A stretch of DNA of 64,000 bases from Omphalotus guepiniiformis (taxonomy: Eukaryota; Basidiomycota; Agaricomycetes; Agaricales; Omphalotaceae), in assembly GCA_028554645.1 (NCBI GenBank), contig JAQOOI010000070.1, positions 1,674,001 through 1,738,000 of the forward strand, written 5' to 3'. Both the position numbers and the translations under genes were made by a program. The notes under the pieces are model-generated. The model ran no database searches, had not been told where the DNA came from, and was given only the letters and a program-made list of their open reading frames with translations. Shown piece by piece: positions 1-64,000 of the stretch. Position 1 is the first letter of the stretch. The number at the start of each line of letters is the position of its first letter.

Positions 1-2539
1 GACCGACCAATTAACACCACCTCTTCACCTTCATCCTCATCATCTTCATGCTCATAATTGGTCCCTCTGCCTCCTCTGCCTTCAACCTTACTCACACCCC
101 CACCCTCACTCCCAAGAATCATTCTCTTTCTCCTCTCTTTCTGCTCCTTCCTTACACGATAGCCCTCTTCAGATTCAGTATCTGAGAACAACGAGGCGCC
201 GTCGTCCTCACCAGCGCTCATAGGTCCAGCGCTAGCATTGACGCCGGCACCGGCAGCACCGTCGGCAACGTGATCACCATGACGCTGTGTACTACCTCCC
301 TCATCATCAGCGTCATTGTCGTCTTCTGGTACAATTACCCTAGCGACTTGACCGACCGACTGTCTTCTGGATGCCACCTCGCTGGGGCGCCCAGCATCTC
401 CGCTTTGGTCCCGACTTCCGCGGTGCGAATTGGAGTCCCTCCTGGCTACGCTAATGCTCGCCCTCAATGAGCTCGAGCGCCTGTGACGGCGTGTGTCCGT
501 CAATCGGATAGATCCACCGTCTGCATCGTCCAATGACCCAGGCGGAGACTCTGTCAGGATAGCTTCTGCTAACTGTTTAGAACGTAAGCATGAGACAATC
601 AAGTAGGTCGACTGGCGGACAATTGTACTGACCAGAGCAAACGGAGCCCACTGCGTGATAGCCCAAGAAAAACCTGTTACGGTGATAAGAAGAGTTGCTC
701 CTCCAATGGAGGAGGTGAAACTGCACAAATAAACACAGCGTCAGCATTTGGTTTCGCACATAACGAAAAACCATTGAGGAAGGACGTCCAAAGAAGAAGA
801 GTCTTCCGTGTATTTAGTTCACACTCACAACGTAGTAAACATGCATCCAGCAAGCACCGCATTACTCGCGGCCCACAAACTCGCCAGATGGACCTTGATC
901 ACCTCCGGTATCGCCAACTCCTTCCACCACCTCCTGCCGCCCCTTGATATGGCAGTCCTAAGGTCACCGTTCTCATTCTCGAGCTGATGCTGTCGTAACC
1001 TTTTCCGTCTCCTTGAGCTTTCAGAAGCCTCAGTGACGAAGAATGGTAGGAGGAGATTGACTGCGAGTGAGAGCAAGGAAGAGTAAAACAGAGCACGCGC
1101 GCCAAGTCGCGTGGATTCGGCATCTATGGATTCAAGTGTTGAGTCTGGTAAAGCGGAGGTAGAATTTGAACCGTCCACGCCAGTGATTGACGGTATAGAG
1201 GGCGGGAGAACGGTCATAGTTGCGTAGAACGCCTTTTTGTGAAGGTCACCAATGTACATCGTTGTGTAGAAGAGAATCGGGAACCATGCTATCCATGAAC
1301 TGTTGTGAACTTCGGTGTGAATGTCACACGTCTGGAAAGGGGGGAAGAGCACAATTACTCACAAAAACTGTATTATGCACTGTCGTAGCACTAGTTAGAC
1401 CATGCAGAAAATGAGGGGAGGAAATATGGATAAGGGAAAGGAGATGTTACATAGGGTAGAACGCACAATTTGTCGTATGACTCTAGGTAGAGTCCACAAG
1501 TTGGTGAATATATCTTTTACTTCTTGCGTGAATGACTTAGCGAGTGGGCTATCATAAGTGTAACGCCGTACGGAAAGCATCATTATACGAAGGGTCGTAA
1601 ACCGACTGTTGAAAAGACTCACCCACCAACTCCAGGCCCATTCACTTTCAGTAAAACTCTTTCGTTGACACCGGCAGCAGTGATCAGATGACTTGCTAGC
1701 AGAAGAAACGAAACCAGGATAGAAAGCACTTGAATTTCAGTCTTGCCTAGGAAGGGTAATGCTGAGGGAAGATCAAGATTTCCACTATATTTAAATGGTA
1801 AACGGTCACTAGATAATCAAGACAGAACGAAGAGATTGACATACACGAAGAACCCAACCACACTTCCGAAGCCTAGCATACGCGCGGCCCAGGCATTTGC
1901 AGAAGGTTGTTCAGAAGACGGCAAAGTATCAACGAGAAGAGCCCGGTCGACCGCTTGTACTGCGGAAGATTGAGATTACATATGCACCCGTTCATCGCAC
2001 TTGACATACCAGCGTTAATACTGAAATCGATGAGAAATATAGAGAGTACAGCCAACCAAAGGGTCAGGCTCGCCTAGTGAAAGGAGGAGGAACATTTCAG
2101 CCTATGACCAAACATTTGAGTGGAAGTTGATAACAACATTGGAACTAAACCAGCCAGCAACCTGCTTCGTCCAACCAAGCAATAACATGGCAAACATACA
2201 TATCGTCGTCCCAAACATCATGTACGGCCTTCTCCTCCCCCACCTAGATGTATTTGAATCCGCGAGAACGCCAATCAACGGCTGCACGACAAGTCCTGAG
2301 AGGGGCCCCGCGAGAAAGACGATGGCCATAGACGATTTTGAGAGACCAAGAGAAAGCAGGTACGGTGGTGCATAAGACATTTCAATCGACCAGAAGAGCT
2401 GCACACCGAGCAAGCCGATAGTCAGTAACGGGAAACGAGCCCAGGAAGGACCGCGAATGTAAGCAATGCCGGAAAAGCGACCAGCATCGTTCGTTGGGTC
2501 GGTACCGCTGTCCAGCACAGTGAAGCCGCCACCTGTCAT
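1..2539 (-). CDS. Sucrose/alpha-glucoside:H+ symporter (GPH/SUT-type MFS), 3' end outside window
   Basis: Predicted proton-coupled disaccharide carrier of the plasma membrane. The first exon (from ATG at 2539) encodes the typical SUT start: a helix with WSIEMSYAPPYLLSLGLS, then FLAGPLSGLVVQPLIGVLAD and the loop motif SRWGRRRP. Later exons give FLIDFSINA plus VQAVDRALLVD (about 2060-1880), SWIAWFPILFYTTMYIGD (about 1310-1250) and SSIGGATLLITVTGFSWAITQ (about 720-640), all in the order expected of 12-helix SUT proteins. At least seven short GT-AG introns are needed, and one exon is only 17 nt (1363-1379). After the last helices a long hydrophilic Ser/Arg/Asp/Glu-rich tail runs open to base 1, so the stop lies outside the window. 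The family is clear. The substrate (sucrose or an alpha-glucoside) is inferred from family only. Confidence 0.88.
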
Positions 2540-2960
2540 GGTGGCAGGCGATGGTGGCAGGCGATGGATGGAAAGATTTCAAGACTAAGTTGTCGTAGAT
2601 TATGTGTGTGACTGTCGCGTCGCGGTAGTTAGCAATGCTGCGTGCGTGTGTCTGCCAGCGGGAGTACTTTGTCCATGGACTCATCACATGATGTGTACGG
2701 TTGTTTCCAACTCGTACAACAACGCCCTAAACACTGGCAGTAAAAGTAAAAGTAACTTTTATTTAGAAAATTCTTTCAATGCGAAACAAATTTCCAGAGT
2801 CGATATGACCCGTTCCTCAGTTAACCTTATTCAAGTCTACAATACAACGATCGTTCTAGATTGTTCAGTCATCTGCTCGTCTCAACACTACTCAGTTCTG
2901 ATATGTAGTCGCCATAGTGTTTCCAAGTCTCTTTCTGATTTCTAATCCGCTCGGCGACGG
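2540..2960. other. Intergenic region, 5' side of the symporter gene
   Basis: Lies between the symporter start codon and the stop of the MYND gene, both on the minus strand, so it should hold the symporter promoter. A GGTGGCAGGCGATG repeat sits next to the start codon (about 2540-2565). No TATA box or other element is convincing, and no coding sequence is seen. Confidence 0.5.
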
Positions 2961-3647
2961 TTAACCAACGACACAAGGCCTCGTCTCACTCTCACTTGGA
3001 GCCGGCCTCGGAGGATCAGGATCGAAGACTGAATTGTATCCTTCCAGGTCCCTCGTCCAAGGCCAGACCAATTCCCCATATTTCTCGCGTTCGGCATCGT
3101 ACACCAACACCTCATCGTCACAGTGAATACGCGTGTCGAGATTGATGGATGAAGTAGCTAGCGGCTTCCCATCGTCTCGAAGGAGCCTGGCAGCTAATAC
3201 ATGTCCATTGATAAATCTTGCCTGGACAGCGGTTTCGTGGAAACCTGAGGAATCCCAGACCAGTTTACCTGTACGTTCAATCAGAAGGGAGGTTCTTGTA
3301 TCATGAACGAAGCGGGAGCGCTCACCGTCGTTATTTCCAATGTATTGCGACAGATCCATCTCGCTCACTCCATTGGTGTCACTGTAGTAAACGAGGTGCC
3401 TCCCCTCTTTAATCGTCAAGTCGATCCTGCTCATATACAGGCTTGTGATATTTGGAGGAACCGCGACCCTAGTAGGTGGTGCGGGAGGTGAAGGAAGAGC
3501 AGGAGATGCTTTTTCAGGCTGACCACAGGCCTGCTTGTGGCGCTTCCAATCCTGCACTTGACATTCGCGTGAGCAATACTCCGTTGTGTGGCATCCTGAA
3601 CACAACTTGAGATCTTTCGACCCTCCACACTGAGCACAGACGGCCAT
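2961..3647 (-). CDS. MYND-type zinc-finger protein
   Basis: Encodes about 228 residues from the internal ATG at 3647. The frame is open further upstream to 3854, but that part looks like 5' UTR or intron. The N-terminus is a complete MYND finger: CAQCGGSKDLKLCSGC, then C-x3-C in YCSRECQ, then WKRHKQACG, giving the eight Cys/His ligands in the usual spacing. MYND fingers bind Pro-rich partners. The rest (about residues 60-228) begins with a Pro-rich linker and then has no domain I recognise. The sequence directly before the ATG (ttctcag) could be a splice acceptor, so a short upstream exon is possible. Partners and target are unknown. Confidence 0.75.
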   Translation of the reverse strand: MAVCAQCGGSKDLKLCSGCHTTEYCSRECQVQDWKRHKQACGQPEKASPALPSPPAPPTRVAVPPNITSLYMSRIDLTIKEGRHLVYYSDTNGVSEMDLSQYIGNNDGERSRFVHDTRTSLLIERTGKLVWDSSGFHETAVQARFINGHVLAARLLRDDGKPLATSSINLDTRIHCDDEVLVYDAEREKYGELVWPWTRDLEGYNSVFDPDPPRPAPSESETRPCVVG

Positions 3648-3854
3648 CTGAGAATTCGGGTGAGAAATCGTATGTTGAATAACTGCGGGAAATGACTCTA
3701 TTACCATGCAGAATGACCTCAACGTTGGCGAGGATAGCGTAGAGACAATTGAGTGAAGGGGATGCAGAATCCGTTTGCCTGGCTTCTCACGCCTTATCTG
3801 CCAGCGTGCCACTTTAGCTTCCTCGAAGCCGGAATGTCGAACCTCGAAGTTCAA

Positions 3855-4234
3855 GGATCAATTCATTCAAGCCGCCTGGCCTGATACCCTGGGTCACGTT
3901 CTGTAAGTTTGGAGGAAAAGATGCACGGGTCGATTGCAAATCTGGAAGAGTCAATTATTTAGGTAACATCGTGAAGTTCATCGTTTCTTCACGGGGTTTG
4001 GACTTCGACTTCAGGGGTTGAATAGCAGAGCTTTGTTCATCGACGTAGCGACAAGTGCAAAGCGTATGAGCATGATTTGTTCCACCTCGGCATAATGGAC
4101 ACTCCCTATCCACACCACGCTTCTGGCTCCCTCAATCCATCCATTCACAGGAAGCTGAGCACCAGAAGACGCCTGATACGACCTAAAGAAAGCCAGAAGT
4201 GAGGTGCTGGCGAACCTTCGAAGGGATATTCCGT
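3855..4234. other. Intergenic, nothing recognised
   Basis: Upstream flank of the MYND gene. No open frame with family similarity and no repeat was seen. Confidence 0.4.
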
Positions 4235-4675
4235 AGGATTAGTTGTGGGGAATGGGTCCAGGAAGTTCAATTCGTGCCTAGTCAGACGGCAATGCGACGG
4301 CAGTTTCTGGTGTCTGTATGCGCATCATAGGGAACCTAAGAGCTCCAACCGCCTCGTAACGAAAGACGGAATGTATGAACAATTGAGGGGGTCTTCTGTG
4401 GCGAGCTGCGCGGAGGAGAAGCCGAGGATCGTTGCCCGTTGGGAGACAAGGCGAGATATGGATGAGTGGTCGGAGTCGGGGTAGGGACTGGAATGGGATT
4501 AGGCGAGGTGAAGCGGAGAGCGAAGGTGAAGGGAAAGGAAGAGAGGAAGGTTGATGAACACAACAATTGACGTTATTATTATTATTATTACATGCCTGGA
4601 TGGGTTAATGAGTTCAGACCGGAACTAATAAAGAAAGCGCGTACATAGGCATAGTGACTACCCATCCCAATGTTT
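4235..4675 (-). pseudogene. Decayed fragment of a PQ-loop protein gene
   Basis: Aligns by eye with the middle of the intact PQ-loop gene at 46426-47979 (its 46855-47235), including the stretch for the second PQ motif and the Ser-Pro-rich spacer: SPNPIPVPTPTP here against SPNPIPMPEPDS there. PQIVHTF of the intact gene is reduced here to PSIVHTF, and frames shift several times, so no continuous protein remains. The flanking exons are absent. This is a dispersed relic about 42 kb from its relatives. Confidence 0.75.
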
Positions 4676-6073
4676 CGTGCGTGCGTTTTAGCACGACCAT
4701 CAATCATCTGCCTTCTTTACACACTCCTCCTCCAGCTTTGCCTCTAGCGTATGAGGAGTTCATAGGAGAGCGGTACAAGCGCAGCCTCCTTCTCTCAAGG
4801 CTACGCAGGAGAGGGGAGGTGCATACCATTCACCCGCACTGAGAATTGTAGCAAGGTAACGAAGTGGATGTTTGACTCCATGGCAGTCCCAGACAGTAGC
4901 CGAACAAGCAGGTCCTGTTTCCCAGCTATTAGAGACAGGCTTCCTTCTATTAGGCACTTCAAGGCTGACTCCAGCACTGCGACCTCGCCGACAGTCATGA
5001 AAAGTTGATCTTACGGCCGAACGAGGGGAGTTGGAAGAACTGAGTTTCGATACAGATGTTATGCAAGACCCGCATATACGCTGCTGAGACGCAGAAGGAA
5101 GATGGATGGTCCAGATGTCTAACAGCAATGACAACACCCAAGCCTAGCCACTGTAATAGCTGGTATATCCGGTGTTACGCGTATGGGTAGATCGAGGTAC
5201 GGAGGGACTCAGAGGATGTCTCTACACCGTAGGAAAGACACAAACAAGCAGGAGGAGTGGTAACGGCGTAAACGAGGCCAGGAACGAATATGTAATGAAA
5301 TGAATATTCTGTAGTGCAATGCCACCGGTGGGAAGCGTATACATCGAACTGGCATTCGAAAAAACGCAGCAACAGTGTCAGTTCGAACTTCGACGGCACC
5401 GTTCGTGCTCTAGATCTAACGCGAAAGATCCAACATCTAGGTGGGCGCCACGCAACAATCAAATTTCCAGCTCACCGAGGAGCGAAGAGAGTTGCGTTGT
5501 TGTTGCGCCGACGGTTCCCAAAGCCTATGCGCAGTCACAAGCAAGTCGTCGACATGAGTGGTGCGGACGAGAAAGAAAGATCATTTGTCAGTATGAATCT
5601 ACAGAAGTAAATGTAGCTATGCGCACCTCTCAATACTTTTGCTATCAGTGCATCGAGCATTTCCTACGCGTCCTAATATTCATCAAGATCCACGGATCCG
5701 TTGTCTTGAAGATGGTGGGCGATCGAAAGAAAGAAAGGCAACATGCGTCCTCGAGCGACGAGGACGAGCAGTACTGAAGTAGCTCTGGGGTAGCCTAGGA
5801 GACCAGAGATTGCTCGACACATTCAAACAGCCTGTCTGAGAGCTGAAGTAGAGAAAACTGAAGACAGATAATATATATACCTCTCGCTCGGCGAGGAGAC
5901 GACATCGAGACATCCATTCTGCGTGTCTCAAATAATCAAGATGGTCAAAGTTTCAACGTTGCCAACGTCAATTCTACGGTGAATTTGCGATGTTTTCGAC
6001 ACAACTGAATTCAGCAGTGAAGATGGGTATCCACAAAGCGACGGAAGTAAATGTGCATATGCGCACAGCTTCG
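4676..6073. other. Intergenic, nothing recognised
   Basis: About 1.4 kb with only short open frames on both strands and no recognisable family. Continues to the 3' end of the non-LTR retrotransposon. Confidence 0.4.
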
Positions 6074-6099
6074 AGGTAGGTAGGTAGGTAGGTAGGTAG
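6074..6099 (-). repeat. Tetranucleotide tail (CTAC)n of the non-LTR element
   Basis: Six copies of the 4-bp unit, read AGGT on the plus strand, sit at the 3' border of the retrotransposon after about 215 bp of 3' UTR. Short tandem-repeat tails are known for several LINE clades. Confidence 0.7.
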
Positions 6100-6314
6100 T
6101 ATATTGACCGGCTCGGGTCCAAGTGCTGAAACGCCGGCTTCCAGGAAGTATCCCGATGTACAGCAGTTAAATACATCATCGTTCCTGGGACCCCACATCA
6201 GTGCAAGGACGAGCTCACGGCTCACATGCGTCACCTCAGACCCATGCATCCGTCGTAGATCCAAACCCCAATGTGTGGTCATTCCAGATACAGGAATCAT
6301 ACATAAGTACATAC

Positions 6315-7089
6315 TCATCTCCGAAATTCTGGCTCAACCCAAACAGGTGTTGAGTCGTACATCTTTAGTACCTCGTGCATGTATTTCGCCACCGCTGAAT
6401 GTGTTGTCTTCATCGAAATCATCTGACTGAGCATGGTGCTATCATCAGTTTGCATCCGCACTCCTATCACACTGTTGTCTTTGTACAGTTCTTGCCATGA
6501 GGTCCGAAACGCTTCGCGTAGCAATAGTAGAGGTGGATGCCTGCATCTGAGTAAGGCATGCACCGGGTCCTCTACCTCACACTTGCAGAACCGGCATACC
6601 CTTCGGTCTCGTGGTATGCTTAACCTATGGTTATCTGACCACCTAAGGCGCTCCACTGCCAATGGATGATCTCCGGAGATAATTTTTGTGAGTGACTTTC
6701 TGTGCGCAGGATTCTTTATCTCCTTTAGATAGCTTCGCATGCACCTTGTCCGGTACTTGTATTGTGCACCCTCCGTTTTTGGTGGTTCTAACCGCATGCG
6801 CAGAAGATACGTCTTCACCTCTGTATTTCTCAGCTCCTCCTCAACCCATGTATACAACCTCTCACCCACACAGTCCTGCAGTGCCTTCACCTGATCCAGA
6901 TCACTAAGTATCATAGTATCCACTGTTAGATCTATCTGTGGTGTATATTTCTTTAAAACCACCAGTAGGTCTGAAAACCATGACTGCCTTCCTGCTTCGT
7001 GCAATATTATACTCTCCTGAAGGGCTGCATAGACATAGGTGTCGTTTGGACGCTGCAATGCATAGGCTAAGTACCTTAGGGCTAATTCC
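6315..7089 (-). pseudogene. Non-LTR reverse transcriptase, C-terminal piece
   Basis: About 257 codons. It begins with a helix (LALRYLAYALQRPNDTYVY) that continues the thumb region found at 13485 onward. Near the end is a Cys/His cluster, CRFCKCEVEDPVHALLRC, of the zinc-binding type common at the C-terminus of fungal LINE reverse transcriptases. The reading frame is intact to a normal TGA at 6315. The piece lacks its own start and catalytic motif because the Plavaka transposon separates it from the rest. Confidence 0.78.
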
Positions 7090-7091
7090 AT

Positions 7092-7585
7092 CATCAGGAA
7101 ACACTAATTTGCTACGGCACACCAGGCCACATTATCTGGCGTACGGTAGCCGTCTGGGCGTGCTCGATAGATCACCGTATCATCTCGTAGTTTTGATAGC
7201 GCTGAGTGATGGCCCTGTCGCACACCGTTGCTCCAATAGTCATGACTGACTACTACAGGCCACTAGTATTCTTTTTCCTAATGCAAGACTGACGAACTGT
7301 GAACTAGCCTCAGGGCTAAGGACGGTGGAAAGCCCGAGCCCTGGGCCTTGAGCTTGAGGGCTCATATACCTGATTAGTCATCAAAGGTCCTTTTTGAGGA
7401 GGGCGTCAACGGTTGCCCTCCTCGAAAAGGACGCTTTGTGCCTTTTGAAATTTTGACGCAACAGGTATTATTGTGTTATATAATCTAGCTGTACTCATTG
7501 TCGAAGCAATATACACAAGAAGGATATGAGTATTTATGCAAAGTTGTAAGCCATAACATCAGTAGTATGTCATGAAAACTCTACG
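7092..7585. other. Left subterminal region of the Plavaka element
   Basis: About 0.5 kb without coding sequence between the left terminus and the transposase stop. It contains a palindromic stretch around 7388-7432, where ggtcctttttgaggagggcg is followed by an approximate inverted copy, possibly a subterminal transposase-binding structure. Confidence 0.5.
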
Positions 7586-10500
7586 CTATCGCTTGCGAGC
7601 CCTCTTTTTTGGCCGAACGAGATTCAAATAACGCGCTCGTTGACGCTCAATCTCTGCCTGACGTGCCAGCTCAACCTGCATGTGAAGGTACGGCTGGTAT
7701 CTGAACAGCATGAAGTCACGATTTCGAAGGTAGGGGTTGACGTAGAAAGTTTTGCATTGATCCAACACATTCTCGCAGCTCCAAGTTGGGTCCACTGTAT
7801 GTCCAAAATCTGGTGACAAGTGACAAGTCTGCTGAATAGAGTCAACAAGAATGATGCCTGAATGTTGGGTGCGCTGGCGGGATGCATAAGAGATTTGGTA
7901 CATTCCAAGTGTACTATTGTACCTCTGGAAGGGTGTGAACCAATCCACGAAGGCAAGAAGGTGAGGAAATGAGGGGAAGGAATCCGGGGGAAGCTTGAAT
8001 AACAGACGGACACGAGCAACTTGCAAGCCTGTATGAGTAACGACATGTACTGTGAGCACAACACACATCTCGGAATTGTTATATGAATCACGCACCGTGC
8101 AGAGGGCCTTTCTGGCGGTCTATTTTTCCACTTTTAACCACAACCGTACTCGTCCGAGCTGAAACTGCAGGCTTTACACCAGTAGCTGTAAAAGACATAG
8201 GTTTTGCTCTTGTAGCATGAACAGTGTCAAAACCCTTTGACTCCATTTCTGCCTCAGCAATGGGAGGTAGTCGTAGTCGTACTTGCTTCCAGACAGGTAT
8301 GACGATTTGATCAGGAGCATTCAAGAATGTTGTAGGCAGAGAATGGTCTTCAAGAAATTCTCGAAGATACCAGAGAAACCATTTGCCACAGTTGAACTCG
8401 TTCTCAATTTCATGAATGGTGGTACGCGGAGAGGCAGGAAGTTTGGCAGAGTGGTACGTAACAGTCTCGGTTTTGTCTTTCTCTGTTTCATCAACACAGT
8501 TTAGCGCCTCCTCCTCCTCCTCCTCCTCCTTCTCCTCTTCTTCTTCCTCCTCCTCCTCCCTCTCCTCCTTTGCACCCTTCTGGTTTCCACTGACTTTGTC
8601 AGTTGCCCACTCTATATATCCAGCCTGTCGATTCACGGACTCCTGGCGTGTCAACCACTTTGTCATCTGTGATTGGTAGTGCCGTTTATTGGACGCACGA
8701 TATCCAATTTTTGCAAGGTCAATATGCAGACGTTCTGAAGATTCGGAATTGAAGCCGTCGGTAGTCCCTCGAGAACGTATGCTCTCTGAATAGTGAGAGA
8801 CGTTATGCAATTTGCTGATGTTGAAATGTGTTCGAATCTCCAGATCCCGAAACACCTCCTTGTGTTTGTGGAAAGCCTTCCAAGCATCCTCAAGAGCCTT
8901 CAGTGAAACATCCGTATGAACCTCAAAGTGTGAATAGTACATGAAATCCTCAAACGCACGAACTGCATGTAGGACACGTGTATCTGCCACACCTGCCAGC
9001 AGGCCTGGGAAGACCTTCGCCATTGCTTTGTATTCACCTCCAGTCCACTGTGATATAGACGAGATGCCTTTGGAGAAGTGGCGGAGAGTGGGATGGGGGG
9101 TCATAGTACGGAAACGGCGGTCTATTTCTTCATCTCCATTGCTGATGCTTTTTCGTGTCCAGGTGGACACATGATCACCGAACAGGCCCTTGTGTAATTG
9201 GTGTAAGAGGTCGGGAGTTACGCAATCAAAGATGTTACAGTGTGTGGTAAGTCGCGCCAGAATGGATTAATAGCCCGTAGGTTGTGACTCTGAAACTCGT
9301 CAGGTTTGAGGCCATGAGATTCAGCTGCGATAGTTTTCAGAGTGGAATCAGGAGTACGAAGGACACTGTTCAGAAGTTCGCCTCGCTGTTTTGGGTCTAC
9401 AGTGCATTTTGGGCAGCTGTTCTCTTTGCAACAGCACACCAAACATTGCTCTGGATAGTCGGCAATATATGCAGCCAGAAGTGGATATATATGAGGCGCT
9501 CATAACCATCAGCACATGCCATCCTCACTCCTTCGCGACCTGCTTTCTCGAGCGGTTTCATGATGATCTTCATACAATCATGGAAGAGCTGATGACCCAT
9601 TACAGAGCGCTTTTTGTCCGAAAAGCATTCAAGCTTGGAAATAGGAATATAGCCAAGGAGAAGGAAGGCCCGCGATGACGCCTTGCGGCGGATGTCTTTC
9701 TCGATATTTCCTATGCTTATATAGACTGGCCATGCCTTCTTGTCTCCACTGAACATGGACAATTGTGTTTCGTCTGATGCGATAATACATGGGCAGACTG
9801 TAGCAAATTCCTCAGGAAGCTTCATCTATCAATGTGTCAGCTTCGCCTGCGAATAGCATATCGTTGGCTTACCTGAATATCCCACCACCAGTTACATGTC
9901 CACATCTCGCTATATTCACGGTTTGTCCCATCTTTGTTTCGAAATAATCGTAGCGGAGCATAATGCTGATGGCCACGGAATGCCGGATTGCCCATGAGTT
10001 CTTGGATTAGTTCAACAGGATCACGGTGCCACAGTTCAAGAATTTCAACCTGGGAATTGCCTTGTGCATCCTTCAAATCTCCTTCTACATGTATTGGTGT
10101 ACAATAAAACGAAGGACCACGGTCAAGTGCATCGACAAATTTCAGGAAAGAACGGCTATTATGAAATGATAGGTTCACGTCCTTTTGAACCTGTGAGTTA
10201 TATTGAGTTTCATAGATTTGGATGAAGGAGCTGACACGTACTGTTTTCAGTTTACAGAACTCGTCAATTTTTTTAAGGCTGACCCCCGACTTGATCAACC
10301 ATTGTGCAAGTTCCCATTCTTCCTTAGAGGAGAAGGGTGCCCAAGGATCTAACGACTCTGCCTGCTGTCTTTCCTTCAGTTCTTCAAAAGATGTGAGAAC
10401 AGGTGTAGAATCCAGAGGGGTGCCTGCCAAACCAGGATATGGAAACGTGTAGACATCATCTGTACTACCATATATGGATTTGGGATCACTTGAACTGTCA

Positions 10501-10799
10501 TCATCGGTCTCCTCGATGCTTGTACGCCCTCTGTTGTTCAATGGAGTATCTGTGAGCTGGGTCACAGGTGCTGCTTCATCTACATTGGACAATACAAACT
10601 CGTCTGTGAAGTTGTCCATGTCACTGAGAGGTGCTGTGCTTGCTGTGCCGCTCAGTTCGTATTCCTGCTCGGAGTCTGGTTCCTGAAAAGATGCTTCATC
10701 CTCAGCTCGACAAGACGATGTCTGGGAGATATGGGCTCGAAGTGCTTGAACATTAGCTGTGAGTGTATAACAATACTTGCAACGAATCTTGCTTGACAT
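7586..10799 (-). pseudogene. Plavaka-type transposase with frameshifts
   Basis: Starts at ATG 10799. An N-terminal C2H2-like finger (CKYCYTLTANVQALRAHISQ, then C) and an acidic linker are followed by the Plavaka core: RDPVELIQELMGNPAFRGH, WTCNWWWDIQ, CIIASDETQLSMFSGDKKAW, then CPKCTVDPKQRG, NPFWRDLPH, VTPDLLHQLHKGLFGDH and a C-terminal NVLDQCKTFYVNPYLR. One intron lies at about 9826-9870. The conserved protein jumps frame at three places not explained by introns: an AT dinucleotide excess near 9495, an AC excess near 9245, and a shift near 8100. A poly-Glu stretch encoded by a GAG/GAA microsatellite lies at about 8505-8575. Cut-and-paste activity is known for the family; this copy looks dead unless the shifts are sequencing errors. 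Confidence 0.82.
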
Positions 10800-10934
10800 G
10801 ATAAATGATTTTGCAGACCACTTGGTTGAAGTGATCTAGGGCAATGTCGGAGAAGCAAATGTACGCGGACGTCAACCCTAGTTACCCATACCGACCCTTT
10901 TTTCAACTTTCTTTCTTACCACTACCTACCTCTC
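10800..10934. promoter_or_regulatory. Shared divergent promoter of transposase and DUF6532 gene
   Basis: Only 135 bp separate the two start codons (ATG 10799 minus, ATG 10935 plus), so both promoters must overlap here. A pyrimidine-rich tract precedes the plus-strand ATG. No TATA box is evident. Confidence 0.55.
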
Positions 10935-13100
10935 ATGCCTCCAAAACGAAAAGGTCCAGATATCTCTCAACCCAGTGACAAGATTGACGAGTTATTCAGC
11001 GATAACGAGCATCCAGCATCTGCTTATAGTCGCAAACGTAGTCGCGAGAGTTTTGTCACCTTGCCAGCTCCACGTCGAACTAGTCGAACTTCTCAACCTT
11101 CTGAGAAACAGAAGAGTATTAGTGTGTTTCTTTTATTAAATTGGTTAACGTGAATGAAATTAATATCTGTGTCTAGACAAAGGAAACTTGAAGGCTCCCA
11201 CTGTGCAAAAGGGAATTAGGAGAATTTCAAAGCGACAGGGTGAGTCTTTTCAATACTATTAAAATCTTACCATTGCACTTATAAAGCATCTGCGGCAGTG
11301 ATTATACAAAGTGATGCTGAGGACAATTCCGAGGAAGAGAATAGTGATATGCAAGACAACAACGACAGTCTTGAAAGTGAGGAGGAGACTACCCGAGACA
11401 TTCAATTTTCGTCTGCTTTTGCGGTATGTTTGGCCATATCACATTTAACCTTACTTTAATGAGCCATCGAAGATCACTCCAATGCCAACAATTACTGCAT
11501 CTGGTCCCTGTATTGACTTGACACGTCTGAAGCGCAAGAAGGCATTCATCACCACAGTGAAAACACCTCGCTCCGCATTTTTAACTACACCTATGGCTGA
11601 GGACGAAAATGATGCCACGTCTGCCAATGATTCCTCACCGACAGTCTCTAGTGGATTGTCTCAGTCAGCAGTGCCACGTCACCAGGTCTCTACCTCTTGC
11701 TTTTATTACTGCCACTTGCTATTCACTTCCGCCTTTCTAGCAACCCTCTGATATCTTCGCTGCGACAACCACACCTCTGGCTGCATCAATCGCTGCACAA
11801 TTGATTGAGGCACCATCATCACCCCCGGTTCAGCCTATCATGCCTCCTATTACAATACCATTCACTTCTGCTGGCACAACCAGTCTATGTAGCACGAATG
11901 TCACTCCAAGTTCTTCAATGTCATCCACACCACAGCTAAGTTTCTCGGAGAGCTATACTGCTGGTATCAGTGGTCGTCCTAAAGCACGAGATTACAACTC
12001 AGTTGGACAGGCCATCATTTTACGAGCAACTGCCTATTACGAGAGCAAGATTATTGGTGTTGAGTGCTTCCCAAACCGGGCCACTCAAAATGGTTGGGCA
12101 GATAAAGCATTCCAAGATGCTTGTAAGACGGCTGACAGAAGCTATCAATGTACCGAGAGAATCAAGAAAATAGTGAGTCTTTACATGGCCTAAGTAGTAT
12201 TTGAGTTCTGAGTTGCTACTTAGATTCGCGATCGTGGAAGCCGTGTCCGTGGTGAAATTTTGACACATGTTCACCAGGCTATACTATCTACGTATGGTTT
12301 TAGTAGCGACGCAAGCAGAAAAACGAAACGACATAATCTCAATTTGTATGAGAAACTAATCAAGCATATGGCATTCGCTTACAAGGTATGATTTTGTTTG
12401 TGAGCACTCGTATATGTACACTTATCTATCCACATAGGATATTGAGAATCGTACTGGATTCGCAGAGAATCCTATCTTCCAGCTCATACTGCGTCTTGTT
12501 TGCTTTAATAGTGGCGCATCTTCCCGCGGGGTGGTCTTTCGACGATTTTTTGATCCTGTATCCTTGGGAACTCTTGCATTTTTTATGACGGAGGTATGTA
12601 TCTTAGCAATTCTATTCAGAAATGAAGGATGACTGATGTGCAATAGATTTCATTTGTTCTTAGACAGTTTTCAACGGGTGTACATGTGAAAGCTGATCGA
12701 AGTCATGGCTTTACGGAGCAAGAGAACAAATCAATTTACATGGAATTCCTTCAGGAGCTGAAGACGTGGAATAGTTGCAACGAAGATGTAGTTTTAAAAA
12801 TACGAAAGCGGATGTATTCCAGAGCTCGGTCAGTCCTATTTGATATGTCGTTGGCATTCCCTCACATTTTCTCTCAGCGAAAAAGCTGGTCTTGATCCTC
12901 AAACGACGAAAATCCATATAACAGAATCAGTCAAGACTCGCATAGAGTTAGAGTTGGCAGCTCGTACCGGTGAAACAGAGTCTGAAGATGACGACGATGT
13001 TGGAAGTAGTGATGATGCCAATAGCGCACCGCGAGTACTGGGCGACGGACCAGTCGGAGGAAGTAATACTGATGATGAAGAGCTAGATATTGCCTCGTGA
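10935..13100 (+). CDS. DUF6532-domain protein carried by the Plavaka transposon
   Basis: Multi-exon gene from ATG 10935 to TGA near 13100. The first exons encode a basic, Ser/Pro-rich region (MPPKRKGPDIS; KRKRSRESF-like) that looks nuclear and DNA-binding. The DUF6532 region starts near 11975 with RPKARDYNSVGQAIILRA, continues with CFPNRATQNGWADKAFQDAC, RDRGSRVRGEILTHVHQAI and YGFSSDASRKTK, then DIENRTGFAENPIFQLILRL and LGTLAFFMTEISFVLRQFST, and ends in an acidic Asp/Glu tail. Short introns occur near 11118-11175, 11220-11286, 11424-11472, 12174-12223, 12387-12437, 12596-12647 and 12828-12877. DUF6532 has no established activity. Its place inside the terminal repeats, divergent from the transposase, suggests an accessory DNA-binding partner of transposition (inference). 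Confidence 0.78.
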
Positions 13101-13482
13101 ATTAATCATTATTATATGTCTTTGTTTAATTCTATTACAGTATCAGAATTCATAATTTTCACGCATGGATGACCTTTTTAAGAGACAGAGGGTATGCATA
13201 ATATATAGTGTTTGTAGGCTTGATAGTAGCCAGAGACTACATACACTATATACTCAATGCACTGAACTAGTGGAACTACCTGAAACTACAGAGTCTCTTG
13301 CCTATGCTATGGAGGTATGCGCACATGCTACATGATACTACGGAGATATAGGTTGGTGCTATGGAGGTATGTACTCACACTATCTGAGCTACGACGACCC
13401 GATAAAGGGGTACGTTTCTACCGTGCTATACATGCTACGCGAGTTACGGGGCCCCCTGTAGTAACGCCATTTTTTCCTGATG
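13101..13482. other. Right subterminal region of the Plavaka element
   Basis: Non-coding. The 14-mer GCTATGGAGGTATG occurs twice (about 13305-13318 and 13359-13372), among other short repeats such as tatgctat and ctacgg. Such subterminal repeats are typical binding sites for CACTA-type transposases. Confidence 0.55.
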
Positions 13483-13484
13483 AT

Positions 13485-14133
13485 CCGCCGGTACAAAATT
13501 GGTACGATTCCTGTTTCTGTGTATATAGGCACTAAGGTGGAATGTCGGGAGAGACCTAGAAGACGCCTGAAGAAGCTAACCTGGACTGCCTGCAGTACTC
13601 CCGCCTTTATACTGCTGGTGTCCAGGACAACTTCACATCCATAAATGAGATGTGGATCCACACATCCTGTATATAGAGTCCTCCCTTCCTGTGGTGGCAG
13701 TGTCCCTATCATTGACTCAATATGCAGTATCCCATGTGCCACCTTACGTGCTTTCACTGCTTTGTTTTCATAATGTGGTGCCACAACAGAGGAGAATGAT
13801 GTGAAGGGACCACTCTTGAATGTCATGCCCACATAGGTGTATTCCTCAACCATCTTCACCTCCTTTTCTGCGAACATAAACACTGGTAGTGCTCTTGGAG
13901 CAGGACCATGGAATGCCACAACTGACTTGATTGCATTTATGATCATGAAGCTTATGCCACACCATGCATAGAACAAACTCATCTTTCGTTGTAGACCTTC
14001 GGGAGAGAGTGCAAGTAGAAGCATGTCATCTGCCTGTTCCAAGTGTGAGATGTATGTGCCTGCAAGATTGATATCATCACTCGTAAGAGGAATATGGAAG
14101 TCTGCAAAGTAAAACGGGGGACCAAGAGGAATT
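13485..14133 (-). pseudogene. Non-LTR reverse transcriptase, palm/thumb piece (5'-truncated)
   Basis: The minus-strand frame reads PPFYFADFHIPLTSDD, then the catalytic box in LEQADDMLLLALSPEG (ADD where most LINEs have Y/F-ADD), then VEEYTYVGMTFKSGPF of the thumb, and ends at TETGIVPILYRR, where the Plavaka terminus begins. The annotated frame runs a little further (to 13389) into transposon sequence. Upstream of about 14133 the frame hits a stop, so fingers, endonuclease and ORF1 are missing. Not functional. Confidence 0.82.
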
Positions 14134-14256
14134 ATGTTCCATGATCATGAATCAGGTGCATGGACGTTAGATTGTGTGCGGACCACGAACAGTCTCGTGT
14201 TTTCTCACCCTCCATTTCTTCCTCTTACCACCATCTACTTACTCAAGCTCGCTACT

Positions 14257-17200
14257 ATGTTGCGTTTCAATTTGAACAGGTCAGTTTAATTGCCAATATG
14301 AGTGTTTTGGGTTATCATAGCAACTTCCAACTATAGATCTTTGCCAAAGACATCTAAGCCCAGTAGTGATGTTACTTGGTCAAGCATCAGCACCCTGCTT
14401 GGTCTGGCTCAGGATGCTGGAGAGATGCTGACTGATGTGCCATATGTCAAAAGTGTGGCAGGCATTCTGCTAAAGATGATTGAAATAAAAAAGGTAAGGA
14501 TATTTATAACTATCTGATACTTTGATTCTATTCTGTGTCTAGGAGATCTCAGACAATGAAGAAGAATGTCATGCACTGATAGACAGTGCTTGGGAGATTG
14601 CCAAAATTGTATTTGAGCGCTTGTACAAGATATCCAAGTCTTCCAACAGTGCAGACATGAATGGCTTAAAGTATGATCTGCAGAAGTATGAAGGGTGTGT
14701 TTTTCTAGCATGATCATTGCTTGCTTCTGATCTATCAATGTAATACAGCCTTCTGAAGAAGATCTGTAAAAGCACTGCCAAGTATAAGTCTGCTACTACA
14801 CTGATGAAGATTGTCAAACGTCAAAAAGTGGCTGCTGACCTCAAAAACCACAAGCAATCATTGAATGACTTCAGAATGAACTTTCTGGTATGTTTATCAA
14901 AAATTACAATTTGCTACATAAATCTTATGTATGCTTTATTATAGTTTGCTCATGTTGCAGATATTGAGATTGAACAGAGAAGAAAACCATCAGTTCATAA
15001 GTGAGTACATTGTCTAGTAAATCTGATATTTTTGCTTAGTATAACAGAGCTCAGTATGAAATTCCTCAACATGTACTACCTGTGCAGCCTGTCTATTTTC
15101 TTGGCAGAGAGACTGAAAAGGCAAACATCATCAGTGCTTTGCTAGATGACAAGCCTGGACATATTGCCATTCTAGGTGCTGGAGGAATGGGAAAGACCAC
15201 ACTTGCTGCATCAGTCTTGAATGACAGCAGTGTGAAGGAGAGATATCAACAATTGCTCTTTGTGGCATGTGAAGGTCTCTCTTCAGTAGATCTTCTTCTA
15301 GCTGGGATTGCAGAGGCTCTTCATATTCAGCAAGACAGATCAACTGCCCTTGATGCCAAAGAAAAGGTCTCTCTGTATGATGAAGTATTCACAGTGTTGA
15401 AAAGGACATCCATCTTGCTATGTGTGGATAACTTTGAAACATTGTGGGAGCTAGACTCACACTCATCAGAGAGGTTCCTGATTCAACTGGCTGGCATTTC
15501 TAGCTTGGCCCTGCTTGTGACAATGAGAGGCAATCAGAGACCTGCACCTGGTCAGATTGCATGGTCAGAACCACTGCTACCATCATTGCAAGAATTTGAC
15601 AAGAACAGTGCTCATAGACTATATGAGCTGATTGTGAAGAAGGCACCTGATGAGTATGCACAGAAGCTAATGCAGGCAGTGGACTATATCCCATTGGCTG
15701 TGTCATTGCTGGCTGGTATGGCTAGTGATCAGAGTGAAAGTACATCATCCATGTGGAGAAGATGGGAGGAGAGAAATACTGCTATGGTGGACCGTGGAGG
15801 AAGTGACAGATTAATGCAGCTGGATGCATCCATTGAGCTATCCATCAACAGCCCAGTTATCCAGCAGTATGCTCATTGCATGCAGGTCTTGTGGATCTTA
15901 TCACTGCTTCCAGAGGGGATCTCAGAGCATGTGTTAATGGAGCCTCTGCAAAAGCATCTAGGGAAAGAAATTGAGTTAAGAGAGGCACTGATTGTGTTAC
16001 AAAGGTGCAGTTTAGTGGTCTTCAGAGCACAGAGATACAAGTTATTATCTCCAATCTTGCTCTATAGTAAATCCCGTCTTGATAAACTCTATGATCATCA
16101 TTATGTTCTGGAGTTTTATATTAAGGTGTTTACTTACAGGGAAGAGATGCACAAAGAGAAGATTTTGGATAGCAAGCCAGAGCTGATTAATGCATATCAT
16201 GTCTTCTATGATGTAGTAAAGAAGAAACACATATTATCAGAACAGATACTGGAGGCAGTGCTACAGCTAACTGAGTGGATGATATGGTCAATGGTGTTGG
16301 AAGAGGACCTAGTAAAAGAAATACTGGGCCAGCATGATATACTGCCCAAAATCAAAGGGAATTTTCAAAACCTATATGGAAGAATTCATTACTGGAAGAA
16401 TGCCTATTCTGCTGCAGAGGATAGCTACAATCAGGCACTGGAACTTAATAGACAGATACAAGATATCTTAGGCCAGGCCAATGCCTTCAATGGCCTGGGA
16501 GATGTGCAAATAGGAATGAACAAGCTAGAGGAGGCTCAGACCTCATACACCCAGGCACTAGAGCTGTACAGACAGGCACAATCAGTGCTGGGCCAGGCAC
16601 TTGATCTCAAAGATCTGGGAAATATGCAGATGAGGATGGACAAGCTGGAGGAGGCTCAGACCGCATACACCCAGGCACTGGAGCTTCACAGACAGGCACA
16701 AGATGTGCTAGGCCAGGCAAATGATTTCAATGGCCGGGGAGATGTGCAGATGAGGATGGACAAGCTGGAGGAGGCTCAGACCTCATACACCCAGGCACTG
16801 GAGCTTCACAGACAGGCACAAGATGTGCTAGGCCAGGCCAATGATTTGAAGGGCCTGGGACATGTGCAGTTGAGAAAGGACAGGCTGCAGAAGGCTCAGA
16901 TCTCATACACCCAGGCACTAGAGCTCTACAGACAGACACAATCAATATTTGGGCAGGGCAATGTTTTTCAATCTCTGGGCAATGTGCAGATAAGGATGAA
17001 CAAGCTAGAGGAGGCTCAGACCTCATACACCCAGGCACTAGAGCTTAACAGACAGGCACAAGATGTGCTGGGCCAGGCAAATGATCTCAATGGCCTGGGA
17101 GATGTGCAGATAAGAATGGACAAGCTGGAGAAGGCTCAAACCTCATACACCCAGGCACTGGAGCTTCACAGACAGGCACAAGATGTGCTGGGCCAGGCAA

Positions 17201-17979
17201 ATGATCTCAATGGCCTGGGAGATGTGCAGATAAGGAAGGACAGGCTGCAGAAGGCTCAGATCTCATACACCCAGGCACTAGAGCTTCACAGACAGGCACA
17301 AGATGTGCTGGGCCAGGCAAATGATCTCAATGGCCTGGGAGATGTGCAGATAAGGATGAACAAGCTAGAGGAGGCTCAGACCTCATACACCCAGGCACTA
17401 GAGCTTCACAGACAGGCACAAGATGTGCTGGGCCAGGCAAATGATCTCAATGGCCTGGGAGATGTGCAGATAAGGATGAACAAGCTGCAGGAGGCTCAGA
17501 CCTCATACACCCAGGCACTAGAGCTGTACAGACAGGCACAATCAGTGCTGGGCCAGGCAAATGATCTCAATAGCCTGGGAGATGTGCAGATAAGAATGGA
17601 CAAGCTGGAGAAGGCTCAAACCTCATACACCCAGGCACTGGAGCTTCACAGACAGGCACAAGATGTGCTAGGCCAGGCCAATGATTTGAAGGGCCTGGGA
17701 CATGTGCAGTTGAGAAAGGACAGGCTGCAGAAGGCTCAGATCTCATATCCCCAGGCACTGGAGCTCCACAAACAAGATCAACATGTGCTGGGGCAAGGAA
17801 ATGATCTTAAAGGTCTGGGAGATGTTCAGATGAGGATGGGCAAGGTGGCAGAGGCTCAGAGCTTATACACACAGGCACTAGAGCTTCACAGTGTGGAAGA
17901 GTGGTCTGCCCTAAGGGTAGACCTTCCTCTTCACCTACTCCTTAGGCGTGTTACAATTCAAAATTTTTATAGATTCTAA
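14257..17979 (+). pseudogene. NLR/STAND protein: MLKL-like N-terminus, NB-ARC, TPR array; 3' end displaced by element A
   Basis: Exons 14257-14279, 14337-14493, 14543-14694, 14749-14887, 14945-15000 and 15048 onward join in consistent phase. Residues 1-175 are helical and resemble the MLKL-type four-helix domain of mushroom NLRs (SISTLLGLAQDAGEML; SVAGILLKMIEIKK). The NTPase domain has Walker A GAGGMGKTT (219-227), Walker B ILLCVDNFE (298-306), a sensor-like LLVTMRGNQR and a GLPL-type YIPLAVSLLAG. From about residue 620 follow 40-residue TPRs. Host sequence stops at 17891 inside a TPR. The frame then reads 29 codons of the element A LTR and stops at 17979, so a truncated protein of about 1,152 residues is still possible. 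The true 3' end is at 45573-45786. Such proteins act in non-self recognition and regulated cell death; the ligand here is unknown. Confidence 0.87.
16410..17890 (+). repeat. Tandem 120-bp repeat array encoding TPRs
   Basis: Twelve consecutive 120-bp units plus a diverged first unit encode 40-residue repeats of the form LGQANDLNGLGDVQIRMNKL followed by EEAQTSYTQALELHRQAQDV. Neighbouring units are nearly identical in DNA as well as protein. At least two unit types alternate: one with RMNKLEEAQTSYTQ or a close variant, and one with RKDRLQKAQISYTQ (units at about 16840, 17200 and 17680). This points to repeated unequal exchange or gene conversion. Confidence 0.9.
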
Positions 17980-18647
17980 ATGTTCTTCCTTGCTCTAGAT
18001 ACGACGTCTCGATTCTTTCAAGCTCTGAATACTCTTTCCGTTATGTTTTCGTTCCATCCATTCATATCTGCTTATATCGTCTCTTTTCGTTAGATCACTC
18101 TTTCATATGGTACTTCTGGACCGTTGCCGAATCGCTCGATATTTGCCCCACCGAACCTGCCGCACGCGTCCTGCCTTGGGAAAGTAGAAAAGAGGGCTGG
18201 CGACCCTCCGATGTTGCTGCGCAGGGGATCCATGTCTGGTGGCAAGCCGGTGTCGAGCTAGGACGCGACGGAAAGGACTCTTTTTGGGAATAACCCTCAT
18301 GGTCACATGTCCGCGTATTTACCGTATTCACTCATTTCTCGTGATTGTAACCTGTCAAGTAGCTCTATAAAATGGGGAGCCCTGGTTTATTGGGGCTTCG
18401 TCTTGTACCCCCACCTTAATTCTGTAATTCGAGCCCTTTCTCCTGAGCCTCAAGAGCCCTCCGTTTCATCGAGAACTAACAGTTGAGCTTTACATTGATT
18501 TATTTCACTGATTACCATTATCTAGGTTTCGTCATCGCAGCGAACAAAAGTTCTAATCAACTGATCGTGCCGCTGTCGTTACGTGCCTCAAGCCCGACCG
18601 ACCACTCCTTCCCTTTTTCTTTGGGTAGACTCCAAGTCTCTTCCTCA
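17892..18647 (+). repeat. 5' LTR of element A (756 bp)
   Basis: Bounded by TG...CA. A TATA box (TATAAAAT) lies at 18366-18373, followed by pyrimidine-rich sequence, as expected of a U3/R promoter. Its first 88 bp supply the aberrant tail and stop codon of the truncated NLR frame. Confidence 0.92.
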
Positions 18648-18648
18648 G

Positions 18649-18666
18649 TGGTGACCACCGCAGGGG
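18649..18666 (+). promoter_or_regulatory. Primer binding site of element A
   Basis: TGGTGACCACCGCAGGGG starts one base after the LTR end. It begins with TGG, complementary to the CCA end of a tRNA. The tRNA species was not determined. Confidence 0.65.
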
Positions 18667-18758
18667 GGTTGGTATTCCGTGGCTATTCGACTAAAGAGTT
18701 TTTTTTCTTCTCTCCATAGTCGAAATCAAAAGTTTCCGTGGCGGCTATCGAAGCTTAT

Positions 18759-19691
18759 ATGTCGACAAACGAAGAGAACGTAATCGAGGAGACCATCTTC
18801 AGCCCCGAAACAACACACACATCCACTTCCTTACCGTCGTTAGGATCGTCAGTCATGGCCTCCACTACGCAGCTTATAGTCGCTATGCCGATTCCTGGGA
18901 CCCAAAATGCTCCTTTCTTTGATTGTCTTAGGGTTCGACAGTTCCTCGACGTTGTGAAGAGACATGGAGACGCCGCGAATATAATCGGTAACGAATTAGT
19001 CGACTTCATATATCTCTACTCGTCGGAGGATGTACAGGATACAATAAGGTATATGCCCGAATTCGACATTGATCTAGGTATGAAGACTTGGGCAGCCGCG
19101 AAGGAGATGTTGACCGCTTTGTACGGGGCGATGGATCAGGCTCCGACGGTGACAATCGAGGATCTTAGAAAGTTCTGTCAAACGCAAACAGCTAAGTCAT
19201 CATTCTCCTCTAAAAGCGCCATTGATAGGTATAATCAAGCATTTCAGAAGTTCGCTGCCCCTCTCGTGAAGGATGGACTACTAACGGATCATGAAAGGAA
19301 CTTCTATTTCGTCAGCGGTATCCCCAAAGACATGAAAGAATGGTTCTTTAATTTGGTGCCAATTGCTAACCGTTCCAGAAGCAATGCTCCGAAGATCATC
19401 GATTTGGTCCGAATCCTTTATTCGAAATTCGACAAGAACTCCCTATTATACGAACCTTGGAGGACGGAAGAGGACAAGAACCAACATGAGTACATTAGGT
19501 TTGATACTGACGGAACTAGGAAGAAGAACTCGGGAAGCCAAAACTTCGAAGCGAGTCGTCTCGCTGAAAAAGGTTCCAGGGATCAAGTATCGATGGAGGA
19601 CTTAGCGAAACAGATGGAACAACTTCGTATTAACCAAACGCAGGTGATGTCGTTCATGAGTTCGCTCTCTGGGAAGACAAAACGTGCCTAG
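18759..19691 (+). CDS. Element A Gag-like protein
   Basis: About 310 residues from ATG 18759. Contains a gag-type helical core (FLDVVKRHGDAANIIGNEL; LGMKTWAAAKEMLTALYG; KSAIDRYNQAFQKFAAPLV; FYFVSGIPKDMKEWFF). It ends at TAG 19689-19691, overlapping the next frame by a few codons. A Cys/His knuckle (CFMCGKEEPEITHELHPSKC) that would be expected at the Gag C-terminus lies in that next frame, so Gag is split by a frameshift. Whether the shift is programmed or a decay mutation is open. Confidence 0.75.
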   Translation: MSTNEENVIEETIFSPETTHTSTSLPSLGSSVMASTTQLIVAMPIPGTQNAPFFDCLRVRQFLDVVKRHGDAANIIGNELVDFIYLYSSEDVQDTIRYMPEFDIDLGMKTWAAAKEMLTALYGAMDQAPTVTIEDLRKFCQTQTAKSSFSSKSAIDRYNQAFQKFAAPLVKDGLLTDHERNFYFVSGIPKDMKEWFFNLVPIANRSRSNAPKIIDLVRILYSKFDKNSLLYEPWRTEEDKNQHEYIRFDTDGTRKKNSGSQNFEASRLAEKGSRDQVSMEDLAKQMEQLRINQTQVMSFMSSLSGKTKRA

Positions 19692-21192
19692 TCAATTTCC
19701 TAATAGTGACAGTGCTAGATCACCCCAGAAAGATTTCAGGCCCGGAGTATACGCAAAGCGTTGTTTCATGTGTGGAAAAGAAGAGCCCGAGATCACGCAC
19801 GAGCTACACCCTTCTAAGTGTGATGAAACTCCGAGATTGGTAAGGGAGAACTTGATCAGGTTTAATAAGGAATCTCGCAGATACGTCTTACCGGATGGAA
19901 ATCCGCTGCCGAGGATCCCAGGTGGATATGTAGGTGGAATGGAGGGTTACTTACGAGACATCAGCACAGCTTCGAACACTCTCCAGAACTCGCGGCAACC
20001 TACTGCCAGAGACGTTCCTCCTCACATGTCAAGAACAAATGCTATTGGATTGATGTATGAGGATAGGGAGGCCTTAAGAGATGACATTTTTGCTATCGCC
20101 TCTCTAGATGCTTACAGTTCTACCCCAGCTTTGCGATCAGGGAAGGATACAGGAGTAAGGTTCGATCCGATGGCTGGGAGAAACGATAAAGGGAAGTCGA
20201 GGGAACCGGGAAACTTACCGCCGACTCCTACAGGGAACCGGAAGAAGGAAACGGAGATACCTCCTCCTACCAACCCTATTAACCGACAAGATGGATGGAA
20301 AGGTTCGCTTCCGTCTACCGAGAAGAGACCGGACGTCAAGATGAAGGATGACACCAAGAAAGAAAAGTACCATTTCACCTCTGACGTACAAAGTTCTACT
20401 GATGTTAGGAGAGTATATGACTCGATCATGAATGTACAGATGACTATTCCAATCAAAGACATCATAGGTGCGAGTCCCGCTTTACAAAAACTGATGGCGG
20501 ATACCACTAGGACTAGGAAAGAATATACGACGAAGTCGTCGGCTTACGAATCCGAGGTCTACACAGCCGATCATTGGGTTGCGAAGAATCTCTGTTGCGA
20601 ACATTCTGAATCCATGCCAGAATTCCTGAAGAATTACTCGAGCGCGGTTCTACTCCAAGGCGACCTCAAACTTTATGCTATGGCCACGGGGAAATTGACG
20701 GTAAATATCAGGGGAGTGGACGTGATTTGTTTGGTGGATACAGGGTCGGAACTTAATGTGATGGAATCCGACATCGCGGAGGAAACCCAACTCCCGATTG
20801 ACTTCGAAGGGATGAAATGGTCTCTCAAGGGCATACACGGAGGGCCGGAGCCATTAAAGGGCGTGGTCACCGACGTTCCGATGAAAGTAGGTAACCATGA
20901 ATTTTCTCACCATCTGTTTGTGACTAGGCACGACCTTGGGAAACATCAAATCATCCTTGGGCAACCTTTTATGAGGACTTACGGGGCCCAGCTCGACTTC
21001 GGGTTCGACGGGACGATGCGCATGTTTATGTGGAAGGAGGTGTGCGACAAAACCAGAGTTAAGCCCACCATCACTATCGCACTTACTGACCCTAGGGACC
21101 CTCGGAATGCAGCAGACATTAAAAGATGTCACGGTGGCGAGAAGCACTCATCGGCTTATCTGGAAGAAGTAGACGACGAAGAGGATTTTTAA
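19684..21192 (+). CDS. Element A nucleocapsid knuckle and aspartic protease ORF
   Basis: Frame shifted by one relative to gag. Near its start is the knuckle (C-x2-C, H, C). A long hydrophilic linker follows, then a retropepsin core with the active-site motif LVDTGSELNVM (about 20730), HLFVTRHDLGKHQIILGQPF and a hydrophobic end. The stop TAA at 21190-21192 overlaps the ATG of the pol frame (TAATG), an arrangement that allows termination-reinitiation. The equivalent protein in element B also has its own ORF. Confidence 0.8.
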   Translation: MPSQFPNSDSARSPQKDFRPGVYAKRCFMCGKEEPEITHELHPSKCDETPRLVRENLIRFNKESRRYVLPDGNPLPRIPGGYVGGMEGYLRDISTASNTLQNSRQPTARDVPPHMSRTNAIGLMYEDREALRDDIFAIASLDAYSSTPALRSGKDTGVRFDPMAGRNDKGKSREPGNLPPTPTGNRKKETEIPPPTNPINRQDGWKGSLPSTEKRPDVKMKDDTKKEKYHFTSDVQSSTDVRRVYDSIMNVQMTIPIKDIIGASPALQKLMADTTRTRKEYTTKSSAYESEVYTADHWVAKNLCCEHSESMPEFLKNYSSAVLLQGDLKLYAMATGKLTVNIRGVDVICLVDTGSELNVMESDIAEETQLPIDFEGMKWSLKGIHGGPEPLKGVVTDVPMKVGNHEFSHHLFVTRHDLGKHQIILGQPFMRTYGAQLDFGFDGTMRMFMWKEVCDKTRVKPTITIALTDPRDPRNAADIKRCHGGEKHSSAYLEEVDDEEDF

Positions 21193-21815
21193 TGCGGGGG
21201 TCTCGTCATCAGATCTTCGATGTTGCTCCCGCTACGTTAGGAAGATCCATAGAAGGATTATTGGGGAACGATGAGTTTTCCGAATTTGATTCTCTTATTT
21301 CATTAATTCCAAACGAGTCATTTGATTCTTTCTTGTGTTCATATGTTCAAAGTTCTTTTCTTGATATATCTGACGCTGTTTCAACGCCGTGGACTGACCG
21401 CGCCTTTGACAGGTTGTTTCATGTCTACGCCGGCACCGCGGTGCCTCGGAAGAAATATAAGCCTGTACATCGCAAATACCGCCCAGTGCCGACATACATG
21501 CCAAATCCACAGGCGCAACAGTTTAAACCGATTCCTCACCCGGTACCGCTTTCGCTACCTTCCTTCCCTGAACCGTACCACGAACTAACATTTGGTAATC
21601 GAGTCACTCTGGAGAGATTGGAAGACATGTTGTCTCGCATCGAGCCGGGAATACTAACTATTGACGAAATCAATCTTCTAGCGTATGCGGTCGTTCAACG
21701 AGAGCAAGCGTTCGCCTTCGAGTTTAGTGAGAAGGGATATTTTTCTAGAGATTACTATCTGGATTACGAAATTCCCACTATCGAACATACTCCTTGGCAA
21801 AGGCCGCCTATCCGG

Positions 21816-23193
21816 TGATGCGCCGATTTTCGGCATCTGCATTAAAAGCCAGGTGATTAATCATTTTAGGCATTTGCAGTGAGGTATTAGAGGGTTGAAA
21901 GGTGCCCGCCTTGTCAATCAAAATGTGTTGTGATTTGAGTAATAAAGCATGTTCTATTACCTACGGTACAACATGTGTATCAAGGTTCTAGGCTAGTCAG
22001 TACAGTTGTGATGTAGAGAATTGTTCAATAGCCATCCACTGTTGAATCAGACTCACCCAATCTTGTAACGAGAACTCTGACATCACAACGTCAATTGCAT
22101 CATATAACTATTAGGGGAACATCTTCCTCCGGTCAATAAAGAATAAAAACCCGGCGGAAACTAAAAATGGATGGGACGCGAAATAGAGTCGAAATAATGG
22201 ATCTAGAATAGTTTTGGGGTATTTACTCCTTAATTAATCGCCAGGAACAAAAGTTGATCGAGGAAATTTGCTTCGATTAATTGTCCGGTGAAAATTGCTT
22301 GACAAGAAACCGGTTAGGAGGTGTAAAAAACTCGATCAGTAAAATTTCTCGGAATACTACTGAATTGAAGGAGTTCCTTTAACGAAACAATGTGATACTT
22401 TGAGGGGTATAATTTCTATCAGGTGATTAATCCTATGGAACCCAGATGCCCGAGAAATGTCAAGGAAATCCGTAAAAATGAAATAAAGGGGCTGAATATT
22501 GACTATAATAAAAATAATGGAATTAAAACGCATTTTTGAGGTTTTGCCTCATAAAATAGATCTATACAAGTAATAATGGACATACTTGACACAGATACTT
22601 ACAACCTACATACACGGATATAGGTATATATATAAAACAGGACAGTTTAGCTATAATTTCCGTTTTTATTAATTTTGGACTGGCAGTATGTATAAAAGGG
22701 CAGTAACCTGGAGAGAGAAAATCCAGGAGAGTACCATAGAGTCACAGGGTCACTGGGGATCGTCTTTATAACGTGAATCGTGCCTGTGAAGGGAAATCCT
22801 ACCAAAAACATAAAGTTGCCCTGGTCTGTTTATAGTCCGGTGTTTATTGCGATATTGTATAAAGATCATTGTTGGTTGAATTGAACTGGTTGTGTTATTG
22901 GAATTGGTTGTTTGATCTTGTGGTCAATTGGTTGTGATTGTGCAGTGAACACCTGTCTTGTTCAAAACCGTCTTGTGCTACTTTTTGCCTTAGTGCATTT
23001 TAAAAGCTCAGCAATAAAGTTCTTGTGATAAAGATATAAAGTTCTAATAAAGAAGCCATAAGTTTGGTCGTGCGGAACCTTTGACAACGCCCCCTCAGAC
23101 TCGCACCTTTCGAGTGACTTGGTTGTTTTGGTTGTTTTTGGGTTTTTGTTCATTAGCCCTTTAGCAGTTCATTTCCCCGATTCATTCTCATCA
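21816..23193. repeat. Solo LTR (1,378 bp) inserted in element A pol
   Basis: Starts TGATG, ends CATCA, and is flanked by CCGG on both sides (21812-21815 and 23194-23197). Removing it with one CCGG restores the pol frame, and the peptide length across the junction then matches element B. It holds no long ORF. A TATA-like GTATAAAAGGG lies near 22690, and near 23065 is the motif GTGCGGAACCTTTGACAACG, which closely resembles a motif near the end of the element B LTR (about 30255). A full element was probably reduced to this LTR by recombination. Confidence 0.85.
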
Positions 23194-25074
23194 CCGGATA
23201 CCGAAAGCATTGGAGGAATTGGTCATTAACGAAATCAACTCGCAGGAAAGAGCGGGGAGGTTCGAACCCACTACCTCGAGTTACCGATCGGCGCTATTCG
23301 CCGTGGCTAAGAAGAAAGGAGTAAGGTTAGTGGTGAACCTCGAGGAACTAAATGCTGTTACTGTTCAGGATGCATCGCTGCCACCCAACGTCAACGAGTT
23401 CGCAGAAGACTTCTTAGGTTATGCGTTGTATGGTCTATTCGACTTATTTTCAGGGTTTGACGCTCGATGGGTGGCTGAAAAATCGAGGCCTTTACAGGCT
23501 TTCCATTCGCCTGCCGGGGCAAAACAACAGTGTACGCTGGTCCAAGGATATACTAACGCTCTACAGGAGTTTCAACGAGATACGTGTCACGCCCTAGAGT
23601 CGGTAAAAGAATTCGCGAGAATTTTTGTAGATGATTGCGGACTCAAGGGGCCGAAGTCAAGGTACAACGACGAAGCCATAGGAGACAACCCAAACATCCG
23701 GAGGTATGTATACGAGTATGTTCAGAACCTTGACCTCCTTCTAGGCGCACTTATTAATGCCGGAATCACCGCTTCCGGTTCAAAGGCAGTTCTCGCAGCA
23801 GAAAGACTCAGGATTGTGGGGACAGTAGTAGCTCTCGAAGGATGGATCATAGAACCCAACGTGGTAGCCAAGGTCCGAAACTGGAAAAGGCCGACGTCAG
23901 TCTCGGAAATAAGGCAGTTCTTAGGGCTAGCCGGAGTAGGGAGGCGTTGGATTAAAGGGTTTGCTCTCATAGCCAAGCCATTGACAGTTTTACTGCATAA
24001 AGAGGCTGACAAAGAGTTCGTCCTCACAGGAGATGCGGCAGACGCCATGGACACTCTCGTCGACAAAATCACGAACGCTCCCGTATTGATTAAGGTGAAC
24101 TACGAAATAGCTTGCAAAGTTCTCAGGAGGGGGAGGGATTCAGACGAAGGGCTAGTAATCGTTGGGGTGGACGCGTCATGGAAAGGGGCAGGATGGACTC
24201 TATATCAGGTCAGGGACGACAAGAAGAGACCGGCGATTTATGGGTCGTGCACTTTTAACGACCGAGAACAGAACTACGGGCAACCGAAGTCGGAGGTATA
24301 TGGTGTGTTTCGAGCGCTAAAAGAACTTAGGCATTGAGTATGGGGAGTTCATTTCCGACTGGATCACGATGCCAAGTCACTTGTTCAAATGCTGCGGGAA
24401 CCGGACGATGTACCGAACGCTCCAGTTTTAAGATGGATTTCATGGATAAGATTGTTCGATTTCGAGCTGAACCACGTAACCGCTGACCATCACAAAGTTG
24501 AAGATGCCTTGTCTCGCAGATCCCGACTCGAAGGAGAGAAAGTGGAGACGACGGAAGAGATAGAATCGTTCATAGAATCGTATCTGGATATGGTATACCG
24601 AGATGAGTCCATTCCTTATGGGGCCACGGTTCACTCGGCAACCGGTTACCTCATTGATTCTCTGTATGCTAAATACAATAGCCATCTAGTTCCCGCCACT
24701 ACGGAAGGGATAAAACTGCCTATCTATCGAGGGTCGAAGGCAATCAACGTGGAGGACGATAGTTACGAGGTAGGTTCCGTCACCGCTAACAACACTCACA
24801 GGTCAGTACGGACGTTACCAGATTTCTCGCACAGAAAGAGCGTGAGATACGAGAGTTCGGAGATAAGCTGGGGATCCGAACAGGTGGAATTGGAAGTATC
24901 TATATTCGAATCCTACGTATCGGGAAGGAACGAAGGAAACGGTCAAAATATTCCTCTTCGTCCAACAAGAACAGGTCACCCAAACAAAGTACGAGACAGC
25001 GACGACGGGGATTTTTGGAGTGGGTTGCGGGTTTTCCTTCTAGAAGGTTACGAATTCGAAATGAAAAGTAGAAT

Positions 25075-26132
25075 TCGTTTTAATGTGTGCACCGTTCCGC
25101 CAAAAGTTGGCCCTTCAAGCGGGCCTCCGATTTGATCGGACCTCGTGACTTTGATTACTCATCGTATGTGCCGCGCGCATTTCCACTTTGGCCTGGCTGG
25201 TCAAAATTTCGGGGTTAGGGTTGTCCTGTTTGGAATATGCACAGCTGTTGTTGCTATACTCTTTTCTCTTTGGTCTTCAGACCCAGGCAGATGGGAAATA
25301 TACTTTGACAACTTGAAAACCAGCTTATTACTGACCTAATAGGTAACTTTGAGTTGTGCAGGCTAGGGCAAATGACTTTAGAGCAAGCAAGAGATCAGAT
25401 GTGTTGGTCACTTCATAGACAAAACTATTATGAGTTCCAATGGGGTGATCTTGCTGTTGTACCTTTGATAATGGACACAATACTCTCAAGTCAGGGTGCA
25501 CAGTTAGTTTTAGTAGAAGAAGTTTGTTGCAATGAACATATAAGAGGTGCAAGTCATTATCAAAACTGTTCTGTCTTTGAGAGAAATCTTGATCCAGCTA
25601 GATCTGTTAGTGAGTGGTTCACAAACTTGAGCATGAGACAGCCAGCCAGTGTACACAATGTCAAAGCCAAATTGCCTACAAACACACTCTACAAACTGCA
25701 CCTGAGATCTTATCTTGTCACTTTGAGCCTAACACAGTGGCTGATAGATCTTTTTACATAGACAGGTTCTTTAATATTAACATTGATGGTGAGCACAATG
25801 TATATGAGCTGAGAGGTGTTGTATATCTAGGTGATATGCATTATATATGTAGAGTTATTGAATGAACTGGTTCAGTTTGGAATCATAATGGTGTTGGACT
25901 TAATGGGCACAAGCTCATGTATGCTGCTTCACTTAGCCATGGCAGAAGTGTGAACCTTAGCAAATGCAGAAATAAGTTTGTCTATGGTGCAATCTACACT
26001 AAAGTCCATCACGTTCATAACATTACTAACACTGTCTAATTAATCTTTCTGAGTGAGCAACAGGGATGGTGTGAATGGCCTAGAACGGATTCGTCCTGGC
26101 CTGCATCAGTAGATGCAGGCTGATAATCCAAG
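25075..26132 (+). mobile_element. Helentron/Helitron-like non-autonomous element (1,058 bp)
   Basis: Begins TCGTTTTAATG after a T (25074) and ends CCAAG before a T (26133). There is no target-site duplication. Excision joins aga-at to t-agg and restores the pol frame (R-I-R-V). Twelve bases before the end is a perfect 9-bp hairpin: GCCTGCATC, loop agta, GATGCAGGC (26099-26120). The same hairpin with the same spacing and ending recurs on the minus strand at 60562-60595 with unrelated sequence behind it. Insertion at TT, a TC start, no duplication and a 3' hairpin are known traits of the Helentron branch. No Rep/helicase is present. It carries a broken gene fragment. Confidence 0.78.
25354..26035 (+). 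pseudogene. Captured gene fragment, possibly the C-terminal part of a ubiquitin-protease-like domain
   Basis: A coding-like stretch with several stops and frame changes. The late part, YELRGVVYLGDMHYICRV followed after an in-frame TGA (25862-25864) by VWNHNGVGLNGHK and YGAIYTKV, resembles the end of USP-type (C19) domains as found in many mushroom transposon-linked proteins, where Y-x-L-x-G-V-V, a GxxHY-like box and W-x-x-G follow in order. The assignment rests on motif order only and could be wrong. No start codon or complete domain is present. Confidence 0.4.
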
Positions 26133-27494
26133 TAGGGTTCCCGGAAAATATGTCACTGATAGGGATAGAGTCAGGTTCCGCAAGAAAGCGTCAAGATTCT
26201 TCCTGCACGAAGGTAAGATATGGCTCAAGTCGAAGAAGATTATGGGAACCCTCCCAAGATTGGTGGTAGAATCGGAGACAAAACGAGGAGAGCTCATGAG
26301 CATGGCCCACAACGAGGCAGGACACCGTGGACGCGACGCTACGTATCGCAACCTTAGCGACCGATTCTTCTGGCCTAATATGTATGACTCAGTCTCCTTC
26401 TTTGTTAGGTCCTGCATCGAGTGTCAAAAATTAATATGTCCGCTGCCCGTGATTCCTTACAACAAACGTTGGCAGGCACCGCTCCTTAGACAATTCAACC
26501 TCGACTGTATCCATATGCCCACGGGGATAGGAGGAATGGAGTACATCGTTCAGGCAATCGAACCAAATATTTTGTGGACAGAGGCGGAAGCTCTAAAAGC
26601 CTTGAAGTCATCTCGAATTGCTAAGTTTGTTTTCGAAATGCTTATTTGTCGGTTTGCGTGCATTCCTATACTGACAATGGACGGAGGCAGCGAGTTTAAA
26701 GGGGAAGTGGAAGAGTTACTAAGGGAACAGTATAATTGCCTGGTGATTATTTCGACAGTGTATCATCCACAAGGAAATGCCCCTGTCGAAAGGGCTCATC
26801 AGCCCCTGGTATCTGCCATCTTCAAATGCACGGGGGACGCAAAAGGATCTTGGCCTCTATACTTGGAACCGGCTCTTTTCGCGATCTGAATTACGGTAAG
26901 CCGATCTACGGGATACTCACCTTATTTTCTCTTGTATGGCATCCACCCAATTCTCGCATTCGACATCAGCGAGGCTACCTGGCAAACTCTGGCTTGGGAT
27001 CAAGTAAAGACCCATGAGGATCTGTTGGCACTTCGAATTCTCCAATTGAATCGACGAGGACCAGAGATTAAGAAAGTGTATGCTAAGGTACGTGAATCTC
27101 GGAGACGGGCTATTGACGATTTGGAACGTAGGGGAAAATACTCATTCGATTTCCACAATTATGAACCGGGGATGTACGTATGGTTGAGGGAGTCGCGTCT
27201 AGATGAAATCAAGGGAGGTAAAGGGGAGTGGACTTATTCGGGCCCATACGTAATTCACGAGAAACGGTCTACTGGGTCTTTCGTTCTTCGAGAACTTAGT
27301 GGCGCCATCCTGAAAGGGCACGTCAACGCGCAACGATTGCGGCTCTTCTACTACCGACCAGAGAATCAAACTCTGAAGACGGCGATTCCGATGTAATGAG
27401 CGAAGTGAACTGGGGAGGTTAAAAGCTTCAAGGATACGTTTCAAATTCCTATCTCATTATTCCATTTCTCTTTCCTTTTCTCTCTATTTCCTCA

Positions 27495-28273
27495 ATGTGT
27501 TCAACTGATTACTTGGGAGATCTTGACGCATCAACAAAAGCTTACGACGAGGCCTGGTCAAAGGTTCAATACAATATATTCAATGGCCGCGACACTCCGT
27601 ATTTCTTTATTCCTCTCAAAGAGTTCTCATTCGATTCTGAACAGGGTTACGCTCCCGCTTATCAAATCTTGTGGAACAGCCCTCAAATTGAAGTCATGCG
27701 ATACAATGATTGTTTCTCACAGCCTGCTAAGAGAGTACGACACGTCCCTTACGACGGATTCGAAAGACGCGACTTATGTGTGGTATTCGAATATGAAGTT
27801 GTGGAAGTATTTCTCATTGGAGGAAATTGTACAGGTTTCTTGAAGTCCGTCGGTTCCCTACCCGTTATCGACAATCTCTACCTCACGATCATCCATTCTC
27901 ATGGGAGATGTTCAAAAAGTTCTCGAGGAGGTTCTGCCTTCACATCCTGGATTTGGATCCGGTGTACGCTGTAATTGCAACAAAGTTGGGGAGGTCCGTC
28001 GATTGGGAGATGGGAGTGGTAGAAAGAGTGGCGAAGGATATGCTTTACGAGGGGAGAGGATACGAACCAACCAGATTCGTCAATTTCTATCGCGCATTTC
28101 TCAACCGCTTTTCGTCTTATGCTCTCGACATGGAGCTCAGGTCAAGAACTGTCTTTGACAATTTTCATTCTCTTCCAATCATCACGACCCCGTCTTATCT
28201 TTCCTTCACGCAAGGAACCACAGACTCTCCGGTTCTGTATGCTCTGCACCTCGCGTCCAGGACGGACTACTGA
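27495..28273 (+). pseudogene. Extra ORF of element A downstream of integrase, one frameshift
   Basis: A first frame (27495 to about 27825, containing DTPYFFIPLKEFSFDSEQGY) and a second frame (about 27827-28273, containing SWEMFKKFSRRFCLHILDLD and GYEPTRFVNFYRAFLNRF) together look like one protein of about 260 residues broken by a single shift near 27826. No known family is recognised and it is not a chromodomain. It ends 14 bp before the 3' LTR. Element B has no counterpart on this strand. Confidence 0.5.
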
Positions 28274-28286
28274 AAATATTCCTCTC

Positions 28287-28516
28287 TGTGGAAGAGTGGT
28301 CTGCCCTAAGGGTAGACCTTCCTCTTCACCTACTCCTTAAGCGTGTTACAATTCAAAATTCTTATAGATTCTAAATGTTCTTCCTTGCTCTAGATACGAC
28401 GTCATTCTTTCAAGCTCTGAATACTCTTTCCGTTATGTTTTCGTTCCATCCATTCATATCTGCTTATATTGTCTCTTTTCGTTAGATCACTCTTTCATAA
28501 GGTACTTCTGGACCGT
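28287..28516 (+). repeat. 3' LTR of element A, left part
   Basis: Repeats the first part of the 17892-18647 LTR and stops at CCGT, where element B starts. Small differences from the 5' LTR include a gap in GACGTCTCGATTC (GACGTCATTC here). The rest continues at 45046. No clear polypurine tract precedes it. Confidence 0.9.
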
Positions 28517-30362
28517 TGTTGCGTCAAAAAGCCTTTCAGTACTGAAATCTATCAGATTGAAGTAAATATGGAATGTTCAAGCATTGGAAACTGAACATAA
28601 AGGACTAGAGTCACCCCAGACTGCTAGTTAAGACATGAAACATACTTGTACTCACAATACCTAAGTGTAGTGTTTGCTACAGTACTGAATCTGGTACTAA
28701 GCAACTGTGACCAATGGGTTATACAAAGAAATACTAGTTATGCCTCTCCAGATGTGTTGGAATTCCAATGTTCCATACCAGATTGAGTTGGTCAGACCCA
28801 CCCTCTAATAACTAGAGACTCTACCAAGTGTTGTTGACTGTAATCCAAGGGGTTGATGGATTTTCACTTCAATTGAACAACTATCTAAGTCCTTTGGACT
28901 GATCAAAAGTTCCAGCTGGTCTTGCTAACTAAGTTGGCACTATAAGATTGAATGCTGAGAATATGGGCAATCTTGAAGATTGTATTACCAGAGAAATATT
29001 GTACATTGAGTACTATGTGGATATAATGTCACTGAGATGAAATGCCAATCTGTGTAATAATGGAAGTAGATTCAAAAGTTACATCTGCACAAATGAGTTA
29101 GATACTCAATACTCATGCTGGAAGGAGTTAGATACTGAAAATGAGTATCTCTCTGGATCTGAGTATCTCTCTGAAATTCAGTAACCCTCTGAACTTGATG
29201 AAAGACAAAGGCACTCTAATTGGAGGTCTTAGACGAAACTATGGGATAGAATACTGTCCTAGGAGAAGCTGAGAGCTATCCTAAACAAGAAATGTAACCT
29301 GAGTACAAATCTGACCAAAAAGAGATGTATAGGGGTAAAACTTGAAATAAACAGTTACTGTACCTTACTGTGGCTGATAGAAACGATGAAGCATGGTCTA
29401 GATAAGCTCTAGAGCTTCTACACAACTCCTAATGCTGCCCTAGTAGAGGAGGATGTGCCAATTTTGGAGAAACTCATAGGGGACCAGATTTGCAATGCAT
29501 TGAGGAGGATGTCACCTGTCAGGATACTGGTTGCTATTTACAGGTTCTGGACCTTTATTTAGATACCCTGGGTACGCCCTAACACACCTAGAACGCGGAC
29601 AAAGCGATATATTTCTGTTTTTATACCAATCTATACCCAAAGTTCCTACATTTTGACTATCTAACTGGAAAATTACCTAGAAAACTACCTAAAAAGAATC
29701 CAATCTCTGCTCAATTGATACTTACTTACTTTTGACTCATTTACTGTTCAGATTACTCTTTTAATTTCGAGATATATGTTTGATTTTATGATTTAGTATA
29801 TATAGCTTACAGAGTATCTATTTAGATTTTCTTAAGCAAGTACTGCCCAAAGCTCCAAGCCAAAGCAGGAAACCCTTCTTAGACGAAATATAGCCTGGCT
29901 CTTTAGAGTTCAGTTCGAGAAATATCCAGTTGTGAAAACTTCTGTAAAGTCCCTTGTGGCAGATAAATTGAAAGAGATACTGAATCTTTGCTGAAACTGC
30001 TGTTCTGTCTGTGCTGAATCTGCCTGCTGAAACTGTCTGTGCTGCATCTGAAACTGTTCCCTGCATTGTCTGACCATTGGATCGAGTTTAAACATCGAGA
30101 TTGATTGTCCTGAATCCCTCCTGAACCCTGAAAAACCGCCTTTACCTTCTGTCTGAATCTTGTGTTTTGAGATACCCTCTGCCATTTTTCACCCAGATTG
30201 AGATAAAGACATCTGTAACCCTGCAGATTTGAAGTTCAATTGTTGCGTCTAACTGTGCGGAATCTCTGACAACGCCAGTCACACCTCACCCTACATCATT
30301 TTTGATTTGAGTTGGATTGTGCTCATTTGAGTATCTCTCTCGTTCATTTCATAGTCACTACA
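28517..30362 (+). repeat. 5' LTR of element B (1,846 bp)
   Basis: TG...CA ends. Internal repeats of GAGTTAGATACT and GAGTATCTC type occur at about 29094-29180. The 3' part contains GTGCGGAATCTCTGACAACG, shared in diverged form with the solo LTR at 21816-23193. No long ORF; short frames here are repeated identically in the 3' LTR. Confidence 0.92.
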
Positions 30363-30364
30363 TC

Positions 30365-30382
30365 TGGAGCCCACCGCGAGGG
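30365..30382 (+). promoter_or_regulatory. Primer binding site of element B
   Basis: TGGAGCCCACCGCGAGGG lies two bases after the LTR and starts with TGG as a tRNA-complementary site should. Like the site in element A it has the pattern TGG-n3-4-CCACCGC-n-AGGG. Confidence 0.65.
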
Positions 30383-30535
30383 GTGGCTTTAGACTTGATA
30401 ATTGAACTATCTGTGTATTTACACGTGTCTGGAAATAAATCTGGACTTTTTCTGTGTTGAACTTTGCCCTGTTCCTCACTTAGCAACAATTTCCTTGAAG
30501 TTGTTGAACCATCTATAAGTTTTATAACTTAGAGT

Positions 30536-32446
30536 TTGCTTGTCAAAATTAGCAGCTCACAGAGAAACACACGTCCTAGAAAGACTAAGAATTCTGAGAG
30601 AGCTGGAACAGAAGAATTGTCACTGAACCAGTCATCCAGAAGGAAAAGTTCCAAAGGAAAAGAGAAAGAAGTCATACCTGAACCAGATTCAAGTCCACTT
30701 TCGTCTCTTTCGTCCCTAAGTACTATTCCTGAACGGAATACACCTCCAGATTTATCTGAACTCTCAGCTAGATACAAGAAAAATAAGAGGAACTTTGTTA
30801 ACAGTCCTCAATATTTTGCCTTGACACATAAAAGAATCCCTGTTAAAATAATAAGGAACCCGAGAAACAATATGTCTACTCATGACAATGCTACTGGGAA
30901 TGAAGCTCCCCAACAACAAGGACCTACCCAAGGACCTGTTGAGATGGAAGAGATCTTCATTTTTGGAAATGCAACAGGAATGCAGATTCCTGTTCCTGCA
31001 GCTAAAGAGTTGCAAAATGAGAAACTACCTAAAGTCTCTAAGCAGGCTCCCATCTTCGATAAGAAACATCCATCTGAATTGGTTGCATGGTTGGCAGAGC
31101 TGGAAGGCATCTTTGTGTCAACCGGAACTAAAACAGATGCGGCTAAAGTGATGTTGGCACTCAGATACATGGAGTTCCATACCCGTGAAGAGTTTCAACG
31201 GCTTCAAGCTGTTAAAGATTTGGATTGGGATGCTTTCAAAGAGGCATTAATGAAAAATTTCCCTGAATCTGCAGATAGAGGACTGGGATCTAGACAAAGA
31301 TTGTATGCTATCATTGATGCATATAAGCTCATAGTGCTTGGTGCTATTCAGAAACTGATGGCATTTAAAAGAGAGTATGAGATTGAGTATGAGAAACTAT
31401 CTTCTGGTACTACACCTGTAGTATCAAACTCAGAAGCTGTAGCTGGTTTCTTGAGTGCACTAGATGAACCCTTCAGAAGAAAACTTCTGGACCGTTTGGA
31501 AAACAAAGTGATCAATGGCCACTTACAAGTTCAGAGAGAGGATGACCCTTTTACTCTGAAAGATGTAATGTCTGAGGCTGAAAAACTCTGTTCTGTAAAA
31601 AGAGCAGGGGGATACAACTTTGGTTTATTCTTGAATGGTCCAAATCTGGCAGAAGGATACTCTAGGATACTCCCAACAACTGAGCAGAGTGCTACAAGGA
31701 AGTTATATGATCCTTACCAAGTAGCATCTACTGTGAAGTCAGAACCAGATCAGTGGGCAATGAAATTGTCTGCAACAGTGGATAGTCACCAGAACCAGTT
31801 TAACCAGATTAGACAAGCCCAGGAAACGAATCTGGCAGCTCTTGCAAAGCTATCTGAGACAGTTGCTAACTTGGCAAAAATGACCCAAGCAACTTCTAGC
31901 TCAGTTAGGATGAACATGAATGCTCCAAATTCCCAATCTGGACCTGGAATGAACTCTAATGGACACAATAGTGTACAAAGATCGTCCCAGATGTCATCTG
32001 TGAATAATAATACTCATGCTGACTCCAATTGCTATATATGTGATGAGCCTGGACATAGATCTATGGACTGTCCACATCAACTTAGATTTATCAGGTTGGG
32101 GTGGATGATCAAGAATAGTGCTGGTAAATGGGCATTGAAAGATGGAGTATATTGGCCAAGAGCTGATCCGTCTGATACTCGGTCTAAGAAAGAGAAGATT
32201 GAGGAAATTGCCAAAAGACATGGATGGGAACAACCCTCCTCTCATGTTGACCAGAACTTGTATGCTTTTGAAGATGAGGATTCGGCTATAGCAGGTCCCT
32301 CTCAAAGTAGTTCATTAGATGCTATCAACAGCCTTGTTGCTCAATTCAGTCAGGTTTGCAATACTTTGCAGAATCTGGCACCAGCAGCTAAATCTGAAAC
32401 TAAGCAGATTTTGAAACGAGAAAACAACTCTGAGTCGAAAAACTAG
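30536..32446 (+). CDS. Element B Gag with CCHC zinc knuckle
   Basis: Up to 636 residues; the first ATG of the frame may lie slightly inside. It has a basic, Ser-rich N-terminus and then a gag core (FDKKHPSELVAWLAELEGIF; MLALRYMEFHTREEFQRLQ; DWDAFKEALMKNFPES). Near residue 500 is the zinc knuckle CYICDEPGHRSMDC (C-x2-C-x4-H-x4-C), which binds the element RNA in related Gag proteins. The stop at 32444-32446 is 8 bp before the ATG of the protease ORF. No lesion seen. Confidence 0.88.
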   Translation: MLVKISSSQRNTRPRKTKNSERAGTEELSLNQSSRRKSSKGKEKEVIPEPDSSPLSSLSSLSTIPERNTPPDLSELSARYKKNKRNFVNSPQYFALTHKRIPVKIIRNPRNNMSTHDNATGNEAPQQQGPTQGPVEMEEIFIFGNATGMQIPVPAAKELQNEKLPKVSKQAPIFDKKHPSELVAWLAELEGIFVSTGTKTDAAKVMLALRYMEFHTREEFQRLQAVKDLDWDAFKEALMKNFPESADRGLGSRQRLYAIIDAYKLIVLGAIQKLMAFKREYEIEYEKLSSGTTPVVSNSEAVAGFLSALDEPFRRKLLDRLENKVINGHLQVQREDDPFTLKDVMSEAEKLCSVKRAGGYNFGLFLNGPNLAEGYSRILPTTEQSATRKLYDPYQVASTVKSEPDQWAMKLSATVDSHQNQFNQIRQAQETNLAALAKLSETVANLAKMTQATSSSVRMNMNAPNSQSGPGMNSNGHNSVQRSSQMSSVNNNTHADSNCYICDEPGHRSMDCPHQLRFIRLGWMIKNSAGKWALKDGVYWPRADPSDTRSKKEKIEEIAKRHGWEQPSSHVDQNLYAFEDEDSAIAGPSQSSSLDAINSLVAQFSQVCNTLQNLAPAAKSETKQILKRENNSESKN

Positions 32447-32454
32447 AGTTTCCA

Positions 32455-33852
32455 ATGAAGGAGATTGGTGAAGAAGCTGTATATACTCAGAATCCTTCTC
32501 ACAAAACAGGTCAATCTCCTGAGGAAAATAAACTTGTAAAGAAAAAGAGAGTTGAAGTGTTATTACCTACACTAAGACCATCTGAAAGGGAGAAATACAG
32601 ACCCCCTGCTATGAGAAGAGAGCCCGTTCGTTTTGAACTACCCGTTGATTCTGACACTGAGGAGATTGAATCTCCCTCTGAAAATAACAACGATGTTGCA
32701 CGGAGAGTATCTAACCGTCCGTTTGATCATGTAAAGGCAATAGATAGGCCACCTATACCAAAGGGAATGCCTGTAGGAAGCCAGAACAAGGCAAATGAGA
32801 CTGAAGGAGCTCAATCTGGAACTAAAGATGGAATGAGTAATGATACAAGGAATGCTATTGTATACACAAAGCCTCCGCGTAAATCTGAGCCCGATTTCAA
32901 GCTTAGAAACTCACTATTCAAACCGGGTCTAGCAGAAGAAATTGCAGACAAAATCTTTAGATCTGAGATAGATATAAGTAGTGGGGACCTCATTGCTATA
33001 TCTCCGGCACTTCAGAAGATTATGCAGAGAAAATTGAAGAACAACAGGGTGTATAAGCGTCCTGTAAAGGCTTTTGTTCATGAAGTAAGGGATGAAGATG
33101 ATCCTGATGGTATTCTACCAGAAGAAAATGTCAATCTGGTACAGGCAAATTATATGGTCTTTATTGAAGATATGGCCTATGAAAGGGAAGATGTGTTTAT
33201 TGTCCTAGATGAAGACACAGATGACCTTAAGAAAGGCTCAGTGGTACACAAGGATGTTGTGGACCAGTATCAGAAAGATGTACCTCCAGATGAGAGGAAC
33301 AAGATCATTATAGTAGCCAGCCAGACTGACAGTCTAAAGGCAATCTACCCAAAGATTAATCACTCTGATCAACAAGTTGAGACAGTAGTTGATAGTGGTT
33401 CTCAAATTGTGTCCATGGATACAAGAGTAGCTATTGGACTTGGTTTAAGATGGGACCCAGAGACTGTGATCCATATGCAAAGTGCAAATGGTCAATTACA
33501 GGCTACTAGGGGACTAGCAAGAAATGTACCATTTACCTTTGGAGAAATAACTATCTATATGCAGATCCACATAATAGATAAAGTGCCTTATGATGTTCTT
33601 TTGGGAAGACCATTTGATGTGTTGACAAGCAGTGTAGTCAGAAACTTTGAAACTGGAGAACAAGAGATCACCATTACAGATCCAAACAGTGGAATGAAGT
33701 GTACAATGGGAACATATGACAGAGGTAGAGGAATTAAGGTTAAACCTATTCCTGGTGAACCAAAGCTTGTCCCAGAAACACAGAAATCTGCGAGTGTCCC
33801 TGTGAAAAATGAGGGAGACTCTCAAAATTTTCATCGGACCTCAATGAACTGA
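32455..33852 (+). CDS. Element B aspartic protease ORF
   Basis: 465 residues with its own ATG. The first 300 residues are hydrophilic. The retropepsin domain lies near the C-terminus: VVDSGSQIVSMD (active-site DSG), ATRGLARNVPFTFGEI and VPYDVLLGRPFDVL. It cleaves the Gag and Pol precursors in related elements. Having the protease in a separate ORF between gag and pol, rather than fused to pol, is shared with element A and suggests translation by reinitiation. Confidence 0.86.
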   Translation: MKEIGEEAVYTQNPSHKTGQSPEENKLVKKKRVEVLLPTLRPSEREKYRPPAMRREPVRFELPVDSDTEEIESPSENNNDVARRVSNRPFDHVKAIDRPPIPKGMPVGSQNKANETEGAQSGTKDGMSNDTRNAIVYTKPPRKSEPDFKLRNSLFKPGLAEEIADKIFRSEIDISSGDLIAISPALQKIMQRKLKNNRVYKRPVKAFVHEVRDEDDPDGILPEENVNLVQANYMVFIEDMAYEREDVFIVLDEDTDDLKKGSVVHKDVVDQYQKDVPPDERNKIIIVASQTDSLKAIYPKINHSDQQVETVVDSGSQIVSMDTRVAIGLGLRWDPETVIHMQSANGQLQATRGLARNVPFTFGEITIYMQIHIIDKVPYDVLLGRPFDVLTSSVVRNFETGEQEITITDPNSGMKCTMGTYDRGRGIKVKPIPGEPKLVPETQKSASVPVKNEGDSQNFHRTSMN

Positions 33853-33887
33853 TAAGAGATCAGGGAGAGGTAGCTGTTTGCATTGAA

Positions 33888-36800
33888 ATGGATGAAGATG
33901 GCAATGCCACAATTGCTGGATATAAGCTGCCAGACAATGAATTGTTTTCAGAACCTGAAAAGGCTGAGGCATTTGTGTTTGCAGCTGAATCCATCATAAG
34001 AGAAAACGATATAGCGGCTGCAGATTCGGTTAGATCGTATTTAAATCGGTCTGTAGACTCAGAAAAGAAACAAGTGTTCTGTACCTGGCGAGAAAATTTA
34101 AATTTGAATTCAAAAGAGCACTTAGATACTCAGAATTCAGACTTAGATACTTGCACGGTACTTAATCACACTTCGGAACCCGCATCTGGAACTGAAAAGA
34201 GGATGAATAAGGGTAAAACGGTCAAAAGAGAACCGAAACCAGTCCAATCTTCAAGACCCAGATGGAGTAGAGATAAGAATGGCAACAAAATGGCCAGATT
34301 GGTGACTGTTTTGGCTTCTAGAAAGTACAAACCAGTTGCTATTAAGGTCAAACCTGTTAAAGCTACCTTACCTGCGGAGTTCCGGATTGAAAGAAAAATA
34401 ATTGGAGATCCGTTAAAAGATATGCCTGAGTTACCTACTCATCCTCCAGATTTCACTCCTGGTGAGAGGTACTCTCAAGAAAGAAAAGAAATTGTAGACA
34501 AGAATCATAATGAAGGTTTCTTATGGCCTGAAGAAATGAAACTTGTACACCATCTTATGAAAGTCCAAGAGAAAGCATTTGCATGGGAAGCATCTGAAGG
34601 AGGAACCTTTAATACAGAGTTCTTTCCTCCAGTAAAGTTTCCAGTGTTACCACACACTCCTTGGGTAGAAAGGAATATTCCTATACCTCCAGGGATCTAT
34701 GATCAAGTGTGTAAAATGATTAAGGACAAAATAGATGCTGGTGTATATGAGCCGTCCAGTTCATCCTATAGATCCAGATGGTTCTGTGTCTTAAAGAAAG
34801 ATGGAAAAAGCTTAAGATTGGTCCATAGTTTAGAACCACTCAATAAAGTGACTATTCAACATTCAGGGATTCCTCCTGCAACTGCAGATATAGCTAGAAG
34901 CTTCTCTGGAAGAGCATGTTTGGGATTACTGGATATCTTTGTTGGTTATGATGAGAGGCTGGTTGATGAAAGTTCAAGAGATCTTACAACCTTCCAAACA
35001 CCTTTTGGCCCACATAGATTAGTAAAGTTACCTATGGGTTGGACAAACTCTGTCCCTATCTATCATGATGATGTTACATATATCTTCAGAGATGAAATTC
35101 CACATGTAACTAAACCTTACATTGATGATGTACCAGTAAAAGGGCCTGTCAGCAGATATGAAACTGCAGATGGAGGTTATGAAACTATCCCTGAAAATTC
35201 TGGCATCAGAAGGTTTGTGTGGGAGCATCTGCAGAATATGAACAGAATTGTGCAAAGAATGAAACATGCTGGTGGTACCTTTGCAGGGACCAAAGCTTTC
35301 ATCTGTGTAGCTGAAGGTGATGTTGTTGGACATCATGTCAGTTATGAAGGAGAAAAGCCAGTGGAAAGGCTAGCTGAAGTTGTCCTGACTTGTGATGCAT
35401 CAAAATGGTCTGAGAAGAAAGATATCCGGTCATTTTTGGGCACTGCTGGTCAGATGAGGATGTTCATAAAGGATTATGCCAAGAAAGCGAAACCTTTGAC
35501 AATCTTAACTGGAGATGTACCTTTTCAAATGGGTCCTGCAGAACTGGAAGCTGTAGAAATGATTAAAGATGGGATCAGAAATGCTCCGGCACTTCGTCCT
35601 ATTGACTATGATTTAAGTACTGGAATCACCCTTTCAGTAGATACTTCCTGGATGGCAGTAGGTTTCCAACTATATCAGAGAGACCCTGCAGATTCAAAGA
35701 AAAAGTTCTACAACTGGATGGGTTCCATTACTTTAAATGAAAGAGAAGCAAGGTTTTCTCAACCCAAGAGAGAACTATATGGCTTGATGTTGGCCTTACA
35801 ACAAACATATTACCAGACATATGGATGTAGGGATCTTACTGTGGAAACAGATGCAAGCTATATTAAAGGAATGCTTGACAAACCCAGTAGTGGTCCCAAT
35901 GCAACTATAAACAGATGGATTGAAGAAATAAGGAAGTTCCACTTCACCTTGGTACACATCAAGGGCACTGAACATAAGGGACCAGATGGACTATCTAGAC
36001 CACCTAGAGGAACCATACCAACTGAAAGAGCGGCATCTAGAGATCCGGATTCATTTGTTGATGAAGATGATGGTCTGCCGGTGAAATTCAGAATGGGAGA
36101 TGGTGAATCTGAGGTACCCTTTGATTTTGAAGCCTTTAAAGATGAAATAGATACTCGAGGTGGTTACTTGCAGGAAGTTGCAAAGTCAATAGACGACTTT
36201 GAGGACGATTTGCAAGAAGCTCTTGAAGAAGAACGTCACTTGAATTCCATTAGAGAGCTGTTAGCAACTCAACATCCAGTATCTAACTCGATGTTGCAAT
36301 TTGCACAGACTTTGGTTATACCTGAAGGAGGTACTGAATGGAAACATGAACACCCATATAGAGAGGATCACAGATCTGCATCTACAAAGGAACTGGATGA
36401 ACAACTAGACCTAATCAAAGATTGGTACCTGCAGGGCAATCAGCCTCTAGCTCACTTAGGTGAGACTGCTATGAAAAAGTTCATTTCCAGGGCTGTAAAG
36501 TTCTTTGTAGACAGAGATGGGAGACTCTATAGAAGGAATGATGATACAGGAGGCCAGCATAGACTGGTTGTGCCTAAAGAGAAAAGGATGTACATGATGC
36601 ATGCTGCTCATGACCATCTGGGACATAAAGGAATGTTTGCAACAAAAGCTCTCATAGAGAAGCGTTTTTGGTGGCCAGATTTGAATGGAGATGTCAATTG
36701 GTTTGTCAAATCCTGCCAAATCTGCCAGAACCGAAAATTAGAATTGTTGAAGATTCCCCCTACTCTTACACACACTCCCTCCCTGTTTCAAAAGATTCAT

Positions 36801-37931
36801 GTAGATGTGTTCAAAGTATCACCTCCAAGTAATGGTTGCAAGGATGTTGTACATGGCAGATGTGCACTCTCATCCTGGTCTGAAGGAAGAGCCTTAAGAT
36901 CTGACAATGCTAGATCATTGGGAGAATGGTTCTTTGATGATATTATATGCAGATGGGGATGTCCTGATGAAGTAGTAACTGATAATGCACCCCAGATGCG
37001 AGCTATGCTTAAATGGCTAGAAGATAAATATGGAATTAAAGGAATTACTATATCTCCTTACAATTCCCAAGCAAATGGCAAGATTGAGAGAGCCCACTTT
37101 GACATTAGAACTGCCTTGGCAAAAGCTACAGGTGGAGATCTAAAGAGATGGTGGTGGTTTCTCAAACATGTCTTCTGGGCAGATAGAATTACAGCTAGAA
37201 AAGGACTTGGATGTTCACCATACTTCCTTGTTACTGGAGCTGAACCTATCCTACCCTTGGATATTGTTGAATCTACATGGTTAGTAAAACTTCCAGATAG
37301 AATCTTGACATATGAGGAACTTATTGGCTATAGGGCACAAGCTCTAGCTAAGCATAGAACCCATGTGCAGGAAATGATATCTAGAATTGATACAACCAAG
37401 AAAGAGACTCTTAGACAATATGAAGAAGAATACAGAAATGTTATCAGAGACTTTGATTTCAAACCTGGTACACTTATCCAAGTCAGAAATACACAAGTTG
37501 AGAAGAACTTGGACAGAAAGATGTATCCTAGGTACCTGGGACCCATGATTGTAATAAGGAGAACCAAAGGGGGATCCTACATTGTGGCCCAGATGGATGG
37601 TACAGTACTCAGAGAAAAGGTTGCGGCCTTCAGAGTACTACCCCATGTAGCTAGATATGAACCAATTCAACTGCCTGAGCACATTCATGAACTTATAGAC
37701 TTGACTAGTGAACAACTAGAAGAGATGGTCAATGATAACAATGAGTTAGACCCTGAACTTGAGAGAGATTACATCTTTGACAGTATTCCTCAACTGAGAA
37801 TTCCTGCTGAAGATGAAGATCTTGATGAGTCCAGTGATGAAGAACTACAATCTGCAAACGATGCAGATGAAGAAGAACCAGATTGGGACGCTCCAGTCCA
37901 GACCAGGTCTCAATCTTCACAAAATAAATGA
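33888..37931 (+). CDS. Element B Pol: reverse transcriptase, RNase H, integrase
   Basis: 1,347 residues, intact. After an N-terminal linker comes RT (SSYRSRWFCVLKKDGKSLRL; LLDIFVGYDERL; LPMGWTNSV; active site PYIDDVPVKGP; IRSFLGTAGQMRMFIKDY), RNase H (SVDTSWMAVGFQLYQ; LNEREARFSQPKRELYGLML; ETDASYIKGML), an integrase zinc domain (HDHLGHKGMFATKALIEKRF; CQICQNRK), a D-D-E core (IHVDVFKV; VTDNAPQM; NGKIERAH) and a GPY/F-type end (YLGPMIVIRRTKGGSYIV). No chromodomain is seen. The acidic C-terminus ends at 37931. All catalytic residues are present, so this protein could support transposition of B and of related copies. Confidence 0.92.
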   Translation: MDEDGNATIAGYKLPDNELFSEPEKAEAFVFAAESIIRENDIAAADSVRSYLNRSVDSEKKQVFCTWRENLNLNSKEHLDTQNSDLDTCTVLNHTSEPASGTEKRMNKGKTVKREPKPVQSSRPRWSRDKNGNKMARLVTVLASRKYKPVAIKVKPVKATLPAEFRIERKIIGDPLKDMPELPTHPPDFTPGERYSQERKEIVDKNHNEGFLWPEEMKLVHHLMKVQEKAFAWEASEGGTFNTEFFPPVKFPVLPHTPWVERNIPIPPGIYDQVCKMIKDKIDAGVYEPSSSSYRSRWFCVLKKDGKSLRLVHSLEPLNKVTIQHSGIPPATADIARSFSGRACLGLLDIFVGYDERLVDESSRDLTTFQTPFGPHRLVKLPMGWTNSVPIYHDDVTYIFRDEIPHVTKPYIDDVPVKGPVSRYETADGGYETIPENSGIRRFVWEHLQNMNRIVQRMKHAGGTFAGTKAFICVAEGDVVGHHVSYEGEKPVERLAEVVLTCDASKWSEKKDIRSFLGTAGQMRMFIKDYAKKAKPLTILTGDVPFQMGPAELEAVEMIKDGIRNAPALRPIDYDLSTGITLSVDTSWMAVGFQLYQRDPADSKKKFYNWMGSITLNEREARFSQPKRELYGLMLALQQTYYQTYGCRDLTVETDASYIKGMLDKPSSGPNATINRWIEEIRKFHFTLVHIKGTEHKGPDGLSRPPRGTIPTERAASRDPDSFVDEDDGLPVKFRMGDGESEVPFDFEAFKDEIDTRGGYLQEVAKSIDDFEDDLQEALEEERHLNSIRELLATQHPVSNSMLQFAQTLVIPEGGTEWKHEHPYREDHRSASTKELDEQLDLIKDWYLQGNQPLAHLGETAMKKFISRAVKFFVDRDGRLYRRNDDTGGQHRLVVPKEKRMYMMHAAHDHLGHKGMFATKALIEKRFWWPDLNGDVNWFVKSCQICQNRKLELLKIPPTLTHTPSLFQKIHVDVFKVSPPSNGCKDVVHGRCALSSWSEGRALRSDNARSLGEWFFDDIICRWGCPDEVVTDNAPQMRAMLKWLEDKYGIKGITISPYNSQANGKIERAHFDIRTALAKATGGDLKRWWWFLKHVFWADRITARKGLGCSPYFLVTGAEPILPLDIVESTWLVKLPDRILTYEELIGYRAQALAKHRTHVQEMISRIDTTKKETLRQYEEEYRNVIRDFDFKPGTLIQVRNTQVEKNLDRKMYPRYLGPMIVIRRTKGGSYIVAQMDGTVLREKVAAFRVLPHVARYEPIQLPEHIHELIDLTSEQLEEMVNDNNELDPELERDYIFDSIPQLRIPAEDEDLDESSDEELQSANDADEEEPDWDAPVQTRSQSSQNK

Positions 37932-38132
37932 TAAACACACTATATTTGAACAAAGTAAGAGATAGACACTGAAAAGTGACTACCTAACTGCAGATGAAAG
38001 TAAAAAGTGGGTAACAGTAGTATGCACTACTAAGATAAACATAAAGGGTGTCTGAGGATGTCCTATACGATGTACCAATACTGTGTAAACTGCCCATAAA
38101 TGATGCTGAGATGTCCAGATGTAACATTAAAG
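37932..38132. other. Spacer between pol and the convergent antisense gene
   Basis: 200 bp between the pol stop and the stop of the minus-strand gene at 38133; it should hold the 3' ends of both transcripts. Nothing else seen. Confidence 0.4.
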
Positions 38133-39527
38133 TCAGAGAATGTCTGCAGATGGAAATGCATGGAAAGGAGCTGGATCATCAGCAGTACCTGGACCAGACT
38201 CCAAGGGACTCTGGTTGGCCCTGTAAGCCTTCTCCTTCTGTCTTCGGAGCAATTCCAGACGGGAAAACTCCTTGTAGGCAAATCTGTACTGAGAATGATG
38301 ATACTGAATGGCATGTTGATGAACACTGAGTTCTGTCTTCAAGAAGTTGGAAATTGATTGAAGAACCTCAGGAGAGAAGTGGTCCAAGTCCATGAAAGGG
38401 AACAGAGCAGTGATACGAGTCACAATCTCTTCTCCACTCTCCCGGAGTTTGCGCTCATCTGCAGGATAATTGAGTTAGATACTCGAAAAAGCCGCAGATT
38501 GGGTGACTACTCACGGTCTGTCTCCTCTCTAAGGTTGACGATTGGGTTCTCAATCCGAGGCTTCTTCATGACAATCACCTTGTGGGGCTCAGGAATAGGT
38601 TCATTCTACATGAACATTTATAGTCAGTACATAAAACTGCATGAATATCTCCAGATGGAACTAAAAACTTACATCTTTGAGTCCAACTGAGGTGGCCTGT
38701 AAGAGTGACCATGGTACATCAGTCTAGAGAAACGAATGAACAGTTCTGAACATAAATCTGCTTACCCTTGGAGAAGTAATTACTACTTTTTCCTTGGAAG
38801 ACTTATGAACTGTGGTAGTAGTGGGAGAACCTTTGGTTTTGTCCTTGCTAGAGTCCTTGTTATCCTTATTGGGAGCGTGGATCGACGCAGAAAGCCCAAG
38901 GGAAGGTCCATCTGCCATCTAAGAAAAGAAAGACCATGTTGAGATTCGAGTTAGGTACTCAGGAGTTAGATACTTACAGTAACGTCTCCGTCACCAGTAA
39001 TGACCTCAATCTCTTCATCGTCATCATCGTCATCCTCAATAAGTTCGGGAGTTTTAGCTGGCTACACACCAATAGGCAGTTAGATACTCGAAATGAGAGG
39101 GATGGTCAATAAAAACGTACTTTGCGCTTCTTAGACCCACTGAGAGTCTCTCTGCGCTTTGCCAAGTCGTCCCGGAAAGCTTTAATGGCGGAGAAAGTGT
39201 CAGGTTCACCTACAGATGGGAACTTTTTGACTGCATCTGCGACCAGATTGACACCTTTGTCGAACAAAGTGAACGCTTCCTCGGACTTAGCAACTGCATA
39301 TGCAGGCAGAGACTTCTTCTGTAATAAGAAATCAAGTTAGATACTGGACCTGGAATCAAAGATTGAACATTTACAAGATGACTAGCAAGGGCTGTAATAA
39401 GCATCCCAAGTAGTTCAGTATCCGCATCTTTGGCCTCCATGGCTCCAGTAGCTCGAGAAAGATATCGCTGCGTTGTGGCAACCCACTCAGGACGCTCAGG
39501 CCAAGTCTTGGGACCTTTAGGGGCCAT
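38133..39527 (-). CDS. Antisense gene 2 of element B: 7-exon gene of unknown function
   Basis: About 351 residues from ATG 39527. Exons: 39375-39527, 39121-39318, about 38978-39061, 38766-38918, a 51-nt exon near 38680-38735, about 38514-38608, and a last exon from near 38462 to the stop at 38133. All introns start GT, end AG, and phases agree throughout. Several introns carry AGTATCTAACT as a likely branch site. The protein starts MAPKGPKTWPERPEW with a helical segment, then a basic stretch (AKRRETLSGSKKRK), a poly-Asp/Glu run, Lys/Ser/Thr-rich low complexity, and a C-terminal helical part (FPFMDLDHFSPEVLQSISNF). No known domain is recognised. It lies wholly inside a retrotransposon, antisense to pol. 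Confidence 0.72.
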
Positions 39528-40368
39528 AACTGTAAAATATAGAGATAGAGAAATGATAAAAGTGGAAGGGTTGTAGAACCAAGTGATAGATGGTGCTGAG
39601 TCGTTCTGAATCTGCGCTGCACCTTTTATATCTGGTCTACCCCGTCTAAATCTGCAAGTTGGTCATTACTCCTATGCTGTTCAAACAGGCACAATGAGGC
39701 CTAGCCAGCGTAGCAGATTGATCAACGGGGACGTTGAAGTTAATTTTACTTGGGGGGAGAGAGCACACAAAGTTTACAAGGCCAAAAATTTTGAATTTTT
39801 GAAATTTCAAATATCTCAAATCTGGAGATCTAGACAGCTTTGACCGCAGAGGACTTAGCCGAATAGCATTGCCGAGTAATCGAAAAGCTCTCAACCTTGA
39901 CAGAAAGGACTTATTAAATTCAATGTATCCTCAAAAAGAAATGATACTTATTGAAAATTGTGGGCTTAAGTCATTTAAAGAATTGTTTCCCTCTAAAATC
40001 GAGTTAGATACTCAATTTGAAGGAGACTCTCAAATTTATTTCTTATGTTTCACACCAGATTCATACCAAGAAAAACGAAACGTATATTTGAGCATGAAAA
40101 GCTCAGTACTACAATAAGAGATACTTCGACCTATACTACTATAAAGTAAGTACAGGGAGTATCTACAGAAAAAGCGATGTATAAAATTTTTATATATTTG
40201 GGCAACCTGGTGTGTTGAACACCAAGGTCACCCGCGACGAGATGCGAACGAATACGGCAGGTCCCAGCCAATCGAAGAAAGCGACAGATCTGTGAGATTG
40301 GGACTGAGAGATGGAGAAAGTAAAGGGAAAAAGGGGTACGAACTATGCGTGCACCCGAGCCTTGAAAG
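39528..40368. other. Spacer between the two antisense genes
   Basis: About 840 bp: the promoter side of antisense gene 2 and the 3' side of antisense gene 1. AT-rich in the middle, with one GAGTTAGATACTC motif near 40001. A short plus-strand open frame (39869-40117) has no recognisable similarity and is not called. Confidence 0.4.
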
Positions 40369-42891
40369 TCACTCTGAGAGGGGATCGTCCCTCCCAGCTA
40401 GTGGACTGCTTTCTGGCACCAGTACCTTGCCGGCTGTCTCCTCCTCCAGCTCGTCTTCCTTGTCTTCGTCCTCTTCGACCGTGACTTGCGAAGCACCGAC
40501 CGCCTGAGGCGATTCGTCGATGTCAGCTGTAGCAACGGGAGTGGAACGGATATTGGAAGGACCGGGCTGCGGCTCGACCTCTGGATCCACCACGATGAAA
40601 TGACCTGATTCGTTCCTAGCGATATAGCTTGCTCGAGACACCAGGTTGATGTCCCATCCAAGCGCGGTAGCCAGTAGTTTGAGCTGTTCGTCCGAATAGT
40701 CGAACGACGGGTCGCCAGTCTGAACCTGATGTAAAACGAGACGAGGATCGCGACACGAAGCTTTGATATGATCTTGACGCTGCAAAATCGTTCGGTGTAC
40801 CCGTTCCATCGCCCGCATCTGCGCGGAGACGCTGTTCTGCATGTCCTTGTAGGTGTCGATGAGAATCTGCAACTGCTCAGCTTCCTGAGAGACAACTAAG
40901 AAACGAAGAACCTTTAATAAAAGAGGTCTAAGGAAATGAAAGGAATACTTACCTGTACTGCCGCTGCGAGCCAATGTGTATGAAAGGCATCGCAACTGAT
41001 CGCTGCCTTCCAAACCGTACGACCAGCTACAGGTATGATTGTCCTTCGCGCAAGTCGCGCAGCGCCATTCGAAAGTCTTGCTGTTGAACTGAGGACGGCA
41101 TTCTCTACCTTCAGTGTGAGTACCGCCGACGCAGGCAGCACAAATAGAGTCGCCGAAGAACTAAAGAGCGACGAAAAGAAAAATTAGCGGGTATCAATCG
41201 CGATTCAGAGAGATACTTACCCGATCGAATGTGCGGTTGACTGAAATGAGTTGCTGTAAAGTAACAGGACGGCCATAAGGCCATCCAAAGACAACACGGC
41301 CTGTAAAAGAACCGTTAAACAAACACTAGAAAAATGAAATAAAAGAGACACTTACCGGGTATCGCTTCAAAGTCCTCCTTCGCACGATTTTGAGGTGTTC
41401 GTCCATCCGATCGCTAAGGAAAGGCATGGTCAGTAAAAGGAAATGAAATAAAAAGAAATGACAAGACTTACTTGAAGATTTGGGGCCTCGTAACGAGTGC
41501 CCGGAGCAAGAGAAACAGAAGAAGTAGAGAAATCAGCGCGAGAAGCCCATAGAGGTGCCTCGAAGTCGACGTTAAGATTGACTGGGGCTTTAGTACCCTC
41601 AGTCTTGACTGCTTTCTCATCTTCCTTCTTCTCCTCTTCCTCGTCGCTGGATGCAGGAACAGTAATTGAAGTCGCCTTGGAGCGAGTCTTTCGAGACGCT
41701 GGGTCATCGGCAGGCTCTTCCACACGCATCTTCCGAATCTTCGGTTTTGGCTTGACCACCTGTTTACCCTTGCCCTGTGTAAGAAAACATGAGAAAAGAA
41801 TAAATAAGTCTATAAGGAAACGTACCTTTGAAGCTGCAGCTGCAGGCTTCTTACCCTCAGAAACGCGAGACTTCTTGACCGGAGGCTCAGAGTTCTCGGA
41901 CTCGAAGTCAGTATCATCGTCGTCGGTCAGCTCAGTAGATTCGGCCGTGGCTTCAACGTCGGAGATCTTGCGTTTCATCTAAAAATGATAAAATAAGAAG
42001 GACCTCTTCAAACAAAAAGAAAAGACATACCGAACGACCCGGTAAGGGCGTTACACTAGTCTTGGCCTTTGGCTTTGGCTTTGGCTTTGGTTTTGAAACC
42101 GGTGCCGAAACCTTCGAAGATTCAGCGCGAGCAACCTTGGCGGACGAAGCAAGTGTGGCGAGAGGCGGGAGTAAGATCTCATCGTCGTCGTTGTCTTCCT
42201 CGAGCTGCGGAGTTTGCTTAAGCTTAGGAAATGGAGGTAGTGGTTCCCACAAATTGCGAAGCTGTAAAGAGTTAGCAAAAGAAATGAAAACCAGTCTGAG
42301 AGATACTTACTGTATACTTGAGGCAGAAAGAGTCAAGTTTAGCGCGATTTAGCCCCCAGGGCGGCACAATAAATGACGTTGGCTTTGCCTGATGTAGCCA
42401 TAAGGCGAGATTGCATGCAGAAAGAAAGGAGCCAGTAAAATAGTCGGGGAGATGTGTATGTGCCCGCTGGCACCGATTGAAAGTCAAAGCAACGCGAGTC
42501 TGTAAAGATGAGGTTAGCTATAACAAAGATGAAAAGAAATTGGTGCCTACCAAGGCAAGATTCAAGTCGTCAAAGGCGGAGGTAATGGTTTTCAACCTGA
42601 GACCCTTGCCGAAATCCTTAAACGATTGATCTCGTAGACGTCGGTCCAAGTCGCCTAGCCTTGAAACGATGGCGGAAAGAGCCTTGTAATCTTCTTCGTT
42701 CATGTCTGAGAGCTGTGAGAGGGAAAAGAAAAGAAAGAGGCCGTCAATTGAGAGCGGTTCTCGAATATATATGTGACACACTGTGAAAAGCAGCGCGTGA
42801 GAGAAAGGAATTAAAAAGGACTTACCGGTGCCTCGGAAGGTTCCCTACTGAGAGTGATAGAGGAAGCCAATTGCCTTGAAAAGTCATCCAT
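40369..42891 (-). CDS. Antisense gene 1 of element B: 10-exon gene with a Cys cluster, unknown function
   Basis: About 658 residues from ATG 42891. Exons: 42826-42891, 42551-42712, 42311-42499, 42031-42261, 41826-41978, 41472-41774, 41356-41413, 41221-41300, 40953-41160 and 40369-40895. Their lengths sum to 1,977 nt with all phases matching. The N-terminal 140 residues are helical (MNEEDYKALSAIVSRLGDL; FNRCQRAHTHLPDYFTGSF). Then come Lys-Pro repeats, acidic and basic low-complexity stretches that look nuclear, and at residues 421-458 six cysteines in C-x2-C-x10-C-x12-C-x2-C-x6-C, a probable zinc-binding cluster. A coiled-coil-like segment (EAEQLQILIDTYKDMQNSV) and an acidic tail follow. It could be a nuclear DNA- or chromatin-binding protein (inference). 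No named family is recognised. Confidence 0.75.
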
Positions 42892-43195
42892 CGGGGGACG
42901 AAGTGAGATGTGAAGAGAAAACGAGAATCACTGTCTGTTTAAGTCGAAACTTCGACAGAAGTAGATAGCGGGTTTCGCCGAAGTCTGACATTGCCGTCAC
43001 ATGCCGATGTAAATGTATTGACTGGCGATCAATCGAGAAAAGTTTTGCCTAAAGGCAGTCCGTGAAACGTGATATTGTGATATTGAACAGTACGAAATGC
43101 GCTTCTATGACCAATCTGCTAGTAATAATTGTATCTAACTCGATTTTGGCCAATCTGGTACGATCGGGGACGATCTTATTTTACTTTGGGGGAGA
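42892..43195. promoter_or_regulatory. Probable promoter region of antisense gene 1; ends in the polypurine tract
   Basis: 300 bp between the minus-strand start codon and the 3' LTR. If the antisense gene has its own promoter, it lies here or in the LTR read in reverse. GGGGGAGA at 43188-43195, directly before the LTR, is the plus-strand polypurine tract used for second-strand priming. Confidence 0.5.
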
Positions 43196-45041
43196 TGTTG
43201 CGTCAAAAAGCCTTTCAGTACTGAAATCTATCAGATTGAAGTAAATATGGAATGTTCAAGCATTGGAAACTGAACATAAAGGACTAGAGTCACCCCAGAC
43301 TGCTAGTTAAGACATGAAACATACTTGTACTCACAATACCTAAGTGTAGTGTTTGCTACAGTACTGAATCTGGTACTAAGCAACTGTGACCAATGGGTTA
43401 TACAAAGAAATACTAGTTATGCCTCTCCAGATGTGTTGGAATTCCAATGTTCCATACCAGATTGAGTTGGTCAGACCCACCCTCTAATAACTAGAGACTC
43501 TACCAAGTGTTGTTGACTGTAATCCAAGGGGTTGATGGATTTTCACTTCAATTGAACAACTATCTAAGTCCTTTGGACTGATCAAAAGTTCCAGCTGGTC
43601 TTGCTAACTAAGTTGGCACTATAAGATTGAATGCTGAGAATATGGGCAATCTTGAAGATTGTATTACCAGAGAAATATTGTACATTGAGTACTATGTGGA
43701 TATAATGTCACTGAGATGAAATGCCAATCTGTGTAATAATGGAAGTAGATTCAAAAGTTACATCTGCACAAATGAGTTAGATACTCAATACTCATGCTGG
43801 AAGGAGTTAGATACTGAAAATGAGTATCTCTCTGGATCTGAGTATCTCTCTGAAATTCAGTAACCCTCTGAACTTGATGAAAGACAAAGGCACTCTAATT
43901 GGAGGTCTTAGACGAAACTATGGGATAGAATACTGTCCTAGGAGAAGCTGAGAGCTATCCTAAACAAGAAATGTAACCTGAGTACAAATCTGACCAAAAA
44001 GAGATGTATAGGGGTAAAACTTGAAATAAACAGTTACTGTACCTTACTGTGGCTGATAGAAACGATGAAGCATGGTCTAGATAAGCTCTAGAGCTTCTAC
44101 ACAACTCCTAATGCTGCCCTAGTAGAGGAGGATGTGCCAATTTTGGAGAAACTCATAGGGGACCAGATTTGCAATGCATTGAGGAGGATGTCACCTGTCA
44201 GGATACTGGTTGCTATTTACAGGTTCTGGACCTTTATTTAGATACCCTGGGTACGCCCTAACACACCTAGAACGCGGACAAAGCGATATATTTCTGTTTT
44301 TATACCAATCTATACCCAAAGTTCCTACATTTTGACTATCTAACTGGAAAATTACCTAGAAAACTACCTAAAAAGAATCCAATCTCTGCTCAATTGATAC
44401 TTACTTACTTTTGACTCATTTACTGTTCAGATTACTCTTTTAATTTCGAGATATATGTTTGATTTTATGATTTAGTATATATAGCTTACAGAGTATCTAT
44501 TTAGATTTTCTTAAGCAAGTACTGCCCAAAGCTCCAAGCCAAAGCAGGAAACCCTTCTTAGACGAAATATAGCCTGGCTCTTTAGAGTTCAGTTCGAGAA
44601 ATATCCAGTTGTGAAAACTTCTGTAAAGTCCCTTGTGGCAGATAAATTGAAAGAGATACTGAATCTTTGCTGAAACTGCTGTTCTGTCTGTGCTGAATCT
44701 GCCTGCTGAAACTGTCTGTGCTGCATCTGAAACTGTTCCCTGCATTGTCTGACCATTGGATCGAGTTTAAACATCGAGATTGATTGTCCTGAATCCCTCC
44801 TGAACCCTGAAAAACCGCCTTTACCTTCTGTCTGAATCTTGTGTTTTGAGATACCCTCTGCCATTTTTCACCCAGATTGAGATAAAGACATCTGTAACCC
44901 TGCAGATTTGAAGTTCAATTGTTGCGTCTAACTGTGCGGAATCTCTGACAACGCCAGTCACACCTCACCCTACATCATTTTTGATTTGAGTTGGATTGTG
45001 CTCATTTGAGTATCTCTCTCGTTCATTTCATAGTCACTACA
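43196..45041 (+). repeat. 3' LTR of element B (1,846 bp)
   Basis: Same length and, in every stretch compared, the same sequence as 28517-30362. Followed by the CCGT duplication. Confidence 0.92.
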
Positions 45042-45045
45042 CCGT

Positions 45046-45568
45046 AGCCGAATCACTCGATATTCGCCCCACCGAACCTGCCGCGCGCGTCCTGCCTTGG
45101 GAAAGTAGAAAAGAGGGCTGGCGACCCTCCGATGTTGCTGCGCAGGGGATCCATGTCTGGTGGCAAGCCGGTGTCGAGCTAGGACGCGACGGAAAGGACT
45201 CTTTTTGGGAATAACCCTCATGGTCACATGTCCGCGTATTTACCGTATTCACTCATTTCTCGCGATTGTAACCTGTCAAGTAGCTCTATAAAATGGGGAG
45301 CCCTGGTTTATTGGGGCTTCGTCTTGTACCCCCACCTTAATTCTGTAATTCGAGCCCTTTCTCCTGAGCCTCAAGAGCCCTCCGTTTCATCGAGAACTAA
45401 CAGTTGAGCTTTACATTGATTTATTTCACTGATTACCATTATCTAGGTTTCGTCATCGCAGCGAACAAAAGTTCTAATCAACTGATCGTGCTGCTGTCGT
45501 TACGTGCCTCAAGCCCGACCGACCACTCCTTCCCTTTTTCTTTGGGTAGACTCCAAGTCTCTTCCTCA
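45046..45568 (+). repeat. 3' LTR of element A, right part
   Basis: Continues the LTR interrupted at 28516, after the second copy of the CCGT duplication (45042-45045), and ends CTTCCTCA at the NLR junction. A TATAAAAT box is conserved near 45286. Confidence 0.9.
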
Positions 45569-45572
45569 ACAG

Positions 45573-45786
45573 GCAGGCTCAATATGTAATAGGCCAAGGC
45601 AATGACTTCAGAGGCCTTGGAGATGTGCAGATGAAGATGGACCAATTAGAAGAGGCTCAGAAGTTATACACCCAGGCATTAGAGCTTCACAGGATTGCCC
45701 AAGATACTCAGGGTATAGCACTTGATCTGGAATCTCTGGAATCTCTGAAAACCAGAATTTCAGTCACTGTGGCAAGCAGCTCTTGA
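45573..45786 (+). pseudogene. Detached 3' end of the NLR gene: last TPRs and stop
   Basis: Directly after the ACAG duplication the frame continues the TPR interrupted at 17891: RQAQYVIGQGNDFRGLGDVQ, MKMDQLEEAQKLYTQALELH, then a diverged last repeat (GIALDLESLESLKTRISVTV) and TGA at 45784-45786. Joined to 17889 the codon becomes AGG (Arg), as in the sister repeats (LHRQAQ). The fragment has no start of its own. Confidence 0.88.
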
Positions 45787-46425
45787 GTGTATGCCTGGTA
45801 GGTAGCTCTAATATTGATCAATTCCCTATCACTAATCCAGTTTGAACTTGTAGATGATGGGTTTGTAGGAGCTTCATATTGAATGTTTCAATGGTATGCT
45901 TCAATGGTGTGTAAATTACTTGTGATATATGTTGTAACTTGTGATATCTTCATCTTTGTACCTACTTGTATCTCAGTTGTGGTCTTGATAGTATGTTTCA
46001 AAGGTTTCAACTATTTTGCCCCAATGCAATGACAAAGATCTCATTTTTCTCTGAATTCAATCATTAATATTTTGTACAGAGCTAGTTATCCTCAGCTGTT
46101 GAACCATTTTGGTTTCAATCAAGATTTGTTTTTTTCAAACATTATCTGTATGTAGTCAGCTCCACCTTGATTGGCGGTAGGTAGCAACTTAACATCTTTC
46201 AGGTATGACAAGCATATCTTACGGCCCATCTATTTCTCATTCCAGTCAACCTCCAGAACTCGAAGTAAAATAAATTGCAATCATGAGGTCACCTTCCAAC
46301 AAAAGGTGTCTGTCATCCATTAGACATTTACATATCTTCACTTGCTGTCAAAAATAGTTCATATCTACAGGAACATACAATAATGAGTAATGTAAGCCGT
46401 AAACCTCGCGCAAACTCTGTTCCGT
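45787..46425. other. 3' flank of the NLR gene, nothing recognised
   Basis: About 640 bp between convergent genes; T-rich, without coding sequence. It should hold the original NLR 3' UTR and the 3' end of the PQ-loop gene. Confidence 0.4.
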
Positions 46426-47979
46426 TCAAAACCAACCAAACCACCTATTACCGCCCTTCCCTGCTGACTCTTCATCGTGATTCTTGCCATTTCGAAGTAA
46501 CGGCGTGGTCTCCCTGATATCATGCTCGCTGATGGGAATCTCTGTAGCCTCCCTAACCCCGCCGCTTCTCACGTCTTCTTCCACAGCCGATTCAAGTGCG
46601 TTTGCTAGCGCCACTCTCACCGCAGCTGCATCCTCGTCATCCACCACCAATCCTGGGACGTCCACATCCGCTGCTGGATGTGACTGCACGGACGAGGCAC
46701 CGTACCCATTCACGACAGAGGACGTCGTGGAGAGATAGGAGCTAGCGAGCGGGTCATCCGAGAGGGAATTACCAAAATCGTCTAGACCGAGACGGTGCTG
46801 GCGGATCTTCCAGGTGATACACATGACGAGAAGTGTACCCTGCATGATACCAGCTACAGCGAATGTGATCCAGGAGGTCCAATTCGTGCCGGCTCGACGA
46901 GCGATGCTAAGAACCATGACCACGGCTCCTGGTGTTTGGATGCACATCATAGGGATACTGAGAGCGCCGACAACCTTGTGACGGAATGTGTGGACGATTT
47001 GAGGGAGGTACTGGATTACGGCGAGGAGCGCTGAGGATACGCCAAGGAATGTAGCCCATTGCGAGACAGGGCGGGACATCGGTGAGTCCGGTTCAGGCAT
47101 AGGAATGGGATTAGGGGAAGGCGAAGGAGAAGGCGAAGGAGAAGGAGGGAAGTTGATGAGCAGGAAGATTGTTGTGACCATTATTACTAGCCTGCACGGG
47201 TAAATGAGTGCCAGCCCAAAAGTAATAGAAGGAGCAACGCACAGATGTATAACGGCTACCCAGCTCAATACTATTGACAAAAACCATTCTCGGATCCTAT
47301 TGGGTGACTTGGCTAGCCTTGGTGGTCGAGTGTCGTGAAGATCGACATTTAAATCGCGATATTTGAGATGTGGAGGGTAATATATCATATACAGTACCAT
47401 TCTGATGATTGACGTTATTAATGTAGTAAGGAAGCACAGTACGAAGAACACGTACATTAGTGTGAACATAGCCCATTGCAGAAAAACCTGAATAACGCCC
47501 GCAGTCATCTCGATACAACTTCCGAAGCTCTACAGCAGAGGCGTATGAAATCGACATGTGTGTTGCAATTTGAGGTAAACGCACAAGAAAACGACAACAT
47601 CTCATTATTCCCCATTGCATTACTATCCTAACGAAGCAAACGTCAAAGACCGTGTAGGACTGGGTTCGGTTATAAGAAGACATACATATTCATCATCCCT
47701 GAAGCCGAGCTTGTGACGCCTAATAAGAGAAACCATGGGCTGAGACCTTCAGAAGATTTACTGTGTATTATGCGATAATGCTATAAGGTAACTGTCAGCG
47801 GCAACTCTTCTTGTACAACGCGTTTGAGCACGGACTTGTGGCACATACGAAATGACCAGACCACAACATATACTGAATGTGAGAGCAGCCGTGACCCAGT
47901 CATGATGCTAGAACAAGATATCTTCAGTAATCATGAGAGTCAGCATTCACGTTCCACTTACTGGCACACAAGTTGACAT
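46426..47979 (-). CDS. PQ-loop repeat membrane protein
   Basis: From ATG 47979 (MSTCVP), short introns lead through the exons at about 47899-47840 (GLVISYVPQ), about 47785-47693 (HYRIIHSKSSEGLSPWFLLL), a piece near 47630 and the long last exon. First PQ motif: SYVPQHYRII. Second: IQYLPQIVHTFRHKVVGALS. These and six to seven hydrophobic segments fit the PQ-loop family (SWEET-like triple-helix-bundle fold). A Ser-Pro repeat lies between the halves, and the hydrophilic C-terminus holds an acidic ETTPLLRNG. Known members move amino acids across vacuolar/lysosomal membranes or act on lipids; the substrate here is unknown. It is divergent to the paralogue at 49089. Confidence 0.85.
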
Positions 47980-49088
47980 CGTGGTACTCTTCCAAGAGAG
48001 GTCGACGAGAGAACACGAGGTTTGGGGAGACGCAGATTAGATTCACTCGTTACATAATCGTCGCTGCTGGTATCGTGGTGGCCGGTGACCACTCACTTGA
48101 GGTATTTCTCCAGACTGCAACAAAAACGCAGGCGGCAATCATCTGTGCTTTTGAAGTAGTTAATAATGTAGGTGAGCTTTCCAGATATCGTTCTTTTGAG
48201 TGACTGTAATCTAAGCTGCGCACCTAGTTGGCAAAGATAGTTGGAAGCCTGCCAGGGAAGGTTACGCTGAATGTCATTGCATTGTATGCCACTGAAATTC
48301 AAAGGTGGTTGACTTCAGTATCTAACGTCACGAAAGCCGTTCAAACAGACGAGAGAATACATATGAAGGTCTGAAGGCAATCGCTACGAACTCATTCTCG
48401 TATGGAGTTCACTTCCATGATTAAGACGATCTGGGCGAAATTCTTCTCCAGAGTGTTGGTTCATTCGAACCAAGAGCCTATTCGGTGCTGGTTCGATGAC
48501 GGGCTGTGGACTGGTTGTCTTCAGCCATGCGGGTACAAATGGTCTCTTGCGTCAGCCAATTATGCTCTCACCACCGAACAGGCACGAATTCGGAAGTTCG
48601 GTCAGTATCTCCTTTCCAGAATCTACATAATGTACTTACAGACATCGACAGTGGGAGCCGTGTCACATTTGTTCCTGCGAGTTCATGACACTCGTTTCGC
48701 TCTCAAGGCAACCACCCTTCAATCGCGAAAATCTCACGTCTGTCGAATGGACTTCCAAGTCTATCTCTTAATTCAAAGCTCGAGTCTGCGAACGGTTTCT
48801 CCTCAGGTAGTTCGAGCCTCGGCCAGCCTTCACATCATACTTGTGAGAAGGTAAAAATTCCACTCATCATTCTATTCGGCTTCGAAGAACTCAACGTAAG
48901 AGTCATCTAGTTCACCTTGGCAGTTGCGAAATGCTGGCTATCATCGGTGCTGAGGCGGCGACATCAAGCGAACTTCAAGCCAAGTCTAGGCTAACTTGAA
49001 GGTTGTGTACATAAACTCCACAGTCAGGCTCGGTTTCCCCCCTCTCTTGTCCATTCCTCCTCTCCTATTGCCCATACCTGAGTGCACA
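47980..49088. other. Intergenic region between two divergent PQ-loop genes
   Basis: About 1.1 kb. A plus-strand open frame at 48402-48854 has no recognisable domain and is not called. The region should hold both promoters. A CT-rich stretch (about 49030-49070) precedes the proposed start at 49089. Confidence 0.4.
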
Positions 49089-50846
49089 ATGGTCTGTGTT
49101 TTTTCCTTCACAAAGAGGACTTGCAACTGAGAAATGCTATCAGATCGACAGCCAGTACTGGGCTGCTACTGCGGTGACCACGGGTCTATCTTTGTACATC
49201 GTCATTTCATATACCCTGCAGGTGTGTCTCTTTGAAATTTTTTGAGAATTTGCCGCCCTATAACCTGACACTGACGAGGTATTTTGTAGCATTTGCGAAT
49301 CATCAGCCACCGGACTTCGGAAGGACTGAGTCCGTCATATCTTTTTGTGAATGTGATCGGCTTTACATCCAATGCTCTCATTGTGATGCTTCAATCCTCT
49401 CTCGACTCTCATGAATCTCAAAAGATACCCGTGAAATGGGGTGTTTTACCCTATTGTTCACTCTTTGTACGTACGCCAATCCCGGAAGATAATTCCCGTA
49501 TCTCATTTAAACAATTCATACAGTCGAGCTTGATTTGTCCAGATATGAACACTATGATCCTGTTGACTATCCTTCCATGGGTCATGGTTTCCACAACGTA
49601 CGTGATTCTCTCGTGCATCATGAGCATCCAAAGTTCAACCTCGTTTAGGTTCATCCTATATTTTATATATTTTCCTCAGTATCTGAAACCTCGCGATGTG
49701 AACGCGAACGCAGACTCGGAGAACGCAGGCACTCCGCTAAACAGGCCTTACCCCAACTTAGACCATGAACGGAGCGTATCATTCGTTTTAGGCCTGACGG
49801 CTGTTATCTCTCTGTACGTGCTGCGTGCTTCTACTCAAAAAGTAGCCTTACCTTATTAAGTTTTTCACTCTAGAATCGTCGGTTTAACTTTTACGACCTG
49901 CGTATGGGTCGCATATTCGCACTCCCCAAATCAGACGCTACCGCCGTTTGTGCACCGATGGACGACTTTTCTCAGCATGATCTCTGTGCTCTTCTCCGTG
50001 GTACAATGGATTCCTCAGATTGTATACACGTACCGCCTGAAGCTTGTCATGGCGTTGAGCGTCCCTGGGCTGTGTTTTCAGACTGTAGCGGCTATTTTCA
50101 TGTGTATACTTACCGCTGTGAGGTACAAAATTTTCTTTCCGTAAGGAATGCCCTCACTCACATTTCGATATTCCTCATCTATGTGCCTTACTCCTCTCCG
50201 CCACTCTTCAAGTAAACCTTGGACATCTTGGATCGCCATGACAGTATCCAGCATACTTCAGCTTGTTCTTCTCAGCTTGTGCTTAGCCTGTATACTCCGC
50301 TGCAGACGCCTTCATATCGATGACTATGGGAATCCCCTAGTAAAACCTGGCGAAAGGACACATACATCCGCAGCATCTTCTACCACTAGGTACGGCGCCA
50401 TCGTGAATTTCAACTCGCGGCCAGGTGTAGCGGACACGGACGGAGTATCTGTTGGCTCTAGCGATGCACTGCTCGCAGCCGAGCATATAATAGCGGCGGA
50501 AGGAAGCGGAAGCGGAGCATCAGACAGTCAGACGCTGCGGAGACATAAACGCCCTGAATGCGTAACAGATCTACAGTCTGGAGAACGGGATGATAGAGGA
50601 GGAGTTTCTATAGAGGAGATGGATGCTATGGATGGAGCCGGTAAAGGGGAGGGTACGTCCACCGCGGAGTTGGATGCGCTCACGCGGGGATCCTGTGATT
50701 GTGAAGAAAGTGAGGGCGCACTTGAAGGGCTTGCTAGCAATGAGTCGACTCCGATGGACATGGACAAGAGAAGGTCTTCTAGGCCGAAGAGGTCAGGCAA
50801 GGCACGGAAGCAGCCTAGAAGTGAGGTTGTGTGGTTTGCGATGTAA
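49089..50846 (+). CDS. PQ-loop repeat membrane protein, paralogue, first PQ motif altered
   Basis: Exons encode YWAATAVTTGLSLYIVISY, then TLQ and, after an intron, HLRIISHRTSEGLSPSYLFV; further membrane segments (TILPWVMVSTTYVILSCIMS); the second repeat VVQWIPQIVYTYRLKLVMAL; WTSWIAMTVSSILQLVLLSL; and a long hydrophilic C-terminus ending near 50846. The first motif reads TLQ rather than the PQ of the neighbour. Start choice: ATG 49089 with a 40-nt intron gives MKCYQIDSQY in frame; this is uncertain. Several splice sites in the middle (49400-49900) are also uncertain, so decay cannot be excluded. It lies convergent to the sedolisin gene, forming one duplicated cassette. Confidence 0.68.
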
Positions 50847-50999
50847 AGCTTTGGGGTTATGTATTACAGTGCGGAGAGGTCGCTCAGTATGTACGAATGT
50901 CGAAATCAAAGTTGTCCATGGGAGGATATTTCACGAATCGTAAATATTTTAGATTAGTCCATGGAGGGTATACAGTTAGCATCAGATAATTTACTTGTT

Positions 51000-53663
51000 C
51001 TAATCCAACGCAAGCCAAAGATCTTTCAGTTTCGAGAAATCAGGGGTACCCAATCCCGTAACAGGATCCCATCCAGCTACTGCCGTGAACCCTTCAGTCC
51101 CACAACCCTGGTTCCCTCCAGTCGTAATGTCATTGAAGGCGGATTGGAACGAAGAGTCGTAAATCTAAAAGAAGATGACAGGTCAGCAATTGCGGAGGAA
51201 TTGGGGAAAATACCATACTGTGGGGTTTATAAATCCAACCGGAGCCTTTCCAGCAGCGATTCGAGCATCATTTATCATTGAAATTATTGATCCGACGACA
51301 GGTGAGGAGGCGGAGGTTCCGTAGACGAGTTCGAACTGTCCGACAACCTAGACGACAAAATCGACAATTAAAATCGAAGTCAAAGTCTAGACGTACTCGG
51401 AGACTTACAGCAACGACATAGTTTGCACTGCGAGATGGAGACGACATATGATTAACGCACGGATTGCTGCGCCATAAGATAAGAAACTCACCCGTTGGCA
51501 GAAAGATCAGGGAATCCTCGGCTCTGCACGTACACCAAATCAGCCTCACCGCAGACACTCATCAGCAAGAAGCCAACTCACAGTACCAGTCGAGTTGTAA
51601 ACAGAAGACGTAAAGTTCGATGTGCTCCAAGTGTCGAAGAACTGTGAAACAGCCGACTGCTGGTAACTGGGTATGGAGAAGTAGTTGCTGAAGCCTCCAC
51701 CGCTGTAAATGACTTGCTCGCAGGCGCTTTCGGGGTCTGAGACCGTGTTTCCGGGGGAGACTTGGGTCGCCCCGACGGAAGTTACGTAGGGACATGTACC
51801 CGGGAAGGAGGGGTTGAAGATCTTGCCGCTCGTTGATTGAGAACCTAACAGGTAACAAGACGTCCGTGTCAGTTTATGTATGTGGGAGGATATTTAACGC
51901 ATACCATCCGAGTTCAGGCATGCTCCGCCGTTGCCTTTGCAAGTGAAAAGCGAAGGAGATTAGCTGAGGTGGGAAAGAGGATAAGGGGTAGTGCTCACCA
52001 GCTACACCGTTATCTCCTGAAGAATAGAGAACCGTCACGCCCATTAATCCGAGTTTAGCTTTGAACCAGATCAGCTACAGGTGGTAACAAAGTGAACCAA
52101 GCCGGCCATACATACCATACTCATTGCACTGACGAGCAGTGTAGAAAGGTGTAAGGTCTGCTTCGTTGTACCCATAAGAAGTCGATATAACATATGCAGG
52201 AGTAACCGTTCCACAATCTTCGGCACCTAATGATTATGATTTAACATCAGAATGTAGTCCGTGAATATTCGCAACGACGCTCGCATACCTTTATAACCTC
52301 CAGAAGCAGGATCAGGATAAACACCATCTTGTGATGAATCATCACCTCCGTCTGACGTGCAGTACGAGCCATCGAGAGCATCGAGGAGGTTATTGAAAGA
52401 TGCACCTTCAAAAAAAGATGAAATTCCTTCAGAAAATACAGGGATGGGGACTAGACAAACCTTCTTGAAAGTCTCCGGCTTGATAGAGGGAGATATTCAG
52501 CCCTGAAGTCACGAGTGCCATCGCATATTGAAGGTCCAGATCAGGTTCACCCTCATATTCGAACCCTTGGTCCTGCGTTTGTTGGAAACCTACAATTTTG
52601 GACAAGAGCATTTTGATCTCAATATGTGGAAGTTGAATGATGACAAAATAATGTACGTACCTCCGTCAATTGAAACTTGAATTGGAGGCTTGCCAACCAA
52701 GTCTGGTGCGTATTCCGCAAAGAACTTGTCCAGATCAGATTGGAGGAACGCCTCGGGTGTGTATTCGACTGTACGAGAGGCATTCAACGGGCGGAACCAC
52801 ATATATCAAAAGAGATAGACTCACCAATGCCATAACTATTACTAGTAGATACCGGGGTGTAATTAAAGTTATACAACGCTCGCAAGCAGGCAACCGTTAT
52901 TTGCTCGTCACAATTGCTTGTGTCATCCGCGCTAGCAAGTATCTCGACTGCTCCAGTTGATTTCGGTCCATTTCCGAACCAGGGTTGACCAACATCCTTC
53001 GCAGCAGGTTCGCTCGAACGTTTACCCAGAATGCTGTTGAAGTGAACAGATGGTGTGACGAGGTCGACGTGTGAGGAGACGTGCGAGGGCAGGTGATATT
53101 CGTCACAAGCTAAGGTCAATAAAAGTTGATATCAGAAATTGATATATGTAATATAGATATGTAAGTGAACGCGAGAACTCACCGATATGCTCTTGTCCAG
53201 TCTCGTGAGAGTAGACATGATATTCGGTAGAAAGCAGCTCTTCAGCTTCAGCCACGGTTGCATTAACTTCAATCCAACCCTTCGTTGGTGTCAACCGGAG
53301 TCGGTCAACGGAAATCCCACTCCCAACTAGCCACCCGTGCACGGTACTAATACTTTCGTCGCTCGGAGCAAACGTAGCAGCAATCTTAGAAGGCGACCAA
53401 TGTTTTCCGTAGTTGGCAGAACCAGGGCGAGAGACATCTAGGAGGAACTCCTCGATAGCGTCAATGTTGGATTGTTTCAACCCGAAACGCAAGGGAAGGA
53501 CTGCAGAGGGGTCATGTCTTCGTGCTCGGAGCCATCCAGAAGGTGTATGCGCGCGCTTCTCGTGCAGGACGTATGGAGAGAGCACCGGAGAGGGACCAGC
53601 AAGAGAGCCAGGAATGACCAGACCAGACAGAATGGAAACGGTCAAGACCAGTGAATTCAACAT
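51000..53663 (-). CDS. Sedolisin-family (S53) tripeptidyl peptidase, copy 1
   Basis: Secreted acid serine-carboxyl protease releasing tripeptides, by family. ATG 53663 starts a signal peptide ([19 protein letters not shown]). A pro-domain follows ([40 protein letters not shown]). The catalytic domain starts at [12 protein letters not shown] and holds the Glu/Asp pair in [11 protein letters not shown], the oxyanion Asp in YSSGDNGV and the nucleophile in GTSASSP, followed by [14 protein letters not shown] and a C-terminal calcium-site-like [14 protein letters not shown]. About ten short introns; the stop is at 51000-51002. All motifs are intact, so it is probably active. Convergent with the PQ-loop gene at 49089. 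Confidence 0.9.
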
Positions 53664-53723
53664 GGCTGACGTTGGATAAGAGGTTACCTCGATCCACAAG
53701 AATCGCGAACCCGTTCGACATCC

Positions 53724-53735
53724 TTTATATATAAA
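53724..53735 (-). promoter_or_regulatory. TATA box of sedolisin copy 1
   Basis: TTTATATATAAA lies about 60 bp upstream of the start codon and is conserved at the same distance in copy 2. Confidence 0.7.
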
Positions 53736-55403
53736 CGTATCCAGGGGTTCATTAACATTACCCACATGGAAGATGGAAGATTCGCGAGTCGCATTAACAT
53801 CAAGAATCCGGACGAACTTCGAAGCATCGAGCAGACACTAATTAACCGGGATGTAAGACGCCTGAAAGCACCTTTTAGGCAACGTTTCGGCGTTTAAATG
53901 CCATTGAGAACGTCTTGGTGCCGTGAACTTCAAGCTTCTCGGTCAAGGCAGGCCGCGGGATAACGAACTTGAATGCAAGATGTTACAGAAGTGCAATCAG
54001 GATGCAATCAAGCAGAATAAAGTCCATGCGCTTCAAATACAGCGATCCGCATGTACGCGGGTCCCGAGAGGTCCCGAGGTCATATTCGTCCACTGCTCAG
54101 CGCATGGAGGGCAATGAGGAATGATTGAATTTCACGAGCTCCGATGATTATTCATTACGGCTGCGATAAGGACGTTGACCACTGAGATATACCTGAATCA
54201 GGTAACCTAATATCACTGCCCTATCAGCTCGTGATTTGGTCCTGATAAGAAGCTATGTTACTTACGAGCGTTTATGTGGTAGACAGTCTAAGTCCTCGTT
54301 CCCTTGAAGGCGAACGACGATGGGTGTCTTCAGTCTTGCGCGCGTAGAAGTCGCTTAGAGCAATAGGAGGTGACCGCCGGTGATCCACCCATCCAAACCT
54401 CGAGGTTGATACACAGGTCATTGGAGCTAATGACAGACGGACCATACGTTCTGATTGATACGCTGAAGTGCAGCAGTGCCGTTGCTGCGAACTTGTGAGT
54501 TGCCCGAAAAGTCCGTCTCTGGTCCTCGTCACAACGCCACCCAATTTGCGCCTGCAATTGGTTCCACAGTGTGATCCAGGGGTGGATACGATTATCTGTG
54601 CTTTCGATAGTTCGGATGCAGAAGTGAATGTATAAAAGGCCTTCAATTAACACAGGCTCTGTAGCTCTCTGTAGACGCTGCTCAGTGTAATGCCAGGGTG
54701 GACATATATATATCAGCCTAAAAATGACCGAACATCAGCTATTCTTTGATTCAATTAAGATTGAGGAATACATACATTCTATCATGTACCTTGTATAAGT
54801 ATATGCACCGTGAAAGACTCGCCTTGAACGAGTATTACTTTGCTTCTCATCAACGTGTTAAGTAGCGCGCACGCTCTTTTTGCAATGAACCCCGTGACTA
54901 CCACAAGCGCTCCAATACTTGGCGGCTGGCTAGAACCGACCTCTCTTCTCATCAAGTCCTTCGATGATAAACAGGTCCACCCCATGCAAACGTTACCCAT
55001 CTCACCATTCACCCAACACCTTAATCGCAGGCTATATCGCGCTCTTCCAGCCCCTTTCCGACTATGGCTACTGCTTCGCGTCCAGGCTATTGGAATCATC
55101 ACGAATTCGTGCCTCCCTCAGCTATGAAAGGCGTGGTCTTAGATCTTAACTGCCGCTGTTGAAGTTTTGGATGGTCGGGCTTGACTCTACGAAGATTTTT
55201 AATCCTTTGTCACGTCGGAAAGAGCGTGAATTCAGGAATGAAAGAGATGACAGCGCTGACGAGGCCGAAAGCCCTCCTCGTAGCCTAAGCTGTCGGAGGA
55301 ATAGAGAGAGACGTGAAAAAAAGGATGGGTTTTCAGCCACGTCATGAGGATCTTCATCATCGAAACATTCCTCAACGTCGAGCGCACCAAATGCCGCTCC
55401 ACT
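53736..55403. other. Intergenic region between the two cassettes
   Basis: Upstream flank of sedolisin copy 1 and junction to copy 2. Parts (about 54290-54800) are repeated at about 59650-60330. No gene is supported; the open frames here have no recognisable family. Confidence 0.5.
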
Positions 55404-56570
55404 CTATCAGATCGACAGCCAGTATTGGGCTGGTGCTGCTGTGACCACAGGTCTGTTTTTGTACATCATCATTTCATATACCCTGCATGTGTGACTCTTT
55501 GAATTTTTTTGAGAATTTGCTGCCCTATTTATTACCTGACACTGACGAGGTATTTTGTAGCACTTGCGAATCATCAGCCACCGGACTTCGGAAGGACTGA
55601 GTCCATCATATTGTTCTGACTATGATCGACTTTACATCCAATGCTCTCATTGTGATGCTTGGGTTATGGTTGCCACAACGTAAGTGATTTTCTCGTGCAT
55701 CATGAGCATTCAAAATTCAACCTCGTTTAGATTTCATGTATTTCCCTCAGATACCAGTATCTGAAACCTCGCGATGTGAAGCGAACGCAGGCTCTCAGGC
55801 CATACCCCAACTTAGCGTATCATTCACTTTAGGCCTGGCGGCTGTTATCTCTCTGTACGTGCTGCGTGCTTCTACTTTAAAAGTAGCCTTATTTCATTAA
55901 GTTTTCCACTCTAGAATTTTCGGTTTGACTTTGACGACCTGCGTATGGGTCGCATATTCGCACTCCCAAAATCAGACGCTACGCCGTTTGTTCACCGATG
56001 GGCAACTTTCCTCGGCATGATCTCTGTGCTCTTCTCCGTGGTACAATGGATTCCTCAGATTGTGTACACGTACCGCATGAAGCTTGTCATGACGTTGAGC
56101 ATCCCTGGGCTGTGTTCTCAGACTGTAGCGGCTTTTTTGCATGTGTATATCTACCGCTGTGAGGTATGAAGATTTCTTTCCGTAATTAATGCCCTCCACG
56201 TACATTTCGATATTCCGCATCTTACTCCTCTCCGCTACTCTTCAAGTAAACCTTCGACATCTTGGATCGCCATGACAGTATCCAGCATCCTTCAGCTTTT
56301 TCTTCTCTTCTTATGCTTAGCCTGTATAATCCAGACGCTTTCATATCGATCCCCTCGTAATACCTAGCGAAAGGACACATACATTCGCAGCGGAATTGGA
56401 AGCGCTCAGGCGGAGATCTTGTGAATGTGAAGGAAGTGAGGGTGCACTTAAGGGTTTGCTAGCAACGAGTCGACTCTGATGGAGATGATTAAGAAAAATT
56501 CTTCTAGACTGAAGAGGAAGAGGTCACACGGAAGCAGCCTAGAATTGAGGTCGTGTGGTCTGCGATGTAA
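55404..56570 (+). pseudogene. PQ-loop gene relic of copy 2
   Basis: Starts with YQIDSQYWAGAAVTTGLFLY and SYTLH, parallel to the copy at 49089, but the middle exons are shortened by several deletions (near 55610-55680 and 55720-55820). The frame breaks repeatedly. The best remaining stretch is VVQWIPQIVYTYRMKLVMTL. Most of the hydrophilic C-terminus is gone; the last codons up to TAA 56568-56570 survive. The first PQ motif has become TLH. Confidence 0.82.
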
Positions 56571-56601
56571 AGTATTGGGGTTATACTTTACATCGCAGAC
56601 C
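56557..56601. repeat. Perfect 19-bp stem hairpin at the end of the PQ-loop relic
   Basis: GGTCTGCGATGTAAAGTAT (56557-56575), a 7-nt loop TGGGGTT, and the exact reverse complement (56583-56601). It overlaps the last codons of the relic and lies between convergent genes. Copy 1 (about 50835-50880) shows only an imperfect version. Confidence 0.8.
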
Positions 56602-56719
56602 AGAGGTCACTAAGTATGTAAGTCGAAATCAAGGTCCATGAATAGATAGTTCACGAATCGTAAATATTCTAAATTAGTCCGTGGAGGGTATGCAGTTAGC
56701 ATCAGAAAATCCACTTGTT

Positions 56720-59296
56720 CTAATTCAACGCAAGCCAAAGAATCAACAATTGCGCGAAATCAGGAGTACCTAATCCCGTAACAGGATCCCATCCAGCTAC
56801 TGCCGTGAACCCTTCAGTCCCACAACCCTGATTCCCTCCAGTCGTAATGTCATTGAAGGCGGATCGGAACGAAGGGTCGTAGATCTAGAAGAAGATAAAA
56901 GGTCAACAATCGCTGAGGAATTGAGGAAAAGATCATACTGTAGGATTGATAAATCCAACCGGACCCTTCCCAGCAGCGATTCGAGCATCATTTATCATTG
57001 CAATCATTGATCCGACAACAGGTGAAGAGGCGGAGGTTCCGGATTGCAGTTCGACTTGCCCGACAACCTAGACGACAAAATCCGATTAAAATCGAAGACA
57101 ATGTCTGACATACTCGGAGACATACAACAGTGACATAATTCGCACTGAAAGATCGAGAGGACATGTATTCAACGCACGGATTGCTGCGCGATATGATAAA
57201 AAACTCACCCGTTGGCAGAAATATCAGGGTATCCTCGACTCTACGCGTACATAATGTCCAAATCAGCGTCACCACAGACACGGCGGAATCATCGACAAGA
57301 AGCCAACTTACAGTGCGAGTCGAATTATAAACAGAAGACGTAAAGTTCGATGTGCTCCAAGTGTCGAAGAACTGTGAAACAGCCGACTGCTGGTAGCTGG
57401 GTATAGCGAAGTAATTGCTGAAACCTCCACCACTATAAATGGTTTGCTCGCAGGCGCTTTCGGGGTCTGAGATCGTGTTCCCGGGGGAGACTTGGGTCGC
57501 CCCGACAGAAGTTACGTAGGGACATGTACCCGGGAAGGTGGGGTTGAAGATCTTGCCGCTCGGTGATTGAGAGCCTAACAGGTAACAAGATGTCCAAGTC
57601 AGTTTATGTATGTGGGAGGGATATTTAACGCGTACCATCTGAGTTCAAGCATGTATTGTCGTTGCCTTTGCAACAAGGTATAGATATTAGCTCAGGTGGG
57701 AAAGGGGATAAGGGTGTGGTGCTCACCAGCTACACCGTAATCTCCTGAAGAATAGAGAACCGTCACGCCCATTAATCCGAGTTTAGCTTTGAACCAGATC
57801 AGCTACAGGTGGTGGCAATGTGAACCAAGCCGGACATACCGTACTCATAGCACTGACGAGCAGTGTAGAAGGGCGTAAGATCTGCCTCGCTGAGCACGTA
57901 CGAAGTCGATATAACGTATGCAGGAGTAACCGTTCCACAATCACCTAATGATTTAACATCAGCACTGTTAGTCCGTGAGCATTTTGTGATGAATCACCTC
58001 CATCGGACGTGCAGTACGAGCCATCGAGAGCCTCGAGGAAATCATTGAAAGATGCATCTTCAAAAATGATGAGACTGATTCTAGGAAATACCGGGATGGG
58101 GGACTAGACGAACTTTTTTGAAGATTCCCGGTTTGATAGAGGGAGATATTCAGCCCTGAAGTCACGAGTGCCATCGCATATTGAAGGTCCAGATCAGATT
58201 CACCATCCGAGTGGAAATCTTCGGCCAGCGTTTGTTGGAAACCTACATTTTTGGACACGAGTATCTTGATCTCAATATGTGAAGTTGAATGATGACAAAT
58301 TATTGTACGTACCTCCGTCAATTGAAACTTGAATTGGAGGCTTGCCAACTAAGTCTGGTGCATATTTCGCAAAGAACATGTCCAGATCGGATTGGAGGAA
58401 CGCCTCGGGTGTGTACTCAACTGTACGAGAAGTATTCAACGGGCGGGACTACATATATCAAAAGAGATAAACTCAACAATGCCATAACTATTACTAGAAG
58501 ATACCGGGGTGTAATAAAAGTTATACAACGCTCGCAAGCAGGCAACCGTTATTTGCTTGTCACAATTGCTTGTGTCGTTCGCTGTGCCAAGTATTTCGAC
58601 TGCTCCAGTTGATTTCGGCCCGTTTCCGAACCAGGGTTGACCAACCTTCGCAGCAGGTTCGCTCGAACGTTTACCAAGAATGCTGTTGAAGTGAACGGAT
58701 GGTGTGACGAGGTCGACGTGTGAGGAAACATGCGAGGGCAGGTGATATTCATCACAAGCTAAGATCAATGAAAGGTACTCAGATGTAATATATGTAAGTG
58801 AATGCGAGAACTCACCGACGTGCTCTTGTCCAGTTTCGTGAGAGTAGACATGATATTCGGTAGACAGCAGTTCTTCAGCTTCAGCCACGGTCGCATTAAC
58901 TTCAATCCAACCCTTCGTTGGCGTCAACCGGAGTCGATCAACCGAAATCCCACTCTCAACAAGCCACCCATGCACAGTGCTGATACTTTCATCGCTCGGA
59001 GCAAACGTAGCAGCAATCTTAGAAGCCGACCAATGATTTCCGTAGTTGGCAGACCCAGGGTGGGAGACATCTAGGAGGAACTCCTCGATAGCATCAATGT
59101 TGGATTGTTTCAACCCGAAACGCAAGGGAAGGACTGCAGAGGGGTCATATCTTCGTGCTCGGAGCCACCCAGAAGGTGTATGCGCGCGCTTCTCGTGCAG
59201 GACATATGGAGAGAGCACCGGAGAGGGACCAGCAAGAGAGCCAGGAATGACCAGACCAGACAGGATGGAAACAGTCAAGACAAGTAAATTCAACAT
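56720..59296 (-). CDS. Sedolisin-family (S53) tripeptidyl peptidase, copy 2, probably impaired
   Basis: ATG 59296 starts a signal peptide ([19 protein letters not shown]) and a pro-domain almost identical to copy 1. Catalytic motifs are present: [19 protein letters not shown] and SGTSASSP. The stop is at 56720-56722. Compared with copy 1, about 75 bp around 57975 are missing, including the end of an exon (the [13 protein letters not shown] region of copy 1) and its splice donor. Direct read-through meets TAG at the old acceptor. A cryptic donor (GTGATT, near 57995) spliced to the old acceptor would keep the frame ([11 protein letters not shown]), so a shorter protein remains possible. Without RNA data I rate it likely but not certainly non-functional. 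Confidence 0.72.
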
Positions 59297-59355
59297 GGCT
59301 GACGTTGGATGAAAGGTAACCTCAATCCACAAGAATTGCGCATCGTTCGACCTCC

Positions 59356-59367
59356 TTTATATATAAA
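59356..59367 (-). promoter_or_regulatory. TATA box of sedolisin copy 2
   Basis: Same TTTATATATAAA as in copy 1, about 60 bp before the start codon, so the promoter core is conserved although the coding sequence is damaged. Confidence 0.68.
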
Positions 59368-60537
59368 CGTATCCAGGGGTTCATTAACATTACCCGCATA
59401 GAAGATTCGCGAGTCGCAACAAGATCAAGATTCCGACAATGCAGATACTAATTAACCGGGATGTAAGACGTCTGAAAGCAGCACCAGTTAAGCAAAATTG
59501 CGGCGAGTTTTTGCCATCGAGAACGTTTTGGTGCCGTGACCCTCAAGCTTCTCAGTCAAGGCAGGCCACAGGATAACGAACTTGAATGCAGATGTTACAA
59601 AGCTGCAATCAAGTTCATGCACTTCAAATACAGCGATCCGCATGAACGCTGCCCCTTGAAGGCGGACGACAATGGAGTCGAAAGGATATGAGTCTATGAC
59701 TCTGCGGCTAAGACTCTTGAGTCTATGTACGCGCGTGGAAGTCGGTTAGAGCAAGTGAGGTGTTCCACGAGATTGATACACAAGGTCTTTGGAAGGAAGG
59801 GACGAAGGGAGTGTATTACGGTACTGTCCCTAGACAGAGACACCGCTTCTGGGGCCGGAGTTAATGGCAGACGGACCATACGTTCTTATTGATGTGCTGG
59901 AGTGCTGCAGTGACTCGCTGCAGCAGTGCCTTCGGGGTTGCGAATTTGTGAGTTGCGAGAAAAACCCGTCTCCGATGAGTCTGATCCTTGTCACAACGCC
60001 ACCCAATCTGCGCCTGCAATTGGTTCCACAGCGTAATCTAGGTGGATGCGCTATCTGTGTCTTCGATACTTCAGAATCCGGATGCAGAAATATAAACAGG
60101 CCTTCATCAACAGGCTTTCTGCGAGTCTCTATGCAGACGCTGCTCTGCCAGGGTGGTGATATATCTTGAGCCTAAAAATGACCGAACATCAGCTATTCCT
60201 GAGCTATTCTTTGATTCAGTTAAAATTGAGGAATACATGCATTCTATCACGTACCTTGTATAAGTATATGCACAGTGAAAGACTCGACTTGAACGAGTAA
60301 CAGTGACTTTGCTTCTCATCACCGTGTTAAGTACATAGCGCACTGCACGCGCTGGTTTTAAGCGCTTCCAGCGCTAATATTTGGCGGCTGGGTGGCGCAC
60401 CCCACTAAACTTCTTTCTTCGATATACACCGACCTCTCTTCTCACCGAGTCCTTCGATGATAAATAAGTCAGAATGAGAACACTACAACTGTAATGCTCA
60501 AAGAGAACATAATCATGCACCATAAAGATGCATAAAG
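59368..60537. other. Upstream flank of sedolisin copy 2
   Basis: Repeats, with gaps, the flank of copy 1 up to about 60340. After that the sequence is unique. No gene is supported. Confidence 0.5.
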
Positions 60538-60560
60538 AGGAAAGGAAAGGAAAGGAAAGG
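60538..60560. repeat. Short (GGAAA)n tandem repeat
   Basis: About four and a half copies of a pentamer directly before the Helentron-like terminus at 60562. Confidence 0.75.
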
Positions 60561-60561
60561 A

Positions 60562-60620
60562 CTTGGACTGTCAGCCTGCATCACGGGATGCAGGCGGGAA
60601 CGAATTCAGTTTTGGCAGCA
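60562..60620 (-). mobile_element. 3' terminus of a second Helentron-like element
   Basis: On the minus strand the sequence reads GAATTCGTTCCC, then GCCTGCATC, a 4-nt loop, GATGCAGGC, TGACAGTCCAAG, then host T. This matches the end of the element at 25075-26132 in hairpin, spacing and last bases. The element must extend to the right; its 5' end was not found and may be beyond position 64000. Sequence further in shares nothing with the first copy. Confidence 0.65.
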
Positions 60621-61559
60621 CATCTGTGCATGCAATACAGACAAAACTGTCACTGGACACAATTTAACATAAAATCTGAGAAAATGCTAAACATATATTG
60701 AATCAATACCAAAATTTTTCATCATTTTTTTTGCTACTAATACTAAAATTATGTTCAAATTGTAGTAAATTGTATCAACACAATACCTTCATTTCTCCAA
60801 CATCAAACACAGTTATTTACAGTGAACAGATCTTGAACAAATATCAAAAATCATTTATCATAAATTCCATAAAATCTTATCATTATTTTTGGGAAAAGTG
60901 TTTAAAATAAATATTGAATTTTGGATGCAATTATGTTAATCAAGATCATGATTGTTTCATCATAAAATACAGAGACAAATGGAAAAGGTGTGTGGAAACT
61001 ATGCTAAAGCAATTCAAAATCAATTCAGAATAATAGACAGGATATTACTGTGAACTTATGCCCAACAAATGTGAAACTAATGTTAAATGTTTCTAAAGTA
61101 ACATTCATGTTTTGCTTGTGCAAATATACTGAAGATATGCTGAACAAATAAGATATATTCAGAGTTAAATACAGAGAGAAATAGAATAGATGTGTGAAAA
61201 ATATGCTAAACCAATTTAAAATTGATTCAGAATAACAGACAGAAAATTACTGTGAACTTATGCTAAACATATGTGAAAGTAATGTTAAATTTCTGATGGT
61301 GAAATTTATGTTTTGGTTATTCATATATACTAGCTATATGTTGAACAAATAAGAAAACTATGATAAACAGGATCATTTATGTATATAGTCTGTGTATATG
61401 GATACAGTTGTACATTAGGTGAATTCATCTTGCATATCCCATGTGTATACATCCAGGATGCATCTGCATGGACCTAGTAGATGGACACTGATATCTCTGT
61501 ATACAGAACAGAGGGGTTAATATATACAAACTTGTGTACAGAAGGTGTTTCCAAGGTGA

Positions 61560-61865
61560 GGTATATACAGACAAGGTATACACCCATATACACTCTGTAT
61601 ACACCCTGTATACATGTCACCCTGTATACACCCTGTATACATGTCACCCTGTATACCTGTATACACTCTGTATACACCTGTGTACACCCTGTATACACCC
61701 TGTATACACCCTGTATGCACCCTGTATACACCCTGTATACACCCTGTATACACCCTGTATGCACTCTGTATGCACTCTGTATGCACCCTGTATACATCTC
61801 ACCCTGTATACACCCTGTAATACACCCTGTAGACCTGTATACACCCTATATACACTCTATACATT
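61560..61865. repeat. 11-bp minisatellite array 1, unit CTGTATACACC
   Basis: About 25 units with variants (GTATGCAC, a few shortened units). The unit contains the palindrome GTATAC. Belongs to the first direct copy. Confidence 0.85.
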
Positions 61866-62170
61866 ATTTTTGAGAAAATTGTTTAAAATAAATATTGAAT
61901 TTTGGATGCAATTATGTTAATCAAGATCATGATTGTTTCATCATAAAATACAGAGACAAATGGAAAAGGTGTGTGGAAACTATGCTAAAGCAATTCAAAA
62001 TCAATTCAGGATAACAGACAGGATATTACTGTGAACTTATGCTAAACAAATGTGAAACTAATGTTAAATGTTTCTAAAATAACATTCATGTTTTGCTTGT
62101 GCAAATATACTGAAGATATGCTGAACAAATAAGATATATTCAGAGTTAAATACAGAGAGAAATAGAATAG

Positions 62171-62309
62171 CACTGCAAACAATTCAACATAAATTCCATG
62201 GGAAAATGTTAAAAATATGGTGAAATTACATCAAAAGTTTAATTTTTCATGTTATTTCACCATATTTGTAATATTTTTCCGTGGGATTTATGTTGAGTTG
62301 TTGGCGGTG
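62171..62309. mobile_element. Small CACTA-like MITE (139 bp)
   Basis: Starts CACTGCAAACAATTCAACAT and ends with the imperfect reverse complement (about 36-bp inverted repeats, other end CACCGCCAACAACTCAACAT when inverted). Flanked by TAG on both sides (62168-62170 and 62310-62312). The other direct copy shows the empty site gaatagatgtgtg near 61184. CACTN termini and a 3-bp duplication fit the CACTA superfamily. Confidence 0.82.
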
Positions 62310-62694
62310 TAGATGTGTGAAAAATATGCTAAACCAATTTAAAATTGATCCAGAATAACAGACAGAAAATTACTGTGAACTTATGCTAAACATATGTGAA
62401 AGTAATGTTAAATATCTGATGGTAAAATTTATGTTTTGGTTGTTCATATATACTGGCTATATGTTGAACAAATAACAAAACTATGGTAAACAGGATCATT
62501 TATGTATATAGTCTGTGTATATGGATACAGTTGTACATTAGGTGAATTCATCTTGCATATCTCATGTGTATACATCCAGGATGCATCTGCATGGACCTAG
62601 TAGATGGACACTGATATCTCTGTATACAGAACATAGGGGTTAATATATACAAACTTGCGTACAGAAGATGTTTCCAAGGTGAGGTATATACAGA

Positions 62695-63175
62695 CAAGGT
62701 ATACACCCATATACACTCTGTATACACACTGTATACATGTCACCCTGTATACCTGTATACACTCTGTATACACCTGTGTACACCCTGTATACACCCTGTA
62801 TACACCCTGTATGCACTCTGTATGCACTCTGTATGCACTCTGTATGCACTCTGTATCCACCCTGTATGCACTCTGTATCCACCCTGTATCCACCCTGTAT
62901 CCACCCTGTATGCACTCTGTATACACTCTGTATCCACCCTGTATCCACTCTGTATCCACCCTGTATACATCCTGTATACACTCTGTATACACTCTGTATA
63001 CACTCTGTATCCAGCCTGACCCTGTACACACCCTGTATACACCCTGTATGCATCCTGTATACACCCTGTATACACCCTGTATTCACCCTGTATCCACCCT
63101 GTATCCACCCTGTATACACTCTGTATACATCCTGTATACATGTCATCCTGTATACCTGTATACACCCTGTACATC
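62695..63175. repeat. 11-bp minisatellite array 2
   Basis: Same unit as array 1 but longer (about 42 units) and with extra variants (GTATCCAC, GTATGCAC), so it expanded independently after the duplication. Confidence 0.85.
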
Positions 63176-63189
63176 TGTCACCCTGTATA

Positions 63190-63302
63190 CAGACAGTGTG
63201 TATACAGGTGTACAGGGTGTATATGGGTGTATACAGGTGTATACAGGTGTATACACATGTGACAGGGTGTATACATGGTGTATACAGGTGTACAGAGTGT
63301 AT
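63190..63302. repeat. Minisatellite array 3, inverted orientation
   Basis: Units read GGTGTATACAG, the reverse complement of arrays 1 and 2. Arrays 2 and 3 face each other and could fold into a long hairpin. Confidence 0.8.
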
Positions 63303-63529
63303 AATTAAAGTTTTATGATAAATGATTTTTGATATTTGTTCAACATCTGTTCACTGTAAATCACTGTGTTTGATGTTGGAGAAATGAAGGTATTGTGTTG
63401 ATACAATTTACTATAATTTTAACATAATTTTAGTATTAGTAGCAAAAAAAATGATGAAAAATTTCCATATTAATTCAACATATGTTTAGCATTTTCTCAC
63501 AGATTTTATGTTAAATTTCATCCACTGTA

Positions 63530-63950
63530 TAAAAAATTACATGTTTCTTACAAAAAATGTGTTTTTTTTTACTTGTATTTAACATCTTGTTTTAATACAT
63601 TTATAACTTGGACCTCCTAGAATATTTTATGTTTATAACAACCTCAAAATAATATCTAACCCAGTCCTGCCAGTGACATGGAGCACAAAAATGAGGGGGC
63701 AGATGAGGGGCAGAACGAGCCTCGGGCAAGGACGGACCAATTGAACCAGAGGCCAGCCTTAACTGACCACGGAGCGCAATAGGGCTGGGTTAGAAAATAT
63801 TCCGAGATTGTTATAAACGTAAGATATTCTGGGGGGTCCGAGTTTAAACAAATGGCATGTATTTAACATGTTTTTTTACACTCGAGTAAAAAACACACAA
63901 ATTGTAATAAACACGTAATAAATTACATGTTATAAACTGTAATATTTAGT
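63530..63950. mobile_element. Foldback/MITE-like inverted repeat, about 420 bp
   Basis: CTAACCCAG near 63660 and CTGGGTTAG near 63787 lie at the inner ends of two arms of over 50 bp that pair well (GGACCTCCTAGAATATTTTA against the inverted GGACCCCCCAGAATATCTTA), extended outward by weaker AT-rich pairing. The GC-rich centre (63667-63785) is unlike its surroundings. No ORF; outer borders uncertain. Confidence 0.6.
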
Positions 63951-64000
63951 AATCGTAGTCCGCGAGGCTCCAATCACTCGGTTTCCCTTTCTTCTCGCTG
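63951..64000. other. Window end, nothing recognised
   Basis: Last 50 bases; return to GC-balanced sequence. No feature supported. Confidence 0.3.

Follow-up and report, generated by a model that had tools for sequence, protein, structure and literature searches.

Can a retrotransposon own complete, intron-bearing genes, and what might such genes do for it? This question is raised by a 64,000-nucleotide stretch of the Omphalotus guepiniiformis genome (the window), in which an initial annotation placed an intact Gypsy-type retrotransposon carrying two multi-exon genes on its antisense strand. Introns that lie antisense to a retroelement survive retrotransposition, as is well established, and we asked of this locus whether the two genes are real, how old they are in the element lineage, and which role best fits them.

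Structure of the host element

The retrotransposon spans 28517–45041 on the forward strand and is bounded by two 1846 bp long terminal repeats (LTRs; 28517–30362 and 43196–45041) that are identical over their full length. The 5' LTR starts with TG, ends with CA, and is followed by a primer-binding-site-like stretch, and a purine-rich tract lies just before the 3' LTR. The insertion is flanked by the target-site duplication CCGT (28513–28516 and 45042–45045, forward strand), as seen by comparison with an uninterrupted paralogue of the target site (the empty site; 17892–18647, forward strand) that is 97.0% identical to 28287–28518 and 98.9% identical to 45041–45568. Three forward-strand frames follow one another between the LTRs: gag with a zinc knuckle (30533–32446; PF00098, barely over cut-off), an aspartic protease (32434–33852; PF13650 and PF13975 over cut-off), and pol with RNase H and integrase zinc-binding domains (33813–37931; PF17917, PF17919, and PF17921 over cut-off). 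The reverse transcriptase (RT) part of the pol frame contains a YIDD motif; the Pfam search for RT in this frame gave no match at E ≤ 1, and the match to the integrase core was under the Pfam cut-off. RNase H (601–709) precedes the integrase zinc finger (920–975), as in the Ty3/gypsy type, and this domain order, together with the two LTRs, the 4 bp target duplication, and the gag–protease–pol arrangement, bears out the Gypsy-type assignment. Judged by these features, the window element is a young LTR retrotransposon that moved recently as one unit. A search of IMG/VR returned no relative of its RT/RNase H region, and Rfam returned no match at gathering scores between 28 and 46 kb.

Two intron-bearing genes antisense to gag and pol

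The interval between the pol stop and the 3' LTR, annotated as 5.2 kb and measured here at 5264 bp, contains gene B and then gene A, both opposite in orientation to gag–pol. A mechanical splice model with GT–AG introns of 42–130 nt and a preserved frame recovered both antisense, intron-bearing genes without a stop, and reproduced the annotated outer limits (38133 and 42891) exactly. Gene B (42891–40369, minus strand) was modelled with the same 10 exons and 658 codons that had been proposed for it: 42891–42826, 42712–42551, 42499–42311, 42261–42031, 41978–41826, 41774–41472, 41413–41356, 41300–41221, 41160–40953, and 40895–40369. For gene A (39527–38133, minus strand) the seven annotated exons held (39527–39375, 39318–39121, 39061–38978, 38918–38766, 38696–38673, 38605–38515, and 38458–38133), but the annotated length of about 351 codons did not, with 342 modelled. 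The choice of settings mattered for gene B, in which a looser intron penalty added one extra intron within exon 9 and a stricter setting with a shorter maximum intron gave 9 exons.

The reading in the initial annotation depended on other copies neither lacking the genes nor carrying them full of stops, and the copies in the assembly accord with it. We detected 33 matches to 38133–42891, 28 of them full-length, the window's own included. Gene A was free of stops and frameshifts in 27 of the 28 aligned full-length copies and gene B in 23; gene B was broken in the other 5, and 3 further copies had lost a splice dinucleotide in A or B. Among the best candidate places listed whose RT/RNase H region shares 96% or more identity with that of the window element, the last exon of gene A was found 2.1–2.4 kb downstream in 50 of 54, the exceptions being 4 places with no gene A downstream.

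Selection on both proteins

Divergence among the 28 full-length copies (378 pairs) was concentrated at third codon positions, with values of 0.0051, 0.0026, and 0.0337 at positions 1, 2, and 3 of gene A and 0.0285, 0.0152, and 0.1259 in gene B, making position 3 between 4 and 13 times more variable than the other two. Pooled dN/dS, a check that had been suggested for this locus, was 0.067 for gene A and 0.103 for gene B, pointing to selection on the proteins; the 3' part of pol gave a similar value of about 0.06 in 18 copies, a yardstick from which copy L026 was omitted because its alignment was broken. Insertions and deletions followed the reading frame as well: all four exon gap patterns common to at least two copies were multiples of three, the 12 exon patterns of other lengths each occurred in a single copy, and 33 of 41 intron patterns were not multiples of three. 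Codon-position and indel evidence together rule out chance open frames, and we conclude from these alignments that natural selection maintains both proteins.

Pooled synonymous divergence per site was 0.18 in gene B versus 0.05 in gene A, and in gene B it exceeded the divergence of the gene's own introns. A special mutation process was considered for this excess and dropped, as gene B analyzed by segment is a mosaic in which blocks of near 0% adjoin blocks of 20–50% at third positions. We therefore read the divergence of gene B as the likely product of recombination between element lineages.

Homologous cassettes in two other element families

Homologues of both genes, arranged and oriented as in the window element, are present in two other element families, whose RT/RNase H regions are 83% and 76% identical to that of the window element. 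Protein identity between families is only 27–34%: the gene A homologue matches at 34% in L037 (E 1e-40) and 29% in L038 (E 2e-18), and that of gene B at 29.5% (E 5e-25) and 27% (E 7e-17), respectively, with scores 19–58 standard deviations over shuffles in all six pairs. A direct tblastn of gene A against L038 was not significant, and only the predicted L038 protein matched significantly. Gene A of L037, with its start picked by likeness to the window gene, was modelled with seven exons whose intron phases equal the window's. At RT/RNase H places of 81–83% identity, a gene B homologue was present 4.2–4.4 kb downstream in 27 of the 31 best candidates listed, with 4 lacking it. Since homologues at 27–34% identity keep the same order and orientation in two families, A and B are accessory genes of long standing in this element lineage rather than junk or recent passengers. 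The genes had been annotated as passengers kept by selection or as useful to the element; usefulness is the better fit because two other families hold homologous genes at the same place, and the passenger half of that reading fits less.

Protein features

Neither protein had been assigned to a family in the initial annotation, and a Pfam search of A and B likewise gave no domain over cut-off. Fold searches gave no significant match for either protein, and a protein library returned nothing for A, B, or a three-sequence alignment of A in a search run without a positive control. Both proteins combine basic stretches with acidic runs, gene B having an acidic tail, and long helices are predicted in the conserved C-terminal part of gene A. 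Exon 9 of gene B (40953–41160, minus strand) encodes six clustered cysteines with the spacing C-x2-C-x10-C-x12-C-x2-C-x6-C, and a helix is predicted after them; in a comparison of seven exon sequences, five of the six cysteines align throughout. Zn2Cys6 clusters have the spacing C-x2-C-x6-C-x5..12-C-x2-C-x6..8-C, which we rejected for gene B, where the first loop has 8–10 residues against 6. The Zn_clus profile matched one of seven members at a weak and non-significant E of 0.36; Foldseek ranked GAL4 first at a non-significant E of 4.4; there was no VIA match; and a PDB profile search placed the PHD protein DPF3 first (E 0.17) and a Zn2Cys6 protein, presumably AlcR, at 5.3, neither being significant. 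Taken together, these weak, non-significant matches are divided between Zn2Cys6 proteins and PHD-type fingers. The layout of gene B, with its six-Cys cluster, predicted helix, and acidic tail, resembles that of fungal DNA-binding regulators, and a nuclear or chromatin role would fit the composition and the cysteine motif.

Repeated words in noncoding DNA

A repeated word of the AGTATCTAACT type is present in gene A intron 6 (38472–38484, minus strand), with others at about 38963, 39077, 39334, and 40001 and in the LTR at 29095 and 29125. The word AGTATCT occurs per kb 10.9 times in gene A introns, 3.8 in the LTR, 3.7 in gene B introns, 3.6 in intergenic DNA, 0.8 in gag–pol, and 0 in the antisense coding sequence, with the limits that the gag–pol density is also over all shuffles and that some intron sites are splice signals. 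Sites of AGTATCTAACT are slightly better conserved than other noncoding DNA (0.024 versus 0.038 in 27 copies, without L026). AGTATCTAACT belongs to one element group, and ACTTCGNCGAA occurs at LTR spacing in another; genome-wide, ACTTCGNCGAA is mildly more frequent than its control (294 versus 180). The palindrome GAGT-N5-ACTC was rejected, its 3 occurrences being a count that 14 of 40 shuffles reach. TTCG-N-CGAA occurs 5 times in L037, compared with at most 4 in 40 shuffles.

Possible roles of the cassette

A Ty3/gypsy-type lineage owns the B–A antisense cassette, and we consider it probable that the proteins are nuclear and regulate the element's own transcription or silencing state. From what is established, the genomic RNA would not lose introns that lie antisense to it, so each new insertion would inherit them, and the antisense transcript would be spliced and then translated. 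Judging by composition, both proteins would be nuclear, with the DNA or chromatin of the element itself as their most likely binding partner, and this binding may set the element's transcription or silencing state. Such a regulator role would explain both the strong difference of A and B between families and their constraint within families. A more specific possibility, suggested by analogy and in our view unlikely, is an independent anti-silencing system like that of VANC, in which family-specific A and B proteins would bind short words in their own LTR, introns, and intergenic DNA. If true, sequence-specific anti-silencing, hitherto described in plant DNA transposons, would also occur in a retroelement, and the fast divergence of A and B, with AGTATCTAACT or ACTTCGNCGAA according to element group, would be the trace of an arms race.

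It is also conceivable, though we doubt it, that A and B work as element proteins inside the particle or during replication or integration, such as by aiding nuclear import or the choice of target. This reading accommodates all the selection evidence equally well, and the long helices predicted for gene A could be structural, but a separate antisense unit offers no obvious path into the particle, and the acidic and basic composition and six-Cys cluster suggest the nucleus instead. We find it very improbable that the function lies in the antisense RNA, as a regulator of the sense transcript, with the open frames incidental. Ty1 is regulated by antisense RNAs (PMC12786077) and a review of antisense accessory ORFs leaves the possibility open (PMC7264820), but the constraint seen here respects exon boundaries, reading frame, and the three codon positions, and no sense frame opposite the genes exceeds 162 codons. 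The codon-level signal speaks against RNA as the sole function; an antisense RNA may act additionally. Neutral carriage, whether of captured host genes left unused or of a second mobile element nested inside, has a precedent in gene capture by retroelements, as treated in the same review (PMC7264820), yet hardly agrees with purifying selection between copies, with the equal position of the cassette in three element families, or with 50 of 54 listed gene A matches in the genome sitting in an element-like series with pol. Retention for a benefit to the fungus would be compatible with dN/dS between copies, but we give it very little weight, as many intact, mobile, and mosaic copies suit selection via transposition better than one host locus. 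A single genome in which many intact and broken copies coexist makes the function of antisense accessory proteins directly testable.

Comparison with known systems

A parallel to the proposed role is HBZ of HTLV-1, a nuclear regulator encoded by a spliced antisense gene of an LTR element, which differs in belonging to a retrovirus and in protein type. The HTLV 3' LTR has an antisense promoter, according to the account in PMC7264820. The VANC proteins of Arabidopsis VANDAL elements, with demonstrated DNA binding and anti-silencing, are described as element-encoded, family-specific, and fast-diverging (PMC5735166, PMC10398659), a likeness for which we claim no homology. A possible further likeness, as outlined in PMC5735166, is a short word that recurs in noncoding DNA of the element, in introns, intergenic stretches, and termini, and is rare in relatives; in contrast, VANDAL is a plant DNA transposon (PMC5735166).

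Closer in position are the plant antisense accessory ORFs of the aORF-3R type in Grande (gene23), RIRE2, Retand, and PvRetro13, which PMC7264820 describes as extra antisense coding regions located after pol and before the 3' LTR; they occur in most copies and are about as conserved as other element proteins, and the Grande protein GENE23 localizes to the nucleus, its gene having an upstream promoter of its own (PMC7264820). By that description the window element belongs with them, its pol–3' LTR interval containing antisense coding sequence that most copies retain under selection, but with two genes of 10 and 7 exons, whereas the aORF-3R account in PMC7264820 mentions no introns. Boty (BcGypsy1) of Botrytis cinerea (Zhao 2011, as cited in PMC7264820 and PMC8365987) is a fungal gypsy-type element whose antisense gene brtn occupies the interval from pol to the 3' LTR, alike in position and strand, with one antisense gene there and two here. 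Antisense accessory ORFs are thus already known; what looks new is a conserved two-gene, 17-exon cassette that diverges much faster than pol. An LTR retrotransposon lineage retains complete multi-intron antisense genes, supported by the selection analysis beyond open frames, and retains them across family-level divergence. Strand therefore appears to be the rule for the genes that a retroelement can own, and antisense ones may keep their introns.

Structure and recent movement of the element

The Ty3/gypsy-type LTR retrotransposon at window 28517-45041 (forward strand) is delimited by an LTR pair and a target duplication. Its LTRs, 1846 bp each, are identical to each other in the window self-comparison, CCGT flanks the element on both sides, and window 17892-18647 holds an uninterrupted paralogue of the target site, so the whole element, antisense genes included, moved recently. 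The sense strand encodes gag, protease and pol in three overlapping frames. The gag/protease (window 32434-32446) and protease/pol (33813-33852) overlaps each require a -1 shift, and within the second a heptamer, AAATTTT, is in phase with the protease reading frame. Within pol, Pfam detected the domains for RNase H and integrase and no reverse transcriptase match at E≤1; where a reverse transcriptase would be expected, a YIDD motif, typical of these enzymes, can be seen. Between the end of pol (37931) and the 3' LTR (43196-45041), the longest stop-free stretch on the sense strand is 162 codons. Elsewhere in the window, a tandem-like array (16426-17891) matches itself in steps of 120 bp with roughly 85% identity, and two adjoining blocks (49137-54864 and 55404-60333), perhaps a duplicated gene region, match each other in several pieces at 81-90% identity.

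Antisense genes are conserved across copies

The initial annotation had placed two intron-bearing antisense genes between pol and the 3' LTR, and the splice model recovered both: gene B (window 42891-40369, minus strand; 10 exons, 658 aa) and gene A (39527-38133, minus strand; 7 exons, 342 aa). Searching the assembly (42.5 Mb, 80 contigs) with window 38133-42891 gave 33 matches, of which the 28 full-length copies, the window's own among them, were aligned and the five partial ones left out. Mean pairwise divergence at codon positions 1, 2 and 3 was 0.0051, 0.0026 and 0.0337 in gene A and 0.0285, 0.0152 and 0.1259 in gene B, with introns at 0.041 and 0.062, respectively. The proposed comparison of dN/dS between copies bore the annotation out, with pooled values of 0.067 (A) and 0.103 (B) against 0.06 (average dN 0.0034, dS 0.055) in the 3' 2 kb of pol, measured in 18 copies versus the window copy after dropping the unalignable L026.

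Gene A is free of stops and frameshifts in 27 of 28 copies and gene B in 23; requiring all splice dinucleotides as well leaves 25 and 22. L026 is broken in both genes and L024, L032, L033 and L034 in gene B, L024 being scored so for a compensated frameshift stretch in exon 10; splice dinucleotides are lost from otherwise good frames in L017 (gene B) and in L022 and L035 (gene A). Among 18 exon gap patterns, the 12 that are not multiples of three each occur in a single copy, and the four common to at least two copies are all multiples of three; 33 of 41 intron patterns are not. Given these gap patterns, the kept frames and the codon-position bias, genes A and B behave, at the sequence level, like spliced, translated genes.

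We also sought gene loss or many stops in other copies, which would speak against the annotation, and found neither to prevail. Among the best candidates in the matches listed, the last exon of gene A lies 2.1-2.4 kb downstream in 50 of 54 RT/RNase H places that share 96% identity or more with that of the window, some exceptions being partial copies, and 60 of 61 listed matches to this exon lack an internal stop.

The cassette in other element families

The RT/RNase H region of the window defines groups in its own genome at 96-100%, 81-83% and 75-77% identity. One member was read from each outer group, L037 (83%) and L038 (76%, over 4.0 kb only), and each has the antisense pair, B before A, at the corresponding position. 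Among the listed places at 81-83%, 27 of 31 best candidates, again with some partial copies among the exceptions, have a homologue of the L037 gene B 4.2-4.4 kb downstream. Over aligned parts, protein identity to the window in L037 and L038 is 34% and 29% for A and 29.5% and 27% for B, with E values of 1e-40 to 7e-17; all six pairwise comparisons among the three elements score 19-58 sd above shuffles. By direct tblastn, gene A was significant in L037 and not in L038. The L037 gene A has seven exons with phases equal to the window's (introns by model, start chosen by likeness); less certain are the model of L038 gene A and, for either member, that of the 5' part of gene B.

We infer that the cassette evolves faster than pol or moves between lineages. 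In one subfamily of the first group, last-exon identity is 77-80% for A and 56-60% for B. In the second, three copies match RT/RNase H at 799.6-800 bits (L037: 800), yet their gene B shares just 56-57% identity with that of L037, which suggests swapped cassettes. Gene B in L009-L036, the own-genome copies, is a mosaic in which neighbouring segments differ by 0% versus 20-50% at third positions, as if lineages recombined frequently; exchange thus happens.

Predicted proteins and a candidate target

Protein A contains a basic run, KKRK, then an acidic run, EDDDDDDEE, and its conserved C-terminal part is predicted to form long helices (pLDDT 78), with no significant fold match. Protein B (model pLDDT 66) begins its recognisable features with basic and acidic low-complexity stretches, followed by a Cys cluster (C-x2-C-x8..10-C-x8..12-C-x2-C-x6-C) and a predicted helix; beyond these come another conserved region and a tail rich in acidic residues. 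Across the seven exon sequences, all Cys of the cluster but the third, which is offset, fall into alignment, five out of six. The cluster resembles Zn2Cys6 without passing as one: the Zn_clus profile hit one of seven members (E 0.36), and a sequence-profile search put a PHD protein first (E 0.17). Structure prediction of this region, suggested in the initial annotation, supplied the helix after the cluster and no significant fold (Foldseek: GAL4 first, E 4.4; no VIA match). Pfam gave no domain above cut-off for A or B, and a search of the protein library, run without a positive control, gave no relative of either.

Because splicing does not remove introns that lie antisense to the genomic RNA, they survive reverse transcription. 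Proteins A and B are probably nuclear factors that regulate their own element, with the repeated word AGTATCTAACT as their possible target. AGTATCT occurs at 22 sites in the element (28517-43195), with seven in the LTR, where 0.41 are expected and 200 shuffles never exceeded three, and nine in the stretch from pol to the 3' LTR, where 0.73 are expected and shuffles never exceeded five; the 3006 nt of antisense coding sequence contain none. Genome-wide, GAGTATCTAACTC occurs 327 times, all locations pooled, versus 0 for the reversed control. However, gag-pol is enriched as well (six sites versus 1.34 expected; at most five in shuffles), several intron sites coincide with splice donors or branch-point-like CTAAC, and the sites are barely better conserved than surrounding DNA. 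The core word is absent from L037, where TTCGNCGAA occurs five times. This palindrome lies upstream of both L037 genes (about 382 and 3291) and, at window 42974-42984 (minus strand), 83-93 bp upstream of gene B; it is possibly a promoter element common to the two. Among 100 listed places of ACTTCGNCGAA, at least seven pairs are spaced 13.57-13.60 kb apart, matching the spacing expected of two LTRs.

Comparison with known systems

In the literature on antisense genes in LTR elements, we recognised no multi-intron antisense gene pair from the titles and abstract openings of the papers listed, a weak negative since most subscription papers lay outside the search. The VANC anti-silencing proteins of Arabidopsis VANDAL transposons offer an analogy: VANC21 binds YAGTATTAY at noncoding sites within its own family, whether intronic, intergenic or terminal (PMC5735166). 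The distribution of the word in our element recalls the VANC21 targets, a likeness of organisation rather than homology.
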